Position numbers and translations under genes: made by a program
Part shown: piece by piece, positions 1 through 64,000 of the stretch
Layout of the letters: every line of letters starts with the position of its first letter
How positions within the stretch are numbered: position 1 is the stretch's first letter
Notes under the pieces: generated by a model
Told to the model about the DNA's origin: nothing
The model's database searches: none
Seen by the model: the letters and a program-made list of their open reading frames with translations, nothing else
Origin: Hymenobacter sp. YIM 151858-1
GTDB lineage: Bacteria; Bacteroidota; Bacteroidia; Cytophagales; Hymenobacteraceae
DNA: 64,000 bases
Direction: 5' to 3'
NCBI RefSeq assembly: GCF_025979705.1
Contig: NZ_CP110136.1
Location: 2,976,001-3,040,000 of the forward strand

Positions 1-2
1 CG

Positions 3-1955
3 GCGCAAACCAGCCAGGCCGATGCGCTGCTGGCCGGCCCGCTGCGCTTGCCCAACGGCTCGTGGGTTGATGCCCTGTTGGTGCGCCCGCACAGCCTTAC
101 GCTCCTGACGCTGCACCCCGGCGCCGGCGAGCTAAGTATTCCGTCGTTTGCGGCCAGCGGTTGGCGGCTCGATGGGGTGCCCCTGCCCGCCGGCGCGGCC
201 ATCAACCCGTACGCGGCTTTTCAGGAGCAGCGCGAGGCGTTGCTGAAGCTCATCGGCCCGCTTTTGCCGCCCGATGCCATCAACAGCCGGTTTGTAACGG
301 GTTTGTGGGTACCCACCGGCCCCGTGCGTTTTGGCGCCGATGTGGAGGCGAGCATGGCCGAAGCGCCGGAAGCCCGGCAGTTTCAGCTGCTGCCCGAAGT
401 GGCCCGCCTGCCGCGGCGGCTGGCCCAGCTGGCTACTCCCGAAATCGAGCTGACCGACGCCGACATCCGCCATTTGGCCGAGGCCCTGCCCAGCGCCCTA
501 GGTGCCGGCCCTGCTTCGGAGCCCGAGGCCGACGACAACCGCCGTTCGTTTGGCTCGCTGATGCAAAACTCGGCCCGGCAGCTTTGGCGGTGGATCGGGG
601 CCGAGGATATCGACTCGCTCTCGCCCGACACCTACGAGCTAGCCGCCCAAACCGAGGACCGCAAGCACGAGCTGGAGCAGCAGCAGGCAGCGTTGCAGCA
701 GCAGCTTGCCGAGCAAGTGCGCGCGTTGGAAGCCCGCGAATCGGCCCGCGAGCAAAGCATGGCGCAGCTGCGCAGCCAACTGGCCCAAGCCCAGGCCCAA
801 TCGGCGCCGAACACGGCCGAGCTGCAGGCCCGGCTGGCGCGCGAGAACCAGGCCAAGGAGGAGGAAGAGGCCGCGCTGCGGCAGTCGCAGCAGGAGTGGC
901 AGCAACGCAACCACGACCTCGACTCCAAGATTCAGGCCCTGGAGCAGCTGATACAGCGGTTACAGGCAACACCCCAGCAAGTAACCCCGCCGGCGCCGGC
1001 TGCCCCGTCTGCTGCAGAGCAAACCAGCGCTGCCCCGCCGGCCGCCGAGCCCGTTGCCCCTGCCCTACCGCCTCCTGCCCCGCAACCCACCCCGGCACCA
1101 CCTAGGGCGGCAGCTCCGTCCCCACCCGCTCGCCCAAGCCAAGCACCTGCCGGCCCGGCCCAAGCGGCCCATACTTTCGATAGCGCAGCCGCCAAGGCCG
1201 GTGCCCGGCAATTCGCCGATCGGTTGGCCCATGGGGTAGCGGTTTTGCGCGAGCGGCTGGGCCCGCGCCTCACGCCCGGCCTGCCGAAGCTGCTGGGCGG
1301 TGCCCTAGGTGTGCTGCTGCTGGTGTGGCTTGGCAGCAAGCTACTGAGCAGCAGTGCGCCCGAGCCTTACCAGGCCAACGGCCAGTGGGGCTTTGCCAAG
1401 GGCGATGAGCCGGTAATCGAAGCCAAGTACAGCTCGGTGCAGCCGTTTCAGGAGGGTTTGGCCGTGGTAGAGCGCGACGGGGCGTTTGGCTTTGTGGATA
1501 CCGACGGCACCGAGGTAGTGCCGCCCACCTACGATGCCCTGAACCCCTACGCCGGCGGCTACGCCCGCGTGCGCATCGGCGACTTGTACACCTTTATCGA
1601 CGAAGAGGGCCAGGAGTTCAGCCACTACTTCTACAACGCTTACGACTTTGCCGAGGGCTACGCGCCGGTGCTCGACCGCCGCGGCTGGTTCTACATCAGC
1701 GGGCCCGACGGGGGCGTACCCGCCGAGCCGCGCGTGTTTCAGGAGGCGTACCCCTTCCGCAACGGGCTGGCGCGGGTGCGGCTCGATGGCGCGTACACGT
1801 TTATTACGCCCAAGCACCTCACCGACCCCGAGCGCAGCCTGGAGCCGTTTGGCCGCTACGAGCAAGCCACCGACTTTGCTGATGGCCGCGCCCGCGTGCG
1901 CCAAAACGGGCGCAGCTTCTTTATCGACGAAGACGGCGACGAGGTAGCCGAGTAG
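3..1955 (+). CDS. WG-repeat membrane protein, 5' end outside window
   Basis: The reading frame is open to the left edge, so the true start is not visible; an in-frame TTG at 48 is only a possible start. The N-terminal part (bases 40-480) has a NERD-like look, which I hold loosely. It is followed by a Gln/Ala-rich coiled coil (about 650-960), a long Pro/Ala-rich linker (960-1160), one membrane segment (about 1285-1350) and at least three WG-type beta repeats to the C-terminus, with recurring motifs such as QWGFAKG and GFVDTDG. WG repeats are usually ligand or protein binding modules. The layout suggests a coiled-coil part and a repeat domain on opposite sides of a membrane. The exact function is unknown. 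Confidence 0.75.
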   Translation, partial: AQTSQADALLAGPLRLPNGSWVDALLVRPHSLTLLTLHPGAGELSIPSFAASGWRLDGVPLPAGAAINPYAAFQEQREALLKLIGPLLPPDAINSRFVTGLWVPTGPVRFGADVEASMAEAPEARQFQLLPEVARLPRRLAQLATPEIELTDADIRHLAEALPSALGAGPASEPEADDNRRSFGSLMQNSARQLWRWIGAEDIDSLSPDTYELAAQTEDRKHELEQQQAALQQQLAEQVRALEARESAREQSMAQLRSQLAQAQAQSAPNTAELQARLARENQAKEEEEAALRQSQQEWQQRNHDLDSKIQALEQLIQRLQATPQQVTPPAPAAPSAAEQTSAAPPAAEPVAPALPPPAPQPTPAPPRAAAPSPPARPSQAPAGPAQAAHTFDSAAAKAGARQFADRLAHGVAVLRERLGPRLTPGLPKLLGGALGVLLLVWLGSKLLSSSAPEPYQANGQWGFAKGDEPVIEAKYSSVQPFQEGLAVVERDGAFGFVDTDGTEVVPPTYDALNPYAGGYARVRIGDLYTFIDEEGQEFSHYFYNAYDFAEGYAPVLDRRGWFYISGPDGGVPAEPRVFQEAYPFRNGLARVRLDGAYTFITPKHLTDPERSLEPFGRYEQATDFADGRARVRQNGRSFFIDEDGDEVAE

Positions 1956-1969
1956 CCGCGGCAAGCGGG

Positions 1970-2434
1970 CTAATCGTCGTCGTGCTTTTTGCGTTTGCGC
2001 TTGCCGTGGTGCTTTTGTCCCTTTTTGCGCTGGCCTGGCGGCACCCAACGGTCCTCGTCGGCGGGGCGTACGGTTTGCCCACCCCTAGGTGCCGAGCGGC
2101 CGCCCACCACGGCCCAGCTGCCGTTGGGCTGGCGGCGGGCGGTGCGCAGGGTGCCCTGCAGGTCGCAGCCCTGGCCCTCGGCCAGCGGCTGGCGCTGGCC
2201 ATCGGGGCCAATTACAAACCCCTCGGGCGCGACGGTGCGGCCGTTGGGCAGGTGCACTTCGCGCGTGAGAGGGCGCAGCTGGCCGTGGCGCACCACGTAG
2301 GTGGTGCCGTTCTGGCGCAGAAACCCATCGTTGGCCGTGCCCTTTTGCGCGGCGGCGGGCCAGCTCAGCAGGCAGGCCAAAACGGCTCCGACATAGGCTT
2401 TGCGCAGAACAACAGGGGGCGTGGAAGGCAACAT
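1970..2434 (-). CDS. Secreted DUF6799-like protein
   Basis: A 154-residue protein starting at MLPSTPP, with a signal peptide (VGAVLACLLSWPAAAQ). The mature part carries a short repeated pattern around NGRTVAPEGFVIGPDG, as in the DUF6799 family common in Hymenobacter. The C-terminal tail is extremely Lys/His-rich and ends in DDD, possibly metal- or polyanion-binding. The frame stays open upstream across the opposite-strand gene at 2565, but that extension has no signal peptide and would overlap a convincing gene, so the internal start was chosen. Its 3' end converges on the WG-repeat gene with only a 14-bp gap. Confidence 0.65.
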   Translation of the reverse strand: MLPSTPPVVLRKAYVGAVLACLLSWPAAAQKGTANDGFLRQNGTTYVVRHGQLRPLTREVHLPNGRTVAPEGFVIGPDGQRQPLAEGQGCDLQGTLRTARRQPNGSWAVVGGRSAPRGGQTVRPADEDRWVPPGQRKKGQKHHGKRKRKKHDDD

Positions 2435-2564
2435 CGGCGAGGGGCAATCGTAAACGGAGCCGGTTTTACGCCCGCCGGTTGCCCAACGTTGGTGCGGCAC
2501 CGGGTTACCTTTCGACGAACGGAGTATCAAGCTTCGATTTGTCCACCAAAAACAGCCAAACATC

Positions 2565-2873
2565 ATGAAATTCTCGTTTAAAACCTTGCTGGCAGTAGCT
2601 GCCTTCGCCGCTTTCGCTACCACTTCGTGCAGCGAAAAAACCCAGGAAAACGCCGAAGCTACGGCCGAAAGCGCAGCCAATGATGCTGCTAACGCTACTT
2701 CGAATGCCGCTGACGCTACCTCGAACGCTGCTGATGCCGCTGGCAACGCCGCTGCCGACGCCGTAACGCCCGACAACGACGGCCAAAACACCGTGGCTCC
2801 CGAGAAAGGCGACACCGCTGTGGTGCGCAACCAGCCCGCCAACGGCGTGGTTGACGAAACCCAGAAGAAGTAA
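2565..2873 (+). CDS. Small Ala/Asn-rich lipoprotein
   Basis: A 102-residue protein with a lipoprotein signal ending in a lipobox-like FATTSCS. It is followed by imperfect repeats of roughly 7-11 residues built on A-A-N-A/D (for example NATSNAADATSNAADAAGN) that should form an amphipathic helix. This resembles small outer-membrane-associated helical lipoproteins (Lpp-like in style, not proven homologous). A strong terminator follows directly. No enzymatic motif is visible. The repeat probably arose by slippage, since neighbouring codons are nearly identical. Confidence 0.75.
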   Translation: MKFSFKTLLAVAAFAAFATTSCSEKTQENAEATAESAANDAANATSNAADATSNAADAAGNAAADAVTPDNDGQNTVAPEKGDTAVVRNQPANGVVDETQKK

Positions 2874-2896
2874 TTTTTGCTTGCTTAGCATACCAG

Positions 2897-2934
2897 GCGC
2901 CTGCTCCCTACCCGGGAGTAGGCGCTTGTTTTTT
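2897..2934 (+). terminator. Rho-independent terminator
   Basis: A stem of 12 bp (2897-2908 with 2914-2925, one mismatch) with loop taccc is followed by a T-rich run. It ends the small lipoprotein transcript and overlaps the stop codon of the convergent gene on the minus strand. Confidence 0.85.
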
Positions 2935-4468
2935 AGGCCACCGCGGCGGGCTGCGGCGCCGTAAGCTCAACCAGCACGTCGTAGTATGGGCGGTTCATCA
3001 TGCGGGCGCGCAGCCAGGCATAAAAGCTCAGGGCCTGCAGGTCTTCGCGCTCAAGCGGCAAAAACCGCGGCATTTCGGCCATGCGGGCCGCAAACGTGGG
3101 CTGCCGGGCCGCGTCGGGGTTTTCGATGATGTCGCGCACCAGAGCCAGGTAGCTAAGCACGTAGCGGTAGGCACCGCCATCGGCCCCAAACCGGTCGCGC
3201 ACCAACCGCTCGATGGCCCGCAGGCGGTGCGCGGCTACATCGTGGTGGCCCATTTCGAGCTGCGTCAGCATTTCGCCCAGGTTTTTGTTCAGCAGCCACT
3301 CCACCCCCATTTTTTCCTCGCACCAGTGGTCGGAGCGGCCGATGGTGTGCAGCACCTGGTTGGTGCGCTGGTATTGCCCCTCGGCAAAGTAATGGAAGCC
3401 CAGCCCCAGGCGGGCCGTAAGTTGGTCGCGCGGGCTGAGCTGGTGGGTGCGCAGGAGCTCCTCGAGCAGCCCGATGCTTTCGGCGTTGCGACGCAGAAAG
3501 GCCAGGTTGGCGGCCAGCAGAAAAATGTACCTAGGGTAAAACTCGTTTTGGTGGCTGCGCGAGCCCGTGCTCAGCAGCTGGTGCAGCTGCCCCAGGTACT
3601 CCACCGACTCGGTGAAGCGCCGGTTGCGGTAGAGCGCGTGCGCAATCATGTAGAGCAGCCCCAGCTGGTACTCGCGGTGGGCGGGCTGAAAACCGTGGCG
3701 CTTCTCCATGAGGTGGTAGCAGCGGCGCACAAACGGCTCGAACGAGGCAAAATCGCGGCGCACCAGCATGGCCGAGCGGGCAATGCTTAGCAAGCGGTAC
3801 AGCAACGAGGGCCGGCGGGCAAAGGCTTCCTGCAGGTCGTACTCGCGCAGGATATCCTGCATGATCTGATCGAAAGCCGCGCCCGAGCGGCCGTGGGTGC
3901 GCGCCTCGCGCAGGCGCTGGCGCATCAGGCTGTAGGCAATGGCGGCGCGCTCCTCCTCCTCGGCGGCGGGCTTGTTGCGGTTGCGCCGCTTCAGGATTTC
4001 ACCTAGGGGCTCGGCATGCTCGCTGTGGGCGTACTCTATCTGCAGGTTGTACACCGTGTTCAGCAGCTCGTACTGCTCGTTTTGGGCCGCCAGCTTCTCG
4101 GCTTTGCGCAGGATGTTCCAGGCCAGGCGCGCAATGCCGCTATCGAAAAGGTACTGGGCCAGGCTCAGCTGCCCGCGCACGGTGGAGGCCGCCGTAAGGT
4201 CCTGGTCGCGCTGCTTCAGCAACAAAAAATCGGTTACCTGCCGCAGCAGGCGCTTGCGCAGGGCGTAATACGCCACGGCGTTGGGCTCGTCGGGGTAGAG
4301 GCGCTGCAGCAGCTCGGGCGTGTCGTATTCCTGTTTTTGCCAAAGCAGCTCGCAGAGCTGGGCATCTTTGCGGCCTTTCTCCTTGCGGCGTTGCCGCTGC
4401 AAAAACCGCAGGAACTCTTTGCGGTCGTCGGGCGAGAACGTGGCCAGGGTGGTGCGCAGGTCATCCAT
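2933..4468 (-). CDS. Conserved alpha-helical TPR-like protein
   Basis: A 511-residue protein made almost entirely of helices, rich in Leu, Arg, Tyr and Glu, with pairs of helices that look like degenerate TPRs. No catalytic motif was seen. Proteins of this style (about 500 aa, starting MDDL, low similarity to anything known) are widespread in Cytophagales and are annotated as hypothetical or TPR proteins. The start at 4468 (MDDLRTTLATF) is preferred over the upstream Met at 4543 because the extra 25 residues look non-coding. The upstream region 4469-4676 also holds the promoter for the divergent gene at 4677. Confidence 0.7.
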   Translation of the reverse strand: MDDLRTTLATFSPDDRKEFLRFLQRQRRKEKGRKDAQLCELLWQKQEYDTPELLQRLYPDEPNAVAYYALRKRLLRQVTDFLLLKQRDQDLTAASTVRGQLSLAQYLFDSGIARLAWNILRKAEKLAAQNEQYELLNTVYNLQIEYAHSEHAEPLGEILKRRNRNKPAAEEEERAAIAYSLMRQRLREARTHGRSGAAFDQIMQDILREYDLQEAFARRPSLLYRLLSIARSAMLVRRDFASFEPFVRRCYHLMEKRHGFQPAHREYQLGLLYMIAHALYRNRRFTESVEYLGQLHQLLSTGSRSHQNEFYPRYIFLLAANLAFLRRNAESIGLLEELLRTHQLSPRDQLTARLGLGFHYFAEGQYQRTNQVLHTIGRSDHWCEEKMGVEWLLNKNLGEMLTQLEMGHHDVAAHRLRAIERLVRDRFGADGGAYRYVLSYLALVRDIIENPDAARQPTFAARMAEMPRFLPLEREDLQALSFYAWLRARMMNRPYYDVLVELTAPQPAAVA

Positions 4469-4676
4469 GCCGGAAAGATGCACAAAAAAGCCCCAGGCCA
4501 AGCCTACCCCGGTATTTTCAAAGGCCTGAATTTTACTTCGCAACTTAGTATCAAACAGGCGCTTAATTCGCGCTAACTAAGCTATAAAAAGTCTGATTGT
4601 CGCAACTATTCGTTAGAGGAGCGGGCCGGCGGGCGTCTACTTTCGGCGCATCCAAACACTCCTTACCAGCTCTGTT

Positions 4677-5276
4677 ATGTTCCGCCGTTCGTTACGCGTA
4701 TTCGTTTACTTGCTGCTTGCCCCCGGTGCCTTGTTGGCGCAAAGCTTTCCGGCTGATAGCCCGCCCGAAGCGCCCCGTACGGCAGTCGTCAGCTACGCGG
4801 CGCCCGCGCCGGAGGCTTTGCTTGCCGATGTCGAGCTTGCCGCGGCGGTGCGGGCCGACGCCCTAGGTCGGCAAATGGCCGCGGAGGAGCCCGGCCCGGC
4901 GCCCGCCACGGCCCCCGACAGCCTGCTGACAGCCTTATCGGCTACGGAGCGCTACGGGTTGGGCCAGGCCGATGCGCGCCGGCACTACAAAGGCGGCAAG
5001 GGCTTGTTCTGGGTTACGTTTGGAGCTACCTCTGCGGTGCCCTACGGGGTGGGCGCGGCGCTGGGCCTGGGCGGCCTGGCCGCCGTTGCCGCCACCCCGC
5101 CCAAGCCCGCCAAGCTCAACGCCCCCTACCCCGAGCGGCTGCACGATGCCGACTACTACCGCGGCTACCGCCAGCGCGTGCAGGCGCGGCGCACGGGCAA
5201 AGCCGCGGCGGGCTTGGGCGTGGCCATCGGCCTGCAGGTGGCGGGGCTGCTGCTGCTTTTCCACCAGGGCTTGTAG
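4677..5276 (+). CDS. Secreted/membrane protein of unknown function
   Basis: A 199-residue protein with an N-terminal signal peptide (VYLLLAPGALLAQ), an Ala/Pro-rich segment, then two hydrophobic stretches (about residues 110-135 and 175-195). Between them is a Tyr/Arg-rich motif, DADYYRGYRQRVQ, which in Bacteroidota proteins often joins small membrane segments. It is a single-gene unit with its own terminator. No function can be assigned; inner-membrane or periplasmic location is inferred. Confidence 0.65.
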   Translation: MFRRSLRVFVYLLLAPGALLAQSFPADSPPEAPRTAVVSYAAPAPEALLADVELAAAVRADALGRQMAAEEPGPAPATAPDSLLTALSATERYGLGQADARRHYKGGKGLFWVTFGATSAVPYGVGAALGLGGLAAVAATPPKPAKLNAPYPERLHDADYYRGYRQRVQARRTGKAAAGLGVAIGLQVAGLLLLFHQGL

Positions 5277-5334
5277 CGGCAACCTCGACGGCAGCCGGCC
5301 GTAAGAAAATGATACCTGCCCGCTATTAACCCTG

Positions 5335-5362
5335 GCCCCGCAGCAGCGCTGCGGGGCTTTTT
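5335..5362 (+). terminator. Rho-independent terminator
   Basis: A perfect 9-bp GC-rich stem (5335-5343 with 5349-5357) and a 5-nt loop are followed by TTTTT. Confidence 0.85.
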
Positions 5363-5381
5363 ACTGATATAAACACACGCT

Positions 5382-5987
5382 ATGCAAATCCATCTACCCC
5401 GCTATTTTGTTTTGTATCTTGTGATTACCAGCGCAGAACAATTCCTGACGTTAGGCAACAAGGCACTGCTGCGGCTGCCTAAAACGGCTTTTCTCTGCTC
5501 GCGCGATTACCCCAGCGCCATTGAGCGGCAAGTGTACCTGTGGGCGCTCGAGCAACGCGCCTTAGCTACGTGCGTGCTGTCGGGCTTTCATTCCCGGCTC
5601 GAGCAAAAGGTGCTGCGCTACTTGCTGCAGGGCTTGTGGCAACCGGTGGTTTACGCATTGGCCCGTGGCATTCAGCCGGGTACGCGCTTCGAGTACGAAA
5701 TGCAGGTAGCGGCGGGGCGTTTGCTGTTTATCACGCCGTTTGCCGAGGACGTGCACACCATCACCCCCGACACGGCCAGCATCCGCAACCTGCTGATTGC
5801 CGACCTGGCCGACTCGTTCTTTATCCCGTACCTCACGCCGGGCGGCAACCTCAACGACTTGCTCCAGCACGAGGCTTTCCGGCGCAAACCCATCGTTACG
5901 CTCGATCTGCCCGAGAACTACCCGCTTAAAGCCCTAGGTGCTACCGTGTTCCGGCCGATGCTGGCCCTCAGCAATAAGCCAGGATAA
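5382..5987 (+). CDS. DprA/SLOG-like Rossmann protein
   Basis: A 201-residue protein with the pattern of short, stand-alone DprA-like (SLOG superfamily) proteins. These features are the FLCSR motif, a central SGFHS with a following Glu, LARGI, RLLFITPF, and the C-terminal GGN loop. SLOG domains bind nucleotides or nucleotide-derived ligands; the full-length DprA loads RecA on single-stranded DNA, but this short form lacks the DprA N- and C-terminal domains, so a DNA-uptake role is not shown. The N-terminal 20 residues are hydrophobic, and the real start might lie slightly downstream. It sits alone between terminated units. Confidence 0.65.
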   Translation: MQIHLPRYFVLYLVITSAEQFLTLGNKALLRLPKTAFLCSRDYPSAIERQVYLWALEQRALATCVLSGFHSRLEQKVLRYLLQGLWQPVVYALARGIQPGTRFEYEMQVAAGRLLFITPFAEDVHTITPDTASIRNLLIADLADSFFIPYLTPGGNLNDLLQHEAFRRKPIVTLDLPENYPLKALGATVFRPMLALSNKPG

Positions 5988-6049
5988 CCTAACCTTTGGG
6001 CGCGATTGGTGCGTATGCTAGAGGGTTCACTTTTTCCGACCAAAACACC

Positions 6050-6892
6050 ATGGCTACTCTGGCATCTCATATTCCTACTCATCTTCCGGCTTCGCCATCC
6101 GATGGCATCCGCACCTTGGCGCGCCTGGGCTTTGCGGCCAAGGGCATGGTATACACGGTGCTTGGCGTGCTGGCCGTAATGGCTGCCACCGGCACCGACG
6201 GCGGCCGCACCGCCGACAAAACCCAAGTGCTACAAACCATTCAGGACATGCCCATGGGCCGCTGGCTGTTGGGCTTGGTAGCCCTGGGGCTGGCCGGCTA
6301 CGTGCTGTGGCGCTTTGTGCAAGCCATCCGCGACACCGAAGGCCACGGCAACAGCGCCAAAGGCATGGGCAAGCGCATAGCCTATGCGGCCAGTGCCCTG
6401 GGCTACGGCGTGCTGGCGTACATTGCCGGCAAGGCGGCACTCGAAAACAGCACCGCCGGCAGTGGCAGCGGCGGCAACTCGCGCCAGTCGTTTGTGGCTA
6501 CGCTGCTCGAGCAATCGTACGGGCAGTGGCTGGTGGGCGCCATCGGCCTTACGGTAATCGGCATTGGCTTGTACCAGTTGTTCCGGGCCTATTCGGGCTC
6601 GTTTGCCAAACACGTAAACTCCAGCCAGATTCCGGCCGGCCAGCAGCGCCTCGTGCACCGCATGGGCCAGCTGGGCTACACCGCCCGCGGCATTGTGTGG
6701 GCCATTCTGGGTTACTTCCTGATTCAGGCCGCCATGCACAGCAACGCCAACGAAGCCCAAGGCACCGAGGGCGCCTTCGACTTTCTGGCCAGCATGGGCT
6801 CGGGCCTGCTGCTGGTGGTGGCGCTGGGCTTGGTGGCCTACGGCTTGTACATGTTTGTGCGCGCCAAGTACCCCATCCTGCGCGGCGTGTAG
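6050..6892 (+). CDS. DUF1206 membrane protein
   Basis: A 280-residue integral membrane protein with three repeats of about 85 residues, each starting with a motif of the form (L)(A)RLGFAAKGMVYTVLG or MGQLGYTARGIVWAILG. This is the hallmark of DUF1206. Each repeat gives two membrane helices, so six in all. The biochemical role of the family is unknown. The start at 6050 (MATLASH) is chosen because the 18 codons before it look like leader sequence. The gene is followed by a strong bidirectional hairpin. Confidence 0.85.
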   Translation: MATLASHIPTHLPASPSDGIRTLARLGFAAKGMVYTVLGVLAVMAATGTDGGRTADKTQVLQTIQDMPMGRWLLGLVALGLAGYVLWRFVQAIRDTEGHGNSAKGMGKRIAYAASALGYGVLAYIAGKAALENSTAGSGSGGNSRQSFVATLLEQSYGQWLVGAIGLTVIGIGLYQLFRAYSGSFAKHVNSSQIPAGQQRLVHRMGQLGYTARGIVWAILGYFLIQAAMHSNANEAQGTEGAFDFLASMGSGLLLVVALGLVAYGLYMFVRAKYPILRGV

Positions 6893-6915
6893 CGCGGCCC
6901 TAGGCGAAAACACAA

Positions 6916-6955
6916 CGAAGCCCGTTCGGCACTGCGCCGAACGGGCTTCGCGTTT
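6916..6955. terminator. Bidirectional terminator
   Basis: A perfect 15-bp stem (6916-6930 with 6936-6950) with a 5-nt loop lies between the convergent DUF1206 and oxidoreductase genes. Confidence 0.85.
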
Positions 6956-6969
6956 GTAATGGCGCTGGG

Positions 6970-8205
6970 TTAGTGCACGCTCACCAGCGTGTCTTCGCTC
7001 ACGTAATCCTGCAGGTACTCGAACCTAGGGGTAAGCTGGCCGCGGGCGGCAATCGTAGCCCGCTCGATAACGTGGTCGGGGTCGGGGCCGAACAGGTGCG
7101 GAAACACATTGTCAATCAGCTGCCGGCCAAAGTCGCGCGAGGCGTTGCGGGGCAGCTCGCAGGGCAGGTTATCCACGGCCATTACAGTAATGTTGCCGGG
7201 GCGCGAATACGCGGCCTCCAACGCGCCGGTAGCGGGGTTGTAATCGAAAGCCGGATCGGGGATGCTGGTGCTGCGCTTGGTTACGGGTATGGAGCCGTCG
7301 ACGTCGCAGGTAACGTCGGCAATGGTGTTGATGCGGAAATCGGGGCGGCGCGTGTCGTCTTCCGAAAACAGCCTGGGTGCCGTGGGGTGCCAGTAGGCGC
7401 AGGCAATCAGCAGGTCGGTTACGGGCAGAAACTTGTCGAACGTGGACTTGTACTCCTGCGGGTTGCGGTGAAAATCGGGGGTGTCCCACACGCGGCCATC
7501 GAGGCGGGCGTTGTAGTCGGAGGAGCGTAGCTGCGTGTACACCGGCTCCGTGAAATCGTGGTAGAGGTAATCGTACACGCTTACGCGCCGGATGCCCATG
7601 CAATCGAGCACCTCCAGGGCGCCCTTGGCTACGCGGCCCGAGCCCGTAACGGCCATTTTGATGGGCGGCAGGCGCTTTACCTTAAAGTACTCCTCCTGCA
7701 TGTCGCCTAGGTCGGTGCACTGGTAGGCGGGCTTCAGCTGGTACAGGCCGTGCTTGCGGCCGTAGGTGAGCAGCCCGTTGTAGGCGCCCACAATGCCGGC
7801 CCAGCGCCCAAAGGCCACAATCCGCTCGCCCTCGGCGTTGGTGAGCATTTCGTAGTCGATGAGCGTAATGTCTTTCTGCAGCACTTGGCGCAGCAGCTCG
7901 CGGTTGGCGGGCTGCTTTTTTACGGTGTGCGAGAAGAACAAGTAAGTTTTATGCGGAATGAGCTGCGCGACGGGCACCTCCTTCACGCCCAGCAGAATAT
8001 CGCAGTCCGAAACATCGGCTTGCACCTCAATGCCCAGGTCGCGGTATTCCTGGTCGGCGTAGCTGCGGATGTCGCTGCTCTGCACCACCACTTTCACGTG
8101 CGGCCAGGTGTGTTGCACCTCAACGCACTTTTTGGGGGTAAGCGGCACGCGGCGGTCGACGGGTACTTTGCCTTCGCGGATAAGGCCCAAACGGATGGGT
8201 AGCAT
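6970..8205 (-). CDS. Saccharopine dehydrogenase / AlaDH-PNT-like oxidoreductase
   Basis: A 411-residue NAD(P)-dependent oxidoreductase. The N-terminus (LGLIREGKVPVDRRVPLTP) is the alanine dehydrogenase/pyridine nucleotide transhydrogenase signature of the lysine-ketoglutarate reductase class. A Rossmann segment with VTGSGRVAKGALEVL lies in the middle. The family catalyses reversible saccharopine formation or cleavage in lysine metabolism; in Bacteroidota many members are annotated only as NAD(P)-dependent oxidoreductase, so the substrate is inferred. The start at 8205 fits the family N-terminus, whereas the frame reaching 8370 encodes a non-conserved Ala/Arg-rich stretch. A -7 element lies 30 bp upstream. 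Confidence 0.8.
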   Translation of the reverse strand: MLPIRLGLIREGKVPVDRRVPLTPKKCVEVQHTWPHVKVVVQSSDIRSYADQEYRDLGIEVQADVSDCDILLGVKEVPVAQLIPHKTYLFFSHTVKKQPANRELLRQVLQKDITLIDYEMLTNAEGERIVAFGRWAGIVGAYNGLLTYGRKHGLYQLKPAYQCTDLGDMQEEYFKVKRLPPIKMAVTGSGRVAKGALEVLDCMGIRRVSVYDYLYHDFTEPVYTQLRSSDYNARLDGRVWDTPDFHRNPQEYKSTFDKFLPVTDLLIACAYWHPTAPRLFSEDDTRRPDFRINTIADVTCDVDGSIPVTKRSTSIPDPAFDYNPATGALEAAYSRPGNITVMAVDNLPCELPRNASRDFGRQLIDNVFPHLFGPDPDHVIERATIAARGQLTPRFEYLQDYVSEDTLVSVH

Positions 8206-8235
8206 AGCAGTAACAGAACGGGTGGGTGGTAACGG

Positions 8236-8243
8236 CAAAGCTA
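8236..8243 (-). promoter_or_regulatory. Bacteroidota -7 promoter element
   Basis: Reads TAGCTTTG on the minus strand, matching TAnnTTTG, 30 bp before the oxidoreductase start. I could not fix a clear -33 element. The rest of the 324-bp gap 8206-8529 holds two CCTAGG sites and no gene. Confidence 0.45.
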
Positions 8244-8473
8244 TTGTTTTCAGGCACAAATGCGCCGCCCCCGGCTTGCAGGCCCCTGCGCCGCTCCGCC
8301 CGGCCCTAGCTGCTTTGCCCGGTGCCCGCGGCCCTAGGTAGCCATTGCCCCTAGGTGCCGTAGCAGCCACGCTGGCTGCGGCACCTGCTTGGTTGGCCCT
8401 GGCCTAAACACCGGCTTCCTGCTTTTGCACATTTTCGTCGGTATTTTGGTTTAAGGAGCAATCCATTTCAAGC

Positions 8474-8481
8474 TACCTTTG
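8474..8481 (+). promoter_or_regulatory. Bacteroidota -7 promoter element for gcvP
   Basis: TACCTTTG matches the Bacteroidota sigma-A -7 consensus TAnnTTTG and lies 48 bp before the gcvP start codon. Confidence 0.6.
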
Positions 8482-8529
8482 TTAGGGCCTAACGAGGTCC
8501 CATTTCCCGCCATCCATCTGTTTCCCTGT

Positions 8530-11448
<2,919 letters not shown>

Positions 11449-11510
11449 GTAGTTGGTATCAGGTACTTGGTATTGAGTACCTGATACCAATTACCCAGTA
11501 CCAAGTACTA
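11449..11510. repeat. Palindromic GGTAC/GGTATC intergenic repeat
   Basis: Just after gcvP lies a low-complexity block built from TTGGTA, GGTACT and TACCAA units. It contains a 15-bp perfect inverted repeat (11454-11468 with 11477-11491, loop of 8). Related GGTA/TACC-rich strings occur at 16,660-16,710 and inside pheS. It precedes, and is separate from, the terminator hairpin. Confidence 0.6.
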
Positions 11511-11517
11511 ATAAAAA

Positions 11518-11548
11518 GGCCCGCTGCTAGATGGCAGCGGGCCTTTTT
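11518..11548. terminator. Bidirectional terminator
   Basis: A perfect 10-bp stem (11518-11527 with 11534-11543) is flanked by an A-run on the left and a T-run on the right, so it can serve gcvP and the convergent lipoprotein gene. Confidence 0.9.
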
Positions 11549-11566
11549 GTTGCGGGCACCTAGGGA

Positions 11567-11863
11567 TTAACGACCGAAGCAGGAGCGGTACATGTAGCCC
11601 ACCTGCGCTTCGCCGGCGGGGTTGGTAACGCGGGCCTTCACAAAGTACGTGTCGATGGTATCCATCACCTGTACCTCCATGCCCGAGGCCACCGTCATCA
11701 GTTGGGCGGCTTCCTTCTTCATGCCGTCGTAGAGGGCGCATTCTACTACGGTGTTGTGTGCTACGGGTGTGCGGTTGGCCCGAGCTGCCGAGCTGCCATC
11801 GTCTTTGGCGGCGCTGCAGGCACCTAGGGCCGCAAGGGAACAGAACAGTAGAGCTTTTTTCAT
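11567..11863 (-). CDS. Small lipoprotein, SH3-like, paralogue 1
   Basis: A 98-residue protein with a lipoprotein signal (LFCSLAALGACSAAKDD). The mature part has the layout of a small SH3-like barrel: a Cys-x-LY near the start, then EVQVMDT, YFVKARV, and a C-terminal GYMYRSCFG. Two Cys at the ends of the domain could form a disulfide. It is a clear paralogue of the next gene (shared spacing of the two Cys, and of Q-V-D, F-V-(K/R)-A-R and a G-(Y/F)-MY(R/K)-(S/A)-C ending). It is probably outer-membrane or periplasmic. Role unknown. Confidence 0.7.
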   Translation of the reverse strand: MKKALLFCSLAALGACSAAKDDGSSAARANRTPVAHNTVVECALYDGMKKEAAQLMTVASGMEVQVMDTIDTYFVKARVTNPAGEAQVGYMYRSCFGR

Positions 11864-11952
11864 ATAGCTGAATTATGTCAGGAAGATAATGAATTGAATG
11901 GGTGCCGAAAAGTGAAAAAACCGGGCCGATAATCAGCAACGGCCGCGGTAAC

Positions 11953-12246
11953 TTATTTGCCCAGGCAGGCTTTGTACATGAAGCCCGTTACGGCTTTGCC
12001 GTTTTTGCTTAGGCGCGCCCGCACAAAGTGGGCGTTGCTCGAGTCGAGCACCTGAATTTTGGCGCCCACCTCCACCATGGCCAGCATTTCGGATTGCGTG
12101 GAGGCCTGGCTGTAGAGGCCGCAGGTGGTGCCGGTGGTGCGGTCGATGGCCACGGGCAGCAGGGTCGGGATTTTCGCAACGTCGTCTTTGGCGGTGGCGC
12201 AGGCGCCGAGCGAAAGCAAAAGCGCAGCAAACAATAGGCGGTTCAT
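11953..12246 (-). CDS. Small lipoprotein, SH3-like, paralogue 2
   Basis: A 97-residue lipoprotein (LLLSLGACATAKDD) homologous to the gene that follows it at 11567. The shared pattern is CGLY, KIQVLDS, HFVRARL and GFMYKACLG. The two genes lie 89 bp apart in the same direction and probably arose by tandem duplication. No enzyme motif is seen; an SH3-like wall-binding or protein-binding fold is inferred from spacing only. Confidence 0.7.
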   Translation of the reverse strand: MNRLLFAALLLSLGACATAKDDVAKIPTLLPVAIDRTTGTTCGLYSQASTQSEMLAMVEVGAKIQVLDSSNAHFVRARLSKNGKAVTGFMYKACLGK

Positions 12247-12453
12247 GAGTAGGATTTTGGGGGAAACAGAGCGGTGCTACAATATCAAACCCGTCAGTAG
12301 CATATCAAAATATTCCTGTCTTTTTATTCTACTACATTCTTAGGGATATACAAAAACCGGGAACGTGCGGCCATGCTCCGGGTGTTATGCTGATGCGCCG
12401 GCACCTAGGGCCACAACGGCCAGCAGCGGCGCGTTTCACCACGCAATTTTCCC

Positions 12454-13062
12454 ATGAAATCCATCACTCAGCTTTTCACTCGTCCGGTGGCGCTGGCAGC
12501 CGTTGGGCTGGCCCTGCTTCTGGGCTCGGCCGGTTGCGCCTCCATACCGCGCGTAGGCGTCACTTCCGACTTCGACCACGCCGTAAACTTCCGCAACTAC
12601 AAAACCTGGGCCTGGTACCCCCAGCAGCCTGCCGACGCCGAGGGCGGCCCCGCCCAGGGCTACAACTCGTTCTTCGATAAGCGCATGCGCCGCTCGGTAG
12701 AGGCCGAGATGGTACGCAAAGGCATGACGAAGGTGGAGAAGAACCCCGATGTGTTCGTGGCTTACTCCGCCCGCGTAGAGGACAAGCAGCGCACCAACAC
12801 GGCGGTGCCCTACGGCCCCTATGGCTGGTACCCCTACTGGGGCTACGGCTGGAACCGCGGCCTGTATCAGCAGCCCGTGGTAGAGTACAAGGCCGGCAAC
12901 GTCATCATCGACATTGTGGATGCCAAGCGCAAGGAACTGGTATGGCGCGGCTACGGCCAAAGCCAGGTAGATGAGCAGAACCTGTCGGATGAGGAAGTAA
13001 ACCGCATCGTGACGGGCGTGCTGGGCACCTACCCGCCCACCGACAACACCGCTCGTCGTTAA
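12454..13062 (+). CDS. DUF4136 lipoprotein
   Basis: A 202-residue lipoprotein with signal VGLALLLGSAGCASI. The mature part shows DUF4136 features: DFDHAVNFRNYKTWAWYP at the start of the domain, a Tyr/Pro/Gly/Trp-rich loop in the middle (YGPYGWYPYWGYGW), then GNVIIDIVDAKRKELVWRG and a C-terminal EEVNRIVTGVLGTYPP. DUF4136 proteins are periplasmic or outer-membrane lipoproteins of unknown function, often linked with envelope stress. It is a single-gene unit with its own terminator. Confidence 0.88.
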   Translation: MKSITQLFTRPVALAAVGLALLLGSAGCASIPRVGVTSDFDHAVNFRNYKTWAWYPQQPADAEGGPAQGYNSFFDKRMRRSVEAEMVRKGMTKVEKNPDVFVAYSARVEDKQRTNTAVPYGPYGWYPYWGYGWNRGLYQQPVVEYKAGNVIIDIVDAKRKELVWRGYGQSQVDEQNLSDEEVNRIVTGVLGTYPPTDNTARR

Positions 13063-13091
13063 GCCTAGCTACAGAGCGCCAAAGCGCAAAA

Positions 13092-13119
13092 AGCCCCGCC
13101 CCTTGGCGGGGCTTTTTTT
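13092..13119 (+). terminator. Rho-independent terminator
   Basis: A perfect 9-bp stem (13092-13100 with 13105-13113), loop cctt and a run of seven T. Confidence 0.9.
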
Positions 13120-13240
13120 GTGCCCTGCCCGCGGCGGCTCGGAGGCAGCCCACTGCCTTGTTACACCATAAACGCCGCGAAGCCGGACAGTAAAAAACCT
13201 AATTTGCGCGGATTATTCCCGTTTGATCTGCTTTTGTTAC

Positions 13241-15658
13241 ATGACAACACATTTACCCACCCGGCGCTTGTGGCTGCCGCTGCTCGGCCTGTGGTTTCCG
13301 CTGGCGCTACAAGCCCAAACCGTGGTGTTTTCGGAAGATTTTGAAGGCGCCGACTTCGGTTCCTTTACGGCGGCCAACGCCGCGGCCAACAAGTGGTTTG
13401 CCGGCAGCGTGCCCGGCAACGGCCCTACCACCGCAGGCAGCAAAGCGGCCTTTGTAGCCAAAGACAACGGCACCACGCACGAATACGACCTCGGCACCAC
13501 GTCGGTATCGCACTTGTACCGCACGGTGGCGCTGCCGGCAGGCCACAACGTATTCGAGCTTTCGTTTGATTGGAAAAACCAGGGCGACGTGGCTCCCAAC
13601 GACGTGCTGCGCGTGTACCTAGCTCCAGAGGACTTTACGCCCACCGCGGGAGCTCAGCCGTCGGCCAGCGCCAACGCGGTGCTCGTAACCACCGCGCCGC
13701 TCAGCCAGCAAAACAGCTACGCCCGCCTCACGCTGCCCCTCCCCGGTGGCGCCGCGCTGGCCGGCACCACGCGCCGCCTCGTTTTCACCTGGGGCAACAA
13801 CGCGTCGTCGGGGAGCCAAATGCCCGCCGCCATCGACAACGTGGTGCTTACCGCCAGCACGGTGCAGCCGCTACCCGCCGGCACCTACACCATCGACAAC
13901 ACCCGGCCGGGCAGCGCCACCAACTTTGCCTCGCTGCGAGCAGCCTTCGAGCGGCTTAACCAGGCGGGGGCGGCCGGTGCTGTTGCCTTCGAGGTAGCGG
14001 CAGGCCAGACCTTCGGCGAGGCCTTGCCGCCCCTGCAGGCCAGTGGCACGGCCACGGCGCGCATCGTGTTTCGCCGGGCCGGGGCGGGTGCCAACCCGGT
14101 GGTGCAGCTAAGCACCGGCGCCGCGGCCATCGACCTGGCCGGCGCCGACTACGTGACGTTTGACGGGATTGATGTGCAAGCCGGCCCCGGCAACGGGCCG
14201 CTCTACGGCTACCGCGTGCGCAACGCCTCCCCCACCGACGGCGCCCAGGGAAACATCATTCGCAACGCCAGCATCACGCTCAACCGCGCCATCAACTCGG
14301 TGGAGCTGTTGCAGGGCACGGGCGCGGCGTACGGCGCCGGCGCCCCCACGGCAGGCACGGGCGTGAGCATCGGCAACTACTACCACGATCTGAAAATCAG
14401 CAACGCCAACAGCGGCGTGTGGCTGCTGGGCGCCGAAACCGCCTACCCCGACATGGACAACGAGGTGGCGCGGGTGCAGGTGGGCAACGGCACACCCGGC
14501 GACATCGGCAATGCCACGCTGAGCTACGGCATGCAGCTGGAAAACCAATACCACCTGAGCGTGCACGACAACCTCATCCGGGGCGTGCACTCCAGCAACG
14601 CGGCGGTGTACGGCATCCAGGCCCTGGGTTTGCAGGGCACCGATGCCGCGGCCAGCCGCCTCTACAACAACCGCATTTCGGATGTGCGCTTTGCCAGCGC
14701 CACCAGCCCCTCTACCCTGATTTCGGCCAACGGGCTGGCCGTGGCGCCGCACACGGTGGGTCCGCAAACCATCTACCTCTACAACAACGTCATTTCGGGC
14801 GTGGTGCGCGACTTCAACGCCACCACTACCCCGGCCAACCGCTTGTTGCGCGGCATTCACCTGACCACTACCGGCACCAACGCCGACACCAAAATTGCCT
14901 TGTGGCACAACACCGTACAGGTGAATGCCGGCACCGATGCCAAGTTCATCAGCGCGGCCTTCGAATCGAGCGGCTCGGCAGCAACCGGGGGCAAGGTTGA
15001 CATTCGGAACAACATCTTCGCCAACCTCACGGGCGCCCAAACCGCAGGCAAGCACTACGTGCTGTACTTCCTTACGGCCACAGCCGGCAGTGCGGGCTCG
15101 GTAATCGATTACAACAACCTGTACCTGGCCAACAGCACCGGCGGGTTTGTGGGCCGCACCACGGCTTTCGAGCACGCGGCCCTGCCGGAATGGCGCACGG
15201 CCACCAGCCAGGATGCCAAGAGCCTCGCCGAAGACCCCAAATTTGTATCGGCCACCGATTTGCGCCCTACCAACGGCCTGCTGAAAAGCAAAGGCGTGGC
15301 GCTGCCCGAAGTAACCGCCGATGTGGCCGGCACCCTCCGGCCCAGCACCAGCCCCGACCTAGGCGCCTACGAGTTCACGGTGCTTTCGGGTCAAGCACCT
15401 CGCACTGCCGAGCTGGGCGTGGCGGCCTACCCGGTGCCCTTCGGCAACCGGCTCCAACTGCGCCTGGCGCAACCCTTGCGCAGCGTCGCCACCGTTGAGC
15501 TGCTCGATGCCCTAGGTAAGCGCGTGTGCACCACCACCTTGGCACCTGCCGCCCAAACGGCCATGCTCGAAAACCTGGGCGCGTTAAAGCCCGGCACCTA
15601 CGTGTTGCGCCTGGTTACCGCCGATGGCCGGCAGCAGGCGCTGCGCGTGTTGCGCTAG
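13241..15658 (+). CDS. Secreted parallel beta-helix protein with T9SS sorting domain
   Basis: An 805-residue protein. It has a signal peptide (WLPLLGLWFPLALQAQ), then a jelly-roll domain of the choice-of-anchor J style (TVVFSEDFEGADFG, residues about 27-210). A long region of repeated Asn-rich turns follows (NAVYGIQALGLQG, LYNNRISDV, LYNNVISGVV, DIRNNIF), typical of a right-handed parallel beta-helix. The last 75 residues (VAAYPVPFGNRLQLRL to LKPGTYVLRLVTADG) match the type IX secretion sorting domain. It is expected on or outside the outer membrane, likely binding or cutting a polysaccharide; no catalytic residues can be named. The start at 13241 places Met directly before the signal peptide. 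Confidence 0.85.
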   Translation: MTTHLPTRRLWLPLLGLWFPLALQAQTVVFSEDFEGADFGSFTAANAAANKWFAGSVPGNGPTTAGSKAAFVAKDNGTTHEYDLGTTSVSHLYRTVALPAGHNVFELSFDWKNQGDVAPNDVLRVYLAPEDFTPTAGAQPSASANAVLVTTAPLSQQNSYARLTLPLPGGAALAGTTRRLVFTWGNNASSGSQMPAAIDNVVLTASTVQPLPAGTYTIDNTRPGSATNFASLRAAFERLNQAGAAGAVAFEVAAGQTFGEALPPLQASGTATARIVFRRAGAGANPVVQLSTGAAAIDLAGADYVTFDGIDVQAGPGNGPLYGYRVRNASPTDGAQGNIIRNASITLNRAINSVELLQGTGAAYGAGAPTAGTGVSIGNYYHDLKISNANSGVWLLGAETAYPDMDNEVARVQVGNGTPGDIGNATLSYGMQLENQYHLSVHDNLIRGVHSSNAAVYGIQALGLQGTDAAASRLYNNRISDVRFASATSPSTLISANGLAVAPHTVGPQTIYLYNNVISGVVRDFNATTTPANRLLRGIHLTTTGTNADTKIALWHNTVQVNAGTDAKFISAAFESSGSAATGGKVDIRNNIFANLTGAQTAGKHYVLYFLTATAGSAGSVIDYNNLYLANSTGGFVGRTTAFEHAALPEWRTATSQDAKSLAEDPKFVSATDLRPTNGLLKSKGVALPEVTADVAGTLRPSTSPDLGAYEFTVLSGQAPRTAELGVAAYPVPFGNRLQLRLAQPLRSVATVELLDALGKRVCTTTLAPAAQTAMLENLGALKPGTYVLRLVTADGRQQALRVLR

Positions 15659-15669
15659 CGCAACTTACC

Positions 15670-15719
15670 GCAGCAAAAAGCCCCGCTCTCCTCGGCCGAA
15701 GAGCGGGGCTTTTTGCTGC
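15670..15719. terminator. Bidirectional terminator
   Basis: A perfect 20-bp stem (15670-15689 with 15700-15719), the longest in the window, contains A- and T-runs on either side of the GC core. It separates the convergent beta-helix protein gene and lipA. Confidence 0.9.
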
Positions 15720-15753
15720 GCATCACCTAGGGGCAGCCCTAGGTAGCCGAGGG

Positions 15754-16656
15754 TTAAATGGGCACGTTTACGTGGCGCTCGGCGTGGTAGCTCGAGCGCA
15801 CCAGCGGACCGCTCTCCACGTACTTCAGCCCGCGACGCAGGCCCTCTTCGCGGTAGTGCGCAAACAGATCGGGGTGAATGAACTCGGCCACCTCGATGTG
15901 CCGCTTGGTAGGCTGCAGGTACTGACCTAGGGTGAGGATATCGAGGCCGTTGGCCACGAGGTCGTCCATGGCCTGGTACATCTCGTCTTTGGTTTCGCCG
16001 AGGCCCAGCATAATGCCCGATTTGGTGCGCTTGCCGGCGTCCTTGGTGCGGCGGATTTGCTCCAGGCTGCGGTCGTACTTGGCCTGCGGGCGCACCAGGC
16101 GGTAGAGGCTGCCCACCGTTTCGATGTTGTGCGACACCACTTCCTGCCCGCCGGCAATCATGGTGTGCAGCGCATCCCAGTTGGCTTTCACGTCGGGGAT
16201 GAGCGTTTCGATGGTGGTTTCGGGCGAGAGCTGCTTGGTTTGCACCACCGTTTCGTACCACACGCTGGCGCCGCGGTCTTTCAGCTCATCGCGGTTTACG
16301 GAGGTGATTACGGCGTGCTTCACGCCCATCAGCTTAATGGCCTCGGCCACGCGCCGGGGCTCGTCGAGGTCGTACTCGGTGGGGCGGCCCGTGGCCACGG
16401 CGCAAAACGAGCACGAGCGCGTGCAAATGTTGCCCAGAATCATGAACGTGGCCGTGCCGGCACCCCAGCACTCGCCCATGTTGGGGCAGTTACCGCTTTC
16501 GCAGATGGTATGCAGCTTATGTTCGTCCACGAGGCGGCGCACGTTGGCGTACGATTCGCCTACGGGCAGCTTCACGCGCAGCCAATCGGGCTTGCGGGGC
16601 TTGGCCGGGGCAGCCGCTTCGGGTTGTATTACGGGTAAGGTCAGGAGAGTATCCAT
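15754..16656 (-). CDS. lipA: Lipoyl synthase
   Basis: A 300-residue radical SAM enzyme that inserts two sulfurs into octanoyl groups on lipoyl carrier domains, serving the E2 subunits of 2-oxoacid dehydrogenases and the glycine cleavage H-protein. Both clusters are visible: the auxiliary [12 protein letters not shown] and the radical [11 protein letters not shown], plus the LipA-typical [14 protein letters not shown]. The start at 16656 is chosen because upstream residues are not conserved and a promoter element ends right there, which would give an almost leaderless mRNA. It is well placed functionally, with gcvP and the 2-oxoacid E1 gene nearby needing lipoate. Confidence 0.96.
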
Positions 16657-16660
16657 ACCG

Positions 16661-16668
16661 CAAAGGTA
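16661..16668 (-). promoter_or_regulatory. -7 element of lipA, close to start codon
   Basis: TACCTTTG on the minus strand is separated from the lipA ATG by 4 bp. With normal spacing, transcription would begin at or next to the start codon. Confidence 0.55.
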
Positions 16669-16710
16669 GTGGGTATTGGGTTGTTGGTAGTCAGTAACCA
16701 CCCAACAAAG

Positions 16711-16753
16711 CGTGGGTTTGGCTGCCGGCCGCATAGCCGCAACCAAACCCACG
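16711..16753 (-). terminator. Hairpin between outer-membrane protein gene and lipA
   Basis: An 11-bp perfect stem (16711-16721 with 16743-16753), extended by a G-U pair region, is followed on the minus strand by a weak T-rich stretch. It is probably the terminator of the upstream minus-strand gene. Confidence 0.5.
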
Positions 16754-16817
16754 TAATGGCTGGTTCAAAACCCTAGGTGCTTGTAGCAGCTTTGGCCGGC
16801 AACAGCCAAAGCAGCAA

Positions 16818-17615
16818 CTACTTGCGCTGGCCGATGTACAGCGTCACGTACACCGACGAAAACACGTTGTCGTTGATTTGCCGGTCGGGGGTGTTGAGGG
16901 CGCGCAGTACCGTGAGGCGCTTGGTATAAGCCTCTAGCAACACGCCGGCCTCCAGGCCCGCCACGGCGTCGCGGTAGCGGCCGTACTCAAACGTGAAAGC
17001 CCCGCGCACGTGGGCCCCGATGTTGGGCTTCAACTCGTTGATGCCGGTAAACAGCGGCGCGCGGTCGTAAATGCGGTTCGGGTCGCTGTGCTTGCCGGGG
17101 TCGTACTGCTCCGAGCGGATATCCTCGCGCGGGCTGGGGTTGCTGGGGTCGGGTGCGGGCGTGTAGTCGTAGTACACGTAGTAGGGCATCAGCAGGCCCA
17201 ACGAGGGCCCGGCGCCCACCAGGCCGTTTACCTGCACCCCCGATTCGGCCGCTTTCCGGAAGATGACGCGCTGCAAGCCCACGCTCGGGCGCGCCACAAA
17301 CAGGTAGTTGCTTTTGCCCAGCACGTACACCCCGCCCACGTAGGTTTGGGCGCGCTGCTCCTTGCGGTTTTTCACCTCCACGCCCTCAATCATCCAAAAA
17401 CGCGCCCAGTCGTCGTTCAGCAAATGCGTGGAGCGCACGGCCGCGCCGCCAATAAGGCCGGCGTTGGAGTTCAGGTTGATGCCGTAGGTGAATTCTTTCT
17501 GGTACGCGGGGCCATCCTGGGCTTCCTGCGCGTGCGCGGCCGGGGCGGCCAGGCCGGCAGCCGCGAGTAGCACAGCAAACAAGAGCGGAGTACGCACGGC
17601 AGTAGAAGCTGGCAT
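16818..17615 (-). CDS. Predicted outer-membrane beta-barrel protein
   Basis: A 265-residue protein with a signal peptide (LLFAVLLAAAGLAAPAAHAQ). The mature part is built of alternating polar/hydrophobic strands with many Tyr and Gly (FTYGINLNSNAGLIGGAAVR, VGLQRVIFR, GAFTFEYGRY, SVYVTLYIGQRK) and ends in an aromatic/polar strand. This fits an 8- to 12-stranded barrel. The frame continues to 18170 but would run through the opposite-strand OsmC gene, so the Met before the signal peptide is used. No specific family is recognised. Confidence 0.75.
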   Translation of the reverse strand: MPASTAVRTPLLFAVLLAAAGLAAPAAHAQEAQDGPAYQKEFTYGINLNSNAGLIGGAAVRSTHLLNDDWARFWMIEGVEVKNRKEQRAQTYVGGVYVLGKSNYLFVARPSVGLQRVIFRKAAESGVQVNGLVGAGPSLGLLMPYYVYYDYTPAPDPSNPSPREDIRSEQYDPGKHSDPNRIYDRAPLFTGINELKPNIGAHVRGAFTFEYGRYRDAVAGLEAGVLLEAYTKRLTVLRALNTPDRQINDNVFSSVYVTLYIGQRK

Positions 17616-17669
17616 AGGGTGCAAATGAGAAAGGGCTGCGCCCACGAAGCGGGCCTCTCCGAAAGTACG

Positions 17670-17677
17670 TAAATTTG
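17670..17677 (+). promoter_or_regulatory. -7 promoter element for OsmC gene
   Basis: TAAATTTG matches TAnnTTTG and lies 31 bp before the OsmC start codon, in the divergent gap with the outer-membrane protein gene. Confidence 0.5.
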
Positions 17678-17708
17678 AACGCATCCGTCTGTAAGTTCTG
17701 AAGATTAT

Positions 17709-18116
17709 ATGAGCACCGCCACCGCCCGCTACGCCGGCCAGCTGCGCACCGAAGCCCAACACGTGGCCTCGGGCACCACCATCCAAACCGATGCCCCGGT
17801 AGATAACCACGGCCGCGGCGAAGCGTTTTCGCCCACCGATTTGGTAAGCGCGGCGCTTGGCTCGTGCATGATGACCATCATGGGCATCGTGGCGGAGCGC
17901 AGCAGCCTCGACCTCAGCGGCGTCACCTTCGAGGTAACCAAGCACATGGCCTCCGAGCCGCGGCGCATCGCCGAAATCGAGGTGAAGTTCCGGATGCCGG
18001 CCAGCCTTTCGGCCAAAGACCGCACGGTGCTGGAAAACGCCGCCCGCACCTGCCCCGTTGCTCTTAGCCTGAACCCGGAAATTCGTCAGTCGGTTCAGTT
18101 CTCCTACGAGGGCTAA
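17709..18116 (+). CDS. OsmC family peroxiredoxin
   Basis: A 135-residue OsmC/Ohr-family thiol peroxidase. The two redox cysteines are present in the expected places: LGSCMMTIMGI (helix in the middle) and ARTCPVALSL near the C-terminus. The family reduces organic hydroperoxides or persulfides as a dimer in the cytoplasm. It looks closer to the YhfA/OsmC branch than to Ohr, judged by length and the DNHGRGEAFSPTDLV start. A bidirectional terminator follows. The YtxJ-like redox protein next door is transcribed towards it. Confidence 0.9.
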   Translation: MSTATARYAGQLRTEAQHVASGTTIQTDAPVDNHGRGEAFSPTDLVSAALGSCMMTIMGIVAERSSLDLSGVTFEVTKHMASEPRRIAEIEVKFRMPASLSAKDRTVLENAARTCPVALSLNPEIRQSVQFSYEG

Positions 18117-18136
18117 CCGCGCTTGCGTTGCCCCAT

Positions 18137-18199
18137 AAAAAGGGCCGCCTTTTACCGGTTTTGGGCACACGGCCCGAAGCGGTAAAAGGCGGCCCTTTT
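18137..18199. terminator. Bidirectional terminator
   Basis: A stem of about 20 bp (18137-18157 with 18180-18199) with A-run and T-run ends lies between the convergent osmC and ytxJ-like genes. Confidence 0.85.
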
Positions 18200-18221
18200 G
18201 CGGTGCTGCACCTAGGCCGAC

Positions 18222-18560
18222 CTAGGCCAGTTTCTTCTTCACGTCATTGAGCTGAATGCTCATGTGCGAGGCGTCGTAGCGGCACTCGCCGTTGCGGATC
18301 AGCAACAGCTGCGGCGACTCGTGCCGGATGCCGAACTGCTCGGCAATCTGGTTGGATATGGGCCGGAAGCGCAGCAGATCGAGGTAGTAAGGCTTCACGT
18401 CACCTAGGCCCGCCTCGGCCCACTGGCGCTCCAGCCGGCTTTTGGCCATGGCACTAATGGAGCAGCTGGTGCTGTGCTTGAAAATGACGACGGGTTGCTG
18501 AGCCGACTCGCGCACGATGTCGTCGAGCTGCTCGGGCTGGGTAAGCAGATGCCACTGCAT
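18222..18560 (-). CDS. YtxJ-like bacillithiol-system redox protein
   Basis: A 112-residue thioredoxin-fold protein of the YtxJ family. It has a single active-site Cys in FKHSTSCSISAMA, where thioredoxin would have CxxC, and the family motif YLDLLRFRPISNQIAEQFGI followed by ESPQLLLI. YtxJ proteins are proposed monothiol bacilliredoxins that take bacillithiol off proteins. Bacteroidota do make bacillithiol-like thiols, which is family knowledge rather than something visible here. It is followed (leftward) by the shared terminator. The stop of the gene upstream is adjacent to its start, so the two are probably cotranscribed. Confidence 0.85.
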   Translation of the reverse strand: MQWHLLTQPEQLDDIVRESAQQPVVIFKHSTSCSISAMAKSRLERQWAEAGLGDVKPYYLDLLRFRPISNQIAEQFGIRHESPQLLLIRNGECRYDASHMSIQLNDVKKKLA

Positions 18561-18899
18561 TTATTCGGTTGCTTTGATTTTTTTCTTGGGTTTCGATAAG
18601 CCCAGGCCCACGCGCTGGCGTTGGTCGCTCACGCGCGGCGTGCCGGAGTTATCGAACTTGTAACGCTCGCTGCCGTCTTTTGGGTTTCGCAGGCGGCCGC
18701 TCTCGCCGGGGCGCAGGTCGTGCTTGGTTACGGCCAGGTGGCTTTGGCGCAAATCCTCGGCGGCCGGGTACTTGCGGGCATCGCGCAACGAGCGGCGCGC
18801 TTCTTTCTTTGGGTTTGGGCTAACAACCGACTCCTGAGCCGAAGCCGCCGTAGCAGCGCCGCACACCAGGGTAATTACTAAAGCGTAACGAAGCAGCAT
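18561..18899 (-). CDS. Small secreted basic protein
   Basis: A 112-residue protein with a signal peptide (ALVITLVCGAATAASAQ). The mature part is very basic, with ARRSLRDARKYPAAEDLRQSH and a Lys-rich C-terminus (KPKKKIKATE). Its stop abuts the start of the YtxJ-like gene. No family is recognised. Confidence 0.6.
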   Translation of the reverse strand: MLLRYALVITLVCGAATAASAQESVVSPNPKKEARRSLRDARKYPAAEDLRQSHLAVTKHDLRPGESGRLRNPKDGSERYKFDNSGTPRVSDQRQRVGLGLSKPKKKIKATE

Positions 18900-18911
18900 A
18901 GAGCGAATGGG

Positions 18912-19352
18912 TTAATTGCTATCGGGGGTGTCGGCCGGGGCGCTTTTGGCCTTGTTGGGGTAGTGCCTCGAGCGCGAGGGCACGGTGCTGGGCACGCGGG
19001 TCTTGTTCTTCTTTTTAAACGAAATCCAGGGCCAGGCCGGAATGCGCACCCCCAGGATGAACTTCTCGCCGGGCTTGGCCAAGCGGCGGCGCTTGTACTT
19101 CGGCTTTTTGAGCAGGCCGTTTTTGTCGTAGCTGTTCTTCTGAATTTTGGGAGCTTCGGTACTGGCCGTACCCGTCGAGCCGTCGGCCATTTCGGTCGCC
19201 TCCGGGTCTTTCTTTTTGGTCTTGGTTTTTTTGGTTACCGGGCCCGAGGGGTTGGGCAAGCGGTAGGGCCGGCAGCTTTGCAGCGCAGGCCCGGCTACCA
19301 ACATCAGCACCAGCAACAGCCAGCCCAGCCGGCGCACCCGAAGCAGCTCCAT
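18912..19352 (-). CDS. Lys-rich lipoprotein of unknown function
   Basis: A 146-residue lipoprotein. MELLRVRRLGWLLLVLML is followed by a lipobox-like ALQSC. The mature part is low-complexity and Lys/Thr-rich, with a short conserved-looking hydrophobic piece (LGVRIPAWPWISFKKKNKTR). The start at 19352 is preferred over the Met at 19382 because it puts the signal at the very N-terminus. It is probably in one unit with the two small genes that follow it leftward. Confidence 0.6.
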   Translation of the reverse strand: MELLRVRRLGWLLLVLMLVAGPALQSCRPYRLPNPSGPVTKKTKTKKKDPEATEMADGSTGTASTEAPKIQKNSYDKNGLLKKPKYKRRRLAKPGEKFILGVRIPAWPWISFKKKNKTRVPSTVPSRSRHYPNKAKSAPADTPDSN

Positions 19353-19389
19353 CACAAATGGCAGGGGGTAAGTAAAGTACAATCAGTTC

Positions 19390-19426
19390 GAAAAATACAA
19401 AGGCCGGAGAATATCCCCGGCCTTTG
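19390..19426 (-). terminator. Terminator of the 2-oxoacid dehydrogenase E1 gene
   Basis: A perfect 10-bp stem (19398-19407 with 19417-19426) is followed on the minus strand by TATTTTTC. Confidence 0.85.
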
Positions 19427-19434
19427 TGCCCGAT

Positions 19435-21414
19435 TTAGTAGGCAAGCAGCTTTTCGAGGTACTGCCGCAGGCGACTTTCGGCCAGGAAGTTTTGCTCCAG
19501 GGCCGGCGCAAACGGAATAGCTGTATCGAGCGAAGCCACGCGCTGCACGGGCGCATCGAGCGCGGTAAAGCAGTGCTCGGCAATCCAGGCGGCAATTTCG
19601 CCGCCAATGCCGCCGGTAAGCGTGTCTTCGTGCAGAATGATGACGCGGCCGGTTTTCTCCACGGTAGCGCGCACAGCGTCTTGGTCCCAGGGCAGCAGGC
19701 TGCGCAGGTCCAGGATGTCGCAGTCGAGCTGCATTTCGTTGGCCAGCTTGGTGGCCCAGTGCACCCCTAGGCCGTAGGTAATGATACTCAGGTCGGCACC
19801 CTCGCGCGCCAAGCGGGCCTTGCCGATGGGCACGGTGTAGTACTCGTCGGGCACCGGCTCGCTTACCGAGCGGTACAGCAGCTTATGCTCGAAGTAGATT
19901 ACCGGGTTGGGGTCTTCGATGGCGGCGGCGAGCAGGCCTTTGGCGTCGTAGGGCGTGCTGGGGTACACCACCTTCAAGCCCGGCGTGTGCACAAACCACG
20001 CCTCGTTGCTTTGCGAATGGAACGGCCCGGCGGCCGAACCCGCGCCGGTGGGCATGCGCACCACCACGTCGGCGTTCTGGCCCCAGCGGTAGTGGCTTTT
20101 GGCGAGGTTGTTTACAATTTGGTTGAAGCCGCAGGTAACGAAGTCGGCGAATTGCATTTCTACCATTGCCTTCTTGCCCCGAATGCTCAGGCCCAGGCCC
20201 GCGCCCACAATGGCCGACTCGCACAAGGGCGTGTTGCGCACGCGGCCTTTGCCAAACTGCTGCACAAAGCCATCCGTCACTTTAAATACGCCGCCATACT
20301 CGGCAATGTCCTGGCCCATGAGCACCAGTTCGGGGTAGCGCTCCATGCTCTGGCGCAGGCCATCGGAAATGGCATCTACGTAGCGCTTCTCGGTGCTGGC
20401 GGCACCTAGGGCCGGTGCCTGGTCGGGCGCCGCGAAGGGGCGGTACATATCGGCCACTTCCTCGGCGGTGTCGGCCGTTACCTCGGGCGTGTCGAACACC
20501 ACGCGCCAGGCCTCGTCGATTTCGTCTTTGATGGTGCGGCGGTAACGCTGCTTGGCTTCCTCGTCGAGCACGCCCTGCTCCAGCAGGTAGCGCTCGAAGT
20601 TTTCCACGGGGTCTTTCTGGCCCCATTCCTCAAACAGCTCCTGCGGCACGTACTTGGTGCCCGAGGCTTCCTCGTGGCCGCGCATCCGGAAGGTAAGCGC
20701 CTCCAGCAGCACGGGGCGCGGGTTCTGGCGCAGGTCTTCGGCAAGGCGGCGCACGGTGTCGTACACCTCCAGCACGTTGTTGCCATCTACCTGCACAGCC
20801 TCGATGCCGTAGGCCGGGCCTTTGTTGATGAAGTAACCGTGGCGGAACTGCTCGTTGCTGGGCGTACTGAGGCCGTAGCCGTTGTTTTCGACAATGAAAA
20901 TAACCGGCAGCTGCCACACGGCGGCCACGTTCAGGCCCTCGTGGAAGTCGCCTTCGGAAGCGCCGCCGTCGCCGGAGTACACCACCGTTACTTTGCCTTC
21001 GTTATCGAGCACCGAGGCCAGGGCAATGCCATCGGCTACGGCCAGCTGCGGCCCTAGGTGCGAAATCATGCCCACGATGTGGTGCTCGTTGGTGCCGAAG
21101 TGGAAAGACCGGTCGCGGCCTTTCGTGAAGCCCGTTTTCTTGCCCTGCCACTGCGCAAACAGCCGATCCAAGGGCAGTTGGCGGCACGTAAACACGCCTA
21201 AGTTGCGGTGCAGCGGCAGGATGTACTCGTCGGGGTGCAGGGCCAGGGTGCTACCCACCGAAATGGCCTCTTGCCCAATGCCCGAAAACCACTTGCTTAC
21301 CTTGCCCTGGCGCAGCAGAATAAGCATTTTCTCTTCGATCATGCGGGGCTTCAGCAGGCCCTCGTACAGGCGGAGCAGCTCGTCGTTCGAGTAGTCTTTG
21401 CGGTCGAATGTCAT
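19435..21414 (-). CDS. 2-oxoacid dehydrogenase E1, fused alpha and beta subunits
   Basis: A 659-residue thiamine-diphosphate enzyme joining the alpha (residues 1 to about 330) and beta (about 345-659) E1 subunits, as is usual in Bacteroidota. The ThDP motif runs from GDGGASEGDF to VENNGYG. Beta-part motifs include GQDIAEYGGVFKVT, CESAIVGAGLG and RMPTGAG. It oxidatively decarboxylates branched-chain 2-oxoacids (or pyruvate) and acylates the lipoyl group of E2; the exact substrate cannot be read from sequence. The start at 21414 (MTFDRKDYSNDEL) follows a good -7 element. E2 and E3 are not adjacent. Confidence 0.93.
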   Translation of the reverse strand: MTFDRKDYSNDELLRLYEGLLKPRMIEEKMLILLRQGKVSKWFSGIGQEAISVGSTLALHPDEYILPLHRNLGVFTCRQLPLDRLFAQWQGKKTGFTKGRDRSFHFGTNEHHIVGMISHLGPQLAVADGIALASVLDNEGKVTVVYSGDGGASEGDFHEGLNVAAVWQLPVIFIVENNGYGLSTPSNEQFRHGYFINKGPAYGIEAVQVDGNNVLEVYDTVRRLAEDLRQNPRPVLLEALTFRMRGHEEASGTKYVPQELFEEWGQKDPVENFERYLLEQGVLDEEAKQRYRRTIKDEIDEAWRVVFDTPEVTADTAEEVADMYRPFAAPDQAPALGAASTEKRYVDAISDGLRQSMERYPELVLMGQDIAEYGGVFKVTDGFVQQFGKGRVRNTPLCESAIVGAGLGLSIRGKKAMVEMQFADFVTCGFNQIVNNLAKSHYRWGQNADVVVRMPTGAGSAAGPFHSQSNEAWFVHTPGLKVVYPSTPYDAKGLLAAAIEDPNPVIYFEHKLLYRSVSEPVPDEYYTVPIGKARLAREGADLSIITYGLGVHWATKLANEMQLDCDILDLRSLLPWDQDAVRATVEKTGRVIILHEDTLTGGIGGEIAAWIAEHCFTALDAPVQRVASLDTAIPFAPALEQNFLAESRLRQYLEKLLAY

Positions 21415-21447
21415 TGGGTGGAGCGGGTTCGGGGAAATGGGTGGCGG

Positions 21448-21455
21448 CAAAGGTA
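21448..21455 (-). promoter_or_regulatory. -7 promoter element for E1 gene
   Basis: TACCTTTG on the minus strand lies 33 bp before the E1 start codon. The gap 21456-21701 holds no other feature I can support. Confidence 0.55.
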
Positions 21456-21701
21456 GAAGGTTGAGCCGAAGGCCCATCGGTTTGGGGCCGCATGTGCCGG
21501 TGCTGCTATCTTCGGGCGCTGTATGCAGTTGCTATGCCCCGAGTACTACCTGTTTGTGCGGCCAACGCTGTGCACCGTTTTGCTGGGCGTGCAGGCCACG
21601 CTGTAAGCCTCGCGTGTATCGGGCTGCACCCGAACCTGCCACCTATTTCGTAGGTTAAGCTTCTTGACACGTTCGTTTCCCGCCCGCACCTACCGCTTCT
21701 C

Positions 21702-22985
21702 ATGATACAATTCCAGGAATTTACCCTCGACAACGGCCTGCGCTGCATTGTGCACGAAGATTTTACGCAGCCTATGGCCGTGCTGAACATCCTCTACAAC
21801 GTAGGCTCGCGCGACGAAGACCCCGCGCAAACGGGCTTTGCGCACTTGTTTGAGCACCTGATGTTTTCGGGCTCCGTCAACATTCCGTCGTACGACGAGC
21901 CGCTGCAGCGCGTGGGCGGCGAAAACAACGCCTTCACCTCGCCCGACATCACCAACTACTACCTCACGGTGCCGGCCCAGAACATCGAAACCGGTTTCTG
22001 GCTTGAGTCGGACCGCATGCTGAGCCTCGCGTTTTCGGAAAACGGCCTGGAGGTGCAGCGCAAAGTGGTGGTAGAGGAGTTCAAGCAAAACTACCTCAAC
22101 CAGCCATACGGCGACGTGTGGCTGAAGCTGCGGCCCCTCGCCTACCAGCACCACCCCTACCAGTGGGCCACCATCGGCAAGGAAATCAGCCACATCGAAA
22201 ACGCCACCATGCAGCAGGTGCGCGACTTCTTTGCCAAGCATTACTCGCCCGCCAACGCCGTTTTGGTGGTGGCCGGCGCCGTGAGCCTGGATGAAGTGAA
22301 GCGCCTGGCCGAAAAGTGGTTTGGCCCCATACCGGCCGGCACGCGCTACGAGCGGCAGCTGCCCCAGGAGCCGCGCCAGACGGAAGCCCGCCTGCTCACG
22401 GTGGAGGCCGATGTGCCGCTGAGCGCCCTGTACAAAGTGTACCACATGCCCAGCCGCGCCGACGAGGCCTACCAGGCCGCCGATTTGCTGAGCGACGTGC
22501 TAGGCCGCGGCAAATCGTCGCGCTTGTACCAGCGCCTGGTAAAGGAGCGGCCGTTGTTCAACTCCATATCGGCTTCGGTGTCGGGCTCATTGGAGCCGGG
22601 CTTGTTTGTAATCAGCGGCAAGCTGAACGAAGGCGTAAGCCTGGAAGAAGCCGACGCGGCCGTAACGGAGGTGGTGGAGGAGCTGCGCCACCAGGAAATA
22701 GCTGCCGAGGAGCTGGAAAAGGTGAAAAACCAGGCCGAGGCCAGCATCGTGTTCAGCGAAGTAGAGCTTCTGCACCGCGCCATGAACTTAGCCTACTACA
22801 AGCTCATCGGCGATGCTAACCTGGTAAACGAAGAAAGCGCCCGCGTGCAGGCCGTTACGCCGGCCCACGTGCTGGCAGCCGCCCGCGAAGTGCTCCGCCC
22901 CGACAACTGCTCGACGCTGCGCTACCAGGCCCGCCCGGCCGCCGCAAACAAAAAAATAGCCGAGGCTGAAACAGCCTCGGCTTAA
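21702..22985 (+). CDS. M16 family zinc peptidase (pitrilysin/insulinase type)
   Basis: A 427-residue M16B-type peptidase. The inverted zinc motif HxxEH is intact in GFAHLFEHLMFSGS, with the downstream Glu region in VGGENNAFTSPD. The C-terminal half is the second, inactive-type M16 domain with the R/Y pair region (VLGRGKSSRLYQRLV). There is no signal peptide, so it would act in the cytoplasm, or the true N-terminus is longer; the start is well placed for the family. Its last codons overlap a terminator hairpin for the convergent gene. Confidence 0.92.
   Translation: MIQFQEFTLDNGLRCIVHEDFTQPMAVLNILYNVGSRDEDPAQTGFAHLFEHLMFSGSVNIPSYDEPLQRVGGENNAFTSPDITNYYLTVPAQNIETGFWLESDRMLSLAFSENGLEVQRKVVVEEFKQNYLNQPYGDVWLKLRPLAYQHHPYQWATIGKEISHIENATMQQVRDFFAKHYSPANAVLVVAGAVSLDEVKRLAEKWFGPIPAGTRYERQLPQEPRQTEARLLTVEADVPLSALYKVYHMPSRADEAYQAADLLSDVLGRGKSSRLYQRLVKERPLFNSISASVSGSLEPGLFVISGKLNEGVSLEEADAAVTEVVEELRHQEIAAEELEKVKNQAEASIVFSEVELLHRAMNLAYYKLIGDANLVNEESARVQAVTPAHVLAAAREVLRPDNCSTLRYQARPAAANKKIAEAETASA
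22948..22982 (-). terminator. Terminator inside the 3' end of the M16 gene
   Basis: An 11-bp perfect stem (22958-22968 with 22972-22982) is preceded on the plus strand by nine A, so on the minus strand it has the stem-then-T-run order. It would end the convergent gene at 23043 while coding for the last M16 residues. Confidence 0.75.
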
Positions 22986-23042
22986 GCTTGCCACCCGGGC
23001 CCGTGGCCCTAGGTGCTGCCGTGCCCCCGGTTGGGGCCCCAC

Positions 23043-23609
23043 CTAGGGGCGCTGGCCGGGGGCGGTGTTTAGCAGGTCGGTTTGTTGGTTGTTGTCGGTG
23101 CTGCGGGGGCGCATCGAGGGCTTGGGCTGGATGGGGCGGCCCATGTAGTCGGAGCGGGTGCGGCCCGAGGGCATCAGGGGGCGGCCCGGGGCCACGCTCA
23201 TGCCTTCGATGCGCTCGGGCGTACGGTCGCCGGAGCCAACGTCGCCGAAGCCGCCGTTGGCAGCGTTGCCCGTAACGCCGGCTGTGCCCTGCCCGCCCAT
23301 GGCCTGCGAAGCATCGCCGGCGGCGCCGGTGCCGCCGGCGGGCGTGGTGGCGGTTGCGTTGCCCGCGGCCGGTGCGGCCGTGGCGCCGTTGGTAGCCGCA
23401 GCGCTGGGCGTAGCGGTAGCCTTGGTGGTAGTGGTTTTGGGCTTAGCGGCGGGCTTGGGGGCCGGTGCATCCCAGCCGCTCGAGCTGCCCCAGCCACCGC
23501 CGGAGCTACCCCAGCCGTCGTTGCCCTTGCTGGATGTCTTTTTTTGTTGGGCTTCCGCCGAAACAGCGGCCATGCCCATGGCTAGTACAAGAAAAGCGAA
23601 GCGTTTCAT
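23043..23609 (-). CDS. Secreted low-complexity protein, DYMGRPI family member 1
   Basis: A 188-residue protein with a signal peptide (FLVLAMGMAAVSAEAQ), a Gly/Ser/Trp-rich stretch, and a long Ala/Thr/Gly-rich low-complexity middle. The short C-terminal piece contains SDYMGRPIQPKPS. The same motif occurs in the next gene, so the two are diverged tandem paralogues. It is probably periplasmic or exported. No function can be given. Confidence 0.6.
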   Translation of the reverse strand: MKRFAFLVLAMGMAAVSAEAQQKKTSSKGNDGWGSSGGGWGSSSGWDAPAPKPAAKPKTTTTKATATPSAAATNGATAAPAAGNATATTPAGGTGAAGDASQAMGGQGTAGVTGNAANGGFGDVGSGDRTPERIEGMSVAPGRPLMPSGRTRSDYMGRPIQPKPSMRPRSTDNNQQTDLLNTAPGQRP

Positions 23610-23746
23610 AGCGAGTTAGGAGAGTACGTGGGGGTGGAAAGGGAATTTACGGTTCTGGTTAAGCAGGTACAAGCCCGACAATCAGTTCATTATGCTGCCT
23701 CGCCGGCCGGCGAGTTCATGCGCAACCGCACCCTATCCAAAACAGT

Positions 23747-24091
23747 TCATCGGCGGCGCGGCTTGGCGGCCGGGGTTTTGGTATCGGATGCACGGCTAGC
23801 GGCTCGGCGGCTGCCGGCCGACATGGATGTGGCGCCCGTGCCCTTCGGTTTTGCCGGCGTGGAGGTGAGCTTGGCCTTGGGTTTGATGGGGCGGCCCATG
23901 TAGTCGGTGGTGAGGGCCAGGGGCCTGCCCAGGCGCATGCCGGGCGCCAGCCTCACGTCGTCGGAGGAGCGGGGTTGCGTGCGGGCGCGGTAGCCGCGGC
24001 CGGTGCGGGCTCGGCTCTGGGCTTCGGCAGGCAGCTCGGCCACTACGCCGGCTAGCATCAGGAACAGGGGCAGCAGTAAACGACGTACCAT
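23747..24091 (-). CDS. Secreted basic protein, DYMGRPI family member 2
   Basis: A 114-residue protein with a signal peptide (LLLPLFLMLAGVVAELPAEAQ). The mature part is Arg/Lys/Ser-rich, contains APGMRLGRPL and TDYMGRPIKPKAK, and has a strongly basic end (KPRRR). The motif is shared with the gene at 23043. The start at 24091 is used because it gives a proper signal peptide; the frame runs further to 24193 without support. Confidence 0.6.
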   Translation of the reverse strand: MVRRLLLPLFLMLAGVVAELPAEAQSRARTGRGYRARTQPRSSDDVRLAPGMRLGRPLALTTDYMGRPIKPKAKLTSTPAKPKGTGATSMSAGSRRAASRASDTKTPAAKPRRR

Positions 24092-24221
24092 GCAGCGGGG
24101 CGTAGGGCTAGGTGAAGAAAACGTACCCGCCTGATACGTATGCGCGCCGCAAAGGGTCGGGCCTTTGGCTTGGCTTGCCGGGCAATTATGCACCTAGGGC
24201 CGCAAAAGCGCACCCGCAACC

Positions 24222-24229
24222 TATCTTTG
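24222..24229 (+). promoter_or_regulatory. -7 promoter element for pheS
   Basis: TATCTTTG matches TAnnTTTG and ends 8 bp before the pheS start codon, implying a very short leader. Confidence 0.55.
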
Positions 24230-24237
24230 CTTTTGTT

Positions 24238-25329
24238 ATGCAGGACACGATTCAACAGCTTCGGGAGGAAATAGAGGGCTACGACGTTTCGACGGCGCAG
24301 CAGCTCGATCAGTTTCGCATTGCCTACACGGGCCGCAAAGGCCGCCTGGCCGACCTGTTCGACCAGCTCAAGACGGTAGCGGCCGAAGACCGCCGCGCCG
24401 TGGGCCAGCAGCTAAACCAGCTGAAGCAGCTGGCGCAGGATAAATTCGACCAGCGCCGCCAGCAGCTCGAAGACGAAGCCGCAACCCAACCCGCCGACCC
24501 GGGCTACGACTACACCCTGCCGCCCGTGCCGGGCGCCCTCGGTACGCGCCACCCCTTGAGCCTGGTGCGCGACGAAATCGTGCGCATCTTCTCGCGCATC
24601 GGCTTCAACGTGGCCGAGGGGCCCGAAATTGAGGACGACTGGCACAACTTTTCGGCCCTCAACTTCGCCGAAAACCACCCCGCCCGCGAAATGCAGGATA
24701 CTTTTTTCCTGGCGGATGGGGTAACAAGTGACACGGAACAGGTAACAGGTGCGGATGGCGCCGTGTCACCTGTCACCTCATCACCTCATCACCTCTTGCG
24801 CACGCACACCAGCACCGTGCAGGTGCGCCTGATGCAAAGCCAGAAGCCGCCCATCCGCAGCATCATGCCGGGCCGCGTGTACCGCAACGAGGCCATTTCG
24901 GCCCGCGCGCACATGGTGTTCCACCAGATCGAGGGTTTGTACATCGACGAAAACGTGAGCTTCGCCGACCTGAAGCAAACCATCTACTACTTCGCGCAGG
25001 AGTTTTACGGCAAGGACGTGAAGATGCGGATGCGCCCCTCCTACTTCCCCTTCACCGAGCCCAGCACCGAGATTGATATTTCGTGCCTGATTTGCAAAGG
25101 CGCGGGCTGCAACATCTGCAAATACACCGGCTGGGTCGAGATTATGGGCGCGGGCATGGTCGATCCGAACGTGCTGCGCAACTGCGGCATCGACCCCGAG
25201 CGTTACTCCGGCTTTGCCTTCGGCATGGGCCTGGAGCGCCCCACCATGCTCAAGTACCAGATCAAAGACCTGCGCCTGTTCACCCAAAACGACATGCGCT
25301 TCCTGCGCCAGTTCGAGGCCATTCACTAG
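24238..25329 (+). CDS. pheS: Phenylalanyl-tRNA synthetase alpha subunit
   Basis: A 363-residue class II aminoacyl-tRNA synthetase subunit, forming an alpha2beta2 enzyme with PheT (not in the window). There is an N-terminal coiled coil (residues 1-90), motif 1 region LSLVRDEIVRIFSRIGF, motif 2 GRVYRNEAISARAHMVFHQIEGL, and motif 3 GFAFGMGLERPTMLKYQI. Between DTFFL and LLRTHTS, where the family has only a few residues, there are 27 residues rich in Val, Thr, Ser and Asp. They are encoded by a block with an inverted repeat and an 8-bp tandem repeat. This looks like an in-frame insertion tolerated in a surface loop. Confidence 0.96.
   Translation: MQDTIQQLREEIEGYDVSTAQQLDQFRIAYTGRKGRLADLFDQLKTVAAEDRRAVGQQLNQLKQLAQDKFDQRRQQLEDEAATQPADPGYDYTLPPVPGALGTRHPLSLVRDEIVRIFSRIGFNVAEGPEIEDDWHNFSALNFAENHPAREMQDTFFLADGVTSDTEQVTGADGAVSPVTSSPHHLLRTHTSTVQVRLMQSQKPPIRSIMPGRVYRNEAISARAHMVFHQIEGLYIDENVSFADLKQTIYYFAQEFYGKDVKMRMRPSYFPFTEPSTEIDISCLICKGAGCNICKYTGWVEIMGAGMVDPNVLRNCGIDPERYSGFAFGMGLERPTMLKYQIKDLRLFTQNDMRFLRQFEAIH
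24728..24798. repeat. Repeat block inserted in pheS
   Basis: A 9-bp inverted repeat (24728-24736 with 24761-24769) encloses two GGTAACA-type units. It is followed by three tandem copies of TCACCTCA (about 24774-24796, last one partial). It keeps the reading frame and encodes the extra loop of PheS. Confidence 0.6.
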
Positions 25330-25359
25330 GCCCTAGGTGCCCGCGCCTGCTGCATTGAG

Positions 25360-25396
25360 GCGAGACGCAATATCTTGCGTCTCGCTTTCTTTTTTG
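25360..25396 (+). terminator. Terminator of pheS
   Basis: A perfect 11-bp stem (25360-25370 with 25375-25385) with loop tatc is followed by a T-rich run. Confidence 0.85.
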
Positions 25397-25404
25397 GCCC
25401 TGCT

Positions 25405-26262
25405 ATGACCTCTCCTGCTGCATTCCAAACAATCGCCGTGGTTGGCGCCGGCACCATGGGTGCCGGCATTGCCCAGCTGTGCCTGCAAGCCGGCTACCGC
25501 ACCTTGCTCTACGATGTAAGCCAGAACATGCTGCTGCGGGGCCAGCAGGGCATTGAAGCCGGCCTAGGTAAGCTGGTGGAAAAGGGCCGCATAAGCGCCG
25601 CCGACCGCGACGCCGCCCTGGGTCGCCTCGTCCTGACCCACGATCTGGAGAAGGTGCAGGCCGACATCGTGATTGAAGCCGTGGTGGAAAAGATGAGCGT
25701 AAAGCACCAGCTGTTTATCGATCTGGCGGCCATCAATAACACCAGCACGGTACTGGCCTCCAACACCAGCACCTTTCCTATTACACAGCTGGCAGCCCCC
25801 GTGCCCCACCCCGAGCGCGTAGTGGGCATGCACTTCTTCAACCCCGCCCCGCTGATGCCGCTCGTGGAGGTTATTTCGGGCGTTGCCACCGCTCCCGAGG
25901 TAGCCGAACAGGTGCGCCAACTGGCGGTAGCGCTGGGCAAGAAGCCCGTGCTGGCCGCCGATGCGCCCGGTTTTATCGTGAACCGCGTAGCCCGGCACTA
26001 TTACGTGGAAAGCCTGAAGGCGCTGGAAGAAAACGTAGCGCCGCTCGAAACCATTGATGAGCTGCTGGAGTCGGCGGGCTTCCGCATGGGGCCGTTCAAG
26101 CTGATGGATTTGATCGGCGTCGACACCAACTTTGCCGTAACCAGCTCGCTGTACCACGCCTTCCATTACGATCCTAAATTCCGCCCCAGCCGCATTCAAC
26201 AGCAGAAAGTGGATGCCGGCCACCACGGGCGCAAGTCGGGCCGCGGCTTCTACCAATACTAG
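25405..26262 (+). CDS. 3-hydroxybutyryl-CoA dehydrogenase
   Basis: A 285-residue NAD-dependent dehydrogenase that oxidises or forms 3-hydroxyacyl-CoA in fatty-acid or butyrate metabolism. The NAD-binding motif VVGAGTMGAGIAQ is at the N-terminus. The catalytic His is in VVGMHFFNPAPLMPLVEV, with SNTST before it. The C-terminal domain has GFIVNRVARHYYVE and ends in KSGRGFYQY, the standard family ending. The start at 25405 (MTSPAAF) is just before the Rossmann fold. No partner beta-oxidation gene is adjacent. Confidence 0.93.
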   Translation: MTSPAAFQTIAVVGAGTMGAGIAQLCLQAGYRTLLYDVSQNMLLRGQQGIEAGLGKLVEKGRISAADRDAALGRLVLTHDLEKVQADIVIEAVVEKMSVKHQLFIDLAAINNTSTVLASNTSTFPITQLAAPVPHPERVVGMHFFNPAPLMPLVEVISGVATAPEVAEQVRQLAVALGKKPVLAADAPGFIVNRVARHYYVESLKALEENVAPLETIDELLESAGFRMGPFKLMDLIGVDTNFAVTSSLYHAFHYDPKFRPSRIQQQKVDAGHHGRKSGRGFYQY

Positions 26263-26307
26263 CCCGCTGCCCGAACATAAAACACCCAGGCGCACGTTAG
26301 TACCGGT

Positions 26308-26742
26308 ATGCATTCACTATCGCGTTTCTGTCTGCCTGCTCTCTTGTTGCTAGCTGCGGGCTTGGCAGCTTGCTCATCCAACACGGCCGCCGAGCCGGGC
26401 ATACCGTCGGCGGTGGTAAACGAGCAACTCAACCTCACCAACCAGCAATACGCCGCTCTTCGCTTCGATAACGGCTACGTGTACCTAGGGGGCGGCGTGC
26501 GTGGCATTGTGGTGGTGCGGCAAAACGCGCAGCAGTACCTCGCCTTCGAGCGCAACTGTCCCTACGAGCCGTACAACGCCTGCGCCAAAGTCACCGTCGA
26601 TAAGTCGGGCTTCTTCATGGCCGACTCTTGCTGCGGCTCCCGGTTTGATATGCGCGGGCAGGTAACCAGCGGCCCCGCCCGCCGTCCGCTGCGCCAATAC
26701 AGCACGGCGCTATCCGGCAACTTGCTGTATGTCACGAACTAA
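26308..26742 (+). CDS. Rieske-like lipoprotein with degenerate ligands
   Basis: A 144-residue lipoprotein (LLLAAGLAACSSN). The mature part is laid out like a small Rieske domain: YLAFERNCPYEP where the first ligand loop would be, and ADSCCGSRFDMRGQVTSGPARRPLRQY matching the second loop and the proline-rich strand after it. The Rieske consensus needs C-x-H and C-x2-H; here both His are missing, although Cys are kept. So a [2Fe-2S] centre of the normal type is unlikely. It may be a structural derivative or hold the cluster by other means. It is the last backbone gene before the tRNA. Confidence 0.7.
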   Translation: MHSLSRFCLPALLLLAAGLAACSSNTAAEPGIPSAVVNEQLNLTNQQYAALRFDNGYVYLGGGVRGIVVVRQNAQQYLAFERNCPYEPYNACAKVTVDKSGFFMADSCCGSRFDMRGQVTSGPARRPLRQYSTALSGNLLYVTN

Positions 26743-26838
26743 CCATCGGCCATAAAAAAATTATTACCCAAGGGTTGTGAGAACCGGCAACGCGCCGTAA
26801 TATTGCACCCGCAATCAGCTACTAAGCAATTGCTACCC

Positions 26839-26912
26839 GCTTCCTTAGCTCAGTCGGTTAGAGCATCTGACTGTTAATCAGAGGGTCCCTGGTTCGAGCC
26901 CAGGAGGGAGCG
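26839..26912 (+). tRNA. tRNA-Asn (anticodon GTT)
   Basis: A cloverleaf can be drawn by hand. The 7-bp acceptor stem (GCTTCCT with AGGGAGC, one G-U) lies around a D-arm starting TAGCTCAGTCGG, an anticodon arm TCTGACTGTTAATCAGA with GTT, and a T-arm CCTGG-TTCGAGC-CCAGG. The CCA end is not encoded. Its 3' half is the likely attachment site for the neighbouring integrase. Confidence 0.93.
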
Positions 26913-26920
26913 CACAACCG

Positions 26921-26959
26921 GAAGAAGCCCGCCGATAACCGGCGGGCTTCTTCGTTTTT
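26921..26959 (+). terminator. Terminator after tRNA-Asn
   Basis: A perfect 14-bp stem (26921-26934 with 26940-26953) is followed by GTTTTTA. Confidence 0.85.
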
Positions 26960-27032
26960 AGGCCATTCCAAGCCACTTTTTGTTTTTGCCTTCCTTGCCT
27001 TTCCTCCGCGTTCCGGTTATCTTTCGATATAA

Positions 27033-27067
27033 ACCGGGACACAAAACGGGACCTATACCGGGACACA
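27033..27067. repeat. GGGACAC direct repeats before the integrase gene
   Basis: Three units resembling ACCGGGACACA (27033-27043, a degenerate unit near 27045-27054, and 27057-27067), spaced about 12 bp, lie immediately before the integrase start. They could be arm-type recombinase sites or an operator controlling integrase expression. Confidence 0.5.
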
Positions 27068-27073
27068 GGCAGG

Positions 27074-28399
27074 ATGGCAAAGCAGATTACCTACCGGAAA
27101 CAGATCAGCGTGCGGATGAGCCTGCGGCTGGCCAAGCGCAATAAGCGGGGCTTCTGCCCGGTGCGAATGACGGCGCGCTGGCACGGGGAGGAACTGCAGA
27201 TGGACACCGGGGAATTGGTAATGCCGACGGGAAAGAACCGGCGGGGTAAGGAAGAATCCTTTTGGGACGCGGAGGCGGGGCAGGTGGTCGGTGACCACCC
27301 CGACAAGGCGTACTTAAACTCCCGGCTGGCCGAATGGGTCAGGGACGTTACCCAGGCCTTCGAGTCGGTGTTTGACCGGGCGCCGTTTGAGAAGGTGAGC
27401 AAGGAGCAGCTGCGGGCTGAGCTGTTTCCGCCCGAAGTGGAAGAGGTTCCTGAACCGGCAGAGGTGGTCAAGCCAATCAGCCGCACGTTCCGACAGGTGC
27501 TGGAAGAGTGGAAGGAAGAAAACCGCAACCTGGGCAAAGACTCCCTGCGCAAGTACGACCAGCTGGCTACCATGATGGAAACCTGGCGGCCTGACCTGCG
27601 GCCGGAACAGGTGACGCAGAAGATTGCCAAGGAATATCAGCAGCATCTGCTGGACCTGCAGAAGTCGGACGCCACCATCAAGGTGCATTTCACCGGGCTG
27701 CGCAAATGCCTTGAGCAACTGGGGCTGCCGGCCGACATGGCGTGGCTGCAGTATTCGGCCAAGAACGCGCCGCAGCTGGACCTGGAAATCGAGGAGGTGC
27801 AGCGGCTGATCAGGTGGCGGCCGACTTCGGACGTACTGGCGGAAGAGCGGGACCGGTGGCTGTTTCAGCTGTTCAGTGGGCGGCGCTACGAGGATCTGGA
27901 GAAGTTCGACCCACGGGAGCGGATTACGCTGACGCTGGAAGACGGCCGTAAGGTGCCGGCCCTGCTGCACGCCCAGGGCAAGACGGGCAACGATGCAGCC
28001 GTGCCCCTCCCCCCTATTGCGGTGAACATCGGGGAGCGGTGGGGCTGGCAGTTTCCGGCCCGTACCTGGCAGCAGCGCGGCGACTACATCAAGGACATTG
28101 CCCAGCAGGCCGGACTTAACCGGGAATGGGACGACCGGCTGATTACAGGCGGGAAGGTGGTGCACAACTGGCGCCCCATTTGGCAGGTGATTAGCACCCA
28201 CACGGCCCGGCATACGGCGGCTACGCTGCTCAAACAGGTCAGCAACGGCAACAAGGCCCTGGCGAAGCTGGTACTGGGGCACGCCGAGGAAGACGTGACG
28301 GACCGCTACGCCAAAGACAAGGCCCGGCTGCTGGCTCCGGCTGTGCTGGATGCCTGGCAGAAGATTCTGGGGGACTGGTACGACAGAGTGCCAGCCTAG
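27074..28399 (+). CDS. int: Tyrosine recombinase (phage-type integrase)
   Basis: A 441-residue site-specific recombinase, probably inserting the element at tRNA-Asn. The N-terminal arm-binding-like region (1 to about 110) is unusually basic. The core-binding helical domain spans about 140-240 (FRQVLEEWKEENRNLGKDS...). The catalytic residues line up: Arg in LFSGRRYEDLEKF (about 270), Lys in HAQGKTGNDAAVPLP, HxxR in THTARHTAATLL, His in LVLGHAEEDVTDRY, and the nucleophile Tyr in DRYAKDKARLL. It is intact and full-length. It is transcribed away from the tRNA into the element. Confidence 0.93.
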   Translation: MAKQITYRKQISVRMSLRLAKRNKRGFCPVRMTARWHGEELQMDTGELVMPTGKNRRGKEESFWDAEAGQVVGDHPDKAYLNSRLAEWVRDVTQAFESVFDRAPFEKVSKEQLRAELFPPEVEEVPEPAEVVKPISRTFRQVLEEWKEENRNLGKDSLRKYDQLATMMETWRPDLRPEQVTQKIAKEYQQHLLDLQKSDATIKVHFTGLRKCLEQLGLPADMAWLQYSAKNAPQLDLEIEEVQRLIRWRPTSDVLAEERDRWLFQLFSGRRYEDLEKFDPRERITLTLEDGRKVPALLHAQGKTGNDAAVPLPPIAVNIGERWGWQFPARTWQQRGDYIKDIAQQAGLNREWDDRLITGGKVVHNWRPIWQVISTHTARHTAATLLKQVSNGNKALAKLVLGHAEEDVTDRYAKDKARLLAPAVLDAWQKILGDWYDRVPA

Positions 28400-28422
28400 C
28401 GGCTGCCTGGCAACATAACGAC

Positions 28423-28462
28423 GCGGCCCCCTGCTCCGGCTACACCGGCGGCAGGGGGCCGC
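28423..28462. terminator. Hairpin between convergent genes
   Basis: A perfect 12-bp GC-rich stem (28423-28434 with 28451-28462) with a second small stem in its loop. There is no T-run, so terminator function is only likely. Confidence 0.55.
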
Positions 28463-28507
28463 TTCGCGCTATAGGGTGCCTGGAGGGTGGCTTTTGCCTG
28501 GCTTCAG

Positions 28508-28699
28508 CTACGGGCGGAGGGCGGCACATACTTCGGCCTCGGGCAGCCCGGTGTAGCGGCAGAACTCGGCGATGGAAACGTAGGAGCGGGCGGGCTTGGC
28601 CAGGTGGCGGCGGATGCGCTGGAGGAGTCGCTTGCCGGCGTCGTAGCTGGTGCCCGTGAGCTGGGCCGCCTCCTTGGGGTAGATGCAAACCTGGGGCAT
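28508..28699 (-). CDS. Small helix-turn-helix-like protein
   Basis: A 63-residue protein (MPQVCIYPKEAAQLTG...) with two short helical blocks. TSYDAGKRLLQRIRRHL followed by SYVSIAEFCRYTGLPEAEV reads like a minimal excisionase or DNA-binding fold of the kind found in Bacteroidota mobile elements. The start at 28699 has a -7 element 31 bp upstream (28730-28737). It lies directly after the integrase, on the opposite strand, a usual place for an excisionase or regulator. Function is inferred. Confidence 0.6.
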   Translation of the reverse strand: MPQVCIYPKEAAQLTGTSYDAGKRLLQRIRRHLAKPARSYVSIAEFCRYTGLPEAEVCAALRP

Positions 28700-28729
28700 A
28701 GTGGGGAGAGTGGGGGCGTTCGGGACAGG

Positions 28730-28737
28730 CAAAGATA
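28730..28737 (-). promoter_or_regulatory. -7 promoter element of the small HTH gene
   Basis: TATCTTTG on the minus strand, matching TAnnTTTG, in the 72-bp divergent gap with the nuclease gene. Confidence 0.5.
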
Positions 28738-28771
28738 CAACCAAGCGGGTGCAGCCCATAGGTTTAGCGCC

Positions 28772-29350
28772 ATGACAAACAATACGTTACGATTGGTTGC
28801 GGTTGGTTTCCTGGCTCTGAGCGCCATGCTTGCGGGCAGTTCGGCAGCGGCCGGTAGCCCCGGTTCCGGCACGAACGAGCCCCGTACTGAGCCCGGCCGC
28901 GTGGTGCGCGTCATCGACGGCGACACCTACGACGTGCTGAGCGGCGGCCGGGTGCTGCGGGTGCGCCTGACCGGGGCAGATGCGCCGGAATTGGGCCAGC
29001 CCTACGGCCGGCAGGTGGCCGATTCGGTGCGCCGGCTGCTGGCGCCCCGGCAACTGGTGGCCCTGACCCTGCACGGGCAGGACCTGTATGGCCGGACCCT
29101 GGCCATGGTGGCTCTGCTGCCCGGAACGGGTAAGCGGCCGGCGGTAGCTCTGGACTCGCTGCTGGTGGCGCGGGGCTGGGCGTGGGCCTGGGCACCCCGA
29201 CACAAGGTGCCGCGACTGGCGGCCGTGCAACAGCAGGCCCAGCGTCAGGGGCGTGGGCTGTGGCACTGTTCGCCGGCGGTGCCGCCTTCTATCTGGCGCA
29301 ACCTGAGCGCGGCCGGGAAGCGGCGCTACGCTTCGGGCTGTCCCCGCTGA
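28772..29350 (+). CDS. Secreted thermonuclease-like (SNase) protein
   Basis: A 192-residue protein with a hydrophobic N-terminal signal (LVAVGFLALSAMLAG), then one SNase domain. The OB-fold signature GRVVRVIDGDTYDVL is followed by the catalytic-type Arg/Asp/Glu segment RVRLTGADAPELGQPYG and a second Arg in DLYGRTLAMV. The C-terminal helix contains RQGRGLWH. These enzymes cut DNA or RNA in a calcium-dependent manner outside the cytoplasm. In mobile elements they may degrade competitor DNA; that role is only a suggestion. Confidence 0.85.
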   Translation: MTNNTLRLVAVGFLALSAMLAGSSAAAGSPGSGTNEPRTEPGRVVRVIDGDTYDVLSGGRVLRVRLTGADAPELGQPYGRQVADSVRRLLAPRQLVALTLHGQDLYGRTLAMVALLPGTGKRPAVALDSLLVARGWAWAWAPRHKVPRLAAVQQQAQRQGRGLWHCSPAVPPSIWRNLSAAGKRRYASGCPR

Positions 29351-29407
29351 GTCATCCGCTTCTCCCCTAGTTCTTCTCATTTCCTCACTCCTTTTCTCTT
29401 TTCACCC

Positions 29408-30151
29408 ATGGCACAACAAACCGGGATTATCGGCATTCAGGGCACCGTCGGCGGGCTCGTGTTTGCCAAGGACGGCAGCATCCGGCAGAAGCCAGCTTCC
29501 AACAAGGCGGCGTTTGCCGGCTCGGCCAGCATGGCCCGCACGCGGGAAAACGCCTCGGAGTTCGGCGAGGCGGCTTCGGCCGGCAAGCTGGTACGTGACG
29601 CGCTGCGGCAGGCTATCCAGTCGGCCAGCGACAAGAAGTTGGTGGCCCGGCTGACGCAGAAGATGCGCGAAATCATCAGCCTCGACGAGGACAACGACCG
29701 GGGCGGCAGGCAGGTGCTCAAAGAAAACACGGCGGGCCTGCTGGGCTTCAACTTCAACGCCGGGGCCGGCCTGAGCCAGACGCTGTTTTTCGGCTACGGC
29801 GTGGAGCTGGCCGGCCGGGACGTAACGCTGAGCGTGGCGGGCATCAACCCGCAAACCGACGTGGCGGCCCCGCAGGGCGCCACCCACTACGAGGTTGTGT
29901 ACGCCGCAGCCGCGCTCAGCTTCGACACCAAAACCTTTGCCGTGGCCACGGTATCCGCGCCGCTGGGTCCGCAGCCGTTGAGCGGCGCCCTGGGCGCGCA
30001 GAGCGTCGTGGCCACGCTGCCCGCCGACCCGGCCGCTACCGACGTGGTGCTGGGCGTGCTGGGTATCAACTTCTACCAGGAGCTGAACGGCAAGATGTAC
30101 CCGCTGAACAACAACGGCAGCAACCCGCTGGCGGTGGTGTACGTGGGCTAA
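29408..30151 (+). CDS. Conserved Bacteroidota mobile-element protein (DUF6266-like)
   Basis: A 247-residue soluble protein. The N-terminal 60 residues carry the pattern GIIGIQGTVGGLVF, KDGSIRQKPASNKAAF and RTRENASEFGEAASAGKLVR, which I recognise from a recurrent family in Bacteroidota islands and phages (possibly DUF6266). The C-terminal part is beta-rich and more variable. It might be a phage structural or decoration protein, but nothing here proves that. It is followed by a good terminator. Confidence 0.65.
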   Translation: MAQQTGIIGIQGTVGGLVFAKDGSIRQKPASNKAAFAGSASMARTRENASEFGEAASAGKLVRDALRQAIQSASDKKLVARLTQKMREIISLDEDNDRGGRQVLKENTAGLLGFNFNAGAGLSQTLFFGYGVELAGRDVTLSVAGINPQTDVAAPQGATHYEVVYAAAALSFDTKTFAVATVSAPLGPQPLSGALGAQSVVATLPADPAATDVVLGVLGINFYQELNGKMYPLNNNGSNPLAVVYVG

Positions 30152-30172
30152 CCGCTTGGCACCAACGGTCAC

Positions 30173-30205
30173 GCGGCCGGCTTCCCGGAGCCGGCCGCTT
30201 TCTTT
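30173..30205 (+). terminator. Rho-independent terminator
   Basis: A perfect 10-bp stem (30173-30182 with 30189-30198) is followed by TTTCTTTTT. Confidence 0.8.
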
Positions 30206-30236
30206 TTCACCTCAACGCCGCAAGGCACCTTTCCAT

Positions 30237-30710
30237 ATGGCAACCTTAACCGCCTACCAGAAACAATTTCGCCAGCGCATGAAGCGTGCTATCAGCCTGC
30301 GGGCCAAAGCTGACCGCAAAGCCCGCTCTTACGCTACCCGCCTGGCCACGGCCCTGCTCGACGCCCAGACGGCCGCTGCCATGATGAACGCGCTGAACCA
30401 GACGTACAACGTGGACGTGAGCACGCAAACCCTGCTGGTGCACGACCTGCTGGACGTGGTGACGCCCCAGCGCCTGAGCGACACGCTGGCCGCCAGCACG
30501 CCGGGCGAGGAGCTGGTCCTGTTCAACCAGATTCCGGATGGCAACGGCGGCCAGCCGCTGCCGACCAATCCGCTGTTCGGGGAAACGGTGATAGGTACGC
30601 CGATTATTGAGGTGCCTCAATCGGATATGGCGGGTTTTGGGGTTAAGGATGCAGTCAGATTTGGCTCAGCTGAAATTACTGACCCTGTCGCGTTTGTAGG
30701 CAAGGGCTAA
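30237..30710 (+). CDS. Hypothetical mobile-element protein
   Basis: A 157-residue protein starting MATLTAYQKQFRQRM. The N-terminal third is a basic helix, followed by a mixed region with LLVHDLLDVVTPQRLSDTL and a Pro/Gly-rich tail. It pairs with the gene at 29408 in direction and spacing. No family is recognised; the start follows the upstream terminator by about 30 bp. A terminator follows. Confidence 0.6.
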   Translation: MATLTAYQKQFRQRMKRAISLRAKADRKARSYATRLATALLDAQTAAAMMNALNQTYNVDVSTQTLLVHDLLDVVTPQRLSDTLAASTPGEELVLFNQIPDGNGGQPLPTNPLFGETVIGTPIIEVPQSDMAGFGVKDAVRFGSAEITDPVAFVGKG

Positions 30711-30734
30711 TCATCGGCGAAGATTAGGCAACAG

Positions 30735-30770
30735 AAGCCGGTCTGCGCGTAGGCGTGGACCGGCTTTTCT
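30735..30770 (+). terminator. Rho-independent terminator
   Basis: A 9-bp stem (30735-30743 with 30758-30766) with a 14-nt loop that can pair further, then a T-rich end. Confidence 0.7.
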
Positions 30771-30810
30771 TATATACAATTTTGACAAACGCGCGTCAGT
30801 GTTCAGCTCT

Positions 30811-30842
30811 CAAACTTGACAAAACTTGACAAAACTTGACAA
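30811..30842. repeat. Three tandem copies of AAACTTGACA
   Basis: Exact 10-bp tandem repeats, with a related TTTTGACAAA at 30779. They sit in the 242-bp gap between two convergent genes at the left edge of the AT-richer cargo block. They may be protein-binding iterons or slippage; no gene is seen in the gap. Confidence 0.65.
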
Positions 30843-30952
30843 GTAACTATCACAAGTAGATAAAAAGCGTGTTTCTGAGCTTATACGGCTGTTACTTATA
30901 ACCCCTGCTTGTAAATAGCCTTTACAAGCTAGATGTTATCAAGTGCGCTTTG

Positions 30953-32737
30953 CTACTCCAGAAACTGCCGTTCCCATTCAGGGGATGCTATAAACACCCA
31001 GCAACCTTGTGGGTCTTTTGGGGCGCTGGCTTCACGGCGCAGCATTCCTTGCTCAGCCAGCCTAGCCAAGTGTTTGCGCGCAGTGCCGTGACTAACTCCC
31101 AAAGCCAAAGCCACTTCCCCGGTAGACATAGATACATTCTGCTGAAATAATTTATGTAGTTGAGGCATTAGAAACGCGAGACGCTTGGCTTTAGCAGCGG
31201 CTGACCTCGATGCAGTGTCAACAACATTTTTTATTGACTCATCAGACAGACCAACCACTGCAGTCCAGCGACCCTGCGGATCTTTGGCTGTGGTAGCATC
31301 ATGACGAAGTAAACCCTGCTCGGCCAAAGTATTGAGATAACCGCGAGCAGTAGCATGGCTGACTTTCAACCCTTGCGCTACGTCGCCGGTTGATAAAGCA
31401 TAGCCTCCGTGTTTGAACAACTGCATCAATTGAGGAAGCAACTCAGCCACTCGCCCGCTCACATGCACAGGAAACGGGTTCAATTCGGCCAGTTGTTCAA
31501 CCGGTACGGGTGTGCTAACCTGCTTGTAAAGAATAACGCAGACGTGGGAATCAGAAATGCGGTATTCAGGCTCACGCAGACCGCTTTGTTTCATTTCCTG
31601 GAACATGCGGCGGACGCCCTCATTCAGCTCGCGCACGTAGTTGGTCATTTCGGCCAGTATGCGGGCAATATGGGGGTTGCGGGAAAAGCGGGCGTTCTGA
31701 ATATTCTGGACGCGAACCAAGCCGGGTAAGCGGCCAGGGCTCTGCACTTCTAGGCGGTCGGAGAACTGGCGCACGTGCACGCCGTCGCCTTGGAGGCTAT
31801 AGGAACGGTGGGTGAGGGCGTTTACGACAGCTTCGAGCCAAGCAAACTCGGGAAGTGAGGGTACTCGGGCAAAACGCCCGTTGCCGGTCTGGCGGATAAC
31901 CGAGGGAATCTGGTCGCGCAGAAGCTGCTGGGTTTGCTCAATGAGTTCCGGAATGGTGCCCTCCAGGCGGACATCTTCGAGAAGGTTGGATCGGACGCCG
32001 GTTTCGGCGACGGTGCCATCGTAGCGCAGGTAGCGCACGTAGCACCACACGGGGGTGTCGAGGCCAAAGACGAGGCGGCCGGCCTGGGTAACGCCGGGGC
32101 GTGAGCCTTGGCTACGGAAGATGCTGCGGCTGCGCATCAGGGTATTTATGTCGCGGCTGCCCATGCGGCGGGCATACTCTTCGACCATAGCCATGTTGAG
32201 GTCTTCCTGTGTAAGGCCAGGTACGATGCTGTCATCGAAGGAAGCTTCGCGCTTATCAAAGGCCAACTCGCGTTCCTCAGTGGGGCCCAACTCACGGGTT
32301 TCGTCGCCAACGCGCAAAAAGCATTTGCCGCGGGGCGTGCGGTGAATATGCTCACTGGCTTCCACGTCGAGAATCAGAATCTTATCGGGGTTGCCTTTCT
32401 GATTGAGGCAATCGAGGTAGCGGACAGCGCTGCGCACGGGTGGGTCGGCGTGGTCCCGACCGGCCTGGATGAGGTCGTTGATTTTGCGCTCGTAGGCATT
32501 GATGCCTTCTACGACACCCTGGGAAATACCAATAGCAATACGGCCACCGTCAGCATTGGCCAAGCCAATCATGCACTCAGCCAGCTTGCCTGGCTCAATG
32601 CGGCTGCTCTTACGGTCGAACCACTGATTTTCGGGGTTGGACAGCAACGTGGCCACATCTGCGACGTCATCGACGGGGGTAGCATCGAACAGATTCAGCT
32701 GGCGGGAGACAGGTGAGGCCGATGGTATCCGGGACAT
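30953..32737 (-). CDS. AlbA_2 (Schlafen-type) domain regulator with two winged helices
   Basis: A 594-residue protein. The N-terminal AlbA_2 domain (about 35-170) has ENQWFDRKSSR, ANADGGRIAIGI and a C-terminal CFLRVGDETREL. The middle is the ATP-dependent helicase RecG-like/HATPase-like region of COG2865 proteins (AWLEAVVNALTHRSY). At the C-terminus are two near-duplicate winged helices: STGDVAQGLKVSHATARGYL and STGEVALALGVSHGTARKHL, each followed by a (A)KDPQGxW wing. The catalytic-type Glu of some AlbA_2 nucleases is replaced by Asp. It may be a transcription factor or RNA/DNA-binding defence regulator. It is the first gene of the leftward part of cargo A. Confidence 0.8.
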   Translation of the reverse strand: MSRIPSASPVSRQLNLFDATPVDDVADVATLLSNPENQWFDRKSSRIEPGKLAECMIGLANADGGRIAIGISQGVVEGINAYERKINDLIQAGRDHADPPVRSAVRYLDCLNQKGNPDKILILDVEASEHIHRTPRGKCFLRVGDETRELGPTEERELAFDKREASFDDSIVPGLTQEDLNMAMVEEYARRMGSRDINTLMRSRSIFRSQGSRPGVTQAGRLVFGLDTPVWCYVRYLRYDGTVAETGVRSNLLEDVRLEGTIPELIEQTQQLLRDQIPSVIRQTGNGRFARVPSLPEFAWLEAVVNALTHRSYSLQGDGVHVRQFSDRLEVQSPGRLPGLVRVQNIQNARFSRNPHIARILAEMTNYVRELNEGVRRMFQEMKQSGLREPEYRISDSHVCVILYKQVSTPVPVEQLAELNPFPVHVSGRVAELLPQLMQLFKHGGYALSTGDVAQGLKVSHATARGYLNTLAEQGLLRHDATTAKDPQGRWTAVVGLSDESIKNVVDTASRSAAAKAKRLAFLMPQLHKLFQQNVSMSTGEVALALGVSHGTARKHLARLAEQGMLRREASAPKDPQGCWVFIASPEWERQFLE

Positions 32738-32760
32738 GCTGTAAGTAGTTGGTATAGCTA

Positions 32761-32768
32761 CAAAGATA
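32761..32768 (-). promoter_or_regulatory. -7 promoter element of the AlbA_2 gene
   Basis: TATCTTTG on the minus strand lies 23 bp before the start codon. Confidence 0.5.
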
Positions 32769-32818
32769 CGGTAGCCAATCGACGGCTTACGCGGATATAC
32801 CCGGCATCGGACAAATGC

Positions 32819-33694
32819 CTACCCCTGCCTCGCTTGCCTGACGGCAAGTACCCGGGCAACATCTGAGGGCAGCTGTATATCCCTATTCGGTGTCACCTCA
32901 CTGCCCAATACCCTGGCATCATTGCGACGCTCAACTAGCCGGTTAATGTAAGCGGGGGGCGCATCAACCAGGTAATTGATTTCCGGCTCGCGCGCCCCCA
33001 TTACGCCAAGCGCATAATTCACGCGTGTGGCTATGCACTCAGTTGTTAACCCAAACGGAAAGCAGACCAGCCATTGTAAAGGCCACGAATCCTTGATGGT
33101 ATCTGATAGCGCACACTTGTAGGTTATCAAGCCTGATTTAAGCGGTACACGCAATGCCCTTACCTTCTGGGCAGCCATAATTGAGCAGCCAAAGCTGCTG
33201 TCTGTTAATGGCAGCCACGATAACACGCTGGCGGTACCAACTGCCGGCAACGACTGCCAGTAGCTGTACAGGCAATAAACAGGCACACGCGGGCAGGCCG
33301 GGTCATCTTTGAGAGCCCGCGCAATTAGCTTGTCTGACTGATAGAATTTCTCAGGTGGCGTACCTGCAGGAATGGTTTTACCCGGACAGAGATAATGCAG
33401 ATGCTCAAAGCGGGGGCTATGCTCATCAATTACCTTGGCCTGTACCCGCATTCCAATCCATTTTCCTGAACTGCCTTGGAACCACCATTCCCAGTCAGCG
33501 CCATTTCTACCTTCTTTGAGCTTGCTAAACGCCTCAATGTCGAAGGCTGGAAGGCGCAGCCGCAGCAGGTCACGGATCAGTAGGTCAGTAAGAGTTTCTT
33601 CGCCGAGATAATAGCCCAGTGTATGCCCCTCCTGAATGCGGTGCCACGTATCAACTGATGCTTTACTGAATGCGGCACAGATAGGACCTGCCAT
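32819..33694 (-). CDS. DUF6615-like predicted PD-(D/E)XK-fold protein
   Basis: A 291-residue protein. The N-terminal half contains an arrangement like a restriction-type nuclease core: EETLTD (Glu 32/33), then GADWEWWF (Asp 67, Glu 69), then GMRVQAKV (QxK, Lys 87). This GADWEWW and VQAK pairing is what I remember from DUF6615 proteins, which sit in defence islands. The remainder is alpha/beta with no further motif. It lies in a leftward set with the DUF3427-like gene (98 bp gap). Nuclease activity is inferred from motif spacing only. Confidence 0.6.
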   Translation of the reverse strand: MAGPICAAFSKASVDTWHRIQEGHTLGYYLGEETLTDLLIRDLLRLRLPAFDIEAFSKLKEGRNGADWEWWFQGSSGKWIGMRVQAKVIDEHSPRFEHLHYLCPGKTIPAGTPPEKFYQSDKLIARALKDDPACPRVPVYCLYSYWQSLPAVGTASVLSWLPLTDSSFGCSIMAAQKVRALRVPLKSGLITYKCALSDTIKDSWPLQWLVCFPFGLTTECIATRVNYALGVMGAREPEINYLVDAPPAYINRLVERRNDARVLGSEVTPNRDIQLPSDVARVLAVRQARQG

Positions 33695-33792
33695 AAAATT
33701 GTTTGCTTAAAGGAGGGCTCAGGATGCATCTCCTCGAAGATGCACGCTCAACCATTTCCTCGAATAAACACACCACGGTGCGCTTTAAGCTG

Positions 33793-34215
33793 CTATGATA
33801 TTCTCGTATCCGCCAACAGCACAAATGAAGCTGGATGTCCTGCTTGATGACTATGGTACTTGAAGCGACCCAGATAACGGAAGGCGGCACCAGGATATTC
33901 AGATTTGTTGCGGCGGTAAAAAACCAGCAACTCTATGTTCTCCGCCTCATGACTGATGATAAGCTGGTCGGTGCGGCCACTCAGCTGACCTTGCCATTTA
34001 AGCATGTTGCCATCCAGTTTGTCTTTATACTGAGTCTTGTCGGCTGTTTTTTCTTCGGTTACAAAAAGCCAAACTGACTTGGTATTCCTCGGTCGGAACA
34101 CGCCAGTGTTGATCGTGGCATCGTTGATACCAAACTGATTACGCAGGTCTTGCCTGGAATATACTTCACTAATATTGAGATTTTCGGAAGTGTAATTAGG
34201 GCCAGAAGAGGTCAT
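33793..34215 (-). CDS. Stand-alone DUF3427-like domain protein
   Basis: A 140-residue protein resembling the DUF3427 domain normally found at the C-terminus of large helicase-nucleases. The features are ISEVYSRQDLRNQFGI, NTGVFRPRNTKSVWLFVTE, the Lys/Tyr/Asp segment, MLKWQGQLSGRTDQLI, LLVFYRRNKSEYPG and FRYLGRFKYHSHQ. The related modules are found beside HNH and sulfur-binding nucleases, where they may recognise modified DNA. Here it is separate. It is divergent from vsr with an 89-bp shared regulatory gap. Confidence 0.6.
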   Translation of the reverse strand: MTSSGPNYTSENLNISEVYSRQDLRNQFGINDATINTGVFRPRNTKSVWLFVTEEKTADKTQYKDKLDGNMLKWQGQLSGRTDQLIISHEAENIELLVFYRRNKSEYPGAAFRYLGRFKYHSHQAGHPASFVLLADTRIS

Positions 34216-34304
34216 GGATGATCGGTCTGCAAATAATGGGCTGCCTGATTAAGTGCTTGGATGCGTAAGCGGAACGCGGTGGCTAAGCCGGTGGTTGGGT
34301 TGGT

Positions 34305-34742
34305 ATGGCTGACAAGATTACACCTGCACGGCGGAGTTACAACATGGCACGCATCCGCAGCAAGGATACCAAGCCTGAGCTAATGGTGCGGCAATGGCTG
34401 CACAAGCAAGGGGCAAGGTTCCGGCTGCACCGGGCAGATCTGCCAGGTAAACCCGACATCGTACTGCCACGCTACCGCACTGTAGTTCTAGTGCACGGTT
34501 GCTTCTGGCATGCGCACGAGGGGCGTCCCTGTTTTAAAATTCCGTCCTCGCGGACGGAATGGTGGCAGCGGAAACTCGGCCGTAACAAGGCGCGGGACTG
34601 GCAGCACCAGCGGGCCCTGGAACTACAGGGCTGGCAGGTGCTGGTGGTGTGGGAGTGTGAACTGAAGCCTGCGCGGCGGGACGCGACACTTCAGCATTTG
34701 TGGAATGAATTGACTGACAACCCACTTCGCCTGGCCGGCTAG
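34305..34742 (+). CDS. vsr: Very short patch repair endonuclease
   Basis: A 145-residue Vsr family nuclease that nicks 5' of the T in T:G mismatches made by deamination of 5-methylcytosine. The family core is present: RSYNMARIRSKDTKPELMVR, the catalytic Asp in GKPDIVLPRY, HGCFWHAHEGRPC with its zinc-type His/Cys, and VVWECEL. It is the first gene of the rightward defence operon, whose last gene is a C5-cytosine methyltransferase, so it should repair that enzyme's mutagenic by-product. A perfect 9-bp inverted repeat (34539-34547 with 34552-34560) lies within the gene. Confidence 0.94.
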   Translation: MADKITPARRSYNMARIRSKDTKPELMVRQWLHKQGARFRLHRADLPGKPDIVLPRYRTVVLVHGCFWHAHEGRPCFKIPSSRTEWWQRKLGRNKARDWQHQRALELQGWQVLVVWECELKPARRDATLQHLWNELTDNPLRLAG

Positions 34743-34746
34743 ACTT

Positions 34747-34860
34747 ATGTCGTATAAAGAAATTACAAACCGCACGCCAGAGTTGCAGTTATGTGACTTT
34801 ATCAACTACTTGCTAGACCCGAAAAAACCAGCTGCAAATGAATTGCGGCTGACGAGCTAA
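34747..34860 (+). CDS. Possible 37-residue small protein in defence operon
   Basis: An ATG-initiated ORF encoding MSYKEITNRTPEL...ELRLTS fills almost all of the 126-bp gap between vsr and the next gene, leaving 4 and 8 bp at the ends. The exact fit suggests it is translated as part of the operon. It resembles no family I know. It could instead be the remnant of a larger gene. Confidence 0.4.
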   Translation: MSYKEITNRTPELQLCDFINYLLDPKKPAANELRLTS

Positions 34861-34868
34861 CATTATAA

Positions 34869-36845
34869 ATGGACTATATACAGTGGAATAATCTGGTCGC
34901 AGATTATTTGTTTAAACCTGCCCGGCAGGGACAGGAGGTGTTCTTATATCTCACCGAGGACAATCTACTGCAAGCGGTGCAGTTGGCAGCAGCCAAACCC
35001 ACCGCCACTAGTACCTTGGCAACACTGGCCAGCGCCGAAAACGCTGTCATTCTGCGTGACTTTTGGCAAGCCCTACAACGCGGTCCTGTATTCTGGGATA
35101 ATGTATCCTCGAGTAAACAATCTGTAGTACTCGGTGAGGAAATACACGACTGGATTGTACGCGATGCACCAGCCCACCCTGCTGAGCTGGCCAAGTATGC
35201 TTGGCAAGACTGGATGCAGGCCGCACCGGGAGCTACTGCCGGTCAGCGCACAGTTTTGTTTCGTGGCAACAAAAGGCTATCGCTCAAGGCCCCGCTCCAT
35301 CTGTTGTATTTGGCTTGCTTCACGCTGCCGTTCAGCATCGATACGTCTGTAACCCGAGGGTTTTACAGATGCTGGAATAACTTTTTCAGAGGTAAAGGGC
35401 TACTGCTACGCAAGACAGAGATGCCAGACAATGCCTTTGCCCAGCTAGGCAGCGGGGTTTGGGTGCAGATGTGGCAAGAGTTAGCCCGGTGGAGCCAGGA
35501 AGATTTGCAGGGCACACGCGGGGTGCTGGTGGCCCGGAAGCTGGGGCACCATATTCATGTCGGCTGGCCACGGGCTCAATGTCTCCTCCCTCCAAGTACC
35601 TTGAGCGGTTTGCCAGCTTTTTTTGGCCGAAACAATATACTGCCAGGGTCCAGAGTCACTGCCGACAAAATGCGGAGTCTGTTACTGCAGGACTCCAACC
35701 TACTGCTACCTACTTCAACCCGCCACGAGTTGCAAGAGGGCACAGAACTAGGGGTGGCGGTAGTAGATATTGTGCAGAACATACTAGACCGTTGGACTGG
35801 CAGCACTAGCCGGCGCGAACGGGTAGTACGCTCGGGTGGGCAGGTGAAGACTGTGGAGTACCGCGGTGAAACTTACGCCCGGCTGATGCCTTTTATCCCT
35901 GATTGGATAAATGAAACCGGAAAGCTTTCCCTACACTACCGGCTGGATATCAAAACACCGATTCCGGATGATCTGGTGCTAACGGGACCGGGCGTACAGC
36001 AGCAAGCTGTTCAACCGGAAACTACCGAATGGTCGCAGGAAGTAGAAGGTATAAAGACTAGTAGAGAAGCCCAGGTTTACCGAGATACTGCAAACAACTG
36101 GAAGGTGGTAGCCCAGCTGGCTGAACTTCAAGTCTTCATTTCCGGAGGGCGTTACGGTTTTTACCAGTGGTGGGTACCAGCGCAGACACTCGAACGTGGT
36201 ACCCCCCTGTTAGTTCTTTGCCATAAGCGCCATTCCAGCGCTATACAGCAGTGGAAGAGTGGCGTTGGACCGGCCGGGTTTCTGGACTGGTCACACTTCA
36301 ATGGGGTTCCAGACGACCACTGCCTGTTCTGGCTGGAAGGTTTGCCTGCTGACGCAACAGGCCTGGCTGGCCTATCAGTCGCTACTGAAATTCAAATTGT
36401 GGCAGAAGGTGGCTTGGCCTGCGGTTACCGCACCTACTTGGGTGAATTGGTGCCTTCGTTCCGGGTTATCAACGGCCAGAAAGATTGGCAGCTATGCTTG
36501 GCTTACACAGATGGAGGGCCAGCAGTTGAGTTAAGTCAGGACGCTAAAGACGTCGCACTATGGCATTTACCTTCCGGCGTGGCGACGGATAGGAAGTTCA
36601 GGGTATTTGCCGTCGGCGAAGCAAATGTTAGCAGTCTACCACATTGCATTACTTCCAGCAAGCTGCCAGAAAATTATTCTGCTCCAAGCCGGGATTCATT
36701 GGGACTTGCTACAAGCATGATTCCTGAGGAGTTGATAGGCCTGTGCTATGACGGATATGAGCTGCGTGGAGAAACCCAAACTCTGCAACAGCTTCGCTTC
36801 CGCCAGCAGGTGGTCTATGCCCAGTATTTCCAACCCGTTTGCTAA
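34869..36845 (+). CDS. Unknown defence-operon protein A (DruF/DruG-like position)
   Basis: A 658-residue protein without a recognised domain. Its N-terminus (MDYIQWNNLVADYLF) and many Trp residues give a mixed alpha/beta profile. There are no membrane segments, nucleotide-binding loops or nuclease motifs. The next gene starts 29 bp before its stop, so translation is coupled. Position just before a giant helicase/DUF1998 protein in an operon with a C5 methyltransferase suggests one of the two accessory proteins of type II Druantia. Which one, I cannot say from sequence. It shows AT-richer codon use than the element's phage-type genes. Confidence 0.7.
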   Translation: MDYIQWNNLVADYLFKPARQGQEVFLYLTEDNLLQAVQLAAAKPTATSTLATLASAENAVILRDFWQALQRGPVFWDNVSSSKQSVVLGEEIHDWIVRDAPAHPAELAKYAWQDWMQAAPGATAGQRTVLFRGNKRLSLKAPLHLLYLACFTLPFSIDTSVTRGFYRCWNNFFRGKGLLLRKTEMPDNAFAQLGSGVWVQMWQELARWSQEDLQGTRGVLVARKLGHHIHVGWPRAQCLLPPSTLSGLPAFFGRNNILPGSRVTADKMRSLLLQDSNLLLPTSTRHELQEGTELGVAVVDIVQNILDRWTGSTSRRERVVRSGGQVKTVEYRGETYARLMPFIPDWINETGKLSLHYRLDIKTPIPDDLVLTGPGVQQQAVQPETTEWSQEVEGIKTSREAQVYRDTANNWKVVAQLAELQVFISGGRYGFYQWWVPAQTLERGTPLLVLCHKRHSSAIQQWKSGVGPAGFLDWSHFNGVPDDHCLFWLEGLPADATGLAGLSVATEIQIVAEGGLACGYRTYLGELVPSFRVINGQKDWQLCLAYTDGGPAVELSQDAKDVALWHLPSGVATDRKFRVFAVGEANVSSLPHCITSSKLPENYSAPSRDSLGLATSMIPEELIGLCYDGYELRGETQTLQQLRFRQQVVYAQYFQPVC

Positions 36846-37914
36846 ATCTGCATTGCACAACGATACCCTTTTACATTATCTGACTCTACAGGGGCGGCTC
36901 ACCAATCAGGAATTCGGCGAGGCGTTTCAGGTAATCCATGATAAACGGCGCCGTGAAGCAGCCCCAGGTTCACACGCAGTCTTATTGAAGGCAGTAGACA
37001 AGCGTGCTGCTATGCGTCTGTATGGCCAACTAGGGTTTGGGGACTATGACGCGCAGCATGGTCTCCTACGGGTACATCCCCCTGGGGTCATCCTGTTGCC
37101 AGCACCTACAGGCTTCTGTGGCCGGCGCATGCTCTTGACAGGGGCACGTACCAAGCAGCTCATCGCGGATATTAAGCAACAGGCTGCAGCGTTAGATATC
37201 GAGGTGGAAGTGAGGCCACAGCCCAAGAGTAACGCCCACCTGCTTTTGCCTGATCGGGTGGTGTTAACAGCGCGCGGGAATGCCCAAACCAGTTATGGAC
37301 TGCACAAACTAAAACACTTGGCGGCCGAATGCCGACTGCAATTCTGCAGCGACCTGGTGCAACCGGAACTGATGGCTTTTTCCACCAAGCTGGAAGCCTA
37401 CTGCGCTTCGTTGCAACCCCACAACGATGAACTCCCTGATGACTGGAAGCAGTCCTGGTTCAATCCGCAAACGCTACAATGGCAGGAAGGAGTTGGTAAC
37501 AAATCCTTCAGTCTGGTTGAATTTGAGCTTACAGTATACCGGCGCCACTGTTACTTGTGGCAGGACAATATTCCTTATGCCGTTGATAAGAGCTGGGGAA
37601 GGTACCTAGTTCTTTCGCGGGCAGAGGCAGGAGCACCGAAACGGGTGCTGCTCCATAGCCAGTCACAGGAATTGCTTGCCGTGCCAGCCGCAACGCCGTT
37701 ACCCGAATTACCGGCCCGGGCGGCCACTCTATTAAGCGGGTTAGCTCCTGAGCAGTGCCTCGTTGACTACGCCGGTCAGATACGGCGCTATAACGTCTAC
37801 AGCGCCCCTGGCATGTACACACTGCTCTATAACAAATTACCTGAGCTTCTGGGACAGAAAATCATCGAAGTACAACACCTGAACTGTTTGCCCGCCTCCT
37901 CTTATTATGAATGA
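36817..37914 (+). CDS. Unknown defence-operon protein B (DruF/DruG-like position)
   Basis: A 365-residue protein starting MPSISNPFAKSALHNDT. The start inside the previous gene (29-bp overlap) is preferred to the earlier ATG at 36748, which would give a 98-bp overlap and a non-conserved leader. It contains several Cys and His (FCGRRMLL, RLQFCSDLVQPEL, YRRHCYLWQD) but no clear zinc knuckle, and ends in LNCLPASSYYE. Its stop overlaps the helicase start by 8 bp. Unknown family; probably needed together with the helicase. Confidence 0.7.
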   Translation: MPSISNPFAKSALHNDTLLHYLTLQGRLTNQEFGEAFQVIHDKRRREAAPGSHAVLLKAVDKRAAMRLYGQLGFGDYDAQHGLLRVHPPGVILLPAPTGFCGRRMLLTGARTKQLIADIKQQAAALDIEVEVRPQPKSNAHLLLPDRVVLTARGNAQTSYGLHKLKHLAAECRLQFCSDLVQPELMAFSTKLEAYCASLQPHNDELPDDWKQSWFNPQTLQWQEGVGNKSFSLVEFELTVYRRHCYLWQDNIPYAVDKSWGRYLVLSRAEAGAPKRVLLHSQSQELLAVPAATPLPELPARAATLLSGLAPEQCLVDYAGQIRRYNVYSAPGMYTLLYNKLPELLGQKIIEVQHLNCLPASSYYE

Positions 37915-40900
37915 TCCAATCGGTGCGTTTGACACCATCCGCGACAATTTTATCCGCTACGTTGAAACAGCGTTCCGCACCAAATTTCCAGATATAGAGG
38001 AACGTCGGCACAAACTGCTGCATCAGGACCGGGTGCTGTACCGTCAGCCTTGGGCCGAACCACTACCGGAGTACAAGAGCAGCAGGAAGAATATTGCTGC
38101 GCTTGGCCCGGATGACTTACCCGGATTAAACAGCAGGCAGCAGGAGCTATTCAAGGGCCTGATCCAATCTGGCTTGATTGACAACCCTGAGATAGAATTG
38201 TATGAACACCAGGTGACAATGCTGCGGGAAGCTCTGCAGCATAGACATTGCGTTATTACATCTGGTACTGGTTCTGGTAAGACCGAATCATTCCTGTTGC
38301 CGCTGTTGGCTGAAATCACCAAGGAATTCACCCGAAAGGAATGGCGGCCGGCTGGAGAGATGCCAGCTAGTGCGAAAAACTGGTGGGATGGCCCAAATAA
38401 GCTCACGGATACTAGCGCAGTTGATAAAGCGGCAACGACTGGTAGCGGCTTAAAACCTGCCGCTAAACAACGCGGGCACGAGAAACGCCCCGCGGCAGTG
38501 CGGGCGATGATTCTCTACCCGATGAACGCCCTGGTTGAGGATCAGATGACCCGCTTGCGGCGGGCCCTTGACTCGCAGGATGCCCGCGACTGGTTTGATG
38601 CTAACAACAATGGCAACCGCATCCATTTCGGCCGATACACAGGGGCTACGCCTGTGGCCGGCTCATTGCGCAAGAAAAATGAGGCTGGGCAGTGGGAGAT
38701 TAACAAGTACAAGCTGACTGAGCTACGAGCTGAGCTGCAACAGGCTAGCGCCAATGCAGAAGCCATTGCAGAATTTATAAGTCAGCCTGAAAACGCTAAC
38801 CGTCGGAAGGAACTGACTGCCTTCTTTCCGCAGCTGGACGGAGCAGAAATGCGGAGCCGGTTTGATATGCAGGACTCCCCACCGGATATCCTGATTACCA
38901 ACTATTCGATGCTCAGTGTGATGCTAATGCGTACACTGGACAGCCCGATTTTTGAGAAGACGCGCCTTTGGCTGGAAGAAGACAGCAGCCGGATATTTCA
39001 CCTGGTAGTTGATGAGCTGCACCTATACCGGGGCACTGCCGGCACTGAGGTAGCCTACCTCTTACGGCTCGTATTACAACGCCTTGGTCTGTCGCCTGTG
39101 CATCCTCAGCTACGAATATTGGCCAGTAGTGCTTCGTTGGAAACAGAGGGTGAGGAAGGTGTAGCAAGTCGTCAGTTCCTCGAAGACTTTTTTGGTGTTC
39201 CCACTAAGGAAGACGGTAGCGAGGCTTTCCAAATCATCAAAGGTCAAGAGATTGAAGTAGCAGTGGCTCCTGACGGCAACTCGAAACGCCATTTACCAAT
39301 AGCTCCATTCAAGGTGGTAGCTGACGCATGGGGCGGAACACGGGACCAGTTGGACGAGGCTGCAACCGAAGCGACCCAGCTGCTGAACCAGTTTTGCAGA
39401 AGGACGCAGAGCCCGACTGAACCCGGCACGGGTGTAGCCGCGCTGGGGCGCTGCCTATTGTCGGCCGAACTGCAATTGCGCGAGCGGCTGTACGCGGCCT
39501 GTCAGGTGACCGACCAAGGTACCGGGCGCACCAAGATCCGAGCAGTACCCGTACTGCCCGCTAATGACAGCCTTGCCCCTGGCTTCCAGCACCTGGCCAT
39601 ATCATTATTTGGCCCAGGGCATGACGAGGCAGATTTACGGGCCGCTATGCGTGGCCTGTTTATCGCGCGCGGCCTACTCGATGACAGGCAATTTCGGGAT
39701 GTTGAAAAGGCAGCACGGATGCAGGGGCGTGCATTACCCCGGTTCCGGTTCCACTTCTTCTTTCGCAACATCGAAGGATTGTGGGTGGGCTTGCCTGACC
39801 TACCTGACGGTCAGCAGGTAAGAAAGCCATTTGGTGAGCTGCTGCCGCAGACAAAGCTGCGCACCGATGACGGCCAGCATGTACTGGAAGGTCTGTACTG
39901 TGACAGCTGCGGCACTGTGTTCTATGGCGGAGCCCGCCTTAACTGGTCGGTACCAGGTGCTGCCTCCCGCAACAGCTTCCAAATGTTGACTGTTAGCCCT
40001 GACATTGAGGGCATTCCGGAAAAGGCAGCCGAAACCTTGGTGGAACGTCGGACCTATGCAGACTACGCGGTATTCTGGCCAGCTGGGGACCAGAAGGTGC
40101 TACCTTATGAAAACCCACGGCGGGAATGGACGCAGGCTGAACTTGATGCGGAAGGCCCCTTTCCGTGGCAGCAACCTGGTATAGGAAAAAACCGGCCAGC
40201 CAATACGGCTAAATGGGTACGGGCCAGAATTGATAGCCGTACCGGCCAGGTGCAGCTACTTGGGAACGGCTCGTCCGCACCAAGTGCCGCCAACGGCCCG
40301 GATTGGATTGCGGGGTGGCTTTTTTGCGTAGAAGGACAGGCTGGAGCCGACGCACAGCCATTGCGGGCGATGCCGGCAGTATGTCCTGGGTGCGGCGCCA
40401 ATCATGAAAGGGGCAAGAGGCGTCTGAGTTCAGTGCGCGGCTTCCGGACTGGTTTCGGCCAGACCAGTCAGACGTTTGCTAAGGAACTGCTGTTACAGTT
40501 GCCGGAAGGCGCCGATAGCCGGAAGCTAGTTGTATTTTCAGACAGCCGGGACGATGCAGCTCAAGTAGCCAATGGAATAGAACGCAACCACTACGGCGAC
40601 CTGCTGCGTGAGCTGCTGACCGGTTATCTGCAGCAGCAAGTATTGCAAGGAGCGGATTTGGTGCAGGCCATCCAAAGCGGCCAGCTGAGCCAAGAAGAAT
40701 TGGGGATACTTCGTGAGAAGAACGAACAGCTCTACGATGATGTGGAGAGTTGGCTGGACGAGTTACAAAATCTGAGCAGCCCCAATAGCACAAAACGCAA
40801 GAAAGCTGAGGAGGCGCAGGAAGCGTTAGCAAAGCTTACCGAGAAAACAGTACCCCTACAGGCGCTGATTAGCGGACTCACTAACGATGGCAGCGCTACG

Positions 40901-43900
40901 CTGCAGCAGTTATTCCTGGAGTTAGGTGTAAACCCCGGAGGCAATGAACTTGAAGCACAATACCTTGATAGTCAAAACCGGCAACAGCCGTGGTTTGATG
41001 GCGTCGACTATTCCGATCCATCAAAACCGAAATGGAAGGTAAACTATGGGGCACTGGGTGACAGAATACGCAACAGTCTTACCGACCGGGTAGCAGAATT
41101 ATTGTTCCGCCGCCTGTTCTATTCGCTTGAAGCATCAGGGCTTGGAACGGCGGTAGTGAGACCCAAGCTAAACGGTTCAGCACTATCCGCTTTGCCATCT
41201 ACGCTTCATGCACACGCAGACCACATACTAAGCGCCGTTGTCAGAATTCTGGGCGACAAATACCGTTACACAACCAGCGAATACAAGAGCGAACGGCCAC
41301 TGGCCAGTTCCGAGGATTTTCCTGGTGCCGTCAAACGGTATTTGAAAGCCGTTGCAGGCCTGCATCTAGGCGGCAGAGACCAGTGGGAAGTTATTGCTGA
41401 TTGGGTGCGCCGCTATCTGCGCGGACCAGGGGGGCCAGTTGTGATGGATTCCCATGGCAACGTAGATACCATTGCCTTGAGTTTGCAAGCCGCTGGTAAA
41501 ACTGACCCGGTTTGGGTTTGCGGCAAATGTCACCGGCCACACCTGCACCCAGCAGCCGGCATTTGTACGGGTTGCCGTGAACCACTGCCCCAACAGCCAG
41601 CAAAACAGTGTCAGGAACTGTGGGAACGGAACTACCTCGCATATCATGCAGCACTTCATCCGCGCCCTTCTATCCGGTTACATTGCGAGGAACTTACCGG
41701 CCAAACAGATGACCAGTTTGAGCGGCAAAGGCATTTCCGTAACGTGGTGCTTACCCGCGAAGGTCCGGCAGTAGTACGGCAGATAGATCTACTGAGCGTT
41801 ACAACAACCTTGGAAGTCGGCGTTGACATTGGTGCCCTGCAGGCGGTGATGCTAGCGAACATGCCCCCGCAGCGCTTCAATTACCAGCAACGGGTAGGCC
41901 GTGCAGGCCGCCGGGGCCAGGCGTACTCTGTCGCCTTTACTTTCTGTCGGGGTCGCAGCCATGATGAGTTTTACTTTGCCAACCCCCACAAAATAACTGG
42001 CGACGATTCACCTACTCCCTTCTTGGCAATGGATCAGCCCCGCATTTTGAAGCGCGTACTAGCCAAAGCCGCGTTGCGTGAGGCGTTCCAATACGCTGGT
42101 GCCACTGGAGGCGGAGTACACGGGGAGTTCGGGGAGCAAGGGACATGGCCTGCGTGGCAGGACGGCGTTAAGCATTGGCTGAATAAGGAGTCTGCAGATT
42201 GGGCTACAAAGGTCCTGGGTGTTATGACTGGTGCCCAGAATGAGCAATATATTCCGGAAATGCTGGATTGGCTGGCTGATACAGGCACTGGTTTATACCG
42301 TGAAGTAGACCGGGTTATGACCAGTAAATCCCCTGGTGAGGACAACGCCGACAAACTAGCCCAAGGTGGCGTGCTCCCCATGTTTGGAATGCCTACCACG
42401 GTCCGGAACTTGCACTTAGGAGCACGGCAGCAGGCCGGTAGATGGATATTACCGCTCATTGACCGGCAGGCAGATACTGCCATTTATGAATTTGCACCAG
42501 GAGCCCAGAAGCTTAAAGACAAGTTCTATTATATGGCCACTGGGTTCACCTCTGAGTTGCAGACCCAGCAACGCCACGACCGGACAGTAATTACCAACCG
42601 TGACGGGGACCCGTTTGTGCTCAGACGCTGGATGCGTACCTGCCCGGTATGCCATCACACAGACACCTGTGAACAGGCAGACCCGCCAGCATCAGTGTGC
42701 CCCGTCGAAGCCTGCAAGGCTGAGCTCGATGCGCCGCACGTCAGCACGGCACATATCTATGAAGTAGTTTCTCCTAAAGCATTCCGTACGAACTACGGAC
42801 CGGGCAGCGATGAACGGGAAGACGTGGATTCGTATGTGCAGCGTCCTCCCCTTTTAACAGAACGCGGCACGGATAGTGAGCCCACACCTGTATTGGAGCT
42901 TCGTGGGTCGCAGGCCATGCTTTGGGATGCTGATGTGGTATGGCGCTTAAACAAGGGGCCTCGCGAAGCATTATTTGGTGGCGGAATGAAAGCAAATGTG
43001 CGTGAGAGGCACCTTAACGACATATGGACTACTCAGCAGTGGCTGGCTGACGAAGCCAATCCGCAAGAGCGGGTGGCCTTGGCAGCCAATAAGAAAACGG
43101 AGCTATTGCAGCTCAAGCCCACTACAGTGCCCCTTGGCTTGAACCTCGGCTTAGATGGGTCAACCGGTTCGCAAAGAGACGGGGTGAAGGCAGCGTATTA
43201 TTCAGCTGCTTTCCTGCTGCAACGCGCCATTGCGGATGAAGAGGATATCGAGCCCGAGGAAATTGAAATTGGTAGCATCACGCAAGTGCCCTTAGCCGAT
43301 GACAAACGGGCGGGCCGTTTCGTGGGTCAGTTGACACTGAGCGACGCGCTGCCAAATGGTTCGGGCTTTGTGCGCCGGTTGTTCGGAAAGATGGCTCCTG
43401 TGGGCCAAGGCTCAATCGGCATGGACTTGATACAGGAGGCACTAGCGCCAGCAGAGGCGGGAGGGTATCTCGACAAGATCCACAACGACAGAGGAACCGG
43501 CACGGATGGCCACCCTGAGCGTTGCAAGACGGCCTGCTACAACTGCTTGATGGGTTACCGTAACATGAGTTATCATACTTTGCTGGATTGGCGGCTTGCG
43601 CTAGGTCTGCTGCGGGTAATGAGAGACCCTTCTTACCGCGCTGGTACAGATGGGCAGTTCACTACTCCTGAACTCGCAGGCTGGTTGGATCAGGCAAAGG
43701 CTCTTTTTTCCGATCTGGCTACCAGCTTCTTTATTACACCTGGAGGCATCACCGGCGAAGTCAGCGAGTTGCGGGCCAGCAACGGCCAGACTCTTCCGGT
43801 TCTTCTATGGGGTCCCAGCCGCCAGAACATAACTCTAGCAGTTCATCCATTTTGGGAACTCAACCGCCCTGAGGAAGGCAGCTGGCTAACCGAAATACTC

Positions 43901-44026
43901 GCGCTGGCACAGCAGTACGCGCTCGACCATGATGGGCAAGTCCAGTTCCTGGATTCGTTCAATCTGGCCCGCCGCATGGGCAAATGTTATGAATGGCTCA
44001 AAAGCAGCCAAAACCTGCTTAAATAA
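37907..44026 (+). CDS. druE: Giant SF2 helicase with DUF1998 (DruE-like)
   Basis: A 2039-residue protein. Superfamily 2 helicase motifs: Walker A SGTGSGKT (119-126), the DEAH-type motif as VVDELHLYRG (about 369), motif III SSASLE, and motifs V/VI TTLEVGVDIGALQAV and QRVGRAGRRG (about 1328). An insertion of about 900 residues between the RecA-like lobes holds two Cys-pair ribbons (CDSCG, CPGCG), a coiled coil (about 940-990) and a further CGKC/CTGC pair. The C-terminus is DUF1998 (CYNCLMGYRNMS, about 1878). Length and architecture match DruE of Druantia anti-phage systems, with MrfA/YprA-type repair helicases as the nearest alternative. It is coupled by overlap to genes on both sides. Confidence 0.85.
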   Translation: MNDPIGAFDTIRDNFIRYVETAFRTKFPDIEERRHKLLHQDRVLYRQPWAEPLPEYKSSRKNIAALGPDDLPGLNSRQQELFKGLIQSGLIDNPEIELYEHQVTMLREALQHRHCVITSGTGSGKTESFLLPLLAEITKEFTRKEWRPAGEMPASAKNWWDGPNKLTDTSAVDKAATTGSGLKPAAKQRGHEKRPAAVRAMILYPMNALVEDQMTRLRRALDSQDARDWFDANNNGNRIHFGRYTGATPVAGSLRKKNEAGQWEINKYKLTELRAELQQASANAEAIAEFISQPENANRRKELTAFFPQLDGAEMRSRFDMQDSPPDILITNYSMLSVMLMRTLDSPIFEKTRLWLEEDSSRIFHLVVDELHLYRGTAGTEVAYLLRLVLQRLGLSPVHPQLRILASSASLETEGEEGVASRQFLEDFFGVPTKEDGSEAFQIIKGQEIEVAVAPDGNSKRHLPIAPFKVVADAWGGTRDQLDEAATEATQLLNQFCRRTQSPTEPGTGVAALGRCLLSAELQLRERLYAACQVTDQGTGRTKIRAVPVLPANDSLAPGFQHLAISLFGPGHDEADLRAAMRGLFIARGLLDDRQFRDVEKAARMQGRALPRFRFHFFFRNIEGLWVGLPDLPDGQQVRKPFGELLPQTKLRTDDGQHVLEGLYCDSCGTVFYGGARLNWSVPGAASRNSFQMLTVSPDIEGIPEKAAETLVERRTYADYAVFWPAGDQKVLPYENPRREWTQAELDAEGPFPWQQPGIGKNRPANTAKWVRARIDSRTGQVQLLGNGSSAPSAANGPDWIAGWLFCVEGQAGADAQPLRAMPAVCPGCGANHERGKRRLSSVRGFRTGFGQTSQTFAKELLLQLPEGADSRKLVVFSDSRDDAAQVANGIERNHYGDLLRELLTGYLQQQVLQGADLVQAIQSGQLSQEELGILREKNEQLYDDVESWLDELQNLSSPNSTKRKKAEEAQEALAKLTEKTVPLQALISGLTNDGSATLQQLFLELGVNPGGNELEAQYLDSQNRQQPWFDGVDYSDPSKPKWKVNYGALGDRIRNSLTDRVAELLFRRLFYSLEASGLGTAVVRPKLNGSALSALPSTLHAHADHILSAVVRILGDKYRYTTSEYKSERPLASSEDFPGAVKRYLKAVAGLHLGGRDQWEVIADWVRRYLRGPGGPVVMDSHGNVDTIALSLQAAGKTDPVWVCGKCHRPHLHPAAGICTGCREPLPQQPAKQCQELWERNYLAYHAALHPRPSIRLHCEELTGQTDDQFERQRHFRNVVLTREGPAVVRQIDLLSVTTTLEVGVDIGALQAVMLANMPPQRFNYQQRVGRAGRRGQAYSVAFTFCRGRSHDEFYFANPHKITGDDSPTPFLAMDQPRILKRVLAKAALREAFQYAGATGGGVHGEFGEQGTWPAWQDGVKHWLNKESADWATKVLGVMTGAQNEQYIPEMLDWLADTGTGLYREVDRVMTSKSPGEDNADKLAQGGVLPMFGMPTTVRNLHLGARQQAGRWILPLIDRQADTAIYEFAPGAQKLKDKFYYMATGFTSELQTQQRHDRTVITNRDGDPFVLRRWMRTCPVCHHTDTCEQADPPASVCPVEACKAELDAPHVSTAHIYEVVSPKAFRTNYGPGSDEREDVDSYVQRPPLLTERGTDSEPTPVLELRGSQAMLWDADVVWRLNKGPREALFGGGMKANVRERHLNDIWTTQQWLADEANPQERVALAANKKTELLQLKPTTVPLGLNLGLDGSTGSQRDGVKAAYYSAAFLLQRAIADEEDIEPEEIEIGSITQVPLADDKRAGRFVGQLTLSDALPNGSGFVRRLFGKMAPVGQGSIGMDLIQEALAPAEAGGYLDKIHNDRGTGTDGHPERCKTACYNCLMGYRNMSYHTLLDWRLALGLLRVMRDPSYRAGTDGQFTTPELAGWLDQAKALFSDLATSFFITPGGITGEVSELRASNGQTLPVLLWGPSRQNITLAVHPFWELNRPEEGSWLTEILALAQQYALDHDGQVQFLDSFNLARRMGKCYEWLKSSQNLLK

Positions 44027-44883
44027 TGATTGCAGCGCTGCAGCCTCTCACCAGTATATCTCCCAGTCAGTTTGTGCGGCTGCAGCGCTGCGCCTATCAG
44101 GTGCTGCTGGAAAGGTCTTCGGAGGGGAAGACGTTATTGGCAGTGTCCGGTTCTGGTTTAGGCCCTGGCGGTGCTGGGCCCTTGGGAACCATCATTCATA
44201 AAGTGTTGGAAACAGCCAACACAAGCGGTATAAGCACTGTAGCTGACTTTGAAGCCGAGTGGAACAAGCAAGTGGAATATCAGGAGGCCGAGCTGATTAA
44301 AAAGCAGCAGCAACACCTGGTTCCACTTGCTTACCGCGCTCATCAGTATGCTGTCAGAAAGTTGCTGCTGTGCTGGATGCTCACAGGCAGGTCGAAACAA
44401 GCTTCCTCTGCTCCGCTAGGTGTTGAACAATGGCTGGCTGATAGTCATGGTATTGTTCGTGGTGTAGCCGATCTAATCAGGCGCAACGCCGCTGGCAATC
44501 TGGAAGTGGTGGACTACAAAACCGGGCGCATAACCGAACCGGACGCGGAGTCTCCAGAGCCGGATGCCCGCAAAATCAAGCCTGAATATGTTACGCAGTT
44601 GCAATTGTATGCTGCCCTGTTGCATGAAAGTTCTGGCGAGTGGCCAATTTCAATGCTGCTGGCAGATCTGGCGGGTAATGAATACCCAGTGGCCGGCAGT
44701 TTGCAGGAATGCTCCTTTCTGCTAGCTGCTGCCCATGCGTTATTCAAGGAAGTCAATAACCAGGTTGCCGCCGGCCATAGCGAGCAACTGGCCCGGCCTG
44801 CAACGGAAGTTTGCCATGGTTGCCAGGTAAAGCAACTGTGTGAGCCTTACGCAGTATCGGTTGGCGCTGCTTCCAATAGTTAG
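44026..44883 (+). CDS. RecB/Cas4-like PD-(D/E)XK nuclease with Fe-S cysteines
   Basis: A 285-residue nuclease of the RecB/Cas4 superfamily. It shows the GxxxH motif (LGTIIHKVLE), GVADLI, the catalytic VVDYKTGR, and QLQLYAALL (QxxxY). Four cysteines at the ends, Cys22 (RLQRCAYQ) and Cys263/266/272 (CHGCQVKQLC), fit the Cas4/AddB iron-sulfur cage. The start overlaps the helicase stop by one base (TAATG), so the two are cotranslated and likely partners: a helicase feeding a nuclease. I do not recall this nuclease as a standard Druantia component, so it may be what is new in this locus. Confidence 0.88.
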   Translation: MIAALQPLTSISPSQFVRLQRCAYQVLLERSSEGKTLLAVSGSGLGPGGAGPLGTIIHKVLETANTSGISTVADFEAEWNKQVEYQEAELIKKQQQHLVPLAYRAHQYAVRKLLLCWMLTGRSKQASSAPLGVEQWLADSHGIVRGVADLIRRNAAGNLEVVDYKTGRITEPDAESPEPDARKIKPEYVTQLQLYAALLHESSGEWPISMLLADLAGNEYPVAGSLQECSFLLAAAHALFKEVNNQVAAGHSEQLARPATEVCHGCQVKQLCEPYAVSVGAASNS

Positions 44884-44981
44884 AAATTGTTGTTTTGCTA
44901 CTTTATTATCAGTTATGGCTGATTTACATTTACTAGTTACTGTATCATATAGCAGTCGAGGATAACAGTTGTGCGGAATTA

Positions 44982-46205
44982 ATGAATGCGTCACTTCAAA
45001 GCTTGCAGGAAATAGCCCATCAGATTCCCGTATTGTCCTTTTTCACAGGCGGCGGACTCATGGACATGGGATTTGAATCATTGGGTTTTCCCGTGGTGTG
45101 GACTAACGAGGTCGACCCTCAGTTTGCGGCCCTTTATGCCGCGGGCATGACCTCTTGGCGTCGTGGGAAAGACCCGCAGGCCGGAGAGGCCAAGATTACA
45201 TTTGCAGGCAGTATTGTAGATATCCCGGACGATGACACGATTCTCAAGCAGGCCTTTCCTGCAGGAACACCCAACCTGTTCGGTATCATAGGCGGGCCAC
45301 CCTGTCAAGACTTCAGCATCGCCGGCAAACGGGAAGGTATAGGTGGACAGCGGGGTAGTTTGACGCACGATTACTGTTGGCGCATCGACCACCTGCAACC
45401 AGCATTCTTCGTTTTTGAGAACGTAACTGGCTTGTTACAAAAAAAGCACCGGGCAGAATTCGATCTGATCCGGGACTTTTTCAAACAGCATTACCTAACG
45501 GATTACGCTAAATTAAACTCGCTGGATTACGGAGTGCCGCAGAGCCGCGAACGGCTTTTCCTGATTGGTATCCGGCGGGACCTGGTACAGGTACCACAGA
45601 TGGGTTTATTTGCACCTGAGTTACCAGAAGCTGGTTGGGCCGGTTGGGAACAGGAGTTTACCCACGCGGAGGCCCGCAAGAGCTACACATGGCCTACCAC
45701 CACGCCATTGGGGGTAACACCTCCGGCACCAGAAATAGAGCAGCAGCTCGATTTGTGCGTCAGCCGGTGTCTTGTTCCTGAGCACCTGGAGGAAACAACC
45801 CATAATGCTAAGGAGCGTTTCAACTTGATTTCAAAAAAACCTGCAGCAACGGACGAAGGCATGGTATCTAACCGGTCTTTTAAACGGTTACATCGTTACC
45901 GCTACAGCCCAACTGCATGCTATGGCAACAACGAAGTACATCTGCACCCATGGGAGAACAAGCGCCTTTCCGTCCGGGAGGTGCTGCGTATCCAGGGAGT
46001 GGATGAGGAATACATTCTACCAACCGACCTGCCACTTAGCGCAAAGTTCAAGATGATTGGCAATGGTGTGCCCGTTCCATTGGCCAACGGGGTTGCCCGC
46101 ACTATTGCCAGGCTATTAAGGGACTACTGTGGTGTCAGGGCTAAAAGCGAAGTTGCTCTTAAGTCGGAACTATTAGTACAATCCTTGGCCCTGGCGGAGG
46201 TTTAA
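44982..46205 (+). CDS. C5 cytosine DNA methyltransferase (DruM-like)
   Basis: A 407-residue Dcm-type enzyme that transfers methyl groups to C5 of cytosine. Motif I LSFFTGGGLMDMGFESLGF, motif IV GGPPCQDFSIAGKREG (nucleophile Cys108), motif VI FFVFENVTGL, motif VIII DYGVPQSRERLFLIGI, a target recognition domain of about 110 residues, and motif X MIGNGVPVPLANGVA are all present. It lies 98 bp after the nuclease gene, a gap that is AT-rich and may carry its own promoter. It presumably marks host DNA as self for the helicase system. Target sequence cannot be read off. Confidence 0.92.
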   Translation: MNASLQSLQEIAHQIPVLSFFTGGGLMDMGFESLGFPVVWTNEVDPQFAALYAAGMTSWRRGKDPQAGEAKITFAGSIVDIPDDDTILKQAFPAGTPNLFGIIGGPPCQDFSIAGKREGIGGQRGSLTHDYCWRIDHLQPAFFVFENVTGLLQKKHRAEFDLIRDFFKQHYLTDYAKLNSLDYGVPQSRERLFLIGIRRDLVQVPQMGLFAPELPEAGWAGWEQEFTHAEARKSYTWPTTTPLGVTPPAPEIEQQLDLCVSRCLVPEHLEETTHNAKERFNLISKKPAATDEGMVSNRSFKRLHRYRYSPTACYGNNEVHLHPWENKRLSVREVLRIQGVDEEYILPTDLPLSAKFKMIGNGVPVPLANGVARTIARLLRDYCGVRAKSEVALKSELLVQSLALAEV

Positions 46206-46497
46206 GGTTCCCTGTACCACACCTTTGTGCTCGGTTCTCCTACTGTTCGGCTTTGCTTTCTTGCTTCAAGCATCATAGCGACTAGCAACCTTTAGGACAT
46301 GTCCCCACCTACAACGGGCCCACGCCGTGGGAGCCGAATTTTACCTGGACGGCAGCCCACCCGCTACGCACAGGCCGCCAGCGGCACGGAGCAGCGCCCT
46401 GACTCGTCCAGGTAGAAGGCGCGCCAATATTATGATGGCGCTGCAGCCAGTTGAGGGTAGTAGCGGCCGTTAGCAACGGCAGAAACTCTAAAAGCAC
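46206..46497. other. Gene-free gap at the right end of cargo A
   Basis: No convincing gene. It contains a 10-bp inverted repeat (TACCTGGACG near 46345 and its complement near 46418) separated by about 60 bp. Base composition changes here from AT-richer cargo to the GC-rich phage-type module. Confidence 0.5.
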
Positions 46498-47217
46498 TCA
46501 CATCAGGCCACCGTTTCCAGTCGCACGTAATACTGCGTGTCGCGTCGCGGGCCCGGTGCCCATCACAATGCCGACGGCAGGTATGACCTCGGCGGCGTGC
46601 CGGCGTAGCAGGGCAGTGTATTTCTTCCGGCCCTGCGTGAGCAGGCCCGCATCGGCGCTGGTGTCGAAAACCCAAACCTCGTGCGGAGCTTTTTTCTGGA
46701 CGCCGATAATCAGGAAGCGGTCAGCCTGCAGGGCGTCGAGGTAGAGGGCGGCCTGGCGGTCGTAGTCGTACTGCTCAACGGTGGCCAAGAACTGTTCCCG
46801 GCTGCGGCAGCTGGTGGTTTTGAAGTCGATGAGGGTACGGCGGCGGCCGGCGGGGCTGACTATCAGCAGATCGGGGCGCACCTTTACCCCTACCCCGGTT
46901 TCGGCGTGCACGGCGGTATGGGTCAGCTCGGCGGTGCCGCGGTACAGCAGGTCGCGGCAGTAGCGCTGGTGGCGCACGTGGCGGGCCAACTGCTCCAGCT
47001 CCTGCCAGGGGCATTTGTCGGCGGTGCGGGCGTAGGTGCGGGGCTCCAGGGTAGCCGCGTGAAAGGCCGAGCCGTAGGCCAGAGCCTGGGGGTTGGGGTT
47101 GCGGAGCTGGCCCAGCACCCGGGCTTTCAGCTCGGAGAGGTCAGTATTGGAAACGTGCGGCAGGGCGCGGTGCTGCTCCTGAGTGAGGCCGGGGTAGGTT
47201 TGGAGGCTGTGAAACAT
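46498..47217 (-). CDS. RecE/YqaJ-like PD-(D/E)XK exonuclease
   Basis: A 239-residue protein of the phage-type exodeoxyribonuclease VIII class. The motifs are HVSNTDLSELK near the N-terminus, LAYGSAFHAATLEP (GxxxH), VKVRPDLLIV (catalytic Asp), LIDFKTTSC (ExK position held by D-F-K) and QYDYDRQAALYLDAL (Q/Y motif). Such enzymes chew 5' ends to leave single strands for annealing recombination in phages. It is the last gene of the leftward early module, after several small phage-type genes. Confidence 0.85.
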   Translation of the reverse strand: MFHSLQTYPGLTQEQHRALPHVSNTDLSELKARVLGQLRNPNPQALAYGSAFHAATLEPRTYARTADKCPWQELEQLARHVRHQRYCRDLLYRGTAELTHTAVHAETGVGVKVRPDLLIVSPAGRRRTLIDFKTTSCRSREQFLATVEQYDYDRQAALYLDALQADRFLIIGVQKKAPHEVWVFDTSADAGLLTQGRKKYTALLRRHAAEVIPAVGIVMGTGPATRHAVLRATGNGGLM

Positions 47218-47262
47218 GGCTGTCAGGGTCCTAGTGACTTGATTTTATTCTGCGTTGTAGGC

Positions 47263-47526
47263 TTATCGGTCCTCACGGATGAGAGCCAGGCGGTTCGGGT
47301 CGTCGGTGCGGTGTAGCCAGATGTGGGCGCCGCCGCAGCCTACCTGGTAAGCCGGGGCCGGGAAAAGCGCACGGATGGCCGGCGCCAAGGCGCGCACATC
47401 GGGCATGGGGCCGGTGGCCTCTATAAGCTGGCCGAGCCGGGCCAGCAGATCGGCCTCCGTGGCATCGAGCGGGGCTTGCTCAATGCGGAGCCGGGGCAGC
47501 GTGAGGGTGGTATGCAGCTGAGGCAT
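47263..47526 (-). CDS. Small hypothetical phage-type protein
   Basis: An 87-residue protein (MPQLHTTLTLPRLRIEQ...) lying 45 bp upstream of the exonuclease gene in the same direction. Its second half (YQVGCGGAHIWLHRTDD) looks like a short beta unit. No family is recognised. Confidence 0.55.
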   Translation of the reverse strand: MPQLHTTLTLPRLRIEQAPLDATEADLLARLGQLIEATGPMPDVRALAPAIRALFPAPAYQVGCGGAHIWLHRTDDPNRLALIREDR

Positions 47527-47584
47527 GGCGCGGGAATGGTAGCCGGCTCGGGCCCCCGCCTCAGGGGAAGCGGAGGCCCGGGCA

Positions 47585-48262
47585 TCAGGCAGCCTGCTGG
47601 GTTTCTTCCACTTGCTCTGTAGCGGCTTCTGCCTCTATGGGCACGGTGTAGCCGTGCTGGATGCGCACGTCGGCCGTGCCGGTGTGAGTTTCCTGGCGCC
47701 AGATGGGAAAGTCCCGGGCAAACTCGCGGCGGGCCTGCACCTCGGCCGGGTCGGCGGGCTCGTAGCTGAACTCGGCAATGTAATAGGTGGCCTTCTTGCC
47801 GTCTTTGGTGGTTTCCTTCTTGCTGGCCTGCGCCTTCACCACCACGTCGGCCAGGGTCAAATCATCATAGAACAGCGGTTCGATGAGGCGGTACAGATTC
47901 TCCACCGAGTAGCCGTGGAAGAGTACGGCGCAGATGGCGCCTTTCTCGTCGGCGTAGAACAGCTCGGCCCAGAGCTTGCGGCCCATGTTCAGGATGTCGT
48001 CCTGGAAGATGCGCCAGGCCAGCGGGATGAAGCGCAGGGCATTACCCAGCGGCGCAACGCCGTTGATGTTGAACTGGCCGGCCTTGGCGTCGAAGCGGAT
48101 TTGGCGCGGGTGGCCCGGCAGGTAGCGGAAGCGCGGCACCTGGGTTACTTCGCCGGTGGCCTCGTCTACCTTTTCCAGCAGGTAGGCCCGGCGCGCTTCG
48201 GCGGGGGCGGTTTCGAGCACGGCGGGCGTGGCAACGGGAGCGGGGGCGTTTTTCTTAGCCAT
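47585..48262 (-). CDS. Hypothetical phage protein beside exonuclease, possible annealing or SSB partner
   Basis: A 225-residue protein. The core contains RFRYLPGHPRQIRFDAKAG, a Trp/Phe-rich helix (LAWRIFQDDILNMGRKLWAELF), a strand-rich AICAVLFHGYS and an acidic, Gln-rich tail ending EEVEETQQAA. The acidic tail and the place next to a RecE-like nuclease are reminiscent of single-strand DNA-binding or annealing proteins, but no RecT, Erf or Rad52 motif is visible. This is a positional guess. Confidence 0.6.
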   Translation of the reverse strand: MAKKNAPAPVATPAVLETAPAEARRAYLLEKVDEATGEVTQVPRFRYLPGHPRQIRFDAKAGQFNINGVAPLGNALRFIPLAWRIFQDDILNMGRKLWAELFYADEKGAICAVLFHGYSVENLYRLIEPLFYDDLTLADVVVKAQASKKETTKDGKKATYYIAEFSYEPADPAEVQARREFARDFPIWRQETHTGTADVRIQHGYTVPIEAEAATEQVEETQQAA

Positions 48263-48330
48263 AAGAAGAAAGAGAAGGAGAAATGAAATGGGGGCCGGTT
48301 GTCGGCCCGGCCCCCGGTAGCCGTGTGCGG

Positions 48331-48525
48331 TCAGCCCTTGCGGGGGCTGGGGTGTTCGTGGCAGGTCTGGAAGTGGCGGCAGTCCTGGATGGCTTCGCGC
48401 ATGGCGGCGGCCCGGGTGGGCCGGTCGCCGTTGGCGGTGGTCGGGTAAAAGGGCTGGCGGGCTTGCCAGACAAAGCCAAAGCGCGGGCAGGGCCGCACCC
48501 AGGCGCGGAAGGTGGGCGCTTTCAT
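48331..48525 (-). CDS. Small hypothetical protein, Cys/Trp-rich
   Basis: A 64-residue protein (MKAPTFRAWVRPCPRFGFVWQAR...). It has three Cys and several Trp/Phe, and the residue use is unlike a shadow frame. It ends 68 bp before the start of the 225-residue gene. It looks like the zinc-ribbon-size orphan proteins common in Hymenobacter phages. No function. Confidence 0.45.
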   Translation of the reverse strand: MKAPTFRAWVRPCPRFGFVWQARQPFYPTTANGDRPTRAAAMREAIQDCRHFQTCHEHPSPRKG

Positions 48526-48529
48526 GGGC

Positions 48530-48844
48530 CTAGCGGAATTGCTTGTCGTGGCACAGAATCACGCGGCCCACAATGCTGTCCTGGCCGCGGGCCTGCGGCT
48601 GGTACTGGTACCAGAGGTAAGTAGCCAGCAGATTCAGGTAAGCCGGGTTGCGGAACTTGCCTTCGTCGTCGATAATCAAAATCAACTCGTCGGTGAGGCG
48701 CACCACGTCCACGCGCTGGCACTGCAGCAGCTCGTACAGCTCGGCCAGCCGGAAGCTGCGGCCGTTGCGCGGGTGGATGGGTTGGGGCTCGGCGCTGTGC
48801 GGGTCGAGCAAATGGGGCTGGTAAGTCGTAGCGGTTGCGGGCAT
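48530..48844 (-). CDS. DUF3846 phage protein
   Basis: A 104-residue protein starting MPATATTYQPHLLDP. The pattern NGRSFRLAELYELLQ, VDVVRLTDELILIIDDEGKF, RNPAYLNLLATYLWY and the final DSIVGRVILCHDKQF matches DUF3846. This is a family of small cytosolic proteins found in phages and plasmids, with no known role. The start at 48844 removes a 16-residue unsupported leader. Its stop lies 4 bp before the start codon of the 64-residue gene. Confidence 0.75.
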   Translation of the reverse strand: MPATATTYQPHLLDPHSAEPQPIHPRNGRSFRLAELYELLQCQRVDVVRLTDELILIIDDEGKFRNPAYLNLLATYLWYQYQPQARGQDSIVGRVILCHDKQFR

Positions 48845-48855
48845 GGGAATCAGGA

Positions 48856-49059
48856 TTATTCGTCTTCGGCATCCACCCACGTGAGCCGCCACCCGGCAGC
48901 ACGCAATTCCGCCAGGACTTCCACGGCCAGGAACCGGACGCCTCGGGCGTTGCGGCTCCGCTCGTGGATGTATTCGGACGGACTGGCAAAGCCCAGCGCC
49001 GAGGCAGCCCGGCCTACTGCGGCCTCAAAGACTGCGGCATGTTCTTTCACTGCTGACAT
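48856..49059 (-). CDS. Small hypothetical protein
   Basis: A 67-residue protein (MSAVKEHAAVFEAAVGRAAS...) ending WRLTWVDAEDE. It is mostly helical (ASPSEYIHERSRNARGVRFLAVEVLAELRAAG). It sits 11 bp before the DUF3846 gene, in the same direction. Real coding is suggested by compact operon spacing. No family. Confidence 0.5.
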   Translation of the reverse strand: MSAVKEHAAVFEAAVGRAASALGFASPSEYIHERSRNARGVRFLAVEVLAELRAAGWRLTWVDAEDE

Positions 49060-49107
49060 CGTGGGGTATTGAGGCCGGCGCCGGGCGGGGCGCGGGCCGA
49101 TGGTGGA

Positions 49108-49401
49108 TTATTTCAGGTCCCAAGGGTGGGGGTGGTAGTCGTCGGCCGGAGTGGGCAACTCGCCGTAGCGGTCGGCCGGGCGCAGGCGCAGCACGGGCGG
49201 CGCGTTCAGGGCATCGGCCGCGGCCTGAGCCTGCTCGTGGGTGGCGTAGGCGCCGGGGGCGGCCTCCTGCTGGTAGTGGCCGGGGCCGCCGGGCCGGGTG
49301 CCGGGCAGGGCCACGTCGCGCACCACGGCCCAGCCCTTGTCGCCGGCGTACAGGCAGGCCGTATGCCAACGGCCGGCCTGCGGGCTGCTACCAGCGGGCA
49401 T
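49108..49401 (-). CDS. Small hypothetical protein
   Basis: A 97-residue protein starting MPAGSSPQAGRWHTACLY. It has a WYxG-like start (GDKGWAVVRDVALPG), then ATHEQAQAAADALNA, as in DUF-type phage proteins that pair a substrate-like strand with an Ala-rich helix, and a Pro-rich end (DDYHPHPWDLK). Its start overlaps the end of the preceding gene by 14 bp. Confidence 0.55.
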   Translation of the reverse strand: MPAGSSPQAGRWHTACLYAGDKGWAVVRDVALPGTRPGGPGHYQQEAAPGAYATHEQAQAAADALNAPPVLRLRPADRYGELPTPADDYHPHPWDLK

Positions 49402-49681
49402 ACTGCTGGCGCAAGCGGTGGAGCTGAGCCCCTTCCGGGCTGGCGTGGAAAGCCTCGCAGGCGGCCTTATAGGCGGCGCGGGCCTCGCGCAGGCGCAGGA
49501 TGGCGGCGCGGATGCGGGCGAAGCGGGCCGGCTGGCGGGGGTGCTCCTCGCGCAGCGCGTACAGGGCGTGCCGGGCATCGAACATCACCGACTGCGTGCG
49601 GGCCAGCTGCTGGCGCACGGTGGGCGCCGGGGCCGCCCCCGATATGGGAGCGGCCGGCGCGGATAGCAGGGCGCTACGCAT
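49388..49681 (-). CDS. Small hypothetical Ala/Arg-rich protein
   Basis: A 97-residue protein starting MRSALLSAPAAP. After a Pro/Ala-rich head it is a long amphipathic helix (TQSVMFDARHALYALREEH, ILRLREARAAYKAACEAFH). It overlaps its neighbours by 8 bp upstream and 14 bp downstream, so it belongs to the same translationally coupled string. Unknown function. Confidence 0.5.
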   Translation of the reverse strand: MRSALLSAPAAPISGAAPAPTVRQQLARTQSVMFDARHALYALREEHPRQPARFARIRAAILRLREARAAYKAACEAFHASPEGAQLHRLRQQYARW

Positions 49682-50045
49682 AGCGCAGGCGGGCGCAACG
49701 GTGGCGGAGGCAGCGGAAGGCGAAGCCGGGGCGGCGGAAGGGGCCACCAGCCAGCGCCTGGGCCGCGGCAGCCAGCGCCTGGGCGGCATGGGTCACGGCC
49801 AGCGCGCCCAACAAGCTGGGGGCGGGCTGGGCCACCGCAAACGCCTGCACGGCGGCGGCAATGGCCTGGAAGGGGCACTCGGCCTGCCCCAGGTGGCAGG
49901 CGCGGCCGACGTGGTACGAGGCCGTGTATTGCGTGCGGGTGTAGCCTTCCGGGGCCACGTAGTGGCTGATGGTGGCGAAATGGGCGGCGGCCGGACCGGA
50001 CCAGGCAGCGGCAACGAGCTGCGAATACTGCAAAGCGGTGAACAT
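49674..50045 (-). CDS. Hypothetical Ala-rich protein, first gene of leftward module
   Basis: A 123-residue protein starting MFTALQYSQLVAAAWSG. It has an aromatic N-terminal third (HYVAPEGYTRTQYTASYHVG) with two Cys, then Ala-rich helices and an Arg-rich end. It is the first gene of this leftward set; the 182-bp AT-rich gap before it separates it from the divergent SLOG gene. Confidence 0.5.
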   Translation of the reverse strand: MFTALQYSQLVAAAWSGPAAAHFATISHYVAPEGYTRTQYTASYHVGRACHLGQAECPFQAIAAAVQAFAVAQPAPSLLGALAVTHAAQALAAAAQALAGGPFRRPGFAFRCLRHRCARLRYA

Positions 50046-50227
50046 GGGCTGTAGGTGTTAGCCGTGGGGTGCCCCGCGCCGTAGGCCTCCGGGCAAGGCA
50101 GGCAGCCGGGCCTTTCCCGACTTACTTGTATAAATATACAATAATAATTGGAATAACATGCAATATAATACAAGTATTATTCGCCAATAACCCCTTGAAA
50201 TACAAGGAAATTTCAATATCTTATATC

Positions 50228-50584
50228 ATGGTAAAAGACAAAATAATAGCTGTAGTAGGCAGCCGAAGCGTAAAAAGCTGTGCGGCCCTGCTGGCACGGC
50301 TGGGCGAACTGGCGCCGGCCGAAGTGGTAAGCGGCGGAGCGGCCGGCGTGGACCAGCTGGCCGCCGCCTGGGCCCGCGCCCACGGGGTGCCGCTGACAGA
50401 GCTGCGCCCGGACTATGCCGCCCACGGCCCCACGGCTGCGCCCCACGTGCGCAACGCCGAAATAGTACGCCGCGCCGACCTGGTGCTGGTGGTGTGGGAC
50501 GGCCGCAGCAAGGGCACATTGAGCGCCCTGCGCGCCGCCCGCCGCCTGGGCCGTGCGGTGGAGCTGCTGCCCCTGGACTCCTGA
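50228..50584 (+). CDS. SLOG / DUF2493-like Rossmann protein
   Basis: A 118-residue protein of the YspA/DUF2493 branch of the SLOG superfamily. The motifs are IIAVVGSRSV at the N-terminus, VVSGGAAGVDQLAAAWA, RNAEIVRRADLVLVVWDGRSKGT and the final AVELLPLDS. SLOG domains bind nucleotide-like ligands; small phage-encoded ones have unknown roles. The start at 50228 is the first Met in front of the glycine-rich loop. The upstream gap 50046-50227 is very AT-rich compared with its surroundings and should hold divergent promoters. Confidence 0.85.
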   Translation: MVKDKIIAVVGSRSVKSCAALLARLGELAPAEVVSGGAAGVDQLAAAWARAHGVPLTELRPDYAAHGPTAAPHVRNAEIVRRADLVLVVWDGRSKGTLSALRAARRLGRAVELLPLDS

Positions 50585-51328
50585 GCCGGGCGACCGGCGC
50601 ACGGCGGGGGCTGCCGGGGCCACCTGCCTGCCCTTAAATACCCAGGGGGTGTGGGGGCCTTCCCCCACTGAGGCTGCGTGCAACGCTCCTATGGGCGGGG
50701 GCTTAGGGGCGGGCCGACGGGGAGGCGCAGAGCAGCGGAGCCGGACCGGCGGCTGGCCCCGCGTGGTGGCTAGGATGACCGGCGGCCCGTTTTTCAGGGC
50801 CGGTGGGCATGGATGGCGGCAAGAGGTACTGGCCGGTCGGAATGCAGCAGAGCGGAATGGAGCCGGCGGGTGCCGGCGCGGTGGCGAGGGGTCCGGGGAG
50901 GCCCCCGGTTAAGCTAACCGGTGCGCAGCACACCGCTTTATTTGGCCTGCGTGGCCTGAACGCACTTTACCTGGCAGCCTGCCCCGTTTCAGGGGCGGGC
51001 TGCGGCCTTATCAGGGGAGCGGACGGGTGGCCCTGGCGGGGTGGCTGTGCGGGGCAGACAGGGCGGCCCGGCCGCGGGTGCGGGGGCAGAGCGTCTGGGG
51101 GCTTCAGCGGGCAGCAACAGAATCGGGAGGATGCAGCAGGGATGGTAGCCAAGCCGACGAAGGAGGCTGCCCGAAGGGCCGCAGCGAAGCGGAGTGGCGG
51201 ACAGCCCGGCCCGAAGGGGCTGCCCAGAAAAATACCATATGTAACCAACTGCAACTGCTACAGCAGGTTGGGTGGTGGCCGACGTAGTTTTGTTGTAAAT
51301 AAATACAAACGCCAAGCCATCCAACATC
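50585..51328. other. 744-bp G-rich region without a supported gene
   Basis: No frame on either strand has convincing residue use; the longest frames look like GC-rich shadows. The sequence has many G-runs on the plus strand, a small palindrome (50905-50911 with 50915-50921) and an imperfect hairpin near 50971-51001. It may be degraded phage DNA or carry a non-coding RNA; neither can be shown. Confidence 0.5.
51285..51292 (+). promoter_or_regulatory. -7 promoter element for lysis-type gene pair
   Basis: TAGTTTTG matches TAnnTTTG and lies 36 bp before the small membrane protein start. Confidence 0.4.
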
Positions 51329-51601
51329 ATGTTCAGCAGCACGAAAGCCGGCCATATGGCGCATATTATGGCAACCGCACTTCTGGGCCAGGTAGCCAGC
51401 AACGAACTGGTACCGCCGGACCCCGACAAGATTGAGCAGTACGGGCATCTGGTGATTCAGGCGCTGGTGGCCATCGTGACCATCTGGGCCACGGTGCGCA
51501 AGGCCCTGCAGAAACCGGAGGCGGTCGTGAAGATTCCGGCGGAGGCCCTGCCGGCCGAAGTTCCACCGGCTGCCCCTACCCGGCGTGGTGACGCTGCCTA
51601 A
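51329..51601 (+). CDS. Small one-helix membrane protein, possible holin
   Basis: A 90-residue protein with one hydrophobic segment (YGHLVIQALVAIVTIWATV, about residues 38-57) and a basic, then Pro/Ala-rich C-terminus. It overlaps the following endolysin-type gene by 17 bp. A short single-helix protein coupled to a peptidoglycan peptidase fits a holin or similar release protein; this rests on position and topology only. Confidence 0.6.
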   Translation: MFSSTKAGHMAHIMATALLGQVASNELVPPDPDKIEQYGHLVIQALVAIVTIWATVRKALQKPEAVVKIPAEALPAEVPPAAPTRRGDAA

Positions 51602-52007
51602 GGCCCAGCAGGCGCGGCAGGCAGCACGTCTGGCCGGCGTGCACGAGGAGCTGCGAACGGCCTTCGGGCGGGCCCTGGCTGCCTGGCAGGCGCGGCCGGA
51701 GCTGGCCCGGCTGGGGCGGCCCATCGTGACGGAAGGCTACCGGAGCGCGGCCGAGCAGGAGCGGCTGTACGCGCAGGGCCGCACGGCGCCGGGTCCTATC
51801 GTGACCTACAAACGCGGCGGGGAGTCGAAGCACAACCTGGTACCGGCCCGGGCGCTGGATGTGGCTTTTCTACTGGCCGGCGGGCAGGTAAGCTGGTCGG
51901 CGGAACTGCTGCGGCAGTTCGCACAGCTGATGAAGGTGGCGAGTCCGGCGGTGCGCTGGGGCGGGGACTGGCCGGGATGGAAGGACCGGCCGCATTTTGA
52001 GGTGTAA
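51585..52007 (+). CDS. M15 family peptidoglycan endopeptidase (endolysin-like)
   Basis: A 140-residue VanY/endolysin-type zinc peptidase. GYRSAAEQERLYAQGRT at the substrate cleft, SKHNLVPARALDVAF (zinc His and Asp in the SxHxxxxAxD pattern) and the final WGGDW...DRPHFEV (third zinc ligand His) are all in place. It would cut peptide stems in the wall at phage release. The start is a GTG inside the previous gene (17-bp overlap). There is no signal peptide, as expected if a holin exports it. A truncated copy is at 59111-59341. Confidence 0.9.
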   Translation: MVTLPKAQQARQAARLAGVHEELRTAFGRALAAWQARPELARLGRPIVTEGYRSAAEQERLYAQGRTAPGPIVTYKRGGESKHNLVPARALDVAFLLAGGQVSWSAELLRQFAQLMKVASPAVRWGGDWPGWKDRPHFEV

Positions 52008-52010
52008 AGC

Positions 52011-52047
52011 AAAATGAGCGGGCCAGATGGCCTGCTCGTTTTATTTT
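52011..52047 (+). terminator. Terminator after the M15 peptidase gene
   Basis: A 9-bp stem with one G-U (52016-52024 with 52029-52037) is followed by a T-rich run. Confidence 0.75.
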
Positions 52048-52228
52048 TGAGAGCAACGCATTGCGGCTCAGCACCTGTTGAATGCACCGCGGAAACGTCG
52101 CAACAAGACGGGCTTCTCAGGGGAGCGAAAATGAAGTAATGCACAAGGGGCGCTGTCTATCCCGCTTCCCTGGACGCAGGCCAGACAGGTGCTGCCGGAC
52201 TGCGTACCGAGGCTGCTGTACGTGCTAG

Positions 52229-52384
52229 GTGCTGGCCAGAGGGCCGGAGTACGGGGCGTACTTGGTGTTTGACAGTGAGGGGAAGCCAAACCCGGCGGCT
52301 ATGGCGGCGGTATCGGGGGTGGCCTTTAATGCGAAGGATGAAGACGCGGTACTGCGCGGGGCGGTGCTGGTGGAAACGAAATAG
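52229..52384 (+). pseudogene. Fragment of a phage-type gene
   Basis: A short frame after an in-frame stop encodes about 51 residues (PEYGAYLVFDSEGKPNPAAM... ending LRGAVLVETK). Residue use is protein-like but there is no ATG, and the preceding DNA (52050-52228) shows no continuation. It is most likely the 3' remnant of a larger gene at the left junction of cargo B. Confidence 0.4.
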
Positions 52385-52397
52385 CCAGCCGAATCAG

Positions 52398-52592
52398 CTA
52401 CTGCTTATCACGGCCTAGTTTTTTTGTATAGGTGAACCCCGTACCCGGCACCGAAATAGTTACTTGTCGGCTGCCATTTGCTTGCTGACTCACGCGGATG
52501 CCCGGTATGCCCATACTGACGCCTATTCCTTTCTTTGTCAGGGACAGACGGAGAGGACCGAGGTTAAACAGCTTTCGGAATGAGAAGGGCAT
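52398..52592 (-). CDS. DUF4236 protein
   Basis: A 64-residue protein with the whole DUF4236 pattern: FSFRKLFNLGPLRLSLTKKGIGVSMGIPGIRV, then TISVPGTGFTYTKK. These are small beta-rich proteins of unknown function, often in mobile islands. It lies 5 bp after the DUF4407 gene, in the same direction, so it is probably the last gene of the leftward VWA/phosphatase/kinase operon. Confidence 0.85.
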   Translation of the reverse strand: MPFSFRKLFNLGPLRLSLTKKGIGVSMGIPGIRVSQQANGSRQVTISVPGTGFTYTKKLGRDKQ

Positions 52593-52597
52593 GGATG

Positions 52598-54490
52598 TCA
52601 GGCTAGAAAGGATAGTTCTTCGTCGCTGGCAGCATTGCGCAATACCATTTCCGTGTTGGTCAGTCGTTGGATATTGTACTCCTCGGTTTCAGTATTGAAG
52701 GTTATCCGCAACAAAGACTTGTCATCATTAGGATGCTCCCAGCGGCCATTTTCAATATCACCTCCATTAATCTTCCGACGAACCCGATTATTGGTTGAGC
52801 CATTTTCAAAGGCGTACCAGTTTCTCCTGTTATCAGGTTTTAGCCACCAAAATTGCTTGGATGTCAATGCGGCAAGAGTAATAGTTGAGGCAGCAGACAC
52901 TGCTGTAGATTGGGCCGCTTGGACCGGTACCGCAACTATTGGCGGTGACGTTACTGAGGCTACCGGAGTAGCTGGCGCAACCGCAGGCTGTGCATTCTGG
53001 GTTGGTACTGTAGGTGCAGATTTTGGTGCAACCACAGGCGTCTGTTGGGTCATGGACGGAGTATAGACTGCAACCGGCGGGTTAGCCGGAGCCCTGGGTA
53101 TGGCAGCGGCTTTTTGCTTCTCACGCTCCTGCTTGTGCCAGTCTCTGAGCATCCGTTCGGCTAAGTCATTCTGGTAAGTGGCGGTCTTCTCCAACACATT
53201 TTTCCCAAGCTCCAACTCCCGGTCAAGACGGGCCTGCTCTAATTGCTCGGCTATCCGCTGCTCGGTCTGCTGCCTCAGCCGCTCCCGGCCTTCCATAATG
53301 CTATAGTTGGTGCGGAGAGCCAACGCGAAAAGCTCCTCATGGGCGTGGAGCTGCCGGTCATATTCACCGATTGGGGTCACCATCTTCACAATAGTGGGCA
53401 GCAGTTCGATAATGAAGAACATGGCCCGAATCAGCCAGAGCATCAGGAACAAACCAGTATTGCCCCTGGAAGCATCCTCTAAAGCCGTGAACTCACGCAC
53501 AAATCCGCCACGAACCCGCTTAGGTAATTCAATTGCAATCTGGTGGTCAATCTTCGCAATAGCTGAATCAAGCTGTATCTTCTTTGTCTTTGCTTCTGCT
53601 TCCAGCCTGGCTATTAAGTCCTTGTTGTCATCAAAGTACTTCTTCCGAATAGTTTCTCTGGTAGCTATTGCGCCACTCTGGTCCCCCATCCTGGCCCGCT
53701 TGGCCCTGCGAAGATTAGTAGCGGTACCAGTTGCCTGTTTGTATCTCTGCCAAGCGTCAGATTGCTTATTGAGCTTGGAGGCCTGCCTGGGCTCTCCATC
53801 TACATAGTATGTGTACCTTATGTAAGGGACGACACGGAAAGCATCTGCTGCAATTTTTTCATTAATGGCAATGTCCCGGTCTAACCCGGCAATTTCATTC
53901 GTAATGCGTTGGACAGTTAGGTTCGCAGCTTTAAAATCCCCGGAGGGCGGATCATAATTGTTCTGGTTTGCCTGGGCACCAGCAATCTTACCTTCTACTT
54001 CAGTTCGTTCTGCAACTAATTGAGGCTTGCCATATATCCGCTCCAACTCCTTTTGAAGCGAATCCTGTGAGGCAGTATTTTGATGGCTTAATTCGTTGTC
54101 AATTTGTACATGGAAGATGTACGTTTCGAGTGGGAGTGAAATCAGAAAAGCCAGTAGGCCCGCCAATACCATCCGAGCACTGAAAGCAATTACTTTTCCC
54201 CAGCCGCCTTTAGGTTTCGTTGGGTCTTTCTTCAGTGTTACAACCATGCTGCGGTCGATGCTGAAGATGAGCATGGCCCAGACAAGTCCGAAAATGCCAG
54301 CGGCTAGTATGCTGCCCTCGCTAAAACGCCAAGCTGCGAAACCGCCGGCCATGCCAGCGAAAAGGCAGGTCATGAGGATTGTAAAGCCGATGCTGGCCTG
54401 TCGGTTGTAATCGGTCGGGCACTCCTTTAACAGGGATATTTCTGCACCGGAAAACAGCCAGCACAGGTATTGAATACGGGAATAGGGCAT
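52598..54490 (-). CDS. DUF4407 membrane protein
   Basis: A 630-residue protein. DUF4407 signature at the N-terminus: IQYLCWLFSGAEISLLKECPT then four membrane helices (about 33-53, 60-78, 100-120 and 346-367). Between helices 3 and 4 is a large loop with coiled coils. After helix 4 come a coiled coil (390-470), a Pro/Thr/Ala-rich linker (about 475-540) and a C-terminal beta-rich domain (about 545-630). The function of DUF4407 is unknown. In this operon it could be the membrane sensor or effector governed by the kinase/phosphatase pair. Confidence 0.88.
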   Translation of the reverse strand: MPYSRIQYLCWLFSGAEISLLKECPTDYNRQASIGFTILMTCLFAGMAGGFAAWRFSEGSILAAGIFGLVWAMLIFSIDRSMVVTLKKDPTKPKGGWGKVIAFSARMVLAGLLAFLISLPLETYIFHVQIDNELSHQNTASQDSLQKELERIYGKPQLVAERTEVEGKIAGAQANQNNYDPPSGDFKAANLTVQRITNEIAGLDRDIAINEKIAADAFRVVPYIRYTYYVDGEPRQASKLNKQSDAWQRYKQATGTATNLRRAKRARMGDQSGAIATRETIRKKYFDDNKDLIARLEAEAKTKKIQLDSAIAKIDHQIAIELPKRVRGGFVREFTALEDASRGNTGLFLMLWLIRAMFFIIELLPTIVKMVTPIGEYDRQLHAHEELFALALRTNYSIMEGRERLRQQTEQRIAEQLEQARLDRELELGKNVLEKTATYQNDLAERMLRDWHKQEREKQKAAAIPRAPANPPVAVYTPSMTQQTPVVAPKSAPTVPTQNAQPAVAPATPVASVTSPPIVAVPVQAAQSTAVSAASTITLAALTSKQFWWLKPDNRRNWYAFENGSTNNRVRRKINGGDIENGRWEHPNDDKSLLRITFNTETEEYNIQRLTNTEMVLRNAASDEELSFLA

Positions 54491-54503
54491 TAGTAAAGTT
54501 TAT

Positions 54504-55046
54504 TCAATGCGAGAAAACTGAGTTGAAGGCATGACGGGTAGCCAGCGTGCGGGCATAGGCACACCGGCTGGAAACGGCCGTGGCATATACAGGCACCAGC
54601 AGTACCAGCAACACCGTGAGGCGAATGGCCCACACCAACAGTTGCATGGCAGCCGGTGAGGCCTGATGAGTAACCGGACCTAAGACATAGCGCTGTACTG
54701 GCCAAGACAATAGCACCGCACCGACAGTCAGTACCACGGCATGCAGGGCGAGCCGCCGGCCGAAGCGCTCCGGCGCTGCCTCCCATACCCATGCGAATGC
54801 CCGGTGCAGACAGAATCCAGCACCTATCAGCACTATGGGGAACGAGGCCCAACCTGCCCAACCCCAGGTAGCCATACTGATGCCTAGGGCTACGGCTGTG
54901 GCAATAAGCAGTGCGGCAGCCCCAACACTCATACCCAAGCTGATAAATCGGGTGCGGTCAGTGTATGCATGGCGCAGCAGCCGGGGTTCAGCACCGGCCA
55001 ACCAAAGCAGTCCGTCCGTGGCGGAGTATGACGAAGGAGTCTGCAT
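54504..55046 (-). CDS. Short DUF4407-like membrane protein
   Basis: A 180-residue protein with four or five hydrophobic segments. Its N-terminal start (LLWLAGAEPRLLRHAYTDR followed by a hydrophobic run) aligns with the start of the DUF4407 protein next door (LCWLFSGAEISLLKECPTD). It therefore looks like a shortened paralogue keeping the membrane part and lacking the coiled coil and C-terminal domain. Its start codon shares bases with the kinase stop region, so it is tightly coupled. The two may form a heteromeric complex. Confidence 0.75.
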   Translation of the reverse strand: MQTPSSYSATDGLLWLAGAEPRLLRHAYTDRTRFISLGMSVGAAALLIATAVALGISMATWGWAGWASFPIVLIGAGFCLHRAFAWVWEAAPERFGRRLALHAVVLTVGAVLLSWPVQRYVLGPVTHQASPAAMQLLVWAIRLTVLLVLLVPVYATAVSSRCAYARTLATRHAFNSVFSH

Positions 55047-57340
55047 CAGGATTCAGAACCGGGTTGGCCGGATAGAAGACGTTCAACTTTAGCCGCCAAT
55101 GCCGTGCGCAGGCGCGCGTAGAGGTTGCCGACAGGTAATTGGGAAGAACCTGCTGGGGCAGGCGGCAACACCTGTTCGGCGAAGAGTTGTCGGCGGGCTT
55201 GGGTTGGGTCGTGCGGCATCCAGTGGCCCAGGGTGGGTGGTGGTGTCAGCGTCAGCCGGGGGGCTGGGGGCATCTTGAAGGCATCCAGGCGCGGTAAAGG
55301 TTGCACTTCGATATGCACCGCGTCGCTGGTAACAGAGTACAAGTCGTTGCGAGCTACAAGCCGGTAAGTGGTAGAGCGGCCGGGGTGCACTTCACAGCTG
55401 GATTCACCGGTGACATCCAGTCCATCGGGTTCCAGCGTCAACTGCTGGCCCTGAATGACCTGCCAACTGAAACGGACCGCCACAGTGGGGAGAATGACGG
55501 TACGGTCGGCTGAGAATTTTTTGATTTTAACCGGTTGTACGACCTCAATAGCTGTGGCCGCGCTGATGGTAGTGCGCCCATCTAAGGCTAAGGCTTCCAA
55601 CTGGTAGTCTGCGGAACCGGTCGGCTTTACATCGAAGGAGCTGCGCCCAGTGACATCGTGCGCCTTCGACCCGACATGCAGGGTTAGCTGCTGAAAATGC
55701 TTCGCCTTCCAGCGAAGCGTGGTGGCTTGGCCGGGTTTGATTTTCTGGTGCCCGGGCGCGAAGTCGGTAATGACAGGGCGCGGGAACACCTGCACCTCAG
55801 CGCTGGCCTTTGTGGACTGCCCAAACGCTGATTCTGCCCGCAATACGTAGCGGGTGGTTTCGGTGGGCTTGTGCGTGAAAAGCGTAGTGGCAGCGGCAAG
55901 CTGCTTTGCCGGGTTGTTGCCAGGAGTTACGGTTAATTTAACAGCACGGGCGGTCTGCCAGCACAGCTGAACAGGGTCGCCGACAAGTACAGTCGAAGGC
56001 TCAGGTCTGAACCCAGATATTTCAGGCGGGCGCTTATCTGTTTTTATGGTGAGGTCTTGTCTTACCTTCTGCCCACCGAAACTGGTAGCTTCCAAGGTAA
56101 AAGTTGCATCATCACTTACAGTTATGGTGGTTTCGGTGAGGTTAGTCACGTCGCCCACTCCGGAGAGTGTAAGGGAAACCGCGCCATCGGTTTGCCAGAA
56201 AATCCGGACCGGCGAAGGCTCGCTCACGACCTGAGGAGAACTATCAAACCGGGTAATTACGGCCTCAACGGCCAGCATACGGTTGAACTCCTGTAACCAG
56301 CGGTTATAAGATGGCCGTTGGTTGATATTGAAGGTACCCGAGTTAATGGTAGCAGAAAACAGCTTCAGTAAGCCGGCCGGCAGAGTAGTCAGTTGTTTCC
56401 GGTACCATGCGTAGTGGCCGGCCGCTTGCGGGTTGAATAGCGGGGAGCTGGTGTCGATATCGGGCCAGGTAAACTGGTTGAGGTAAGCCCGCATATCATT
56501 AAGCCCCAGCGTACGCAGAAAGAAAAGCGGATGCAGAGGGAATAACAGGTAGTGCAGACCTATGGCAACGGACCAAGTATCTGTGTCCAGGTTCACCTTA
56601 ACGCGGGTAGTACCGGGCTGCATCAACTGGGTCAGTACTTCTGGTGCCAGCCATTCGCCAGGCTTTCCAAAAGTCTGTGGCTCGTCCTTGGTACCAGCAG
56701 TTACCGCACCGCTGTCAAAATCGAGCAAGCATAGGGCGGGAGGCTGAACGCTAACCAAGAGGTTATGGGCATTCAGATCAGCATGGATAAAGTTTAGCTG
56801 CGTGAGGGCTTGAAAGCCGCGTATCAGGTCCACCCCCAGCCGTAGGCGCTGTGTTTGGTCCAAGCCATAAAAAGCCTGGTACCGGCGCTGTCGTTCATTT
56901 GGGTCGTCGTGGTCGAACAGGTCGTTGAACTCCCCAAATGGAGGTAGTGGCAGCAATTCGGCAATATACCCGCGCACTGGTTCGCCTGTGTCGTCGCGGT
57001 GGCCGGCAAAGCTCAGTTGGGGTAATGCCCGTAATAATGGGAGGTCACGCAGCGAAGTGCGGCCCTGAGCCGCAGAGTCAAGCTCGTGCTGCGCAATCTG
57101 GCCCTGTAGCTTTCGGATAGTTGAATAGCCAGCCAAGGCCACTCCTGCACCATCTTCAAACAGCAGCTTGACAGCCAAAGGCTTGGCGAACGGCTTGCCA
57201 TTCAGAGTCAGGCCCTTATATACCTCTCCGTAAGCGCCACTGGCAAATGCTTTGTCAGCCAGACCAATCTGCTGAATGCCGCCTGCCAACTCGGGCCATA
57301 AACCAGATGAGAGGGAATCATCAATTGTCAGAAGTAGCAT
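55046..57340 (-). CDS. Ser/Thr protein kinase fused to Ig-like repeats
   Basis: A 764-residue protein. The N-terminal kinase (about 30-345) has a Gly loop FASGAYGEVYKG, the ATP Lys in PLAVKLLF (Lys58), a catalytic loop FIHADLNAHNLLV (HAD for HRD, residues 186-188) and DFDS in place of DFG (207-209). The metal-binding Asp and Asn are kept, so activity is plausible. There follow four tandem Ig/beta-sandwich repeats (about 360-690), each with a W and a Y-x-L motif, and a Pro-rich linker. There is no membrane helix, so these Ig-like modules are cytoplasmic. It overlaps the PP2C gene by 20 bp. Confidence 0.85.
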   Translation of the reverse strand: MLLLTIDDSLSSGLWPELAGGIQQIGLADKAFASGAYGEVYKGLTLNGKPFAKPLAVKLLFEDGAGVALAGYSTIRKLQGQIAQHELDSAAQGRTSLRDLPLLRALPQLSFAGHRDDTGEPVRGYIAELLPLPPFGEFNDLFDHDDPNERQRRYQAFYGLDQTQRLRLGVDLIRGFQALTQLNFIHADLNAHNLLVSVQPPALCLLDFDSGAVTAGTKDEPQTFGKPGEWLAPEVLTQLMQPGTTRVKVNLDTDTWSVAIGLHYLLFPLHPLFFLRTLGLNDMRAYLNQFTWPDIDTSSPLFNPQAAGHYAWYRKQLTTLPAGLLKLFSATINSGTFNINQRPSYNRWLQEFNRMLAVEAVITRFDSSPQVVSEPSPVRIFWQTDGAVSLTLSGVGDVTNLTETTITVSDDATFTLEATSFGGQKVRQDLTIKTDKRPPEISGFRPEPSTVLVGDPVQLCWQTARAVKLTVTPGNNPAKQLAAATTLFTHKPTETTRYVLRAESAFGQSTKASAEVQVFPRPVITDFAPGHQKIKPGQATTLRWKAKHFQQLTLHVGSKAHDVTGRSSFDVKPTGSADYQLEALALDGRTTISAATAIEVVQPVKIKKFSADRTVILPTVAVRFSWQVIQGQQLTLEPDGLDVTGESSCEVHPGRSTTYRLVARNDLYSVTSDAVHIEVQPLPRLDAFKMPPAPRLTLTPPPTLGHWMPHDPTQARRQLFAEQVLPPAPAGSSQLPVGNLYARLRTALAAKVERLLSGQPGSES

Positions 57341-58190
57341 CGGCAGGCACTGTCACAGGTTGGGAGAGAAAAGCCATTGCCTGTCCCGTCACCAACACGC
57401 CTATAGAGGCATCGTCGTCTAACTGCTTTTCGATGGACTGCAGGTAGCTAATAAGCGCCTCCTGCAACAGAGAGTTAGTTGGACAGGGATGTATCAGGAC
57501 TTCGCGCAAAACGCGCACGAGCCCCAGAGCTTGGGCATCAGCCCGCACCCAAAGGCCTGTCTCGTTCTGACCTAGCAGGGGCTGGTCAGCCGAGTAAATC
57601 CCATCCGTACAGAGCACGAAAATATCGCCCTGCACCGGGTCCTTGGCTACATCCAGAACGGTGGGCTGAGCCTCGGATGCTAAGTCATTTCCTGACAGTA
57701 GTCGGTAGAGCTGCTCGGACCCATCTCCGTCTTTACTATGAGGGTTAAGATAGTTGCTTACTGACCACGGCAGTAGCTGGCGCTCAGGCTCGCGGATGGC
57801 CTGGGGACGGACATGCCAAATGGCACCATTACCTACGTATGCCACCCGTACCGCATCGGCTGTCTCCTCCACCAGCAACAGCGTAGTAGCATAATGGCCA
57901 GCCTCTTCGCCTGTATGGCCTTCACTGCGGGCGTAAGTAATGATACGTTGCTTGGCAGCGGCAAATACAGCCGGATAGTCCAGACGCTCTGTAGCAGCGC
58001 TAAGCTGGTCGCCCATGAAAGCAACCGCCTGCTGAGCGGCCGGACCGCCATGCCGCAGCCCGCCTAGTCCATCAGCCAGAATCACTGCATTGCGGCCGGC
58101 TCGGGGAAGTGCCCGGCAAGCGTCCTGATTGTCAGCCTTGCGCCCTTGGCTAACAGCTACGCACAGGCCAGTATAAGAGGTTTCCGACAC
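57321..58190 (-). CDS. PP2C-type protein phosphatase
   Basis: A 289-residue metal-dependent Ser/Thr phosphatase. The PP2C motifs are SQGRKADNQDACR (metal Asp region), VILADGLGGLRHGGPAAQQAV (Asp40 with GLGG), FVLCTDGIYSADQP and the C-terminal DDDASIGVLV. It is expected to reverse the neighbouring kinase. It lies 2 bp after the VWA gene and overlaps the kinase gene start, the arrangement of the TerY-P triads described in comparative genomics of Ter stress systems. Confidence 0.9.
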   Translation of the reverse strand: MSETSYTGLCVAVSQGRKADNQDACRALPRAGRNAVILADGLGGLRHGGPAAQQAVAFMGDQLSAATERLDYPAVFAAAKQRIITYARSEGHTGEEAGHYATTLLLVEETADAVRVAYVGNGAIWHVRPQAIREPERQLLPWSVSNYLNPHSKDGDGSEQLYRLLSGNDLASEAQPTVLDVAKDPVQGDIFVLCTDGIYSADQPLLGQNETGLWVRADAQALGLVRVLREVLIHPCPTNSLLQEALISYLQSIEKQLDDDASIGVLVTGQAMAFLSQPVTVPADATSDN

Positions 58191-58192
58191 GT

Positions 58193-58888
58193 TTACAGGT
58201 CGGCTATAGTGCGTGTGGCCAAGGCAACGTTTGCTGACATTGACTTTTTGAAAAAGTCGCGCAGACCAGCTTCATCATAGGTCGTCTTGTACCGGCTGTC
58301 ATCACCGACAACATCACGCATTAGTTCCTTTGCCGCCGCTGCTTCCTGTGGTGCAGTGGGACGCAATACATCACGGGGGGTGAATAGTGTGCCGAATAAC
58401 TCCACACCAGCTTGGCGACGGAGACGCTCAGCCACTTGCCGGGTATGGTCAGGATGAAGGCATAGGCCGTCGGTTAGAATAACGATGTGAGCCGTATGGG
58501 GCACGCCTCCCTGTGCTTCGGGTGCTGCTAAGTGGGCTAAAGCTATTTTCTCTGCTTTCTCCAGTGCTGCACCGATGTTTGTGGTATCTCCATGGCCCAG
58601 AAGCGGGTTGTAGTCCGCGTCTTCGTCTATTTGGGTCAGAGGGGTTGAAGGAGTATGTTCTTCTGCTACTTCGCCAAATGTGATAACTGCAATAGAGAAG
58701 TTATTGGCTTTAGAGCTTCCCTTGAAGAAGCCCAGGAAATCTTTGACTGCCTGATTTACATCACTTGCCAAGGGCCGGCCACCTTTACCTTCGCGTTTCA
58801 TTGATCCGCTGCCATCAAGCAGCAGAATACCTAGCTGGTGCCAAGTACGGGGCGACGCCATAGGCCCTAAGGCCATTAAATCATTCAT
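58193..58888 (-). CDS. VWA-domain protein (TerY-like)
   Basis: A 231-residue von Willebrand A domain protein. The metal-ion-dependent adhesion site is complete: DGSGS (Asp25, Ser27, Ser29), the Thr in GHGDTTNIGAAL, and the Asp in HIVILTDG. TerY-type VWA proteins act in the cytoplasm as binding or scaffold partners of a PP2C and a kinase. It is the first gene of the leftward operon. No -7 element was found in the 200 bp before it. Confidence 0.88.
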   Translation of the reverse strand: MNDLMALGPMASPRTWHQLGILLLDGSGSMKREGKGGRPLASDVNQAVKDFLGFFKGSSKANNFSIAVITFGEVAEEHTPSTPLTQIDEDADYNPLLGHGDTTNIGAALEKAEKIALAHLAAPEAQGGVPHTAHIVILTDGLCLHPDHTRQVAERLRRQAGVELFGTLFTPRDVLRPTAPQEAAAAKELMRDVVGDDSRYKTTYDEAGLRDFFKKSMSANVALATRTIADL

Positions 58889-59110
58889 AACCAGAAAACA
58901 GGTTTGTTATTAGGGGTGGATTGATGAGCAAGATAAGGTTCTAGGACGGAAACAGGATAATTCGGACAATTTCCTCTTCATTATGATCGGTGCATCGTTC
59001 AAGGTTTACAAGCTGAATGATGGACGACACTGTCAGTTGCAACAGCCATTAACGGCCATACAACCGTCCCCCTACCGTTGGTGAATGAGAAATTGTGGCG
59101 GCTACAGTGA
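58889..59110. other. Upstream region of the VWA operon
   Basis: A 222-bp AT-richer region that must contain the leftward promoter, but no TAnnTTTG match with sensible placing was found. No gene is visible. Confidence 0.4.
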
Positions 59111-59341
59111 AGCAGCAAACGGCTGTGCGCGCAGGGCCGTACGGCGCCAATACATATCGTGACCTACAAGCGTGGCAGGAAGTCGACGCATAACCTAGTA
59201 CCTGCTCTGGCCCCAGACGTGATTTTTATGCTGGTCGGCGGAACTGCGGCGGCGGTTCGCGCAGCTGGTAAAGGCGGCCCGGCGGTGCGCTGGGGCGGGG
59301 ACTGGCCGGGGTGGAAGGCCCGGCCGCATTTCGAGGTGTAG
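59111..59341 (+). pseudogene. Truncated, frameshifted copy of the M15 peptidase gene
   Basis: From 59111 on, the DNA aligns with the 3' part of the M15 gene at 51760-52007, including CGCAGGGCCG, the zinc motif now reading STHNLVPALAPDVIF, and an identical VRWGGDWPGW. The final codons differ by one residue (KARPHFEV). About 24 bp in the middle (around the LLAGGQVSW codons) are lost, shifting the frame in places, and the N-terminal 58 codons are missing. It cannot give a working enzyme. It marks the right side of the VWA/kinase cassette. Confidence 0.8.
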
Positions 59342-59410
59342 CTATTCGGGGCTCGTACTTGTGCAAGTGCTGGCTCCGATGCTATTTGCCGCCTCACTTA
59401 CGCCGGTCCA

Positions 59411-60124
59411 ATGCTTCATGCCATAAGAAACAACAAGGCAGGCCGCAACTTTCAGGATGCCGTGAACTGGCGGGCGTTGTTCGGCGCGTCGGAGGATTCG
59501 CTTACTTCCTCGGTATTCGGGCACTTATTCTACCTGCCTGCAAACCTGTTGTGGGAGGTGTTGTGCAAAGGGGCATACAACCTGGAATTACCTTGCCAGT
59601 CCTCGCCAGAAATTATCAGTTATGAGTTCTGGCCAAGGTGGGATGCTACGTACACTGCCAACACGTACAGCGTGGAGCCCGACGTTTTTGTTCGCACATC
59701 GGAATTTGATCTGATAATTGAGGCAAAGCGTCACGACTACGGGCAGCAAAACCCTAAGCAGTGGCGTGACCAGGTGCAGGCGTATTTCAATGAGTATGGC
59801 TGTGAGAAAAACGTGTTCCTGCTGGCCGTTGGGGGAATTGACCACGGCGATGAACAGCCAACACATCTGACCTTCCCAGGTCGCACGGTATTAGTGTACA
59901 AATGCCGGTGGCGCACTCTGCTGGGGGCTCTGCGCACCGCCCAGCAGCAGCTACCGCCTGATGCACCACACCTCAGCCACTTGCTCAAAGACCTGATAGC
60001 CGGTTTCGGTCTGCACGGCTACGCCACCAACGACTGGCTGGCGACGATGCCTGGCAGTGAGCTGACAAGGCTCAGGCAGGTCAACGGACTGCAGACGTTG
60101 CTGAGCAAATCCTCCCAATTCTGA
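59411..60124 (+). CDS. PD-(D/E)XK nuclease-like protein
   Basis: A 237-residue protein with a restriction-type core: VEPDVFVRTSEFDLIIEAKRH (Glu89, Asp91, then Glu104-Ala-Lys106) and a downstream QWRDQVQAYFNEYG helix carrying the usual Gln. The helical N-terminus (FQDAVNWRALFGASEDSLTS) and the C-terminal third have no known motif. There is no methyltransferase or helicase beside it. It is followed after 49 bp by a second unknown gene, suggesting a two-gene unit. Start by first Met in frame with the conserved N-terminal helix. Confidence 0.7.
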   Translation: MLHAIRNNKAGRNFQDAVNWRALFGASEDSLTSSVFGHLFYLPANLLWEVLCKGAYNLELPCQSSPEIISYEFWPRWDATYTANTYSVEPDVFVRTSEFDLIIEAKRHDYGQQNPKQWRDQVQAYFNEYGCEKNVFLLAVGGIDHGDEQPTHLTFPGRTVLVYKCRWRTLLGALRTAQQQLPPDAPHLSHLLKDLIAGFGLHGYATNDWLATMPGSELTRLRQVNGLQTLLSKSSQF

Positions 60125-60173
60125 TTACATACCCCGGCTCGGCAAGTGCAGCGCCAACTGACACCCGTATTTT

Positions 60174-60809
60174 ATGAGTGAGCTTACCCAGGAAGATTTA
60201 GCGGCAGTGGCCCTTGACGTGCGCAAGGCCTACCGGCTCCTGTACCTGTTTCAATCACGGGTGATGGACACCGTAAAGTTTATAGCTGAGCAACTCGGCC
60301 GCAACTACCATGGCGGTTGGTGCTGGTTCAGCAATGTAACGCCCCGGGATGGACGGGGCAGCTTGGACAACTGGGCTTGGGACTGGCTTAACATGTACCA
60401 TTACGAGTTCTTCCTGGGAGAGGAACTGGTAGGGGAGCATCGGATTAGACTGGCGGTGGTTTTGCAAAGCGACACCGGCTTTTATGACCAAGCTGGTGCT
60501 GAGCAAACCGACATCCGCTCTTTCGCGCCGGTTGAGGTATCGGAAACCCGTCTGCGCTTCCTCATCGGAAAAAATACCTGGCACGGGGAGTTTGAAAGTG
60601 AATTTTCCCCTACTGCTGTACGGGCTTGCACGGGCTATACCAACCTGAAAACGGCGGACGGGAACGGTACTCTGATTACAAAAGCCTTTCCCATAACAGC
60701 ATTCCTCGACGAACAAAGCACCCGTCAGGTGCTGGCTGAATTTGTGGCTCACTGTCACCTGCACGGCATTCCGGAAATCGGCTTAACAGGCTCTCCCGTC
60801 ACTCCTTAG
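60174..60809 (+). CDS. Unknown partner of PD-(D/E)XK protein
   Basis: A 211-residue soluble protein (MSELTQEDLAAVALDVRKAY). The N-terminal amphipathic helix pair (YRLLYLFQSRVMDTVKFIAEQLG) is followed by an aromatic-rich strand segment (GGWCWFSNVTPRD, WAWDWLNMYHYEFFLG) and a C-terminal alpha/beta part. No family is recognised. Direction and 49-bp spacing link it to the nuclease-like gene, perhaps as a sensor or inhibitor. Confidence 0.65.
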   Translation: MSELTQEDLAAVALDVRKAYRLLYLFQSRVMDTVKFIAEQLGRNYHGGWCWFSNVTPRDGRGSLDNWAWDWLNMYHYEFFLGEELVGEHRIRLAVVLQSDTGFYDQAGAEQTDIRSFAPVEVSETRLRFLIGKNTWHGEFESEFSPTAVRACTGYTNLKTADGNGTLITKAFPITAFLDEQSTRQVLAEFVAHCHLHGIPEIGLTGSPVTP

Positions 60810-60884
60810 CACCCGACAAGATTATCGTGCTTAACTTGTGGTGGTTATCGGCAGTTTTCTCTGCGGGTACACTATCCTCATCCT

Positions 60885-61220
60885 ATGCAAGCCTACCTCT
60901 GTATTCCGAATGAGCAGCCGCGGCCGGTGGCCACGGATGGCCTGTGCCTGCCGCACCCGGAGTCAGGCTACGCGCAGCTGACGGACCGGGAAGCGGAACT
61001 GCTGGGCTGCAGCCGGCAGATGGTGGATATTCTGGCTTCGGGCAGAACCCATGTGGCGTATTCCATCTTCGACTACGAGGGAGGGGAAGCAAACTTGGCG
61101 GCCATGCAGCTGCTGGCCGGTAAATGGGGCTGGGAGTTTGATATGAACGAAGAGCCGGAGGTATTGAAGGGGCCCGTGCTGATTGTGTTTGAGGAAACGG
61201 CTGATGCCGTGCCGGCATAA
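60885..61220 (+). CDS. Small hypothetical element protein
   Basis: A 111-residue acidic protein starting MQAYLCIPNEQPRPVATDG. It contains LTDREAELLGCSRQMVDIL and a Gly/Glu-rich piece before FEETADAVPA. The GC-rich codon use is that of the element's own genes, so it marks the return from cargo B to the phage-type module. Confidence 0.55.
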   Translation: MQAYLCIPNEQPRPVATDGLCLPHPESGYAQLTDREAELLGCSRQMVDILASGRTHVAYSIFDYEGGEANLAAMQLLAGKWGWEFDMNEEPEVLKGPVLIVFEETADAVPA

Positions 61221-61279
61221 TGCCTAGAGCAGCTAAAGGCTGAAAGACGCCCATAGCTACCCTGACCGTCATTGCTCTT

Positions 61280-62134
61280 CTACGCGCTGTTGCGCAGCCG
61301 CTGCTGCTCATTCTCGGCGCGTAGCTGCCGCACGTATTTTCCGGTTTCGCCCAGCGGTGCATCGGGGCGGGCCTGCCAGTCGGGACGGGGGTTGCGGAAA
61401 GCGGCGGCGTGCTGCTGTTGACGGAATTCTTCGGGGTCGGGGGTGGGCAGGCCGCGGCGCCGGCGCTGTTTCTGCAGGCTAAGGCGGGCGCGCAGCACGT
61501 CGTGGTTGGGGTGGTCGTCGGGGATGCGGTCGGCCAGTTGCTGCATGAGCTTCGGGGCTAGGTCGCCGAGGGTAGCTACGGCCTGGGACTGTGCGGCGGC
61601 ACCTTGACCCTTCTGGTCCAGGTGGCGGCTTTCGAGGAAGGCAGCCTTCTTGTCGAAATACTCATTGAGCAAAGCGAAAATCTTGCCTTGGTCGAGTTCC
61701 TGGAAGAAGTTGCGGCCACTGGTGCGGGCCTCCTTCAGGGCCAGTATGATGTCTTTGAGGCTGTCGTGGCTGTACTTGCGCATGACCGTTTCGGCCAGCT
61801 CGATGAGGTCGGCCGCGTCGGGCTTGTGGGGCACGCGCACCGAATCGACAAAGGCCTTGAAGATGACGGCCAGCAGCTTCAGCAACTCTCCTTCGCCGAT
61901 GCTGCGCTGCACCTGAAACAGCTTGCGGGCTTCGGCGGCCTGGGCGTAGTCGAGGCCGACGGACATGCGGGCCAGCAGCAGGCGGGGGCGCTCATCGGAC
62001 ACGGTGACCAGCTGCTCAAGCGTAGCGGCTGTCGAAATAGTCAGCAATTGCGCTTCGGGCCCCGTGGGCGGGGGCGCCGTAGCCGGCGACTGGCTGCGCG
62101 GGGGCGAGTACGAGGGCGTTGCGTTCGATGTCAT
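61280..62134 (-). CDS. Hypothetical replication-module protein
   Basis: A 284-residue protein, mostly helical after a Pro/Ser-rich head. Residues about 45-170 (LARMSVGLDYAQAAEARKLFQ, LLAVIFKAFVDSVRVP, YSHDSLKDIILALKEA) look like a compact folded unit. The C-terminal third is charged and Arg/Gln-rich. It follows the winged-helix protein gene in the same direction, with a 119-bp overlap if the first ATG is used; a start further inside is possible. I suspect a role in element replication, by position only. Confidence 0.6.
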   Translation of the reverse strand: MTSNATPSYSPPRSQSPATAPPPTGPEAQLLTISTAATLEQLVTVSDERPRLLLARMSVGLDYAQAAEARKLFQVQRSIGEGELLKLLAVIFKAFVDSVRVPHKPDAADLIELAETVMRKYSHDSLKDIILALKEARTSGRNFFQELDQGKIFALLNEYFDKKAAFLESRHLDQKGQGAAAQSQAVATLGDLAPKLMQQLADRIPDDHPNHDVLRARLSLQKQRRRRGLPTPDPEEFRQQQHAAAFRNPRPDWQARPDAPLGETGKYVRQLRAENEQQRLRNSA

Positions 62135-62933
62135 TGAGCATGAAATTTTTGGCGGTGGCTTTCCAGTCGCGGCGGCGGGGCGGCTCCCCGTCCTTGCGCC
62201 AGTTGGCTACTTTCTGGTGGTAGAAGCGCAGGTTGGCCAGCTCGAAGTCGGTGCCGGCAAAGGCGGCTATGAAGGCCTCGGGGTCGGCCAGCTCGGATTC
62301 GGCAAACAGGACCTCGGGCCGCCCTCCTCCCCTGCCGGGGGCTTTTCTTTTTGGCGCAACTTTTTCTTTCGGGGCCTCGCCTGCACAGTCCTCCGCGGCC
62401 AACTGCTCCGCTGAGAGCGAATCATCCAGCACGGCATAGCCCTTCTTCATTTTCGCGCCCGCCGCAGATGCGTTTGAAAAGTCTGTGGGGTTTTCTTCGT
62501 CTGTTACCGTTACCGGTGTTTTAAGAATAGGAGGCACGGCTTGGCCGGTGGTCGGGCCACGGCTTGCGCCACGGCCTGGCCCACGGCTTGGGGCGGTTGT
62601 GGTTGGAGCACTTTCAGGCGTAGCAGTGGGCAGGGCGGCTTCCGGTCCCAGCTCGTGCATGAGGGCCTGGCTGGGGTGGTGCTGGCTCTGGCTGGGCTGG
62701 TAGGTGATGAGGCCCCAGGCGGTGAGGTCGCGCAGGCAGGCGCGGTAGGTGCCGGCGCTGCCGATGTGGGCGGCCCGCATCAGCTCGTCGCGAAACAGCA
62801 GCACCGAGGGCGGGAAGTGAGCGGCGTTCCAGAGCTGGAACAGGGCCACGTACAGGCTGACGTGGTGCGGGGTGGCCGTGGGCTCGGCGGCCAGGAAGGC
62901 AAAGGCAGCGCGGGTATGGGTAATGTAGTTCAT
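62016..62933 (-). CDS. Winged-helix replication-type protein
   Basis: A 305-residue protein. The N-terminal part (residues 1-85: VALFQLWNAAHFPPSVLLFRDELMRAA, GSAGTYRACLRDLTAWGLI) is a winged-helix fold like those of phage replisome-organiser proteins. A long Pro/Ala/Thr-rich linker follows. The C-terminal domain (about 200-270: FIAAFAGTDFELANLRFYHQK, WKATAKNFMLND) matches the DnaD-like tail of such proteins. It is divergent from the repressor gene, the classic place for the first early lytic gene. The start at 62933 fits the first helix. Confidence 0.75.
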   Translation of the reverse strand: MNYITHTRAAFAFLAAEPTATPHHVSLYVALFQLWNAAHFPPSVLLFRDELMRAAHIGSAGTYRACLRDLTAWGLITYQPSQSQHHPSQALMHELGPEAALPTATPESAPTTTAPSRGPGRGASRGPTTGQAVPPILKTPVTVTDEENPTDFSNASAAGAKMKKGYAVLDDSLSAEQLAAEDCAGEAPKEKVAPKRKAPGRGGGRPEVLFAESELADPEAFIAAFAGTDFELANLRFYHQKVANWRKDGEPPRRRDWKATAKNFMLNDIERNALVLAPAQPVAGYGAPAHGARSAIADYFDSRYA

Positions 62934-63036
62934 ACAAACCGTAGCGGGTGGTAGCAGCAGGTAGTGAGCAGATGCGTACTTTGCATAGAAATACAAGCCG
63001 GTAACCAGCACGGTCCGGCCGCAGCACTACCCCACT

Positions 63037-63831
63037 ATGAGTCAGGAAACGCAGGTTGGCGACCGTATAAAGGCCTTTCTGGAAGCACACGGGCTGAACG
63101 CCTACCAGGCTTCGCAGAAGCTGGGCCACGAAAAGCCTTCAAAAGTTTACAAGCTGGTGAACAACGACGCCAAGCCGGGCTACGACACCATCGTGGAGCT
63201 ACTGACGACGTGGCCGGACCTGTCGCCGGAGTGGCTGATCCTGGGCACCGGGCCCATGCTGCGCGGCGGGGCGGCCTCAACCAACGACCTGCCGCTGTTC
63301 GCCGCCAAGGCGCCGGTGCTGCCGGAGCGGGGCATCAGCGGGGGCCGGATGGTGGCCGTGACGGTGGACCACACCGGGCACGAGAACATCCTGATGGTGC
63401 CCCTGCGCGACCAGGCCGCCTACGCCAAGCGCCACGATGACCCGGCTTTCTTGGACAAGCTCAGCACCTTCCGGCTGCCGCTGTTTGCCTCGGGTACCTT
63501 CCGCGCCTTCGAGGTGGACGGCGACGAGCTGCACCCCGGCATCAGGCGGCACGACGTGGCCGTGTGCTCCTTCGTGGAGCGGTGGGACCTGCTGGCGCCC
63601 GGCTCGGCTTGCGTGGTGGTAGTGCCCGGCAGCGTGCTGGTCCGGCGGCTGCCCTCGCCCATCACGGAGCGTCGGCAGGTAGTGGAGCTGCTGGCCGACA
63701 ATGCGCGGATAGCATCCATGCACGTGCCGGCGGCCGACATCATCGAGCTGTGGCAGGTGCGCGGCTACCTGACCACGCGGGTACCGGCCCCGCCGGTCAG
63801 GTCGGGCGGGCAGCCCGCCGACGGCGAGTAG
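63037..63831 (+). CDS. Phage-type repressor, HTH plus degenerate S24 domain
   Basis: A 264-residue CI/LexA-style regulator. The N-terminal helix-turn-helix (about 10-70: LNAYQASQKLGHEKPSKVYKLVNN) is followed by a linker and a peptidase S24-like domain (about 145-250). The catalytic Ser of GDSMxP is Glu here (GDELHPG, 162-168) and the catalytic Lys of the V(K)RL strand is Arg (VRRL, 202-205). So self-cleavage of the usual RecA-driven kind is unlikely. It is transcribed divergently from the winged-helix gene, with a 103-bp operator-size gap, and probably keeps the element silent. Confidence 0.82.
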   Translation: MSQETQVGDRIKAFLEAHGLNAYQASQKLGHEKPSKVYKLVNNDAKPGYDTIVELLTTWPDLSPEWLILGTGPMLRGGAASTNDLPLFAAKAPVLPERGISGGRMVAVTVDHTGHENILMVPLRDQAAYAKRHDDPAFLDKLSTFRLPLFASGTFRAFEVDGDELHPGIRRHDVAVCSFVERWDLLAPGSACVVVVPGSVLVRRLPSPITERRQVVELLADNARIASMHVPAADIIELWQVRGYLTTRVPAPPVRSGGQPADGE

Positions 63832-64000
63832 CGGCAGCCGGCTCAATCAGCGCGGCGTCGGTACGGTTGCGGCGCTGCCAGTCGTGCAGCTGGGACAATA
63901 GCACCCGGTCGCCGCGGCTGCTCTCGCCGGGCACGTAGTGCAGGCGGCGCGGGTGGTTATCGGGCAGGCGCATGTAGTCGCGCACGGTTTCGGGGTGCAG
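63797..64000 (-). CDS. C-terminal part of an unknown gene cut by the window edge
   Basis: A minus-strand frame is open from the right edge to a stop at 63797. It encodes a tail containing ETVRDYMRLPDNHPRRLHYV and an Arg-rich end (ATRRRRAARPT). It overlaps the repressor gene's 3' end by 35 bp. The residue use is protein-like, but with about 67 codons visible it cannot be classified. Confidence 0.4.
   Translation of the reverse strand: MHPETVRDYMRLPDNHPRRLHYVPGESSRGDRVLLSQLHDWQRRNRTDAALIEPAAATRRRRAARPT

What the first reader, a model, noticed from the sequence alone, without database searches (positions are those of the whole stretch)
34305..46205. Druantia II-like operon with an added Fe-S RecB/Cas4 nuclease
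vsr, two unknowns, a 2039-residue SF2 helicase/DUF1998 and a C5 methyltransferase match what is known of type II Druantia (DruM, DruF, DruG, DruE). A RecB/Cas4-like nuclease with four Fe-S-type Cys is cotranslated with the helicase (TAATG junction). Druantia's mechanism is not understood; a built-in nuclease would supply the missing cutting step, with the methyltransferase marking self and Vsr repairing its deamination damage.
Basis: partly seen in the sequence, partly recalled or inferred. Interest (0 to 1): 0.85.

Follow-up and report, generated by a model that had tools for sequence, protein, structure and literature searches.

The report
Druantia defence operon with nuclease DruK
A mobile island in a Bacteroidota bacterium carries a Druantia anti-phage operon in which a DNA-cutting enzyme, already listed in a defence database but not described in the papers searched, travels as a close partner of the big helicase and so is a good candidate for the step that cuts phage DNA.

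Summary
The six genes are real. PADLOC-DB names them Vsr, DruF4, DruL4, DruE2/DruE4, DruK and DruM2. The Fe-S RecB/Cas4-like nuclease is not an ad hoc addition. PADLOC-DB already lists it as DruK. All 57 full-length homologues keep the catalytic residues and four cysteines. Of 92 related helicase loci 60 have it, 29 lack it and 3 are undecidable; in 57 it starts right at the end of DruE. In 395 same-phylum genomes it occurs in 7, all carrying DruE. Its divergence tracks DruE's (r 0.96) more closely than DruM's or Vsr's does (about 0.7). Every Vsr locus also has a C5 methyltransferase (32 of 32). The operon sits in a ~40.5 kb island at tRNA-Asn, not at this site in two same-genus genomes. Most likely: F/L recognise invading DNA, E unwinds it, K cuts it, M marks self, Vsr repairs deamination at M sites. 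Gene content and conservation are shown; the mechanism is inferred. New variant of a known kind.

The parts
26899..26960 (+). left end repeat (attL-like): last 15 bp of tRNA-Asn plus 47 bp; its copy lies 40.5 kb downstream, outside the window, at L105:3360-3421
   Evidence: 62 bp with one mismatch; tRNA-Asn 26839-26913
27074..28396 (+). tyrosine integrase of the island
   Evidence: Phage_int_SAM_5 7e-6; Phage_integrase 8e-4, under its cut-off
34305..34742 (+). Vsr, very short patch repair endonuclease (accessory)
   Evidence: PF03852 2.3e-32, TIGR00632 5.5e-43, PADLOC Vsr 1.6e-32
34869..36845 (+). DruF (658 aa), proposed recognition/adaptor protein; helical N-terminal region and beta-sandwich-like regions in the model of a fused homologue
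   Evidence: PADLOC DruF4 1.4e-41, DruF2 1.5e-36; model of the fused homologue L103, pLDDT 90.2
36820..37914 (+). DruL (364 aa; the longer frame starts at 36748); fused to DruF in many Bacteroidota relatives
   Evidence: PADLOC DruL4 4.1e-35; fused forms of about 935-1080 aa
37907..44026 (+). DruE, 2039-aa YprA/MrfA-type SF2 helicase with an inactive-looking C-terminal domain
   Evidence: PADLOC DruE2 1735 bits, DruE4 1554 bits; invariant helicase motifs; C-terminal domain
44026..44883 (+). DruK, Fe-S-type PD-(D/E)XK nuclease of the Cas4/Dna2/AdnAB/AddB kind; H58, E134, D149, D163, K165, Q191, Y195 and C22/C263/C266/C272; lacks the ~75-residue C-terminal extension of most homologues
   Evidence: PADLOC DruK 1.2e-23; motifs 57 of 57; model pLDDT 90.9 and fold matches
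44982..46205 (+). DruM, C5 cytosine DNA methyltransferase
   Evidence: PADLOC DruM2 1.4e-117; PF00145 7.9e-53

Best explanation
A Druantia operon, F-L-E-K-M with Vsr, borne on a ~40.5 kb integrated island. Proposed mechanism: DruF and DruL (one protein in many relatives) recognise invading DNA and load or license DruE; DruE, a YprA/MrfA-type SF2 helicase whose own C-terminal nuclease-like domain looks dead, translocates and unwinds; DruK, a Cas4/Dna2/AdnAB-like Fe-S nuclease whose start codon overlaps the DruE stop, cuts the exposed strand, so DruE+DruK resembles the helicase-plus-separate-nuclease layout of MrfAB. DruM methylates host cytosines so that self DNA is spared, and Vsr repairs T:G mismatches left by deamination at DruM sites. 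Shown: the genes, the catalytic motifs, the conservation, the linkage and co-divergence of E and K, the restriction of Vsr to loci with a C5 methyltransferase, and the mobile context. Inferred: anti-phage activity of this locus, an E-K complex, substrate, direction of cutting, a bound Fe-S cluster, and the self-marking role of M.
For: PADLOC names for all six. DruK starts within 110 nt of the end of DruE on the same strand in 57 of 60 K+ loci; E-K-M order in 47 of 60. At E <= 1e-15 DruK occurs in 7 of 395 same-phylum genomes, all 7 among the 9 with DruE2; the same 7 carry DruF/L. Catalytic residues and four Cys 57 of 57. Closest solved structures by sequence: Dna2 1e-6, a mycobacterial AdnAB-type helicase-nuclease 1e-5; by fold: Argonaute-associated Cas4-like ACE1, AdnAB chain A, Dna2. 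Distance correlations with E over 45 loci: K 0.96, F 0.91, M 0.71; Vsr 0.68 over 21. After removing E (44 loci), K still tracks M (partial r 0.32, 0 of 500 permutations) and F tracks L (0.72), while M does not track F or L. dN/dS of K 0.15 against L014. Vsr only with a C5 methyltransferase, 32 of 32. DruE C-terminal domain: H1980 and W1983 in 89 of 92 rows, but an acidic residue after the conserved proline 1964, where Vsr has its active-site Asp (KPD; residue recalled), in 1 of 92.
Against: 29 of 89 decidable loci have DruE without DruK, including three Bacteroidota and the cyanobacterial F-L-E loci; one neighbouring protein in each of eight of these 29 was checked and no consistent replacement nuclease appeared. 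So K cannot be needed by every such system. One K+ locus (L063) has DruK in three fragments. 16 of 83 decidable loci have a C5 methyltransferase without K and 3 have K without one. The K-M association is not significant once relatedness is counted (10 independent pairs, median p 1), and the partial K-M correlation could come from the two genes being neighbours. My profile comparison of the DruE C-terminal domain with Vsr was not significant (0.9% probability). No fold match identifies DruF/DruL, so the recognition role is a guess.
Confidence: 0.55

Rival explanations
1. F-L-E-K is a complete, methylation-independent defence core; DruM and Vsr are a separate, exchangeable methylation module that happens to sit beside it.
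For: M and Vsr follow DruE's divergence much more loosely than K does (0.71 and 0.68 against 0.96); 8 loci have neither K nor a C5 methyltransferase within 7 kb and 3 have K without one; M does not co-vary with F or L beyond E; Vsr against L014 has dS 1.68 while the other five genes have 0.36-0.55, so Vsr seems to have another history.
Against: E-K-M is contiguous and in the same order in 47 of 60 K+ loci; 56 of 59 decidable K+ loci have a C5 methyltransferase; K co-varies with M beyond E.
Confidence: 0.25
2. DruE itself cuts, or recruits a host nuclease such as RecBCD/AddAB, and DruK is an auxiliary end-processing enzyme.
For: 29 of 89 decidable loci lack K and no replacement was seen in the eight checked; in Druantia III DruE is reported as a helicase-nuclease and defence is sensitive to loss of RecD (PMC13192584, abstract, outline and passages).
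Against: The DruE C-terminal domain lacks an evident active site here and is called inactivated for types I and II (PMC12458937 section 8); DruK's active site is invariant and K co-diverges with E more tightly than DruF does.
Confidence: 0.15
3. A DNA-repair helicase-nuclease pair, a relative of MrfAB, rather than immunity.
For: YprA/MrfA-type helicase next to a separate nuclease gene, as in MrfAB (PMC12458937 sections 5 and 8).
Against: Patchy (9 of 395 same-phylum genomes), borne on an integrated island with a PDC-M15 pair and a VWA/PP2C/kinase set, with a methyltransferase beside it.
Confidence: 0.05

Closest known systems
Druantia type IV (PADLOC, PMC8565338)
   Same: DruE, DruF4 and DruL4 models all match, in the order F-L-E; DruG not found; DruK models are in PADLOC-DB
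   Different: Type IV is described as lacking DruM; here a DruM2-type methyltransferase and Vsr are present; DruE scores higher with type II models
Druantia type II
   Same: DruE2 and DruM2 give the best scores; Vsr and a C5 methyltransferase also sit beside a type II-like locus in Rhizobium (L020)
   Different: No DruG found; DruL in its place; DruK present; DruM lies after K, whereas in L020 the methyltransferase is in front
MrfAB (YprA/YprB)
   Same: YprA-family helicase with a separate nuclease gene
   Different: MrfB is described as having a 3'-5' exonuclease domain (PMC12458937 section 8); DruK is a Fe-S-type PD-(D/E)XK enzyme; context is a defence island
Cas4, ACE1, Dna2, AdnAB/AddAB nucleases
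   Same: Fold and PD-(D/E)XK motifs; four-cysteine layout like AddB's (recalled)
   Different: Only 11-21% identity in the ten best fold matches; partner is a YprA-type helicase

Membership tests
Druantia (any type) | DruE, large YprA/MrfA-type helicase | tested here: met
   DruE2 1735 bits over residues 1-2034, DruE4 1554 bits
Druantia type II | DruM C5 methyltransferase | tested here: met
   DruM2 1.4e-117
Druantia type II | DruG | tested here: not met
   no DruG match among the 19 island proteins scanned, not the whole island. Caveat: the model is weak on diverged members (2e-4 on L020)
Druantia type IV | DruE with DruF and DruL | tested here: met
   DruF4 1.4e-41, DruL4 4.1e-35
Druantia type IV | DruM and DruG absent, as described in PMC8565338 | tested here: not met
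   DruG not found but a DruM2 match is present. Whether PADLOC's rule file forbids DruM could not be checked
DruK nuclease family (PADLOC-DB) | match to DruK models | tested here: met
   1.2e-23; 49 of 49 members of A4 match PDLC00060
Fe-S RecB/Cas4/Dna2-type nuclease | H, D, D-x-K, Q-x3-Y and C...C-x2-C-x5-C | tested here: met
   57 of 57 full-length homologues; fold matches. Bound Fe-S and cleavage not tested
Vsr | Vsr profile; found beside a C5 methyltransferase | tested here: met
   TIGR00632 146 bits, cut-off 97.85; 32 of 32 Vsr loci carry a C5 methyltransferase
Anti-phage defence system | protection against phage | not testable with these tools
   needs experiment

The most novel reading that the evidence does not exclude
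F-L-E-K-M(-Vsr) is an unnamed, widespread Druantia subtype in which the cutting step lies in a dedicated Fe-S nuclease working with a nuclease-dead DruE. K and M form a restriction-modification-like pair on one side of the helicase and the F-L recogniser forms the other side, i.e. a helicase-driven restriction system built of two exchangeable halves.
Probability: 0.4. Interest if true: 0.6.

Novelty: new variant of a known kind. Interest (0 to 1): 0.42.

Why it matters
In the papers seen here only Druantia III has a worked-out mechanism, and the helicase of types I/II is described as carrying a dead nuclease domain. A conserved, catalytically intact nuclease whose gene overlaps the helicase gene gives a direct, single-residue test of where the cutting comes from, and the methyltransferase/Vsr pair gives a direct test of how self is spared. 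It also suggests that types II and IV are ends of one modular family.

Tried and rejected
A genome-contig scan with the window DruE alone found no relative; the scan with alignment A1 worked. A nuclease replacing DruK was sought by Pfam in one neighbouring protein of each of eight of the 29 K-less loci: RVT_1 (L100), a Schlafen-type helicase (L094), a NERD/UvrD protein about 640 nt downstream in L022, an Abi_2/HEPN protein after the methyltransferase (L040), a FAD oxidase (L056), a Na/H exchanger (L061) and no match (L083, L086): no consistent replacement. The idea that K-less helicases keep an active C-terminal nuclease was rejected: K+ and K- rows share the same residues. K-M co-occurrence is significant by Fisher (p 0.0016) but not by independent pairs. 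A clean empty site was not found: one same-genus genome (L109) has about 0.45 kb and another (L108) about 10.8 kb of other DNA at the site, and they resume at own coordinates 78745 and 71046, beyond the island's right repeat; whether these two genomes carry Druantia elsewhere was not searched. Promoter/terminator scan found nothing above shuffles.
Full report
WHAT IS THERE. Six co-directional frames, Vsr, 658 aa, 388 aa, 2039 aa, 285 aa and 407 aa, lie exactly as described. PADLOC-DB models name them Vsr (1.6e-32), DruF4 (1.4e-41; DruF2 1.5e-36), DruL4 (4.1e-35), DruE2 (1735 bits; DruE4 1554), DruK (1.2e-23; Cas4 8.6e-6) and DruM2 (1.4e-117). Pfam and NCBIfam agree for Vsr, helicase, PD-(D/E)XK and C5 methylase. 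No DruG model matches any of the 19 island proteins scanned. PADLOC's paper describes type IV as encoding DruE, DruF and DruL and lacking DruM and DruG (PMC8565338, passages), so this operon fits neither description cleanly.

THE NUCLEASE IS NOT AN ADDITION. DruK is present in 60, absent in 29 and undecidable in 3; in 57 of the 60 it starts within 110 nt of the end of DruE on the same strand, most often at zero or 3 nt; E-K-M in that order on one strand occurs in 47. In 395 same-phylum genomes DruE2 occurs in 9; at E <= 1e-15 DruK and DruF/L occur in the same 7 of these and in none of the other 386. All 57 full-length DruK keep H58, E134, G146, D149, D163, K165, Q191, Y195 and C22, C263, C266, C272. 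The C...C-x2-C-x5-C layout is that of AddB (spacing recalled, not from a call). By profile DruK's nearest solved relatives are Dna2 and AdnAB-type helicase-nucleases; the model (pLDDT 90.9) matches Argonaute-associated Cas4-like ACE1, AdnAB chain A, Dna2 and Cas4. The window's DruK (285 aa) lacks the C-terminal ~75 residues of most homologues, as do L014, L016, L026 and L027 (278-290 aa).

CO-DIVERGENCE. Protein distances over 45 loci holding E, K, M and F correlate with DruE's at 0.96 (K), 0.91 (F) and 0.71 (M); Vsr gives 0.68 over 21 loci. With DruE held constant (44 loci), F tracks L (0.72), K tracks M (0.32, 0 of 500 permutations), and K does not track F or L, nor M F or L. Adjacency may explain part of this. 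Against the close relative L014, dN/dS is 0.05-0.15 for every gene, but Vsr has dS 1.68 where the rest have 0.36-0.55, so Vsr seems to have its own history. On a FastTree tree K needs 10 changes, M 9 and Vsr 21. I read the core as F-L-E-K, M as a frequent but exchangeable partner and Vsr as a roaming accessory.

VSR AND METHYLTRANSFERASE. Among 70 decidable loci, Vsr+M+ 32, Vsr+M- 0, Vsr-M+ 27, Vsr-M- 11 (Fisher p 6e-4; the independent-pairs test goes the same way, 4.1 against 0.0 on average of 18 pairs, but too few pairs differ for significance, median p 0.125). In 20 of 32 Vsr is within 600 nt of a C5 methyltransferase; in the window it is 10 kb away, at the operon's other end. 'M' in these counts means any C5 methyltransferase within 7 kb of DruE.

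WHO CUTS? A preprint reports that YprA-type helicases of Druantia I and II carry an inactivated Vsr-like C-terminal domain (PMC12458937, sections 5 and 8 read, other passages seen). Here H1980 and W1983 are kept in 89 of 92 C-termini (three rows lack the region) and D2016 in 83, but the residue after P1964, which aligns by eye with the Asp of Vsr's KPD, is acidic in 1 of 92, in K+ and K- loci alike (the profile comparison itself was not significant). In Druantia III, DruE is reported as a helicase-nuclease (PMC13192584, abstract, outline and passages). So in this clade a nuclease in trans is a reasonable need, and DruK is the conserved candidate. Against it: 29 loci lack K, three of them named Bacteroidota, and no consistent replacement was found in the eight checked.

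DRUF AND DRUL. They are one protein of about 935-1080 aa in many Bacteroidota and two in the window, in most cyanobacteria and in the Bacillota and archaeal loci listed. A fused homologue (L103) folds confidently (pLDDT 90.2, pTM 0.88): a helical N-terminal region, beta-sandwich-like regions, then a winged-helix-like start of the DruL part (my reading of the secondary structure). No informative fold match was found. Their role as recogniser is inferred by elimination.

CONTEXT. The operon is on an island: tRNA-Asn 26839-26913, integrase 27074-28396, a 62-bp repeat with one mismatch at 26899-26960 and 40,461 bp further on. G+C is 52-56% in the operon against 61-68% in window 1-26000. Two same-genus genomes align up to the tRNA and resume at own coordinates 71046 or 78745, with about 10.8 or 0.45 kb of other DNA between; the island is therefore not at this site in either, though no clean empty site was seen.

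NOVELTY. In the held open-access library no listed paper holds both 'Druantia' and 'DruK', one holds 'Druantia' with 'DruF', and three hold 'Druantia' with 'Vsr', of which the passages seen in two concern nuclease domains rather than a Vsr gene beside DruM (the third, a preprint version of the second, was not opened). Subscription papers are mostly not held. Verdict: new variant of a known kind, moderate interest.

Noticed in passing
26839-28396 and L105:3360-3421: ~40.5 kb integrated island at tRNA-Asn with a tyrosine integrase and a 62-bp end repeat (one mismatch); not at this site in two same-genus genomes.
   Followed up: yes
59411-60806: Two genes matching PADLOC candidate defence pair PDC-M15A (1e-77) and PDC-M15B (6e-70) on the same island.
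   Followed up: partly
52601-58888 (- strand): VWA, PP2C phosphatase, protein kinase, an unassigned gene and a DUF4407 protein in a row: resembles a TerY-P-type triad (label recalled).
   Followed up: partly
30953-34215 (- strand): Schlafen/AlbA_2 protein with HTH repeats, DUF6615 protein and a stand-alone DUF3427 domain protein, divergent from Vsr; possibly another defence module.
   Followed up: partly
46498-48262 (- strand): DUF3799 PD-(D/E)XK protein and a 225-aa protein with no Pfam match: phage-recombination-like pair (RecE/RecT-like guess).
   Followed up: no
L020:529-18179: Rhizobium plasmid locus with Vsr, C5 methyltransferase, a restriction-enzyme-like ATP-binding protein, DruF2, a weak DruG match, DruE and a McrC/AAA pair side by side.
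   Followed up: partly
L063:15582-16626: DruK in Paenibacillus sp. yr247 is broken into three fragments after a full-length DruE.
   Followed up: no
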